Source: a virus. Taken from it: a stretch of DNA of 30,009 nucleotides. The stretch covers positions 1 to 30,009 of IMG/VR virus record IMGVR_UViG_3300032285_003249; one strand, 5' to 3'. Positions 1 to 30,009 of the stretch are shown in pieces (the stretch's first letter is position 1; each line of letters opens with the position of its first letter). Position numbers and translations under genes: made by a program. The notes beneath the pieces were generated by a model, which saw nothing but the letters and a program-made list of their open reading frames with translations, did not search any database and was not told the origin of the DNA.

Positions 1-1830
1 AAGCATTTCAAATACTTTAGCATCATCAAGCTTAATTGATTTAAGATCAATTTTCTTTTTCTTTATATGCTCAATAGTACGCAAAGTATCATCAATAACA
101 GATAATGTTTTAAGTCCAAGTACGTCAAGCTTAATTAATCCCAAGTCTGCTGTTTGCTCCATGTCATATGCAACGACTGGAATACGACCAGAGACAGAAT
201 CGTTTGGATCTTTGCGTGTTTCAATAGGAACATATTGACTAATATCATCTCTTGCAACAACTACTCCAGCTGCATGCATTCCGTTACCACGAATTTTTCC
301 ACGTAACATTGAAGCATATTTAGTTACTTCTGGATATTTTTTCCGAAATTCTTCGGTGGATGAATTTGTTTCATATTCCTCAAACGTCTCAACAGTCTTA
401 AGTGCCTTATTAACCTCACCAAGTGGGACAAGGAATGCCCTAGCAACGTCACGAATTACCCCTTTATCCTTAAAGTATTGATACGTAGAAATAGAAGCAA
501 CATGCTTAAACTTCTTACGTAAATATTCTTTAACTTCTCCACGACGGCGATCCATAAAGTCTGTATCAATGTCGGGAAAGTCATTACGTTCTGGGTTGAT
601 AAATCTAAAAAACAGTAAGTCAAACTTAATTGGATCTACATCTGTAATACCTAACAGGTAACATACTAAAGATCCTGCTGCGGATCCTCGTCCTGGCCCA
701 ACAAGTATTTCATTCTGCTTCGCCCAATTAACCATATCACTAACAACGAGAAAATAACTAGCAAAGTTTTTGTCTTTGATGACTTGAAGCTCTTCTTCAA
801 GGCGGTTCCTATAAGTCTCATCTTCTAACCCCATATCTACTAGAGACTTGTTGCACATATCTTGCAATGTTTTTAAAGCATTTTTCTTTGGTACTGGAAG
901 TAAATCTAAGTTCTCATGAAAATCATAAGGCTCAATCTTGCTATCAATTTCTAGCGTTGATTCGTATATATCTTTTCTTGTGATCCCCGCTTTTTCAAAA
1001 TCCATACTAATTTCAGAATAGGATTGAATATAAACGTTGATATCAGCAAAAGAAATAGGGCGATTGGGATATATATGATCAAAGCGATCAATGATGTTAG
1101 TAAACGAACGACTACTGGAATAGTCTGCTTCTTTATTTTCTGAAGGCTTGGTAGATAGGATGAGGAGGAGTTCTTCCAAATCCCTCTCCTCTTTCTTTGC
1201 AAAATGACAATCTCCTGTAGCAACTGGTTTCACCCCAAACTCATCTGCTAAAGAAAGCAGAGAATCATTTAATTCTTTTGGATTGTGTGATTGAACTTCA
1301 ATATAAAAATCTTTGCCAAAACGCTTTTTAAATGACTTAACAAGATCTTTTGCCTTATCCATTTCACCACGCTCAATAGCTTTTGAAATAAGGCCATTCA
1401 TGCAACCAGACACTACAATTATACCGTCGCCAAATTCAAAAAGTACTTCCATATCAATTCTTGGCTTATGATAATAACCTTCTGTCCAAGCAATCTGTGA
1501 AAGCTTTTGTAAGTTTTTTACACCTAAATCATTTTTTGCTAACAAGATAATATGATTATAAAGTGAAGTGTTGTCTTCACGTTTTGATACCGCTCTTTTA
1601 TCAAAACGATCTGTTGCAGAAATATATGCTTCTAATCCTAAAATTGGCTTCATGCCTAGTTCTTTTGCAGCAATCTGCATATCTCTATGAGATGCTAAAG
1701 ATCCGTGATCTGTAATGGATAAAGATGTCTGACCTTGATTCTTTGCAGCCTCAAGTAATTCGTGAGGTGTATTAAGTCCGTCCATAAGGGAGTAATGGCT
1801 GTGGACATGCAAATGCACAAAGTCAGACAT
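1..1830 (-). CDS. dnaE: DNA polymerase III alpha subunit (DnaE type), N-terminal 610 residues, cut by the window edge
   Basis: This is a replicative C-family DNA polymerase that would copy the phage genome. The frame is open from the ATG at 1830 to the first base of the window, giving 610 residues; bacterial DnaE is about 1160, so roughly half is missing. The N-terminal PHP domain shows HLHVH (H8, H10), D17, TDHG (H42), GLEAY (E67), H121, SGC (C143) and GDCH (D207, H209), which are the nine metal ligands of active PHP domains. The palm has the PGRGSAAGS motif from about residue 379 and the catalytic aspartates in PDIDTD (D420, D422) and LDVLGLKTL (D569). The missing part should hold the rest of the fingers, the helix-hairpin-helix and the OB fold. 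The gene follows the SSB gene by 24 bases and is the last visible gene of the replication operon. Family is certain; intrinsic proofreading is an inference from the intact ligands. Confidence 0.96.
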   Translation of the reverse strand, partial: MSDFVHLHVHSHYSLMDGLNTPHELLEAAKNQGQTSLSITDHGSLASHRDMQIAAKELGMKPILGLEAYISATDRFDKRAVSKREDNTSLYNHIILLAKNDLGVKNLQKLSQIAWTEGYYHKPRIDMEVLFEFGDGIIVVSGCMNGLISKAIERGEMDKAKDLVKSFKKRFGKDFYIEVQSHNPKELNDSLLSLADEFGVKPVATGDCHFAKKEERDLEELLLILSTKPSENKEADYSSSRSFTNIIDRFDHIYPNRPISFADINVYIQSYSEISMDFEKAGITRKDIYESTLEIDSKIEPYDFHENLDLLPVPKKNALKTLQDMCNKSLVDMGLEDETYRNRLEEELQVIKDKNFASYFLVVSDMVNWAKQNEILVGPGRGSAAGSLVCYLLGITDVDPIKFDLLFFRFINPERNDFPDIDTDFMDRRRGEVKEYLRKKFKHVASISTYQYFKDKGVIRDVARAFLVPLGEVNKALKTVETFEEYETNSSTEEFRKKYPEVTKYASMLRGKIRGNGMHAAGVVVARDDISQYVPIETRKDPNDSVSGRIPVVAYDMEQTADLGLIKLDVLGLKTLSVIDDTLRTIEHIKKKKIDLKSIKLDDAKVFEML

Positions 1831-1854
1831 GTTTATCTTTTCTATTAGTTTAAA

Positions 1855-2532
1855 TTACCACTCAACAGCGGATGATGTTGATGAAGTTTCTTCATCAGAT
1901 GAATCAGAAGTAATTCCAAGATAGAAGCTTTCCTGATCCTCATATGCTACCTCACGGACAGCAGACTTGGCTAGGTCAAACAACTCGTACTTTTCTAAAT
2001 CAATTGGACCAGCATCCTTTGTTGGAAGTGGAATAATTGAATAGTTTGTTTCAGTTGCAGAACCTGTACGCTTTAAACGCCAAGTTACATTTGTAATGCT
2101 ACCTGTTTCTCCAGAGTAGTTAATGATCTCTGGTGTTGCAGACTTTGGACCCATACCTTGTGAAAAAATTGCAACATATGGCTCTTCATTTCCGTCTTCA
2201 ACAAGAACGTTTGCATAAAAACGTGAGCGACCCTTCCAACCAGCCTTTGGATCTCTACGGTGCATTTCGCAACCATAGCAACGACCCTGATCTTCAATTG
2301 TACAAAGTGCCTTACGCTTATAATCCTTTGGATTAGTATGTTCAATTGCAGCAATTACCAGACCAGCTTTTTCATTATAGTTTACTGAGTCTGCATCAAT
2401 TTCCTGCATGAATCGAATTTTTACAGATTGACCATCTTTAACTGATAGCCATCTTCCTTTTTGCGAATCCCCTGATGAGGACTTTGTTTCCATTTGCTTG
2501 CTTAGTGCAGCTAAGCCTGTTATTACGCCCAT
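1855..2532 (-). CDS. single-stranded DNA-binding protein, gp32-like with zinc ligands
   Basis: This 225-residue protein probably coats single-stranded DNA at the phage replication fork. It contains H65, C77, C85 and C88 (with H91 close by), spaced almost like the H-C-C-C zinc site of T4 gp32. The C-terminus is a Ser/Asp/Glu-rich acidic tail (about 209-225) ending in aromatic Trp, which is a hallmark of SSB proteins that recruit partners. The middle has a beta-rich segment (RSRFYANVLVED, PYVAIFSQGMGPK) consistent with an OB fold. The ATG is preceded by AAGGAG (2539-2544). The gene lies between primase and polymerase, which supports a replisome role. An extended -10 promoter and a small hairpin precede it. 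The function rests on motif and context, not on a clear overall sequence match. Confidence 0.82.
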   Translation of the reverse strand: MGVITGLAALSKQMETKSSSGDSQKGRWLSVKDGQSVKIRFMQEIDADSVNYNEKAGLVIAAIEHTNPKDYKRKALCTIEDQGRCYGCEMHRRDPKAGWKGRSRFYANVLVEDGNEEPYVAIFSQGMGPKSATPEIINYSGETGSITNVTWRLKRTGSATETNYSIIPLPTKDAGPIDLEKYELFDLAKSAVREVAYEDQESFYLGITSDSSDEETSSTSSAVEW

Positions 2533-2538
2533 TTATTT

Positions 2539-2544
2539 CTCCTT
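2539..2544 (-). promoter_or_regulatory. ribosome binding site of the SSB gene
   Basis: AAGGAG reads on the minus strand six bases before the ATG at 2532, a near-perfect Shine-Dalgarno sequence. It follows a small GC hairpin, so its access could be modulated. Confidence 0.8.
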
Positions 2545-2551
2545 AGTGTAA

Positions 2552-2568
2552 GGGGCTGTTTGATGCCC
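2552..2568 (-). other. small GC hairpin in the SSB leader
   Basis: On the minus strand GGGC and GCCC(C) flank an eight-base loop (ATCAAACA), giving a four to five base-pair stem. It sits just downstream of the predicted start of transcription and about ten bases upstream of the ribosome binding site. It is too short and lacks a T-tract for a terminator. A leader structure for translational control of the SSB is possible but unproven. Confidence 0.3.
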
Positions 2569-2577
2569 TGTTTCTTT

Positions 2578-2586
2578 ATTATATCA
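2578..2586 (-). promoter_or_regulatory. extended -10 promoter upstream of the SSB gene
   Basis: The minus strand reads TGATATAAT, a perfect extended -10 element. Its first three bases are the TGA stop codon of the primase gene. No good -35 box is present at 16-18 bases (best TTTTGA). Predicted transcription would start near 2571 and give a leader of about 40 bases before the SSB start, allowing extra SSB and polymerase expression independent of the upstream genes. Confidence 0.45.
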
Positions 2587-3546
2587 CAAAACAGCATACT
2601 CAAAATGCGGAATTGCATTTTTTATACATGTTTTTATTTCTTCATCAGTCATATCCCCAACATCTTTAGCATTGTGTGGATAAACAGTATTGTGGTCATA
2701 ACATGCCCACAAAACATTTTTACTCTTTAATTTATCAGCAATCTTATTGCCAAGTGCTCTGCCTGCAGAATCATTGTCTGTCATTATAATAACTGTAGAC
2801 GCATATCTATTTAAGTTCTGTATATTAATATCAGATATACTTCCACCTAATGTGGCTACAGCATTTGGAAATCCCGCCTGCCATAAACGAATAGCATCAA
2901 AGCTAGACTCAACAACAATAATTGTGCCACCTTCTCGCTTTGCTCTGTGTAAATTAAACAAAGTTTTATTGCGTGGAAGGTTTGGACTATTTTTAAAAGA
3001 CTTACCCTGTATAGATCTACCAATAACTCCCACCAATAACCCATCTGGTGAATGTAGCGGAACCATTGTCATTTGCTGAATAGAAGAAAATCCAAGTTGG
3101 AAATGTTCCATTGCTTCTTCATTAATACTTCTTGAAAGTAAATAATCTTTTGATCCATGCGAATTTGCCATTAAAAGCATATGTGCACCCTCAACTGTTT
3201 GAGTTGGAAAAGATGTAAACTCTGGCTTGTCATCTAAAAGTTCTTTTAGTTCTTCTTCAAGCTTTTCTGCATCAGTTAACTTATTTGCTGATATAAATCT
3301 TAATGCCTCAAAGCTGTTTCTCTGAGTAAGCTGCATAACTAGATCTAAAATTGTTCCAGAAGAATCGCATTGTTGATTGTAGCAAATATAAAGACCTTTA
3401 GAATAACTTACCGCAAAGGCTGGAGAATCTAGGTTACGATGAAATGGACATAAGCATAAGAAATCTGTGCCAGTTTCTGAAACTATTTCAACTCCACAGG
3501 AACGCAAAATAGAGCGGAGATCCGCTTTAGTATATGCATCTAACAT
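2584..3546 (-). CDS. DnaG-type DNA primase
   Basis: It synthesises RNA primers for lagging-strand replication. The 320 residues hold an N-terminal CHC2-type zinc-binding domain (C33-P-F-H36, then C55 and C60; the last pair is spaced by four residues instead of the usual two). A central linker with a typical primase catalytic-core start (YLLSRSINEEAMEHFQLG) follows. The TOPRIM domain has E213 in VVESSFDA and the metal-binding TDNDSAG (D257, D259). It is about half the length of bacterial DnaG (near 600) and ends soon after the TOPRIM fold, so the C-terminal helicase-binding domain is absent. The ATG is preceded by AAAGGATAAACA and starts three bases after the upstream gene ends. Bacterial-type DnaB and DnaE neighbours fit one replisome. 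Confidence 0.94.
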   Translation of the reverse strand: MLDAYTKADLRSILRSCGVEIVSETGTDFLCLCPFHRNLDSPAFAVSYSKGLYICYNQQCDSSGTILDLVMQLTQRNSFEALRFISANKLTDAEKLEEELKELLDDKPEFTSFPTQTVEGAHMLLMANSHGSKDYLLSRSINEEAMEHFQLGFSSIQQMTMVPLHSPDGLLVGVIGRSIQGKSFKNSPNLPRNKTLFNLHRAKREGGTIIVVESSFDAIRLWQAGFPNAVATLGGSISDINIQNLNRYASTVIIMTDNDSAGRALGNKIADKLKSKNVLWACYDHNTVYPHNAKDVGDMTDEEIKTCIKNAIPHFEYAVL

Positions 3547-3549
3547 TGT

Positions 3550-3831
3550 TTATCCTTTGGTTATGAGACTCTGACCTGAGAATCCTTCGTACATCTTCGA
3601 CTTAGCCTTTCCAAGATATATTCCGTACATCACTAAATTAAAAGTGTAGTGATCTTTCTCTTCATTATATTTTACATTAAACTGGGGCTGCATGTCAAGA
3701 ACTGGAACATAGCCTTTGTCTCGCATCTGCTGGACTAAAAGCCTTTCATAAGTTTCTCTTGAGCTCTGGAATTTAGAATCATCTTTAATAACTCCGCTGA
3801 TCCAGAAGTCATGTATCTTTCTTGGGTACAT
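3550..3831 (-). CDS. unknown 93-residue protein between helicase and primase
   Basis: I do not recognise this family. The protein starts MYPRKIHDFWISG and is basic at the N-terminus. A helical middle (RETYERLLVQQMRDKGYVP) is followed by a predicted beta sheet (FNVKYNEEKDHYTFNLVMYGIYLGK). No signal peptide, membrane segment or cysteine is present. The ATG has a good ribosome binding site (AGGGAG) and the stop lies three bases before the primase start, so the two are translated together. Position between DnaB and DnaG suggests a replication accessory role, for example a primase-helicase adaptor that could replace the domain missing from the short primase; this is inference only. Confidence 0.75.
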   Translation of the reverse strand: MYPRKIHDFWISGVIKDDSKFQSSRETYERLLVQQMRDKGYVPVLDMQPQFNVKYNEEKDHYTFNLVMYGIYLGKAKSKMYEGFSGQSLITKG

Positions 3832-3853
3832 GATCTCCCTATCTTTCCTGACA

Positions 3854-3862
3854 ATTATATCA
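3854..3862 (-). promoter_or_regulatory. extended -10 promoter before the 93-residue gene and primase
   Basis: The minus strand reads TGATATAAT in the 55-base gap between the helicase stop and the next start. It is identical to the motif before the SSB gene. No convincing -35 is visible. Transcription would begin near 3847, just ahead of the ribosome binding site at 3835-3840. Confidence 0.42.
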
Positions 3863-3886
3863 AGTTAGACAGACATTTCATAGTAT

Positions 3887-5113
3887 TTAGGAGATACCTG
3901 GATCATAAACTTCTTTGATAATTCCCCGATTTAGATCCCAATCCAAGAAGAAACCAAACTCAGTTCCATGACGATTCTTACGACTTACAACTTCAATGAT
4001 ATTAGTATCTGGAGTTCTATGAACTGCCATAGCCATATCAGCATCATACTCAATTGCCTTTGACCATGCAACTTGTGAAAGTAATGGCGGGGCATCTTGA
4101 TCTGAAATATCATCCATGGTTGCAGCAGTAATATCAATAATTGGAATATTATTTCTGACTGCTAATAATTTAAAGTCACGAGAAATGTTACGATTACGCT
4201 CTACTTCTGATTTAGCTCCAGATGAATCGTTAAACAATTGATGATAATCAAGAATAACAATATCGGGTTTATGTTGGTCAATCTTTGCTTGAACGGTATT
4301 AGGAGTAACTTGACCTGTACCTTCATTTGAGACTAAGATAAACTGATTCTTGTTGGCAAACTTTTTAGATCCCCAATCATCAAATGAGCTAATGTCTACT
4401 TGACCTCTTGAAAAGTCTGAGGCTTTAAACAATCCCGACCCAAGCATTGTATAGATACGATCACGCATATTTTCTGGAGTCATTTCAAGGGAGATAATCA
4501 TAGGCTTAAAACCCTGTTCCCAGGCCTTACAAGCCAGATAAGATGACATCCATGTTTTACCCCTGCCTGGCCATCCAATCATCACTATAAGGTGACCTGG
4601 AGCCATTCCAGTAGGGTATGCGTAGTCAATAGCCTTAAACCCAGTCATAATTCCTGGACTTCCACCCATAGCATCAGAACGATTTTTTACTGACTCAAAA
4701 TGTTGCTCAGCTAATTTATAGTCTGTTAAATCAACGTCACGAACATTGGCAGTAAGCTTTCCTAAAGATGTAAGCTCTGCTTGCATAGAAGCAATTACTC
4801 GACCAGATGCTTCTGTCTTTAAGCTTTGCCCTGAAGATAATAACAGGTTTCTAATTCTAGAAGCAAGATATTCATTCTTAAGTTGATCAAGGTAATATGC
4901 TGTTTCGCCCTTTACCTTTACTGGCTCAAAATCTTTAAATCTTTCTGTAAGAACTGAAATATCTGGAACAGCCTTAAACTTAAGATAGTAAGATTTTAGA
5001 CCTTCCCAAACATCTCTGTGAGACGTAAATACTTCATCAATGTTTTCTGCAAGAACTGTAGATATATCTTTGTTATTGCATATAGATGTTATTACGGCTG
5101 ATTCAGTATTCAT
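3887..5113 (-). CDS. DnaB-type replicative DNA helicase
   Basis: A hexameric RecA-fold helicase that unwinds DNA ahead of the fork. Of 408 residues, 1-120 form a helical N-terminal domain (ICNNKDISTVL, then a DISVL helix), shorter than in E. coli DnaB (471). The motor has a Walker A GWPGRGKT (180-187), the SLEM motif (208-211) typical of DnaB, Walker B DIVILDY (284-290, D289) and a C-terminal basic SRKNRHG loop (377-383) matching the DnaB arginine-finger region. The start overlaps the preceding stop by 11 bases (GAATACTGA) with AGAAAGAGA as ribosome binding site. DnaB, primase, SSB and polymerase in a row make a near-complete replisome. No DnaC-type AAA+ loader is present in the window. Confidence 0.95.
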   Translation of the reverse strand: MNTESAVITSICNNKDISTVLAENIDEVFTSHRDVWEGLKSYYLKFKAVPDISVLTERFKDFEPVKVKGETAYYLDQLKNEYLASRIRNLLLSSGQSLKTEASGRVIASMQAELTSLGKLTANVRDVDLTDYKLAEQHFESVKNRSDAMGGSPGIMTGFKAIDYAYPTGMAPGHLIVMIGWPGRGKTWMSSYLACKAWEQGFKPMIISLEMTPENMRDRIYTMLGSGLFKASDFSRGQVDISSFDDWGSKKFANKNQFILVSNEGTGQVTPNTVQAKIDQHKPDIVILDYHQLFNDSSGAKSEVERNRNISRDFKLLAVRNNIPIIDITAATMDDISDQDAPPLLSQVAWSKAIEYDADMAMAVHRTPDTNIIEVVSRKNRHGTEFGFFLDWDLNRGIIKEVYDPGIS

Positions 5114-5435
5114 TGTCTCTTTCTTCTACCATTAACTTAGTCTTACTTCTAATTATTTCTCTGCGAGTTTTATCTTGTTGCTTTTCTTGTAAAGCAATGT
5201 CTAGCTTTTCAAAGTTATAAAAAAACCAACTTATTGGATGTCCTGATTTTGTAATCTTAAAGTAATACTCAATAAGCTCTTTAGCTCTATCATAGCCTAC
5301 GCTATCAATAACATCTTGCATTGCCCACTTCTCACGATATTTATTTACAACCGCATTCTTCTTATAAGTTTCCTTAAACAAAACACAGTAAAGAGAAACT
5401 AAACCGTAGGCAAGCTTTGCTTCATCTTTTGTCAT
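5103..5435 (-). CDS. unknown 110-residue protein directly upstream of the helicase; helicase-loader candidate
   Basis: The family is not recognised with confidence. The protein is strongly helical, with two aromatic-rich parts: an N-terminal helix (AKLAYGLVSLYCVLFKETY) and a central IEYYFKITKSGHPISWFFYNF (74-94). It ends in a basic, charged tail (KTRREIIRSKTKLMVEER). The last codons overlap the helicase start and its own ATG overlaps the previous gene by an ATGA. Such tight coupling to dnaB, small size and helical content resemble phage helicase-loading or replisome-organiser proteins, but no AAA+ motif or HTH is visible, so the role is a guess. Confidence 0.78.
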   Translation of the reverse strand: MTKDEAKLAYGLVSLYCVLFKETYKKNAVVNKYREKWAMQDVIDSVGYDRAKELIEYYFKITKSGHPISWFFYNFEKLDIALQEKQQDKTRREIIRSKTKLMVEERDNEY

Positions 5436-5650
5436 TTTTTACCTTTGTGCTTAACTAATTCTTCTTCAATTTCGTTAACTTTTTCCATTAACTTATTTTC
5501 AACAAAAGTATACACTCTATTTGTTGCTTCGTCAATACTTTCGCCGTCACGTCTAAAATCTTCAATTCCAATGTTGACCTTAATACTTTCATAGTTACCA
5601 AGGTTTCGAGTAAAACTAAGTTCGACTCTTACATTAGTTTGATTCGACAT
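5432..5650 (-). CDS. unknown 72-residue protein
   Basis: No known family recognised. The N-terminal half looks like beta strands (NVRVELSFTRNLGNYESIKV, then NIGIEDF) and the second half is one long charged helix (ESIDEATNRVYTFVENKL to the KHKGKK end). A longer version beginning at a TTG at 5671 would add seven mostly lysine residues, but that stretch (AAGGAAGAAAAAGAAG) is the purine-rich ribosome binding site of the ATG at 5650, so I use the ATG. It overlaps the preceding gene by 17 bases and the following one by an ATGA. The strand-plus-helix plan suggests a small oligomeric accessory protein; no function claimed. Confidence 0.72.
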   Translation of the reverse strand: MSNQTNVRVELSFTRNLGNYESIKVNIGIEDFRRDGESIDEATNRVYTFVENKLMEKVNEIEEELVKHKGKK

Positions 5651-5870
5651 CTTCTTTTTCTTCCTTTTCAACTAAAGCAAATCCTGGCTTAAACTTTTTA
5701 CTGCCCTTATCCGAAAGATGCTGATATAACATCATGAGGCGATCTGATATTGCTATCATAGCATCTAAGTCCTCTTTTTGTCCAGCTATCTCCATAGCGT
5801 ATTCAAGAACTCTAATTGCAGCATCTAGAGTCTGCTTTGCTTCTCTACTTAGTTTATTATTCTCTACCAT
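5634..5870 (-). CDS. unknown small helical protein, 78 residues
   Basis: All-helical with two amphipathic helices (LSREAKQTLDAAIRVLEYA and DLDAMIAISDRLMMLYQHL) followed by a basic segment (SDKGSKKFKPGF) and an acidic end (EKEEKEDVESN). No signal, membrane helix or zinc motif. Translation is coupled on both sides: its ATG lies inside the end of the DNA-binding gene (ATGGTAG overlap) and its 3' end carries the next ribosome binding site. The two-helix pattern could form a dimer or a tetratricopeptide-like hairpin. Function unknown; early accessory gene by context. Confidence 0.72.
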   Translation of the reverse strand: MVENNKLSREAKQTLDAAIRVLEYAMEIAGQKEDLDAMIAISDRLMMLYQHLSDKGSKKFKPGFALVEKEEKEDVESN

Positions 5871-6379
5871 TCAGGTTGCTTCCAAACTGGGATAAATTCC
5901 CCATCGTTATTCTTAACATATAAAATATTTTCTTGTTTCATTATAGCTTCTAATTCTGCTCTGCTGGGCATGTTACCTGGAGTAATCCCGCCATCTTTTC
6001 TTGGCCTGCCCCTATGAACTGTTTTAAAAAAATCATGCATTTCTCTGACATCATCTTCACTCCAAAAATATTTTCCTGGAGTTTTATTTCCATTTAAAGA
6101 ATACGATTGTTGTGGATACTTTAAGCTTCCTCTGTAAAGATGCATTTTAATTGTATCTTCATGTTTTCCAATAATTTTTACTACATCTGAGATCGGGTAA
6201 GCGTTTTGCTTATTTTTGTTTACATCATATAAACTATATGCAACACGCTTACCCAAACCATAATCCCAGGCGATTAAAAGATCCTCGGCCCTAGATTTTC
6301 TTAGAACTTTATGAAGCTTATTGTTTAAATAGAAATACCTAAACTGTTGTGTAGATTTTCTTCTATTTTTGACAGCCAT
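5864..6379 (-). CDS. putative DNA-binding protein with MerR-like helix-turn-helix and AT-hook
   Basis: 171 residues with a basic N-terminus (KNRRKST). The central part, NAYPISDVVKIIGKHEDTIKMHLYRG (59-84), has the pattern of a MerR/excisionase-type helix-turn-helix: a helix ending in IG, a turn, then a recognition-like helix. It is followed by a wing-like YFWSEDDVREMHDFF (104-118), where W/F-S-E-D-D-V is typical of such proteins. RGRPRKDG (123-130) is a close match to the AT-hook that inserts into the minor groove of AT-rich DNA. It could be a transcription regulator, an origin-binding protein or a recombination-directionality-like factor. It is the first clear DNA-binding gene of the left operon; the target is unknown. 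Confidence 0.72.
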   Translation of the reverse strand: MAVKNRRKSTQQFRYFYLNNKLHKVLRKSRAEDLLIAWDYGLGKRVAYSLYDVNKNKQNAYPISDVVKIIGKHEDTIKMHLYRGSLKYPQQSYSLNGNKTPGKYFWSEDDVREMHDFFKTVHRGRPRKDGGITPGNMPSRAELEAIMKQENILYVKNNDGEFIPVWKQPEW

Positions 6380-6507
6380 GTTCCAAACCTAGTTTCTCTT
6401 CTAATCATCCATCTATTCCCACATAGGACACAGTAAAGTTCAATACGAAGTTTTTGGGAATAAACTCGATCTACAAAAACTCTTCCACTGCATCTCTTAC
6501 ACCACAT
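6325..6507 (-). CDS. small zinc-ribbon protein
   Basis: A 60-residue basic protein with two CxxC knuckles, C3/C6 and C26/C29 (CKRC and CVLCG), the layout of a zinc ribbon. Strands between them (GRVFVDRVYS, LRIELYCVL) and a basic NRWMIRRETR follow. Zinc ribbons of this kind bind nucleic acid or proteins such as RNA polymerase. The end of the gene overlaps the next gene by 55 bases in another frame, which is long for a phage operon, so translation of both should be confirmed. The start has no strong ribosome binding site. The four well-spaced cysteines make chance unlikely. Confidence 0.62.
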   Translation of the reverse strand: MWCKRCSGRVFVDRVYSQKLRIELYCVLCGNRWMIRRETRFGTWLSKIEENLHNSLGISI

Positions 6508-6531
6508 ATTAAGTTGTCTATTCTTTAGCTA

Positions 6532-6813
6532 CTACTTAGCAGCCTTCTTTGTGGTCTTCTTTGCTATTGTTGCTGATACTGCAGCTGTTGCTTGCTCTGC
6601 TACAAGGCCAAATGCTGGATCCTTCTTGTTAACATAACGCAATACAACTGGTACTAGCGATGCCCATAAAGAGTTGGCAACTAGGCCCCACTCGTGTGTG
6701 GTAAAGCTTGTAACAGATACGTGGCTTGTTGAAGACACGATTGTTGCTGCTGCAATAACTTGACCAAGCAAGTTACGTACATATGATTCAATTAACGCTT
6801 GGTTAATCTTCAT
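6532..6813 (-). CDS. small membrane protein, holin-like
   Basis: 93 residues with two hydrophobic segments, about 12-32 (NLLGQVIAAATIV) and 42-60 (WGLVANSLWASLVPVVLRY), a short loop and a very basic end (AKKTTKKAAK). Two helices, a small size and a positively charged C-terminus are the usual features of class II holins, which form holes in the host membrane at lysis. The ATG is preceded by AAGGAGAAAAA. The VPVVLRYxNKKDPAFG stretch resembles a recurrent actinophage membrane protein often labelled holin, from memory. No endolysin lies next to it in this window, so another membrane role is possible. Confidence 0.55.
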   Translation of the reverse strand: MKINQALIESYVRNLLGQVIAAATIVSSTSHVSVTSFTTHEWGLVANSLWASLVPVVLRYVNKKDPAFGLVAEQATAAVSATIAKKTTKKAAK

Positions 6814-6825
6814 TTTTTCTCCTTG

Positions 6826-7581
6826 TTAGTTAGTAAATGTTTTTCCATCAACAACACAAGTATAATCTCGTGTAATTTGAATTAACTGCATGTGAGGATA
6901 ATCGTTGACAACATGTGCCACTGCAAATCCAGCTTGCCAATTCTTTTGAATAGAATAATCCATTTTATTTTCATCACAGAGATGTCCTATTTCATATCCA
7001 CGTAACTCTTGTCCCGTGATATTGTATGTTTGATAATAGGCACCCATGCGATGAGAGTGTCCACGCACTAGGGAAACTCCCCAGTTGTTTACATCGTTAC
7101 GTACTGATTCGCCAGAGTGTTTGGAAATGGAATCGCCATGATGACCATACATATCACCAAAACGTTTAACTGGTGGTTCACTGTATAAGTGCCAGTTAAA
7201 ACCATGCTTGCTATATTCATATAGCGAATCTGGTGTAACGAAATCTAAGAATGTTGGAGCCTTCTTTGCAAGATAGTCTCCATGTCTTGTCCATCCATGA
7301 TTTCCATCATGAAAATGCTTATCTGCATTAGGAACAATGTTGTTAATATCTGATAGGAACTGTCTTGTTCCATTAATCCCGCCCTCCATAATTGGAGTAA
7401 TTTCATCGGGTGTACCGTCTGCCCAACGGCTTGTAGAATCTGCATCATCAATGTCGCCAAGAAGATCTACTGCATCTGGCTTCCACCACTTCATTACTTT
7501 AAGGAATAGCTCTACTTTTCTTTCATCGTGGCGTGGGAAGTGGACATCTGAGACCATCATCCATTTTAAATCATTACTCAT
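6826..7581 (-). CDS. calcineurin-like metallophosphoesterase
   Basis: A 251-residue phosphoesterase with a two-metal active site. All family motifs are present in order: DVH (D12, H14), GDIDD (G42, D43), GNH (93-95), a GHHGD histidine (H147 or H148) and GHSH (174-177). This is the set of metal ligands and the catalytic histidine of the calcineurin/MRE11 superfamily, so activity on a phosphodiester or phosphomonoester is expected. The substrate cannot be read from the sequence; nuclease, nucleotide and protein phosphatase roles occur in the family. The ATG follows AAAGGATTAT and a good promoter lies about 25 bases upstream, making it the first gene of the left operon. No SbcC/Rad50 partner is visible. 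Confidence 0.92.
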   Translation of the reverse strand: MSNDLKWMMVSDVHFPRHDERKVELFLKVMKWWKPDAVDLLGDIDDADSTSRWADGTPDEITPIMEGGINGTRQFLSDINNIVPNADKHFHDGNHGWTRHGDYLAKKAPTFLDFVTPDSLYEYSKHGFNWHLYSEPPVKRFGDMYGHHGDSISKHSGESVRNDVNNWGVSLVRGHSHRMGAYYQTYNITGQELRGYEIGHLCDENKMDYSIQKNWQAGFAVAHVVNDYPHMQLIQITRDYTCVVDGKTFTN

Positions 7582-7606
7582 ATAATCCTTTTTCTAGGTT
7601 TAGTTA

Positions 7607-7636
7607 ATTGTAGCGTATTGTATTGTTTTTTGTCAA
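7607..7636 (-). promoter_or_regulatory. near-consensus sigma-70 promoter of the replication operon
   Basis: On the minus strand a perfect -35 TTGACA (7631-7636) is followed by 18 bases and a -10 TACAAT (7607-7612). Transcription would begin near 7600, about 20 bases before the phosphoesterase start. The -35 box overlaps the TGA stop of the HNH gene. It is the best promoter in the window and the only one between the tail and replication modules. Confidence 0.75.
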
Positions 7637-7893
7637 GCAACGTGTGCTTTGTTATGTTCTAATCTTGAACATAAAAACAGATTAATTAATCTATTATCTG
7701 TTTTATCTTTATTGATATGGTGTATGGTTTCCCAACCATCTATTATTCTACCAATTTCTTTTTCTATAACAAGGCGGTGCTCATAATACCAGCCCATAAA
7801 ATTTTTTGGATGTTCTGGAACTTTAACCAAAACATAACCTTCTTTACTAATTTTCCTATCCCGTTTAGTCCAAAAATTGATAGGTTCGTACAT
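7633..7893 (-). CDS. free-standing HNH endonuclease
   Basis: 86 residues with the core of phage HNH homing endonucleases: EHRLVIEKEIGR (39-50), WETIHHINKDKTDNRLINL (54-72), then S-R-L-E-H (76-80) and H84. H58/H59 would be the general base and metal site and N67 the conserved asparagine. It cuts DNA in a nicking or double-strand fashion and could promote its own spread. There is no N-terminal DNA-binding extension or intron nearby, so it is small and free-standing. No clear ribosome binding site precedes the ATG. It sits at the boundary between tail and replication operons, with the next promoter starting in its stop codon, as if inserted there. Confidence 0.88.
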   Translation of the reverse strand: MYEPINFWTKRDRKISKEGYVLVKVPEHPKNFMGWYYEHRLVIEKEIGRIIDGWETIHHINKDKTDNRLINLFLCSRLEHNKAHVA

Positions 7894-7913
7894 GTTATAA
7901 GTTAAAACCGACT

Positions 7914-8321
7914 TTAATCTTCAAGCGGATCTCCATCTGTATGAATAAGAATATCCTTTTGGGATACCTCTATTATACTAGAGTTTAGCCAAATAAGCAC
8001 GTCTGGATTAACAATATGTCTTTTTTTAGAATCACTAATTAAATATATTTTGCCATCTGATATATCTTTAGCTACTGTGCCATCCCTTAAGCCTAGGGTT
8101 CCCATTATTGGGAATCCCGTCAATCTTGATTCAAGAGTTTTTACAATAGGTAAGTTCCATGTCTGCATTGATCTTTCAGATACAAACTTGAATCTTTTTT
8201 TACCCTTAATATAAAAAAAACCTTTTTCAGTTTCAGCAATTAATCCGCTTGGAACGTCTGGATTAAAAATTTTAGGCAATGGTTGCGGAGATTTTTTCTT
8301 CAATACTTTGAGAATATTCAT
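7914..8321 (-). CDS. unknown tail-associated protein with two KKR-type repeats
   Basis: 135 residues from the ATG at 8321 (a TTG at 8342 would add seven residues but overlap the previous gene by 71 bases). It contains two copies of a beta motif: GFFYIKGKKRFKFVSERSMQTW (34-55) and GKIYLISDSKKRHIVNPDVLIW (90-111). The pattern G-x-hydrophobic-Y-L/I-x-KKR-x-I-x-N-P occurs as a repeated unit in cell-surface and phage proteins, from memory. Between them is a GTLGLRDGTVAKDISD linker. No signal peptide or membrane segment. Its place at the end of the tail operon suggests a fibre-tip or virion protein; function unknown. Confidence 0.72.
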   Translation of the reverse strand: MNILKVLKKKSPQPLPKIFNPDVPSGLIAETEKGFFYIKGKKRFKFVSERSMQTWNLPIVKTLESRLTGFPIMGTLGLRDGTVAKDISDGKIYLISDSKKRHIVNPDVLIWLNSSIIEVSQKDILIHTDGDPLED

Positions 8322-8484
8322 CTGCTGCTTTCTGCTTTTCAAGACCTTGCTGATTTAAAGCATCAAACTTATTTTGTAACTCAGTATATTCTGCTCTAAG
8401 GATAGCAAATCTAGTTTCATAATCTGAAACTATTTCACCAATACGTTGTTGTAGAGCAGTAATTATTAATTCTGCTTTTTCCAT
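8272..8484 (-). CDS. small coiled-coil protein, 70 residues
   Basis: A single long helix with heptad-like hydrophobics: AELIITALQQRIGEIVSDYE, then RFAILRAEYTELQNKFDALN, ending QQGLEKQKAADEYSQSIEEK. It is predicted to be an elongated coiled coil. Start is the ATG at 8484 behind GAAAAGAGATATA. The 3' end overlaps the next gene by 50 bases. Such tiny coiled-coil proteins after fibre genes can act as fibre trimerisation aids or as assembly chaperones, but nothing here proves it. Confidence 0.72.
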   Translation of the reverse strand: MEKAELIITALQQRIGEIVSDYETRFAILRAEYTELQNKFDALNQQGLEKQKAADEYSQSIEEKISATIA

Positions 8485-8502
8485 TATATCTCTTTTCTAT
8501 TG

Positions 8503-8736
8503 TTATTCTGTATCTTTTTCAGCTGCGATAGAGGCAATTTCTGCATTAAGTGCTGCAACTTGCTTATCAATATTTGAACTTTGCTCAGTATAATTTGCAA
8601 TAGCGTTTTGATCTGGAGATGTTTTTGCATTCTCTTCAATCAAACTTAAAGTCATATTATATTTATTTACAGACAAGCTTTTTAAATGTGACTCAACAAT
8701 TTGAGTTCTCTCATTCTTAGATAGTATAATTGTCAT
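8503..8736 (-). CDS. small helical protein, 77 residues
   Basis: Helical throughout, with heptad-like segments (NERTQIVESHLKSLSVNKYN and SSNIDKQVAALNAEIASIAA). It is behind a very strong AGGAGGAAAAA ribosome binding site and overlaps the previous stop by an ATGA, so it should be well translated. No cysteines, signal or membrane helix. Similar layout to the next small gene suggests both work with the fibres. Function unknown. Confidence 0.75.
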   Translation of the reverse strand: MTIILSKNERTQIVESHLKSLSVNKYNMTLSLIEENAKTSPDQNAIANYTEQSSNIDKQVAALNAEIASIAAEKDTE

Positions 8737-8918
8737 TTTTCCTCCTCTCCTATTGTATCAAAATAGTTTAAATTAGTCAAAGCTTCAATTTTTCTATCAA
8801 TATCTTCTTCTGACTCTTCATCTACAAACTCATTATTTAAAATAAGTTGCTTTTTTCCATTTAAATTTTTAATTCTTTGATTAATTAAATACTCAATGTC
8901 TTTTCTATCTAATTTCAT
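8733..8918 (-). CDS. small charged protein downstream of the last fibre, 61 residues
   Basis: Starts MKLDRKDIEYLINQRIKNLN and ends in an acidic tail (DEESEEDIDRKIEAL to GEEEK). I chose the ATG at 8918, which comes one base after the fibre stop (TAA A ATG) with GGATGG upstream, over a start 14 codons further upstream inside the fibre gene. Helix-strand-helix pattern, no recognisable domain. Its coupling to the fibre gene by a single base supports a fibre-assembly partner. Confidence 0.72.
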   Translation of the reverse strand: MKLDRKDIEYLINQRIKNLNGKKQLILNNEFVDEESEEDIDRKIEALTNLNYFDTIGEEEK

Positions 8919-8919
8919 T

Positions 8920-11900
8920 TTATACCCATCCTGACCATGTTCCATAGTATATGGTACCATTTGTACCCATCATTTGCACTCTTGCACGTCCGTATCTTGC
9001 TGATGCACTGTATGTAATGTCACCCTGAGCAGTTCCCATTGCAAAAGCCCAAATGCTTCCATTTGCAGAATACGGATAAGTTCCAGCTCCTGGATATGAT
9101 CTAGTTCCGCTAGCCAGTAGTGTGCCTCCTCCTGCTGTTGTTCTTATTTCAAAATCCATTCCAATAATATACGATACGCTGCCAGAAGGGGTTGGATAAT
9201 CACAATACCACTTTAATGTATTTGCTTGGTATGCTCTTGGCTGGAAAGCTAATGAAGGAGCAATACATGTTGGTGTTACAAATGTAACTGCCCATTGTGC
9301 ATACAAAGTCATATCTGATGTAGGAGTAATAAGGTCAGATGATGCATATGACGTTCCAGAACCATTTGCAGCAGTATTCCAGCTACTAAATGAGTAACCA
9401 CTTCTTGTTGGTACAGTAGAAGTTACATTTCCAGTTCCGCCTCGCAATATGCTGGTGCTTGATCCGCTATATGTTCCTCCATTAGCATTATAAGAAATTG
9501 TCCAATATGTTGCAGCAATTGGTCCTATTGAATTTGTTGTTACAACTTGAGATCCTGATGAGTTTGTCCAAGTTACTACTGCTCTTATACTATATCCTGC
9601 GTCATAATTTCCAAGTAGATAGGTACTTCCATTAGTTTGTCTTGTAGCATAAGTATTTCCTCCAGTACCTCCGTCGTTTCTTTGCCACACCCATGAAGAA
9701 GTTGGCGATGGAACTCCATAAGCATCATTTATACTTATAGAAAGATTATTTCCCATTGTTGCAACTCCACTAATAGATGCTGATCCACCATATGGGGCAA
9801 CAGGCGTTAATGTCCACTGTGCATATAAAGTAATATCTGATGTAGGAACATAAGTAGAACCGCTAGTTACAATTTGTCTTCCACCACTTGCAGAATCATA
9901 CCAGCCATTAAAAGTATATCCCGATAGCGTTGGCAATGGTGCATTAACACTTCCGCCTTGCGTTGTTTGTTGCGAACTAGATGGCGAAACAGATCCTCCA
10001 TTTGCATTCCATGTGACAGTATATAATTTATAAGGAGACAATGTTGTAGTAATTTGTGTTCCAGCATAAAGATCTGTATTGTAAGGAATTCCTGTTAATG
10101 TATAAGTTGATCCAGGAGTAAGTCCAGATATAGAAATTGTTCCAGATGATGCATAGGATGATGCGTAGTAAACAGAGTTATATGTTGCTCCAGTGGGTGA
10201 CACAGAAATATCTAACTCACCACCATTTGTCAATGTATATGGAATAGATGCCGTTGTATTTCCATTTGTAACGGTTCCAAAAGTTGCTGATGCTTCTCCA
10301 TATAGAGAATGTGTTGCAACTGATGTTCCAGATCCAGAAATGTTTGTGGCTGTAACTATAAAACGTAAAATTCCTGGATTAGTAACTGTTGGTGGTATAA
10401 AAAGAGGAACTGATGAATAAAATGGGTAAGGTAAATTTATTCCTTCACTATATGAAGTTCCTGCTACTGCTCCACTACTTGAAGTACTTGAAACATTTAT
10501 TAGAGAAAAGAAAAAGGTATCTGTTGGACTTACTAATTTCCAATACACTCCAGCACTTGGTGTTACATCTCCTAAATCTGACCAATAAATATATCCGTTT
10601 GCTCCTGTTGGAGAATGATTAAGGTTGTTGTTTGTATTTGATGAGTACAAATGATTAGCGTAAATTACAGTATTTCCAGAACTATAGCTTGTTGTCGAAG
10701 ACCAACCATTTCCATTATATGCAGTAGTGCAATAATACCTATATGTACTGGTAACATTTGCTCCAACAGAATAGCTTGTTGAATAAGAAAAAGCAGTTGG
10801 AGCAGATAAATTTATAGCAGGTTGATAAATTGCACCTTGATATGTAAGGTAACCAGAATTTGCTGTATACACTGTTGTATAGGAATACGATGCAATAGTA
10901 CTTAAATCTATATATATCTGATCTCTATATATACCAGTTATGTTCCAAGTTCCATTAAATAAGCTATCTACACCAGCTACCGATAAACTTCCTCCCGCCC
11001 TATATCCTCCAGGAGTTCGAGTTGTTAGCACTCCAGTGGTTCCATATAATTGCTTATTTGTAATAAATGCAGTTCCCGAAGGGTTAACTATTTGACTGTA
11101 GCCAGTTCCATTATAATATTGCCAAACATAACTATAAGTTGTATCGTTAGCATTAACATAATCCCATGTTCCAAAAGTTCCATATGTTGTTTTTGAAACA
11201 GTTGTTGGAGATAAAATGCTTGCAGAAACTGTTGGTGATGGAAGTGTATTTACAATTGGTCCCACTCCAGTATTAGTTGGAGGATCGGCATATGTTGATC
11301 CTATATAAGCATTTGAATAAAGCCTTATATATCCATTTAATGTGGGAGTATAAACCAAACTATTACTAACATTATAAATATAAGATGCTGATGGAATTGT
11401 AAAATAATGATTTTGTGCTTGTAAAGTATCTACCCCACTAGAAAGTGGTATTCCAGAACTATTGTACATTGTCTTAAAATTAGCAGGGACATTATCAGGA
11501 GAATATTGCCATACCCAATACACCCCGTCTGGTGTAGTAGAAAATGTTCCTGTATTTCCTAAAAGTTGGTATCCTGCCCCTAGATATTGGCCATCTAATA
11601 TAGTTGTTGGTTGTGTTGATATAGTTAGAGCTTGAATTACTGATGAAGACATCGTTGCAGTTCCGCTTGAAGTTCCATTATCACTTAAATCATAAGCTAT
11701 TGTATATGCACTATAAGTTTTACCTACATCTGTGCTATCAAAATAAAGTGTATAAGTGCTTCCTTTATTATCTGTTGGCGTTGCCCCAACGTATTTAACT
11801 TTTGAACTAAATGTTGTATCATTTAAAACAACTGTACCATCACTTCTTGTTATGTATGTTCTTGTATAGCTAGAATTTGCAACCGTACCTATAGTATAAG

Positions 11901-12504
11901 TAGCACTTGAATTTGAAAAATATGGGCCAGATGACCACGTTCCAGTTGAGATAGTTACTGTAGGGCCATATATTGCAACATATCCGTTTCCATTATTATT
12001 ATTATTACTTGTTTCTGTTGTTACACCATTACTGTCTGTTGCAGTAATATTAAATGTAAAATATGTAGGGTTAGCAACAAAATCTCTTGGGTACTGTAAA
12101 GTATAATCGCTTGGAGAATTACCTCCTGAAGCTATTGTTGGATTTGAAATTGTTCCTGTTCCGCCAGTGCCTGTTAAATTTGAATACGAACCGTTTAGAC
12201 TTTTAGATTTTTGAAAACTATAGTTTAAAGTTAAAGAACCATTATAACTCCAATTATAGTTATAGCCAGTAAGTTTAGGATATGCAGTTCCAGATGATGG
12301 GTATTGCAATTTATCTGCTGTTATTGCAAGAGGCGTTGAAAGTGTGGGGCCAGCTTTTGGCCAAAATTGAGACCATCCTCCACTTACATTTTTAATAAAA
12401 GCTTTTTGTACAGCTTTCCAATCTCCAGTTGTTGAAGTTTTAACAAAAAATTTTGTAATAGTTTTCCATGAACCAGTTGAGGATGTTTTAACATAGAATG
12501 GCAT
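8920..12504 (-). CDS. large tail fibre with carbohydrate-binding and InlB-type repeats
   Basis: A 1194-residue fibre likely to contact the host surface. Residues 3-48 hold three copies of a short unit (YVKTSSTGSWK, FVKTSTTGDWK, FIKNVSGGWSQ), the (Y/F)VKxxxTGxWK motif found at the N-terminus of many phage tail proteins. The middle is Ser/Thr/Gly/Tyr-rich beta, with Ig-like stretches. At about 600-645 there is a CBM5/12-like motif (GWSSTTSYSSGNTVIYANHLY, then a distal P and W), preceded by a weaker copy. Two InlB/Listeria-Bacteroides repeats lie near 824-900 and 996-1074 (WNANGG...GYTFNGWY...ITLYAQW). The gene starts right after the preceding stop (TAA ATG). The C-terminus is Gly/Tyr/Trp-rich with no known enzyme motif. 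Confidence 0.88.
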   Translation of the reverse strand: MPFYVKTSSTGSWKTITKFFVKTSTTGDWKAVQKAFIKNVSGGWSQFWPKAGPTLSTPLAITADKLQYPSSGTAYPKLTGYNYNWSYNGSLTLNYSFQKSKSLNGSYSNLTGTGGTGTISNPTIASGGNSPSDYTLQYPRDFVANPTYFTFNITATDSNGVTTETSNNNNNGNGYVAIYGPTVTISTGTWSSGPYFSNSSATYTIGTVANSSYTRTYITRSDGTVVLNDTTFSSKVKYVGATPTDNKGSTYTLYFDSTDVGKTYSAYTIAYDLSDNGTSSGTATMSSSVIQALTISTQPTTILDGQYLGAGYQLLGNTGTFSTTPDGVYWVWQYSPDNVPANFKTMYNSSGIPLSSGVDTLQAQNHYFTIPSASYIYNVSNSLVYTPTLNGYIRLYSNAYIGSTYADPPTNTGVGPIVNTLPSPTVSASILSPTTVSKTTYGTFGTWDYVNANDTTYSYVWQYYNGTGYSQIVNPSGTAFITNKQLYGTTGVLTTRTPGGYRAGGSLSVAGVDSLFNGTWNITGIYRDQIYIDLSTIASYSYTTVYTANSGYLTYQGAIYQPAINLSAPTAFSYSTSYSVGANVTSTYRYYCTTAYNGNGWSSTTSYSSGNTVIYANHLYSSNTNNNLNHSPTGANGYIYWSDLGDVTPSAGVYWKLVSPTDTFFFSLINVSSTSSSGAVAGTSYSEGINLPYPFYSSVPLFIPPTVTNPGILRFIVTATNISGSGTSVATHSLYGEASATFGTVTNGNTTASIPYTLTNGGELDISVSPTGATYNSVYYASSYASSGTISISGLTPGSTYTLTGIPYNTDLYAGTQITTTLSPYKLYTVTWNANGGSVSPSSSQQTTQGGSVNAPLPTLSGYTFNGWYDSASGGRQIVTSGSTYVPTSDITLYAQWTLTPVAPYGGSASISGVATMGNNLSISINDAYGVPSPTSSWVWQRNDGGTGGNTYATRQTNGSTYLLGNYDAGYSIRAVVTWTNSSGSQVVTTNSIGPIAATYWTISYNANGGTYSGSSTSILRGGTGNVTSTVPTRSGYSFSSWNTAANGSGTSYASSDLITPTSDMTLYAQWAVTFVTPTCIAPSLAFQPRAYQANTLKWYCDYPTPSGSVSYIIGMDFEIRTTAGGGTLLASGTRSYPGAGTYPYSANGSIWAFAMGTAQGDITYSASARYGRARVQMMGTNGTIYYGTWSGWV

Positions 12505-15500
12505 TTAAAATGACACCCACAAATCTCCTACATAACCTGAGCTTGCTCCAGGAACTGATGTTGATGTACTTAAATTTTGATAATATACTGCCATGCCTAA
12601 TTGTAAAACTCCAGTTGATGGATTTTCAACAACCATTCTTTGTCTTGGTAAACGTCCCATAGAAGAAATTCCAAGATAATGCCCACCGCTTCCTGCATCT
12701 GTCATATCAATATTTCCTTGAATAGGAACTCCTTTAATTAAAGTTCCATATGTTGGATCTAAGGATATTCTGGAGAAACTTGAATAACCAGTTGCTGTAT
12801 CACCTGTTGGCAAATTTGTATTATCTACAATAGATCTTGATGCAGATGCTTGCAATGTAATTGGGTTTAACGAACCATTGTATTGAATATAAGATGATGC
12901 ACTTCCTGCAATAAATGAACCATCTGATGAAGTAAAGTAATATCCGTTATTTGAAGTGTCTGTAGATGAAGTTCTATCTGCACTCTTTAAAATTCCAGTA
13001 ATTGTTGCACCTGTTGCTGTAAGAGATCCTGTTGTATCTACATAAAAATTAGCAGCAGATTTTGAAGATCCAGCCCAAAACACTTTATCTCCTGCTGCTG
13101 ATGGTACGCTCATCCCTACAGTATAGTTAGTGTTAGTACCAACTATTCCAGACATTACTATTCCAGCGTTTGTTCCAGAAGTTAGTGTTATTTGTTTGCT
13201 TTTATCTGATGTTATTACTCCATCATTAACAATCCATCCACCAATTATTGCACCCTTTGTAAAGAAGTTAATTCCATTGTAAAGTGTTGGCATTGAAATT
13301 GTATTTCCACCTGGAGTTGTTTGTGTATCTCCTATTGGCGTTGTAAGTATTTCTGTTACAGAATTATTATTTCCAGTTGATGCGGATGAATATGCTGCAA
13401 AACCTTTATAATTCATTACAGTTCTTGCACCAGATGTTGGTGATGCACCACCATATATAGATCCGTAAGTTGTATTATCTGTCCATAACTGAATATTTGA
13501 TTTAAATGTTGAATCTCCAGTTACAGATAATGTACCCGTAATTTGTGCACCATCTGCATACATTTTACCCAAAGATGTTACGTGAAACCCTGATGTTAGA
13601 TTTGATGATGTTGCACCTATATCTAAAGCACCACCAGTAATTTGTACAGCTGAAGCATATACTTTTCCTGTACGATCTACTGCAAATTGATTTGTATCTC
13701 CACCAGATACTGAACTTCCCGCCCAGAAAGCATATGTTCCACTTGGAGAAAGACCCGCATATTTTGTTGATGATAATTTTTCAATCTTTGCAGAGGTTAT
13801 ATCCCATCCAGCTATAGAGCCATAGTTAGCTGATATTCCACCAGTTGTTGTATCCATAGAAACTTGGTTGGTGCCTTTTCTTATGAGCAAGCCACCGCTA
13901 TTTAATATAAACCCATCACCAGTTAAATTTCCAGGATTGGTTGTAACATCTCCGCTATATATAGATGCTCCTGATGCAGTTAATGCAACATTTCCCTGAA
14001 ATGATCCACCTCTTGCAGATATATTTCCATCAATTGTAAAACTTGATCCATCCCATAATAAATAATTACTTGTGTCTCCACCAACTTTTAATCTTGCAGA
14101 ATTTGTAGATGTTATATACCAATAATTACTTGAGTCAAAATATAAACCTTTATCCGTAGATGTATTTACGCCATATCCAAACTTAAAGTTACCAGCTGAT
14201 ATGTAATTGGTTATTGCGGGGGTTCCAGAAATTGCAACATCTGTAAAAGCTGTAAATGCTGTAGATAGATTATTATATTGATCATATGTTGCTACAGCTA
14301 ATTTATATGTAGCACCTACCGCAAGTCCCGTCAACTTATAAGATAGAGTTCCTGTTGGCGGATTTGATTGATCAATTGGATAATCAACATAAGAATAAAC
14401 TGGACTTAAGGCATCTGTTGTAAATCTAATTCTATATCCACGCAATTGTGAATCTGTAACAGCAGGCCATGAAAGATTTATATATCCATTAAAACCTAAT
14501 GTACCACTTGAATCAATACCGCTTGTAGTTGACAATCCAGTACTTGAAACATTTGGTGGTCCAATAACATCTGCTGTTACTGGTTGATATGGAATAACAA
14601 TTTGTTCTGCAGACACCGCAGATCCATTATCAAAGTCATCATAATAGCGAACCAAAATATATGTATTTTGATATAAAGTTGATGGGATGTTAGCTGGACC
14701 CGTACCAGCATAAACAAGTCCTTGTGCTGAATATGTGCCTGAAGCTTGTGCAGTTAAGTTATTACTTAATGTTATTGTATTTCCATTTACAGATAAAATA
14801 TAAGTGTTTGCTGGAATTCCAGTTCCAGTTATAATATACCCCGTAGGTATTGGTGATAAGGTAGCATTATGATTATCTTTTACATTTGTTAAAGTTATTG
14901 TTGCTGTACCACTGGTACCACCTGATGAGTAACTTCCTGTAAAAGAATCTACTGGTGATGTTATACCAGACCAACTTGTATACTTTTGATAAACTTCTCC
15001 AAATGTAGCATATGATGGTAAGCTAAATGTTGCTGAATATCCATTAACAATTCCAGTTAAAGTAAATGTAGGTACAAGTAAACTGCCATTAATAAGAAAT
15101 GGATTTGCTCTTTGTGCAACAGAAAATGATACTCCATGAGGATCTTTAATTCCAAGTGCGGAAAAGCTGGTAAGTAAAGCAGATGGGAATGATGAATAAT
15201 ATCTTCCAAATTGTGAGAAGATGTCTGCTTTTCTAATTGTTGCTGTTTGATTTAAATTAGATGTTCCATCTGGATAAATATAAAAATATCCATTAACTCC
15301 AGTAGTAGGTGTTAATGCTACCTGAAAATATGATCCAGCCAAAGTTGTTGGTAGTGTGTATGATATAACGATATCATTACCACTCCATACTGCAGATACA
15401 GCAGTTACAGCATTTGGAGGTGTTGTATTTACTGCAACTGTTGCAGTTGGTGTTACATATACTGCCGTACAATATTCTCCATATGTTCCTGCCTTGTCTG

Positions 15501-16308
15501 TAAACCTAGCTTTTACCCATCTTCCTTCTGTTGTAGATGCTATAACAATTGCTGGATTAACACTATCTAAATAAACTTGAGTATAATCTCCTGTTGGTAT
15601 ATTAACATTATCTGTAGATATATATTCTTCAATAGATATAAAATTAAAAGTTGTATCTGTTATTGGAGTCCAGGCAACTGAATATCCTTGGTTTATTGTT
15701 GTTACTGTAATTACTGGTATTGGTAAAGAGTTTTTGTATAAAGGTGACACATGGCTACATGATCCACCAAAATTGTTAAGAGAGTCTGATGCTTTGATAA
15801 CTATAGAATCAAATTTTTGCTGAAAAAACCCAAAAAGATATGCATTAGTATCATAATTTAAATCATAAAATTGACTTGTACTTGCTTTATTTATTGGTGC
15901 ATAAACTGTTTTAGTTACGCTTCCTACAGTAAAAGTTATTACAAATTCAAAAACATATGCATTAGCAACATTTGTTGAATCAAAATTCCATGTAATATGT
16001 AATGTTGACCCCACCCACGTTGATGCACATCCGCTTACACCTGTTGGCGTTGATGATGTACCTGGACCTGGAATGGGTGTTGGAGTAGGAGTTGTATCTT
16101 TAGTATCTGGATCTGGCAAACCACTAAATGCAGCAATGTTTGCTCCAGCTAAACCAACTAAACCAGATTTATCAACAATCATAATTTCGGCATTACTTCT
16201 TGATAACGTTTTGCCTATGTTTGCTGGAAGTAAGCGTGGATCATTTTTATCAATAAAAAGCGTTGGCTTTTTAGGGGCTTTATTACTGCCTTCTGGTGTA
16301 GCTTTCAT
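12505..16308 (-). CDS. large tail fibre/tip protein with Fn3-like domains and repeated tail modules
   Basis: 1267 residues. An N-terminal head (1-65, AEIMIVDKSGLVGLAGANIA) is joined by a Thr-Pro hinge (DTTPTPTPIPGPG) to several Fn3/Ig-like beta domains to about residue 700. One has the VTGTGIP-type unit (GYIITGTGIPANTYILSVNG). The C-terminal half is a chain of tail modules where GW(D)I, YAFWAGSS, F-x-VDxTGxxxA and ITG recur (near 862 and 1076), seen in siphovirus tail-tip and receptor-binding proteins. It probably forms a long fibre or the tip. The ATG is behind GGGGGG. Low-complexity Ser/Thr/Gly content makes it evolve quickly, so exact receptor is unknown. Confidence 0.88.
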   Translation of the reverse strand: MKATPEGSNKAPKKPTLFIDKNDPRLLPANIGKTLSRSNAEIMIVDKSGLVGLAGANIAAFSGLPDPDTKDTTPTPTPIPGPGTSSTPTGVSGCASTWVGSTLHITWNFDSTNVANAYVFEFVITFTVGSVTKTVYAPINKASTSQFYDLNYDTNAYLFGFFQQKFDSIVIKASDSLNNFGGSCSHVSPLYKNSLPIPVITVTTINQGYSVAWTPITDTTFNFISIEEYISTDNVNIPTGDYTQVYLDSVNPAIVIASTTEGRWVKARFTDKAGTYGEYCTAVYVTPTATVAVNTTPPNAVTAVSAVWSGNDIVISYTLPTTLAGSYFQVALTPTTGVNGYFYIYPDGTSNLNQTATIRKADIFSQFGRYYSSFPSALLTSFSALGIKDPHGVSFSVAQRANPFLINGSLLVPTFTLTGIVNGYSATFSLPSYATFGEVYQKYTSWSGITSPVDSFTGSYSSGGTSGTATITLTNVKDNHNATLSPIPTGYIITGTGIPANTYILSVNGNTITLSNNLTAQASGTYSAQGLVYAGTGPANIPSTLYQNTYILVRYYDDFDNGSAVSAEQIVIPYQPVTADVIGPPNVSSTGLSTTSGIDSSGTLGFNGYINLSWPAVTDSQLRGYRIRFTTDALSPVYSYVDYPIDQSNPPTGTLSYKLTGLAVGATYKLAVATYDQYNNLSTAFTAFTDVAISGTPAITNYISAGNFKFGYGVNTSTDKGLYFDSSNYWYITSTNSARLKVGGDTSNYLLWDGSSFTIDGNISARGGSFQGNVALTASGASIYSGDVTTNPGNLTGDGFILNSGGLLIRKGTNQVSMDTTTGGISANYGSIAGWDITSAKIEKLSSTKYAGLSPSGTYAFWAGSSVSGGDTNQFAVDRTGKVYASAVQITGGALDIGATSSNLTSGFHVTSLGKMYADGAQITGTLSVTGDSTFKSNIQLWTDNTTYGSIYGGASPTSGARTVMNYKGFAAYSSASTGNNNSVTEILTTPIGDTQTTPGGNTISMPTLYNGINFFTKGAIIGGWIVNDGVITSDKSKQITLTSGTNAGIVMSGIVGTNTNYTVGMSVPSAAGDKVFWAGSSKSAANFYVDTTGSLTATGATITGILKSADRTSSTDTSNNGYYFTSSDGSFIAGSASSYIQYNGSLNPITLQASASRSIVDNTNLPTGDTATGYSSFSRISLDPTYGTLIKGVPIQGNIDMTDAGSGGHYLGISSMGRLPRQRMVVENPSTGVLQLGMAVYYQNLSTSTSVPGASSGYVGDLWVSF

Positions 16309-16320
16309 TTTCCCCCCGTA

Positions 16321-16806
16321 TTACTTTGGACCTATTGCCATCCAATTGACGTACACTGTTCCTGAAATTGCTTTTGTAGAGCCAGTTCTAAATATTCTAT
16401 ATGAAAAACCAGTTGCGTTTACATTGTAAACAGATATTGCAATATCATCATTTGAGGTTGAAACAGATCCGCTGGTGTTGCCCGAATATACGGTTGCATT
16501 AACTATTGGTGCTGCTGAAAAAGAGCTAGCTCCTGTTGTAGCATCAGCAAAAGTTACAGTATTATAGTAAATATTACTTGTTGGAGTGTCTGAAGAAGTG
16601 CTTTTTGCTCTTCCAAAAATTATATTTTGTGAGGCTGGATCAAATTGATGTGATAAAGCTGCAGATGTCCAGTCAACTGTGCTAGACAAACCAAAGTTAT
16701 TGGTCATTGAAGTTATGCTATCGCTGTGCTGATTTACAACATTTATGACCTGATGCCAAGCTGCCAGGTCTATGATGTTAGGATCTGAGATTTTAATATA
16801 AGACAT
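16321..16806 (-). CDS. small tail protein with H-type lectin-like end
   Basis: 161 residues. The N-terminus (SYIKISDPNIIDLAAWHQVINVV) is a helical anchor and the rest is beta. The last part, FSYRIFRTGSTKAISGTVYV, followed by NWMAIG, resembles the closing strands of H-type lectin/invertebrate agglutinin-like domains (xxVxWxAIG), which bind sugars; this is a weak motif match. I start at the ATG at 16806 because a GTG nine bases upstream is inside the AAGGTGGGG ribosome binding site. It is the first gene behind an extended -10 promoter in the gap at 16835 and precedes the two fibres. Confidence 0.72.
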   Translation of the reverse strand: MSYIKISDPNIIDLAAWHQVINVVNQHSDSITSMTNNFGLSSTVDWTSAALSHQFDPASQNIIFGRAKSTSSDTPTSNIYYNTVTFADATTGASSFSAAPIVNATVYSGNTSGSVSTSNDDIAISVYNVNATGFSYRIFRTGSTKAISGTVYVNWMAIGPK

Positions 16807-16834
16807 TTGCCCCACCTTTATTATTTATATATAG

Positions 16835-16843
16835 ATTATACCA
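16835..16843 (-). promoter_or_regulatory. extended -10 promoter before the lectin-like and fibre genes
   Basis: TGGTATAAT reads on the minus strand in the 41-base gap after the hub gene, about 30 bases before the ATG at 16806. No consensus -35 is visible. It would give the fibre block its own transcript. Confidence 0.42.
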
Positions 16844-16856
16844 TTTTTTGATCATT

Positions 16857-19800
16857 TTAATACGAAACACCTCTATCAATCATGTTTAATACAAGGGTTG
16901 TTTTTAGCCCCTGACTAAAATTATGGGAAACTGAGTGAACTGCATATTTTTGCTGATTTAATTTAGACAATGAATAATTAATTGTTATAACATCGCCCAC
17001 CTGTACAAGAGGGTTTCCAAATATTTGCACTGTAGTGTCTTTTGAGAACCCGTCAAAACCTTTTTCTATAACAGACAATAGCCTTTGTGCTGCCTCTTGA
17101 GATTGAATCCATGGAGAATCAACTTGTGCAATTTCTGTTGCATTAGACCTATCCGTTATTCTTTCTATAATTTGTGGATCTGAAGGTCCAACAATTTCAT
17201 GTGTAAATAAAGTAAATCTTGAATCTACATGCACCTTATCATCTGGCTTACGAGCCAAGTAAATCATTTGTGGTGAATTATTTGCTACAGCAAACTTTGC
17301 TCTAAATCCTGTATTTATTGGGGTAGAAAAAGATAATGCATATTCATCAATGTTTTGTGTTTGTGCATATGCTTGATCAGATTGTTCTGGACCTGGAAAA
17401 TACTGAAGTCTATATCCCAGCCAAAAACTATCAACTGAGACAGCTGCTGGATTAGTATATTGAACATCATAAGTATTTATTCCTACAACTTCTGGATTTG
17501 TTTGCATCATATAATTTTTATATCTACTGAACGTATTTAATCCTTGAACAATTCCGTTTAAAAATTCTCTATCTTGATACCAATAATTAACACTTCTTTC
17601 AACAAGTGGTTTTTCACTTGCATAAATTTCTCTTAAATTAGAAGATGCTTGACTGCAAAAACCAAAATATTTGTCTGTGGTGTTAAGTAAATTTAAATCT
17701 ATAATAACTTTTTTTCTTAAACCAGTTGTTTGATTTTTATCTGTTGGCTTCCACCCAGTATATAAAGATGCACCGTTATAAGCTAATGTTGGAACCTGCC
17801 AACTTCTAATTTCTATATTATTTAAGAAAACATTTATAAGCTGTCCAGTGTCCTCTCCAGCGGAATTTGTTGCATCAGTTCCATCTGAATACCAATTTAC
17901 AGATTTAAGAGTAAAAACTTTATCTGAAACAGTTGTATATGCTGATCCATTTTTAACAAAAACTTTTTGTAGATTAGCCATTACATTATTTACTATGCCT
18001 GTAACATCTGACCAGGCTATTAGTCTTTTTGCTGCACTTGTAATGGTTGAAATTTCAATTGTATAAGTATATTTTTTAATACTATACGATTGCAATGTTA
18101 ACGGGTTTAAATATTCAGATTTAACTAATTCAACAAAATAAGATCCTTCTGGAGAAGAACCATTATTATTAAAAAACAAACCAGTAGAACCTACGTTGTC
18201 TGTTGGTATATCAAATTTAACTAAATGTGTTTTGTAATTTTTGTCTTTTTGAGAAGGATAAATTAAACATTTTTTAGTTGATGTAGATGATATTGCAATC
18301 TTTTCTACATTTGGAAGATTTGGTGCATCAACCTGATTATTTGTTAAGCTAGTATTTGATGTTCCAGTTGCCATGCTGATATTATTAAAGTTTGTTATAT
18401 CTAAAGCTGCTTCTAATAGTCCTTTATCAGAAAGACTGGTTATAATTGTGTGATCTTTTGGAGCTGTTCCAAACAGCCCTCTTTTAACATTAGTTATTCT
18501 TCCAGTCGGGGTAACAACTACGTTATAGTCACCTTTTGTTGACCCGTCCGAAATAACCAATCCTGTTGAATATTTTTTAATAAATCTATTAACTTCTGCA
18601 GAAAGCTCAATATCATTTTTTACAGATACAGTAGTAGATCCAGAAGTGTTTGATATTGTATACTCTTTATAAACAAAAGAAACAAGTTCATCTTCAATCA
18701 TTGCATAACCGTTATTGTTTAAAGTAAATGTATGGAATAGGTCTAAGAAATCATTTTTATTAATTGTATAAAAATTATCTTTTTCAAGCATATCATCATA
18801 AAGATAATTAAATCCTACAGAATCTGTTGTTTCTTGAGACCAAGCAACGTCATTCGATGTAGTGTAAACAAAAGATGGAGAATTTTTAATTGATGGATCT
18901 TGTGCATTTTGCAATGCTGCTGATTGTTTAATTTTTGGCATTTCATATCTTAAAGATAATTTACCTGGCTTTGCTTTATTGTTTACGCTATAGCCACCTT
19001 CTAATATGCTTGAATCTGATATAGTCATTACAGAATTATTAGAATTTAAAATTTGAGACAAGCTTTTAAATGTCATAACTCCGTATTCATTAATGTAGGC
19101 ACCGATTTGATAGGCCAAAAATATTTGAGCTAGGGTATCTATGATTGTTGTGTCTCGACTATTAGTGTAAAAATAAGCAAGATCAAGGGGCGTTGTTTTG
19201 TCATTACAAACTTGATATAAAGAATCTACATCGTAATCAGTAAATCCTGATAGATCAAGGATGTTTGTTATTACGTCAAATACTGGCTTAAGATTTGCAA
19301 CATAATCTGAAACAGCAGTTGTTTGCAAATATCTTGTTATATCATAAGCAACTATTCTGACATCTTTGATATCTGTTTCATCCCAGCTATCTGAATAAAA
19401 TACTCCACCAGGTATATATCTTCCATTACCAGAATTTAAAGTTGTAAATGAATTTGTACTTAAATTAAAATAAGATTTAATATTAAAATTAATATAAAAT
19501 TTAATATTTTTTCTTAACATATTTGATAAAACATTTGTAGATAAATTGCTTTGGCTGGAGAAAATTGGAACAAATCCATTATTTAATGCAATTGGTATTG
19601 CTGATAAATTAATTGTTGCGTCATCTGCGTTGACAGAAGAAATTGGAACAAAGTTGTTTTTACTATCAAGAGATTTATTTATTGAAACATTTTTTACAAA
19701 ATTTGTTAAATCAATTTCTAATCTTGGAGATACCTCAATTAATTGCATTCTTCCAAGATCGTTTACAAAATTTGAATTTGTATAAGAACTGAAATCTGAT

Positions 19801-20948
19801 TTAGTAGTTTGACTAATTTGAGTTACAGAGATTTTTTTAAAAGATGTATATTTAGTAAGTATTCCAGTAGTATCGAACTGTGGCATTACTGACCATTTAG
19901 TTTTTGTCCAAGCGGTTCCTGTCCAATATAATACAATAGTTCCCGTATCTACGCTCTCTGAATTATTTGGAGGGGTTATAGAAGTACTTCCGTCTACGGT
20001 TACAATAGATCCATCAATATAAAGATTGATTGTTGGAACAGTCATTAATGTATTAAACTTTATAACAATTTTATTGCTATTAATATTTTGAGCATACATA
20101 GCAGCTATGCTTTTTGTTGATGCGGAAGATACAAAATATTTATAAGTTGCCATATCGTTTGGCAAAGCATTTTTGTATAAAGGAACTGGAGCAGATGCCA
20201 TAGTAAAGCTTGGTGTTTGAATAATAGAGCTGATTGGAGAATATGTTTTACCTGTATAGTTATTTAGTATTGGAGATGTTACTTTTCTATAATTTGAAGG
20301 AAAAGTACATTGTGCATTTCCAGACCCTACGTATGATTCCCCTGGTCTAAAATAAGTAAACGCTGTATCTGTTGGCCAATAAGAATTGTATTGGTAATCA
20401 AAATGAGTTGTTCTATATACCTCTGGAACAGAAAAGTATGCTATTGTAGTATTTGTATCTGAATCTACAGAATTTACAGAAAGTGTATAAGTAAAAGAAG
20501 TCATAGTATCAGATGAATTCTGGCCACCAATATATGTTTCTAATTTAGTCCAGCCATATGAGTTTGCTTCTTGAGATGTGGATCCATATTGGGTGCTTGT
20601 TCCTTTTGCATATGCTGTAAATATTATTGGAAAAGCATTGTTGGTTTTTACAAAAGTTACAATTTTGTATGCTGATCCACCTGAAGTTGTTACGCTATAA
20701 CTTACGCTTCCAGATCCTGATGTGAGGGGAAAGCTTTTAACGGTAAATCCTGGAAGTGTAGAATCAACTCCAACGTTAGTTATATTGCTACCATTAGGTG
20801 ATACTGTTTCTTTTGTTCCGTCTCCCGCCGTTGTTATATATGGCGGGTTAAACAAGTTTTGATTCCATTCAGCAGAAACAACTGGTTGAAGCTCAACAGC
20901 ACTGGAATTTAAAAATATATCCGAAGTTACGTCTGTTACCGATAACAT
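16857..20948 (-). CDS. tail hub/tip protein (Tal-like), 1363 residues
   Basis: The large protein after the Dit-like gene is in the position of the tail hub. The C-terminus (QVGDVITINYSLSKLNQQKY, then HSVSHNFSQGLKTTLVLNMI) is typical of gp27/gpD-like hub proteins that end in a beta barrel. A middle region (DTLAQIFLAYQIGAYINEYG and VMTFKSL, about 600-630) also matches hub domains. The N-terminus (30-180) is a beta jelly-roll-like sheet (SGGSAYKIVTFVKTNNAFPI, ANSYGWTKLETYIGG), perhaps a carbohydrate-binding module. Between about 830 and 1150 are inserted beta domains. No peptidase or lysozyme motif is seen, so it is likely structural. The ATG overlaps the previous stop (TAATG). Confidence 0.82.
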   Translation of the reverse strand: MLSVTDVTSDIFLNSSAVELQPVVSAEWNQNLFNPPYITTAGDGTKETVSPNGSNITNVGVDSTLPGFTVKSFPLTSGSGSVSYSVTTSGGSAYKIVTFVKTNNAFPIIFTAYAKGTSTQYGSTSQEANSYGWTKLETYIGGQNSSDTMTSFTYTLSVNSVDSDTNTTIAYFSVPEVYRTTHFDYQYNSYWPTDTAFTYFRPGESYVGSGNAQCTFPSNYRKVTSPILNNYTGKTYSPISSIIQTPSFTMASAPVPLYKNALPNDMATYKYFVSSASTKSIAAMYAQNINSNKIVIKFNTLMTVPTINLYIDGSIVTVDGSTSITPPNNSESVDTGTIVLYWTGTAWTKTKWSVMPQFDTTGILTKYTSFKKISVTQISQTTKSDFSSYTNSNFVNDLGRMQLIEVSPRLEIDLTNFVKNVSINKSLDSKNNFVPISSVNADDATINLSAIPIALNNGFVPIFSSQSNLSTNVLSNMLRKNIKFYINFNIKSYFNLSTNSFTTLNSGNGRYIPGGVFYSDSWDETDIKDVRIVAYDITRYLQTTAVSDYVANLKPVFDVITNILDLSGFTDYDVDSLYQVCNDKTTPLDLAYFYTNSRDTTIIDTLAQIFLAYQIGAYINEYGVMTFKSLSQILNSNNSVMTISDSSILEGGYSVNNKAKPGKLSLRYEMPKIKQSAALQNAQDPSIKNSPSFVYTTSNDVAWSQETTDSVGFNYLYDDMLEKDNFYTINKNDFLDLFHTFTLNNNGYAMIEDELVSFVYKEYTISNTSGSTTVSVKNDIELSAEVNRFIKKYSTGLVISDGSTKGDYNVVVTPTGRITNVKRGLFGTAPKDHTIITSLSDKGLLEAALDITNFNNISMATGTSNTSLTNNQVDAPNLPNVEKIAISSTSTKKCLIYPSQKDKNYKTHLVKFDIPTDNVGSTGLFFNNNGSSPEGSYFVELVKSEYLNPLTLQSYSIKKYTYTIEISTITSAAKRLIAWSDVTGIVNNVMANLQKVFVKNGSAYTTVSDKVFTLKSVNWYSDGTDATNSAGEDTGQLINVFLNNIEIRSWQVPTLAYNGASLYTGWKPTDKNQTTGLRKKVIIDLNLLNTTDKYFGFCSQASSNLREIYASEKPLVERSVNYWYQDREFLNGIVQGLNTFSRYKNYMMQTNPEVVGINTYDVQYTNPAAVSVDSFWLGYRLQYFPGPEQSDQAYAQTQNIDEYALSFSTPINTGFRAKFAVANNSPQMIYLARKPDDKVHVDSRFTLFTHEIVGPSDPQIIERITDRSNATEIAQVDSPWIQSQEAAQRLLSVIEKGFDGFSKDTTVQIFGNPLVQVGDVITINYSLSKLNQQKYAVHSVSHNFSQGLKTTLVLNMIDRGVSY

Positions 20949-21445
20949 TAAATCTCCGTAAATTCTATTTTAAGGTCTACGTAATCGTAACCATTTCTTC
21001 TTTTTGTAATATTATATGTAAATGTGGTCATGTAAGCAACAAATATTTGACCATTAGTTGCCTTAGAATCAACATAGTTTCCATCTGGCACACTATTTTT
21101 AACAGCACCTTGTTGTGCAAATATAAGCTTTAAGTATACTGGTTGAAAAGCATTACCCTCATAAAAAGCTTTAATCCATGCCCCAGCTTTAGATTCAGAA
21201 GAATAATCAACTAAATTAGAATCAAGAGTTGGAAAATCTTTCCAATCAGCGGTAATAACAAATTTTCTTGCAACTATATACTTGCGAAGTGTTCCGTTAG
21301 CCATTCTATCTGTTGCTTCAATAAGGTTATATGTAATGTTAATTGGTTGACGATTATGATCAGAAAGCTTGTACCAAGTTCCCGACCCAGTTGATGAGTT
21401 ATAATCTAATGATACTTGAACTCCTTGAGGAATTTGATATGTCAT
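20948..21445 (-). CDS. distal tail (Dit-like) protein candidate, 165 residues
   Basis: Located between the tape measure and the hub, the standard place of the distal tail protein that joins the tail tube to the tip. Beta-rich: GVQVSLDYNSSTGSGTWYKL, NITYNLIEATDRMANGTLRK, VDLKIEFTEI. The YIVARKFVITADWKDFP strand pair and final FTYNITKRRNGYDYVDLKIE fit a tail-tube-like fold. No enzymatic motif. It starts with ATGA overlap to the tape measure stop. The identity rests on position and fold impression; a minor tail protein is an alternative. Confidence 0.68.
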   Translation of the reverse strand: MTYQIPQGVQVSLDYNSSTGSGTWYKLSDHNRQPINITYNLIEATDRMANGTLRKYIVARKFVITADWKDFPTLDSNLVDYSSESKAGAWIKAFYEGNAFQPVYLKLIFAQQGAVKNSVPDGNYVDSKATNGQIFVAYMTTFTYNITKRRNGYDYVDLKIEFTEI

Positions 21446-24400
21446 CTAGCCACCGCCACTGTTTTTCCATTAGTTTGTTTTTTAGCTGCATGAATTCCTG
21501 ATATAGTGCCAGCTTGTGCTTGCTTTGCAACTGCTGTTGCAATTTGTTGAGGACTTTCAAGACTGCTAATTGTAATATTATTCTGCACACTAATTGTACC
21601 AGTTCCTGTTGCATCCGCTGCAATTCTTTTTTCTCCAGCAATTTTTGAAATTGAAGCATCAATCTTTTTTGAACCGTTAGCTATTGCATCATTAAGGTCT
21701 GCAAGTGCTATGGCAAACCTGTCACCTTGGGTTTGTACTTTATCAATTGCTTTTTGCATCTTGTATTCTTTAGTTCCTGCGTTAAAATCAACTGTTAAAG
21801 CAGTAGATGCTTGTTTAAATTCTGCAGCACCTAAATAATTTCCAGACATCAGGGCTGTTTTTTGATCTTGTAGCAAACTAAATCTTTGTTGTTCATAATC
21901 AGACAAACGCTTTGCTTCAGCAACTTGTTCTTTGTAGTTTTTAAGTTGATCATTAAGTCCTTTAAGGACAACGTTTTCATCTTTAACTCTTGCTTCAAGA
22001 AGTTTCTTTAAAGCTTTTTGAGCTGTGGTTCCAGAGAATACCGTAGCACTTGCATATGGATCAGGATTTTGTTTTCCATTTCCAGAGTTACTTCCGTTGC
22101 TGTCGGGTTTTTTGCCCAATAGCTTATTAATTTCATCATTTAACAATTTCATATCTGCAGCAAGTTTTGCTGCACCATTTGGATCTTTTGCATCTTTCAT
22201 GATTTGAGCAAGTATTGGAGAATTTCCTTTTGTTGCTGTATAAAGAGTTAAATATTTAATTCCATCTGCAAGATTTATATTTAATCCAGCAAGCTGAAGT
22301 GCTGCATTTTTTGTTGGTGCTTCTGCTTTACTTGTTAAGGCAGAAGCATATGCAGCAAGTCCATTTTTATTTACAACAGTGTTTTCTGTAATTGCTGCAA
22401 TTTTATCTGCATAATCCTTAGCACTAATAGATGCTTTTTCCATAGGATTAACAATTTCTTTTAATGTTTTGCCAAGTTGTTGTTGATTTCCTACGGCTGC
22501 TTTTGATTGTAATGCTTTTATATTATTTTCTGCAATAGTATGTGCAGTACCTGCATAAGCAGGATCATTCAATATTGATTGTTGTATCTGAAGAGCTTGC
22601 TGTTCTCTATAAGACAAACCTGTTTTACCTTGTGCATTTTTAATTGCTGCTGCAGTTGCAGACTTAACTGAAGTTGCTCCTGTTGCTGTTGGGGTTCCAA
22701 CGGCACTTGCGTGTCCTGTCGAAGCTAGATAAAGATCAATCATTTGCTGTGCTTTTGTTGGATCTAAGTTACCTACAGCTACCTGTGTGTCTGCAAATGC
22801 TTTAGCAATTGCTGCAGCTTTGCTATCACTTGTATTTTTCATTTGATCAAATATTAAAGACATAGCATTATCTTTTGGAAGCTTTGCTATAGCATCAGAA
22901 AAATTCTTTGCTTGAGATTTAATTGCATCCATTTTTGGAAGTGCTGCAGCAGTAATTTTATCTAGATTAATTACTGGGGTTGTTGTGTCTTGTACTACTC
23001 CATTAAACATTTGTGCTGCATCTGAACTTGATTTAAATGTTGCTTGAGCATTTGCAGCATGCATTTTTTCCATGTCCATAAGCTTTTTGATTCCGCCAAA
23101 TAGACCTCCAAATGCTGCACCAACTAAAGCACCTTCTGGTCCTAGGAACGAACCAAAGCTTGCACCTTGAATTGCATCATTAGCAATATTTCCACCTGGA
23201 AGTTTATCAATCATTGGTCCAGCAAATTGTGAAGCAATTTGTAAACCAATACCCATTCCTAATCCGCTAAATCTTCCAGTCATAAATCCAGGAAGTTTCG
23301 ATCTTACTCTCATTCTTGCTGCTCTAATTTTTGCAAATCTTCCAGACTGTGTTGCTGCTAGACCTGGCGTTGTTTCTGTTGCAAGTGCTGTTTCATCCAT
23401 TCCAGATGCAACTGGTCCCGCATTTGAAGCAAGTAAAGCTTCTTCAAATGCTATGTTTGCAGCATTTTTAACTCTAGGCTTTCCTTCTTTAATTCCTTCT
23501 ATTGCACCATCAACCATATTTTTAGCTGCACGTTTTGTTGCTCTTGATGGAGATTGAGACTGAGATGCTTGATCTAAAGCAATACCTAACTCTTCTTCTC
23601 TTGCTTTATTTAATGCTGATTTATACTTTGGATTTGTTGAAGCATAGGCATTTTTATTTCTATCTTTAATTCTATTTGGATCTGACCCGCCATATTCTCC
23701 AACTTGTGCATCACCGTACATGAGCTGACCATAAGTCTCATAACTGCTTCTTGTGCCAGCTCTTCTTCTTACAGTACCCTTTTCAATTTCTGCTTGCATT
23801 CTTTCTTTTTCAAGAAATACTCTGCTACCACCAAAAGTCGAACCTGCTTTATCTAAAGTTTCGGCAACCCTTGCAGATGCTCCTCCAAGTTTTTTAAAAC
23901 GTTGTATAACGTCTCTTGTTACCTGATCCATTTCTTCATCACCCAATGGTCCAGAGATTCTTGCTAACGCCTGTGCTCTTCTTCTTACTTGATTTTGCAA
24001 ATCTGTTAAAGCTTTTCTAGTTGCTGGATCCTGAAGTTCTTGTTCGGTTAAACCACCTTTACCTGCTGCTTCTCCAAATGCAAGCGGATGTGTTAATCCA
24101 GTTCTAATGTCTTCCTCTGTTGCACTGCTATCTCTTAACTTTGCATTAAGCGAATGTGGCATTCTTGCAGTAAGGTTAGACATAATTCTAACTTCTGCAC
24201 CTTCAACATTTTCTTTGAATCTGGCTATGTCTGGGTTGTTTGCCATAAATTCATCATAAATTTTATCGCCTGACTTAAAGTTTGAACGCATGTGACCTAA
24301 CACAGTTTTTTCAGTACCATCTTCATAACCTGGCAAATTACCATTTAACATTCCATTAATAAATGGTGCATATTGTTTTGCTACAACTGTAGGAATAACT

Positions 24401-26442
24401 GCTTCCCCGCCCATTAACATAGCAGGATAAGCATCTCCTTCAGAAGGATTTCCTGGAACCCATCCACCTGTTGCCATTTTTGGAGCCTTAAATGGAATTG
24501 ATAACGCAGCTCTTTCAATAAATGAAGTTGTACTTGCAGTATTCATTGCTACTGACATTGCTTCAATATTCATGGTTAAAGTTCTTACAGCAGAATTTAA
24601 TATGGCTGTAGACTCTGCATCTGTAAGCATTTTTTTGCTAAACAGTTCTGCTGCATTTTGAGAAGCAATCATCTCTGGAGTAAATAATTGGCCAAATGTT
24701 TTTGTACCATTTAAAAGATCTTTCATGGCAAAAAGACCTTTGAGCAAATATCCTACAAAGTTTGCAAGCACACCAGTAAACATAATGACTGGTCCAGATA
24801 ATGCTATACCGCCTGCAATAATGCCTAACACAGTTTTTACTGGTCCTGGCAATCCACTAAATACATGTGCAACACTATTTCCAAAATTTAAAAGACTAGT
24901 TGCAATTTCCATTACTTTTTGACCTAGCGGAATTAAATCTGCTTTGACTGTTTCTACAGCTCTTTTAAATCTACCCGTTGTAGACTCGGTAGCAATTTTC
25001 ATTTCAGAAGAAGCAATGCTAGAAAGTTGACTATCGCTTGCACTCATAAGATCAAAAGCAGTTTTTGTTTGACTGTTTACTGCACCTAAGTTTGTAATAA
25101 GTGCTTGAATTCTTGCTTCCTGAAACTTACCAAAAAGCTTTTCAATTAATTGTGCTTGTGCTAGTGGGGCTAATCCCTTTAATGCTTGTTGAAGCATCAT
25201 AATCATTTCTACTGGATTACCCTTGGTCTTTGTTGAAATGCTTCCAAGATCAATATTATAAGCAGCGAAGGCGTCCCTTGCTGCTTTTGTTGGGTTGATT
25301 AAAGATGCTATAGCAGATTTAATTGCGTTAGCTGATTGAGCTGCTGGAATTCCAGCTTCTTTCATAGCCACCATCATTACAGCAGTATCTTTAAATGACC
25401 CGCCTAACTGTTTAACAATTGGACCTACACGAGGAATACCATCAACTAAATCTTGAAGACTTGTTGATGTTTGGTTTTCAACTGCGTTAAGGAAGTTAAC
25501 TGCACCAGATAGATCCTGTGTGCTCAGCTTATAGACATTTTGTAATGACACAGTTGCTTTCATTGCAGCTTGTGTATCAAGCTCACCTAACTTAGAAAGA
25601 CGCATTGCTTCTCTTGTTGCTACAATAAGATCGTTTCCAGTTTTACCTGTCGCAGCTAAATCGGCAGCCATTGCTGCAGTATCTTTTGCTGCTATACCCA
25701 TACTTGATGCAAGCTCTCTAGATAGGCCGAGAACCTGTGACTTAATTGAATCAAGAACTGCTTGTGTTGGCTGAGATAATCCTGTTCCATAAACTTTTTG
25801 AAGTCTAACAAGTTCATCATTTACTTGTTGGAATGTCTGCATCGCTGTATTACCAAATATTGTAAGGGGTACTGTCATACCAACTGTTAATTGACGACCC
25901 GCCCACTGAGTATTTTTACCCCAGTTAATTAAAGATTGTGTTCCTTTGTCAACTGCAAGATTATATATGTTCTGCATATTTGCAGCAATTTTTGTAGCAT
26001 TAGCTACTTGATTAATCTTGGTAGGAGTATATACAGACATGACCCCTTGTTTTGTAGGGTCTGATTGAACTATGGAATTTTGTAACTTTGTTTGTTCTAA
26101 CGCAAGTGCCCGCATCTGTGCGGATGCGTTAGATGTTCCATTCTTAATTATACTAAAGTACTCGGTGAGCTTTAATTTACCAGTTACAAGAGACTGTCCA
26201 AATTTATCTGTTTCTGCAGTAAGCTTTACTGTATTGGCAGTAAATTGTCCAGTGGAAAGCATTGTTGCTTTAAATGCATCATTTGCTTCTTTTAACTGTT
26301 TTGAAAGGTTGTTATTAGAACTTAATCCAATACCTGCAAGGCTTTTATTTAAAAGATCAACTTGAGCTTTTAACTTGCCTATTTCTGTATTAACGGATTT
26401 AAAATCGCCAAGGGCAACTATATTAAGTTCTATTTTAGCCAT
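21442..26442 (-). CDS. tail tape measure protein, TP901-type core
   Basis: It sets tail length and is ejected with the DNA. 1666 residues with the TP901/PhageMin_Tail core around 195-410 (QTFQQVNDELVRLQKVYG, SRELASSMGIAAKDTAAMAA, LSKLGELDTQAAMKATVSLQ, GAVNFLNAVENQTSTSL, GIPRVGPIVKQLGGS). A hydrophobic segment (TVLGIIAGGIALSGPVIMFT, around 534-560) may enter the membrane. GGWVPGNPSEGDAYPAMLMG with GEAVIP (about 656) is a common tape measure motif. A second hydrophobic glycine-rich part is near 1040-1110, and long coiled coils follow to about 1600. At roughly 1.5 Angstrom per residue the tail would be near 250 nm. ATG behind GGGGGGA. Confidence 0.95.
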   Translation of the reverse strand: MAKIELNIVALGDFKSVNTEIGKLKAQVDLLNKSLAGIGLSSNNNLSKQLKEANDAFKATMLSTGQFTANTVKLTAETDKFGQSLVTGKLKLTEYFSIIKNGTSNASAQMRALALEQTKLQNSIVQSDPTKQGVMSVYTPTKINQVANATKIAANMQNIYNLAVDKGTQSLINWGKNTQWAGRQLTVGMTVPLTIFGNTAMQTFQQVNDELVRLQKVYGTGLSQPTQAVLDSIKSQVLGLSRELASSMGIAAKDTAAMAADLAATGKTGNDLIVATREAMRLSKLGELDTQAAMKATVSLQNVYKLSTQDLSGAVNFLNAVENQTSTSLQDLVDGIPRVGPIVKQLGGSFKDTAVMMVAMKEAGIPAAQSANAIKSAIASLINPTKAARDAFAAYNIDLGSISTKTKGNPVEMIMMLQQALKGLAPLAQAQLIEKLFGKFQEARIQALITNLGAVNSQTKTAFDLMSASDSQLSSIASSEMKIATESTTGRFKRAVETVKADLIPLGQKVMEIATSLLNFGNSVAHVFSGLPGPVKTVLGIIAGGIALSGPVIMFTGVLANFVGYLLKGLFAMKDLLNGTKTFGQLFTPEMIASQNAAELFSKKMLTDAESTAILNSAVRTLTMNIEAMSVAMNTASTTSFIERAALSIPFKAPKMATGGWVPGNPSEGDAYPAMLMGGEAVIPTVVAKQYAPFINGMLNGNLPGYEDGTEKTVLGHMRSNFKSGDKIYDEFMANNPDIARFKENVEGAEVRIMSNLTARMPHSLNAKLRDSSATEEDIRTGLTHPLAFGEAAGKGGLTEQELQDPATRKALTDLQNQVRRRAQALARISGPLGDEEMDQVTRDVIQRFKKLGGASARVAETLDKAGSTFGGSRVFLEKERMQAEIEKGTVRRRAGTRSSYETYGQLMYGDAQVGEYGGSDPNRIKDRNKNAYASTNPKYKSALNKAREEELGIALDQASQSQSPSRATKRAAKNMVDGAIEGIKEGKPRVKNAANIAFEEALLASNAGPVASGMDETALATETTPGLAATQSGRFAKIRAARMRVRSKLPGFMTGRFSGLGMGIGLQIASQFAGPMIDKLPGGNIANDAIQGASFGSFLGPEGALVGAAFGGLFGGIKKLMDMEKMHAANAQATFKSSSDAAQMFNGVVQDTTTPVINLDKITAAALPKMDAIKSQAKNFSDAIAKLPKDNAMSLIFDQMKNTSDSKAAAIAKAFADTQVAVGNLDPTKAQQMIDLYLASTGHASAVGTPTATGATSVKSATAAAIKNAQGKTGLSYREQQALQIQQSILNDPAYAGTAHTIAENNIKALQSKAAVGNQQQLGKTLKEIVNPMEKASISAKDYADKIAAITENTVVNKNGLAAYASALTSKAEAPTKNAALQLAGLNINLADGIKYLTLYTATKGNSPILAQIMKDAKDPNGAAKLAADMKLLNDEINKLLGKKPDSNGSNSGNGKQNPDPYASATVFSGTTAQKALKKLLEARVKDENVVLKGLNDQLKNYKEQVAEAKRLSDYEQQRFSLLQDQKTALMSGNYLGAAEFKQASTALTVDFNAGTKEYKMQKAIDKVQTQGDRFAIALADLNDAIANGSKKIDASISKIAGEKRIAADATGTGTISVQNNITISSLESPQQIATAVAKQAQAGTISGIHAAKKQTNGKTVAVAR

Positions 26443-26445
26443 TCA

Positions 26446-26769
26446 TCATCCCCCCAATTCAATGTAGCCTAGGCCTTCATTGATACCGAATCCTTCTTGC
26501 TGAGCAGCGTAACCTTGATTAACAAGAATATCGCTAGTTCTTTCAACGGTTTCAGATTCTTGATCATCAACATCTAAGCCGTTCATTTTTGCAAGAAACA
26601 TCTTATCATCATAATCTTTTTTTCTAGTGAACTCTATGAGTGCCATAAGTTCATCTAGAGAAAGATTACTTTCTAACTCATCAAAGTTTTTCCAATGACC
26701 GAGCAAGAAAATTTCAGACTCTAAGGAGCGTAGGTCTAGTTCGTCCCAGCTAGAGCCGCTCCCAGAAGG
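26446..26769 (-). CDS. tail assembly chaperone T region, made by -1 frameshift (G-T fusion)
   Basis: This frame is read only after a -1 shift from the G gene. It opens 9-12 bases upstream of the slippery site behind a TGA and runs to the TGA at 26446-26448, giving 107 residues (PSGSGSSWDELDLRSLESEI, then FLLGHWKNFDELES). The fusion is G residues 1-100 plus these, 207 in all. It folds as helices with an acidic end (GLDVDDQESETVERTSDILV). The only upstream start in frame is a TTG at 26706 with no ribosome binding site, so separate translation is unlikely. G-T chaperones hold the tape measure and recruit tube subunits during tail assembly. Confidence 0.88.
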   Translation of the reverse strand, partial: PSGSGSSWDELDLRSLESEIFLLGHWKNFDELESNLSLDELMALIEFTRKKDYDDKMFLAKMNGLDVDDQESETVERTSDILVNQGYAAQQEGFGINEGLGYIELGG

Positions 26770-27068
26770 TTTGGGTCGTCAAATTTTAACCCTCCAGCAA
26801 TTTCAAGAATCTTCATCATGGTTGGAACTTCTATAACTTCTTCAAACTTATCTCTATCAGCCAACTCTGGCTTTAATACTTCTAAACAGACTATTGCTGC
26901 TTTGATGAAAATTTCCATCATATCATATTCTGTTGATGCTTTTTCTGTATCTGTACTATTAATGATTTCCATAAACTTTCTCATCTGCTTAATAGTCAGT
27001 GGTTTTAAGGTGATTGTTTCACCGTTTGATAATTCAATTTCTACAATGTCATATACTGTTGTTGGCAA
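26736..27068 (-). CDS. tail assembly chaperone G
   Basis: 110 residues, directly upstream of the tape measure and after the tail tube gene, the classic position of lambda G. Beta strands (VYDIVEIELSNGETITLKPL) are followed by helices (KQMRKFMEIINST, YDMMEIFIKAAIVCLEVL, TMMKILEIAGGLKF). The start is TTG, supported by AGGAAAAGGAGC, with AAGGAG eight bases away (27077-27082). The end (CCAAACCTT, residues 99-101) carries the frameshift site that makes the longer fusion; unshifted ribosomes stop at TAG 26736-26738. Expected to be produced in excess over the fusion. Confidence 0.88.
   Translation of the reverse strand: MPTTVYDIVEIELSNGETITLKPLTIKQMRKFMEIINSTDTEKASTEYDMMEIFIKAAIVCLEVLKPELADRDKFEEVIEVPTMMKILEIAGGLKFDDPNLLGAALAGTN
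26769..26775 (-). promoter_or_regulatory. -1 programmed frameshift slippery site CCCAAAC
   Basis: In the G frame the codons are C CCA AAC, an exact X XXY YYZ heptamer, where both tRNAs can re-pair after slipping one base back. The -1 frame has a TGA just upstream and the 0 frame a TAG 33 bases downstream, so the switch must occur in this short window, and the heptamer is the only candidate. GC-rich sequence follows (CTTCTGGGAGCGGCTCTAGC), which could form a stimulatory stem. Confidence 0.9.
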
Positions 27069-27076
27069 GTTAATGC

Positions 27077-27082
27077 TCCTTT
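27077..27082 (-). promoter_or_regulatory. ribosome binding site that fixes the TTG start of G
   Basis: AAGGAG on the minus strand eight bases before the TTG at 27068. It is the best Shine-Dalgarno nearby and no ATG is in frame close to it, so TTG is the start. Confidence 0.8.
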
Positions 27083-27093
27083 TCCTCTAGTAA

Positions 27094-27121
27094 ATTATAC
27101 CAATATTATACGCATAAACAA
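27094..27121 (-). promoter_or_regulatory. promoter between the tail tube and chaperone genes
   Basis: TTGTTT (27116-27121), a 16-base spacer and TATAAT (27094-27099), with an extended TG one base upstream of the -10 (TTGGTATAAT). It lies directly after the terminator-like hairpin and before the G gene, so it would restart transcription of the chaperones and tape measure. Confidence 0.55.
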
Positions 27122-27122
27122 A

Positions 27123-27156
27123 TTCAAGACCCCGCCATTTCTGACGGGGGCTTGAA
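27123..27156 (-). terminator. terminator-like hairpin after the tail tube gene
   Basis: TTCAAG and CTTGAA enclose CCCCCGTC and GGCGGGGT with a loop of AGAAAT. The stem is about 14 pairs with one mismatch and one G-T, rich in G+C in an otherwise AT-rich genome. On the minus strand it is followed by AATTTGTTT, a partial T-tract. It would end or reduce transcription past the highly expressed tail tube gene. Confidence 0.72.
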
Positions 27157-27188
27157 ATTCTATATTAAGTTGTATTCTAATCCTTAGA

Positions 27189-27932
27189 TTAGATAGTTCC
27201 CCAAACACGATCAATAACGATACCGTATTCAGTTCCAGCATACTCAGTTTGTGAGTCATCTGGTAAGCAACGGAAATTCACTGGGAATACTGTTGCTGCA
27301 TCACGCTTTAATCCGTGCATTGTTGTATCAATGTTAACAACACGACGTGCAACATAAACACGCTCTTTTTGCTTCAAATCTGAAGTATGAAGAGGTGTAA
27401 CTGCTGCTGCAGAAGCTGGATCATAAGAAGAACCAATCTGACGTGGAGCAGATCCAACTGCAAGAAGAACACGCTCAACTGGTGTATCACCAACAGCACC
27501 TGCTGCTAGATTGAGTGTGGACTTGTATGTTGAAGATGTTCCTGTATTTGTCAATGTGTAGACTGGAGATCCGTTTGCATCTGTGTAGAAATCTGATTGA
27601 CCCCATGAAAGAGTCAAGTTTTCTAGAGTTGCTTCAACGAGTTCTGTCTTTAGAACAACCTTAAGAGTCTGCTTGAATAGACGAGCAGCGTCAAGAAGTT
27701 GATCAACCATAACCTCACCATAATTTGGTTCGTATGAAATCTCAATACCTGTTGATGTAAATCCTACTTCACGATAATCAGATCCTGCATTGATCTGAGC
27801 ACGAGCAGATGAACCTGCTGTGAGAAGACTTGCGATGTCTGTTGCCTTTGTAGTTGGGCGGTTTGCACCATTCTTATTCGAAATGAATAGATTAGCGGAA
27901 CCGACAATAACGTTTCTAGTACTTGTAGCCAT
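27189..27932 (-). CDS. major tail tube protein
   Basis: It polymerises into the tail tube and is one of the most abundant virion proteins. 247 residues in the place expected between the tail terminator and the chaperones. The N-terminus (STRNVIVGSANLFIS) and the EVGFTSTGIEISYEPNYGEV strand, then QLLDAARLFKQTLKVVLKTE, fit the tail tube families of long-tailed phages. The sequence has a stretch typical of a surface loop (YTDANGSPVYTLTNTGTSST). ATG is preceded by AAGGTGGTGA. It is flanked by an inverted repeat/promoter-like region before and a terminator after, consistent with a separate strong transcript. Confidence 0.88.
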   Translation of the reverse strand: MATSTRNVIVGSANLFISNKNGANRPTTKATDIASLLTAGSSARAQINAGSDYREVGFTSTGIEISYEPNYGEVMVDQLLDAARLFKQTLKVVLKTELVEATLENLTLSWGQSDFYTDANGSPVYTLTNTGTSSTYKSTLNLAAGAVGDTPVERVLLAVGSAPRQIGSSYDPASAAAVTPLHTSDLKQKERVYVARRVVNIDTTMHGLKRDAATVFPVNFRCLPDDSQTEYAGTEYGIVIDRVWGTI

Positions 27933-27996
27933 ATTTTATTTTTCACCACCTTATTTATTTTAGGATAAAAAAGATGACAATTTACTTCCTCATAGA

Positions 27997-28024
27997 AATG
28001 ATAGCATTAATCTATCATAAAACA
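27997..28024 (-). promoter_or_regulatory. inverted repeat and weak promoter-like site before the tail tube gene
   Basis: ATGATAG and CTATCAT form a perfect seven-pair stem around a seven-base loop (27997-28017). Overlapping it on the minus strand is TTGTTT, 16 bases, TATCAT, a spacing equal to the promoter after the tube gene. The stem has no G+C core and no T-tract, so a terminator is less likely. It might be a promoter or operator for the tail tube gene; uncertain. Confidence 0.3.
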
Positions 28025-28027
28025 AAT

Positions 28028-28531
28028 TTATAGGTATCTTCCTTCAGCATTTGTTTCACGGCTGTATCCGTATGATATAGCAATAGTGCCATTCATAAAC
28101 CCGCCTTCATGCTGAAAAGCTTGTACTGGGTCTGCAGAATCAATCTTAAAATAATGATAATTAAAGGTTGTAGATGCAGTTGACTCATTGACCTCTCTAG
28201 CAGACAAATCGTATCTTCTAAAGATATCTATTAGAAAATTGATGATTTTTTGAATTTCTTTTGGGTCTCTTGATACTACGTCTAGAGTCATTGTCTCTTC
28301 TATCATCCAAAATTGAACTGGTATTAACTTCATAGAAACATCATAAACAATATACGTTTTTCCTGGAAGATTATTGTTAAATTCTGGAATTTGTTGAGCT
28401 GGAATTATTGGCACAAGCGGATCCATAAAGCCATCCGCATAATAATCATTTATGTCAAGAACACCAAAATCTCGTAATTCTCTCCATATAATGTCTCTTA
28501 CTTCATATGCTGCAATTTTTTCATAACTCAT
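28028..28531 (-). CDS. tail terminator/tail completion candidate
   Basis: 167 residues in the slot between the neck proteins and the tail tube, where the tail terminator (gpU-like) is usually found. Helix at the start (MSYEKIAAYEVRDIIWRELR), an alternating strand region (VQFWMIEETMTLDVVSRDPK) and a helix (EIQKIINFLIDIFRRYDLSA) give the alpha/beta order of gpU-like proteins. It lacks motifs of enzymes. The start overlaps the preceding stop by ATGA. Assignment is by position and fold impression. Confidence 0.66.
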   Translation of the reverse strand: MSYEKIAAYEVRDIIWRELRDFGVLDINDYYADGFMDPLVPIIPAQQIPEFNNNLPGKTYIVYDVSMKLIPVQFWMIEETMTLDVVSRDPKEIQKIINFLIDIFRRYDLSAREVNESTASTTFNYHYFKIDSADPVQAFQHEGGFMNGTIAISYGYSRETNAEGRYL

Positions 28532-29256
28532 TTAATTACCTCCACCCCATTTGTAATATTAAATACAATTTCATCAACCATCTTTTTAAGATCTTCAATG
28601 CCAGCATTGTTTCTGCTCAAAACAATAGATGCTTCATTAGCTATTTTCTCATACAATCCAGAGGAATCCATAATTACTTGAGAGTTTTTTGAATACCAAG
28701 CTGTCATAAAACTTTCAAAAGAACCTTTTGTATACTTGCCTCCTGGATTTTGAATATAAACTCTTTGCCCTGGCCTTATAAATTGCATTCCATTGATTCC
28801 AACAAATGGTTGAAACCTTTTTGCTTGATAATTTATTGAAAGTCCTTTTTCCATTACTTCAGCTTTATTTTTAAAAATGTTGCGTGGGTAAACATACTTT
28901 CCAGTTTTTCCTGGCATTAAAAGTTCTGGGTCAACTGGAGACGGAACTTTTGATTTTGTAAATGTTGACTGAATTAAATAAGATCCGTTTGTTATTTTCA
29001 TTCTACTCATGACAAACAATCTTCCTCTTGGAGAACCCACCTTGCCCCATTCATAAACGTGGTGCATTACTTTTGGATTCATTCCAGAAAATTTATCTAC
29101 TGCTGGCATAAACTTTCTTGTTACTATAACAAAAGCTGCTCTGCATATTGCATCTGAAAATTCTGTATTTGTCAAATATTTAATTGACTCTACTTTCATA
29201 GTAACTTGTTTATTTAAATTGTCTATATCTTTTTTGCTAATTGATAGTGTTATCAT
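28528..29256 (-). CDS. neck protein, HK97 gp10-like
   Basis: 242 residues from the ATG at 29256; another ATG 24 codons earlier (29328) would overlap the upstream gene by 92 bases and has no ribosome binding site. The part HHVYEWGKVGSPRGRLFVMS (from about residue 65) matches the (V)YEWG-x-G-x-x-RLF segment of HK97 gp10-like neck proteins. The helical N-terminus (SISKKDIDNLNKQVTMKVES) and a long C-terminal helix also fit. It would act at the head-tail joint. Stop overlaps the next ATG. Confidence 0.72.
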   Translation of the reverse strand: MITLSISKKDIDNLNKQVTMKVESIKYLTNTEFSDAICRAAFVIVTRKFMPAVDKFSGMNPKVMHHVYEWGKVGSPRGRLFVMSRMKITNGSYLIQSTFTKSKVPSPVDPELLMPGKTGKYVYPRNIFKNKAEVMEKGLSINYQAKRFQPFVGINGMQFIRPGQRVYIQNPGGKYTKGSFESFMTAWYSKNSQVIMDSSGLYEKIANEASIVLSRNNAGIEDLKKMVDEIVFNITNGVEVIK

Positions 29257-29692
29257 TGTCTTGAATTGGCACCCTAACCAAAGTAGCTTCGTAATAAGAA
29301 ATTTTTCCAAAAGGATCCAAAACCGCATGTGACGACATTACTTCAAAAACTGTATCTGGTTGATTATATCTATCAATTTCAACAAATACCTGTTGATTAT
29401 CACTTGATCTAATTGAACCAATTCTCCAACGCTTACTTAAAAGTTCTGTACACTTTAATTTAATTTGCAAGCCTTCATTATATTCTGCTTGAGCGTTTTG
29501 GTTATTACCAAAATTTTTATTATCACCTTTTGTTGATGTGCCCCTAGTTTTAATTGGCTCAATTTTACAAGCAATTGTTTTTTCATACAACCATTCTCTG
29601 CTTATTGCTCCAGTATCTGGGTCTTGAAAATTTTGCTGCTTATAAATATCAGCTTTCATATTCATAACAGAAGTGATAAAAGAATTTAACAT
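29237..29692 (-). CDS. head closure/stopper protein candidate
   Basis: 151 residues, small and beta-rich after a short helix (NSFITSVMNMKADIYKQQNF). The strand pattern DIYKQQ, REWLYEKTIACKIEP, GLQIKLKCTELLSKRWRIG, QQVFVEIDRYNQPDT, ISYYEATLVRVPI resembles head-closure proteins of the SPP1 gp16/HK97 gp9 type, and the position after the adaptor agrees. The ATG overlaps the preceding stop (TAATG). A Gly/Asn/Ser-rich loop lies in the middle (STKGDNKNFGNNQNAQ). Identity by position and pattern. Confidence 0.7.
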   Translation of the reverse strand: MLNSFITSVMNMKADIYKQQNFQDPDTGAISREWLYEKTIACKIEPIKTRGTSTKGDNKNFGNNQNAQAEYNEGLQIKLKCTELLSKRWRIGSIRSSDNQQVFVEIDRYNQPDTVFEVMSSHAVLDPFGKISYYEATLVRVPIQDNDNTIN

Positions 29693-30009
29693 TATATAAT
29701 TACAATATTAACGTTACGGTATTGATCTAGGATGTTATCTACTGTAACATTACCCGTACCGTTAAATGCTCCTCCCGCCATCTCAAATGAAATTTCTGAA
29801 AGATTAACTTTACTTAAATACTTATTTCTCCAGTTAAAATCATTAGCTAGTATGTCGTTAACAAGAAGCATTGATGCAATTTTAATATCATTTGGAACAT
29901 ATCTGTATCCAATTTGTCCTTCAACTTTGTATCTTGAGTTGTCTCTAAATCTTCCATAGTAAAGAACTGCTGGATCTACTTGATTGTCATATCTGACATC
30001 CCAGCCTTG
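29692..30009 (-). CDS. head-tail adaptor, C-terminal 105 residues, cut by the window edge
   Basis: The frame is open from the edge to the TAA at 29692-29694 and its start lies outside. Visible parts are a loop (NQVDPAVLYYGRFRDNS), then VPNDIKIASMLLVNDILAND, which resembles the helix (VPxDIKxA) of gp6/gp15-like adaptor proteins, and a terminal DNILDQYRNVNIVII. Adaptors sit under the portal and join the head to the neck. Portal and capsid genes would be expected to the right. The TAATG overlap links it to the next gene. Confidence 0.66.
   Translation of the reverse strand, partial: QGWDVRYDNQVDPAVLYYGRFRDNSRYKVEGQIGYRYVPNDIKIASMLLVNDILANDFNWRNKYLSKVNLSEISFEMAGGAFNGTGNVTVDNILDQYRNVNIVII

Follow-up and report, generated by a model that had tools for sequence, protein, structure and literature searches.

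A −1 frameshift site with a conserved downstream hairpin, predicted to join two tail assembly chaperones of an uncultivated siphovirus, and a related lineage with two genes

Gene order and reading frames at the chaperone locus

The window analysed here, 30 kb (30,009 nt) long, was recorded from an uncultivated virus. On its minus strand, an overlapping pair of open reading frames (ORFs), G and T, sits between the genes of the major tail protein (MTP) and the tape measure protein (TMP), in the order MTP–G–T–TMP:

27189..27932 (−): major tail protein, 247 aa, assigned by position and by matches to PHROG 2175 (Ig domain) and, weakly, PHROG 885 (major tail protein)
27076..27082 (−): Shine-Dalgarno site of G, AAAGGAG, 7 nt 5′ of the TTG start
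26736..27068 (−): G, ORF of the short tail assembly chaperone, 110 aa, with its TTG start at 27068; matches PHROG 10504 (E=1e-26)
26779..26781 (−): TGA shutting the −1 frame 5′ of the slip site
26769..26775 (−): slippery heptamer CCCAAAC, which the G frame divides as C CCA AAC
26736..26738 (−): TAG ending the 0 frame; it falls within the 3′ arm of the inner hairpin stem (see below)
26446..26769 (−): T, the −1-frame extension of G (108 codons, stop codon counted); matches PHROG 10474 (E=2e-13)
21442..26442 (−): tape measure protein, 1666 aa; PHROG 10030 (E=1e-115) and PF10145 (E=3e-33)

The original prediction, that a −1 frameshift links two tail chaperones here, rested on a heptamer read in frame as C CCA AAC, a TGA closing the −1 frame upstream and a TAG closing the 0 frame downstream, and it gave as products a 110-residue G starting with TTG and a 207-residue fusion. 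The heptamer was indeed found in that register at 26775..26769 (−), both stops were located by position, and both products follow from the ORFs. The TAG starts 30 nt past the heptamer and finishes at 33, the T frame is open from the upstream TGA to the TGA at 26448..26446, and the tape measure gene begins 3 nt past the end of T. A slip by −1 yields a 207-aa fusion whose junction reads ...FDDPN followed by PSGSGSSWDELDL. The further claim that only this short stretch can carry the shift holds in the window but not in its relatives, where the open overlap ranges from 43 to ~109 nt and the site is unchanged.

The functional assignment is carried by position and conservation more than by fold. G matched a tail assembly chaperone family only weakly (phrog_344, E=0.002), its matches in a viral library include a protein named tail assembly chaperone (E=5e-7), and its relatives in Streptomyces phages carry that annotation. 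The best PDB match of the predicted G fold was the HK97 tail assembly chaperone 2ob9, at weak scores (E=0.2, TM 0.44, mean pLDDT 71). The model of the fused GT was of low confidence and had no PDB match, and neither G nor T had a real match in Pfam or NCBIfam.

Elsewhere in the window, the strand that carries the tail genes also holds replication genes, at 1–5113 (−). They encode a DNA polymerase (phrog_405, truncated at the window boundary), a single-strand binding protein, a primase and a DnaB-like helicase. Downstream of the tail genes, two large proteins of 1194 and 1267 aa are encoded at 8920–16308 (−); they had no PHROG match at E≤0.001 and are perhaps tail fibre or minor tail proteins.

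Conservation of the slip site and of a downstream hairpin

CCCAAAC occurs five times in the whole window versus 2.65 expected, and an in-frame X XXY YYZ stands at 0.7% of codon positions in the other genes of the window. By chance, a 13-codon overlap in this genome would carry any such in-frame heptamer in ~9% of cases; a single heptamer is therefore weak, merely suggestive evidence, and its significance comes from conservation across relatives. Each of the 81 relatives collected first has T in the −1 register relative to G, and 79 of them carry an in-frame CCCAAAC or CCCAAAT at this position. A wider search gave 103 distinct frameshift-type sites, every one with T in the −1 frame and 99 with CCCAAAC or CCCAAAT at the slip point, and the −1 arrangement was kept in relatives down to ~40% identity. 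The genome-collection search returned one match only, L314 (CAINGU010000031.1), a 110-kb contig in a ‘cyanobacterium' metagenome-assembled genome that harbours the same chaperone cassette; this is perhaps a phage contig, and the host link is putative.

Four of the 103 sites are exceptions. L058 and L060, near-identical contigs from different samples, read C TCA AAC at ~8297–8303 with frames and hairpin kept; this sequence should slip poorly, which counts against the frameshift explanation. Streptomyces phages Coruscant (L083:6282–6340) and Karimac (L086:3288–3350) have T in the −1 frame and CCCGGAA instead, and neither has a canonical heptamer, which also counts against it. L308 (5258–5280), considered as a second CTCAAAC case, was rejected, as that motif is overlapped by AAACCCA, a canonical heptamer. 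In L307 (5270–5290), the 0-frame stop lies only 3 nt past CCCAAAC.

Past the heptamer, a two-part hairpin that was absent from the original prediction can be drawn:

26724..26763 (−): likely stimulatory RNA stem-loop, beginning 5 nt past the heptamer
26763..26758 paired with 26729..26724 (−): outer stem
26754..26748 paired with 26741..26735 (−): inner stem, with one C-A mismatch in the window

The outer stem (GGGAGC with GCTCC(T/C)) encloses the inner stem (TCTAGTT/AACTAGA). The outer or downstream stem was present in 81 of 83 distinct sites. When the overlap was held fixed and the subsequent T codons were recoded synonymously, with the codon usage of one relative, 71 of the 83 natural sequences exceeded 95% of their recodings in stability (median z −3.0). 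Moreover, the two arms co-vary: among 37 distinct arm pairs, none of 5000 shuffles matched as well, and in a covariance-model alignment of 46 sites the covariation score was reached by none of 500 shuffles, shared ancestry being not fully removed in either test; the best slid structure in that alignment had about half the score of the real one. An RNA structure with covariation is thus present at the distance from the heptamer expected of a frameshift stimulator (~5–9 nt), and the hairpin, which begins 5 nt past the heptamer in the window, is probably the stimulator of the shift.

It could be argued that the frameshift is real but that slippage is low and depends on the heptamer only, the hairpin being conserved merely through double-coding constraint, as its 5′ arm and inner stem fall almost wholly within the overlap, where few silent changes are possible. 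The outer 3′ arm is the part that argues against this, since it lies past the 0-frame stop and codes for T only, yet it uses rare codons (CGC for Arg and TCC for Ser, at 0% and 5% in the tape measure gene of one relative) and has changed jointly with the 5′ arm in several lineages (GGGAGC/GCTCC, GGTGGC/GCCACC, AGCGGC/GTCGCT and GGGCAGC/GCTGCCC). Constraint as the whole explanation was accordingly considered unlikely, and a stimulatory hairpin is preferred.

Several analyses bound this reading. Recoding the four Streptomyces phages synonymously, on the basis of their own codon usage, gave no significant result, and the hairpin is not clearly kept there; it is therefore claimed for the clade of the window only. 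For the closest set (A1) by itself, column-wise pair counts failed to convince, being uninformative because these sequences hardly vary and the register of some lineages is shifted by at least one base. An RNAalifold fold of the full 88 nt including the heptamer was unrelated and weak, and was counted against the hairpin; in that fold, no constraint kept the heptamer and spacer, both of which lie within the ribosome, from pairing. The alignment from a first covariance-model search was discarded, as it included two-gene loci (below) that matched weakly via conserved T coding sequence.

Slippage of RNA polymerase rather than of the ribosome is a further conceivable source of the fusion, and mixed frames do arise in this way at some phage and insertion-sequence sites. 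However, CCCAAAC holds no homopolymer run as long as is normally needed, and a downstream RNA hairpin suits ribosomal slippage; a transcriptional origin is thus highly improbable, and ribosomal slippage is retained as the reading.

A related lineage with two genes and no frameshift

Among relatives at 35–40% identity, a lineage was found in which G and T lie in one frame. In 61 loci (~40 distinct; for example L101:3563–4640, L089, L100, L119, L142 and L304), a single ORF covers both PHROG 10504 (G) and PHROG 10474 (T). In the 17 loci fully read, this fused GT measures 228–241 aa, and a solo G of 104–113 aa starts 38–62 nt past it. The second G was absent in two loci only, both ending near a contig edge. 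A major tail protein gene lies upstream in all 61 and a tape measure gene downstream in 58; in the examples shown, these proteins are ~30–37% identical to those of the window. An unbroken GT ORF and a separate G between the same neighbours lend independent support to G and GT as products, and the continuous ORFs support the fusion as a real protein design. Together with location, direction and conservation of the site, they support the frameshift that had been proposed to join the two chaperones.

These loci also bear on whether T might be a separate protein, made from a start codon within the T frame, such as TTG 26706, or through reinitiation after termination at the G stop, with no fusion at all. 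Several Streptomyces phage records do give T its own CDS. However, the first possible ATG, GTG or TTG in the T frame of the window is TTG 26706, inside the conserved T domain; no Shine-Dalgarno site was found at this codon, and conserved T residues precede it, which upholds the earlier claim that the downstream frame has no start with a ribosome binding site. Across the distinct frameshift-type sites, the first possible T start has a median Shine-Dalgarno energy of −2.4 kcal mol−1 and leaves a median of 82 residues that lack the start of the conserved T domain. An independent start for T is thus absent, as in a G/GT cassette. A separate T would also leave the conserved heptamer and the co-varying hairpin without a role and is at odds with the unbroken G-T ORF of the related clade, so that it was judged very unlikely and the fusion by ribosomal frameshifting is preferred.

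The two arrangements differ in their initiation signals. Between the MTP gene and G of the window lie, in this order:

27130..27149 (−): hairpin resembling a terminator, downstream of the MTP gene
27094..27099 (−): −10 box TATAAT, extended as TGGTATAAT, probable promoter of the G–T–tape measure block

A −10 box lies 23–28 nt 5′ of the start of frameshift-type G in 46 of the 47 relatives with a good match, and the Shine-Dalgarno pairing of this G is −8.4 kcal mol−1. The GT of the two-gene type, in contrast, has almost no Shine-Dalgarno pairing (median −2.9 kcal mol−1), and its −10 box ends 5–7 nt before the ATG in 24 of the 38 loci with a good −10 match. For example, at L101:3530–3565 and L089:4255–4288 the box follows immediately on the terminator-like hairpin behind the MTP gene and ends 5–6 nt before the GT ATG, with no Shine-Dalgarno site. 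On these sequence signals, a −10 box close to the ATG and a missing Shine-Dalgarno site, the GT mRNA is probably leaderless. A strong Shine-Dalgarno site (−10.7) precedes the solo G, as does a −10 box of its own, mostly 25–28 nt upstream.

In the tree of T, the two-gene type forms one group (support 99/96), which the frameshifting L307 and L308 adjoin with weak support (90/73); the frameshifting Streptomyces phages lie further out, and the root is not independently fixed. In the tree of G, the solo copies form one group with L307 and L308 beside them; for the two-gene clade, full monophyly of its two G copies was neither rejected nor established (p-AU 0.295). The simplest reading of these trees, with the root not independently fixed, is that frameshifting was lost once, after duplication of G. 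It is likely, on this evidence, that duplication replaced the frameshift by a low-level, leaderless, continuous GT and a second G with a strong Shine-Dalgarno site, transcription and initiation then setting the G:GT ratio. No paper describing such a replacement in siphoviruses was found in a literature search that was thin on subscription journals.

Proposed mechanism and comparison with known systems

The locus is very probably a siphovirus G/GT cassette, kin to that of the Stanwilliamsviridae Streptomyces phages, in which a hairpin-aided −1 slip at C CCA AAC produces a 207-residue GT. As predicted from these signals, the promoter in the MTP–G interval would drive G, T and the tape measure gene. 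The majority of ribosomes would finish G, stopping at TAG 26738, while a minority would pause at C CCA AAC, held by the hairpin 5 nt downstream, and slip back one base, Pro-tRNA and Asn-tRNA re-pairing on CCC AAA, before reading on into T to give GT. The efficiency of this slip would set the ratio of G to GT. By analogy with lambda, G may coat the tape measure protein and the scarcer GT may recruit the tail tube protein.

The slip itself was to be expected; it is the comparative set that counts. It offers more than 80 distinct natural variants of a single frameshift element whose hairpin co-varies, two of them having lost the canonical heptamer, and a related clade that reaches the same two proteins without frameshifting. 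With two natural solutions in otherwise matching gene blocks, why phages keep the frameshift and which G:GT ratio they need become testable. For annotation, T of the frameshift type should be given as a joined CDS, and GT and solo G of the other type as two genes.

The nearest relatives among annotated phages are the Streptomyces phages Francob, Blueeyedbeauty, Coruscant and Karimac (Stanwilliamsviridae and allies), at ~41–44% identity over most of the fusion. They share the gene order and the −1 frame of T with the window, from which Francob and Blueeyedbeauty differ in having CCCAAAT at the slip point. Three of the four records are classed as Stanwilliamsviridae; in the remaining one, that of Francob, T is entered as a joined CDS.

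T4-like phages, as described in the account cited in PMC10885494 (Vladimirov 2022), have separate genes for a short and a long chaperone. The two-gene lineage resembles them, to the extent of that account, in pairing one short-form gene with one long, fused-form gene without a frameshift; it differs in being of the tape-measure siphovirus type and in its leaderless-looking GT gene. The window, unlike T4-like phages, frameshifts.

The two lambda chaperones, at a G:GT ratio of ~30:1, bind the tape measure protein and bring in the tube protein, and mature virions contain neither (PMC5009743); a search of purified virions would therefore probably be negative even if the frameshift is real. As far as the lambda work is summarized in that review (Levin 1993; Xu 2004, reviewed in PMC5009743), the window shares with it a location flanked by the MTP and TMP genes, the short and long chaperone, the −1 slip near the end of G and a T without its own start. 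No sequence similarity to lambda G or T was demonstrated, and the window differs further in its conserved stem-loop 5 nt downstream. The lambda slippery heptamer is GGGAAAG, which CCCAAAC replaces in the window. With these differences, the site of the window joins the known lambda-type class of G/GT frameshifts.
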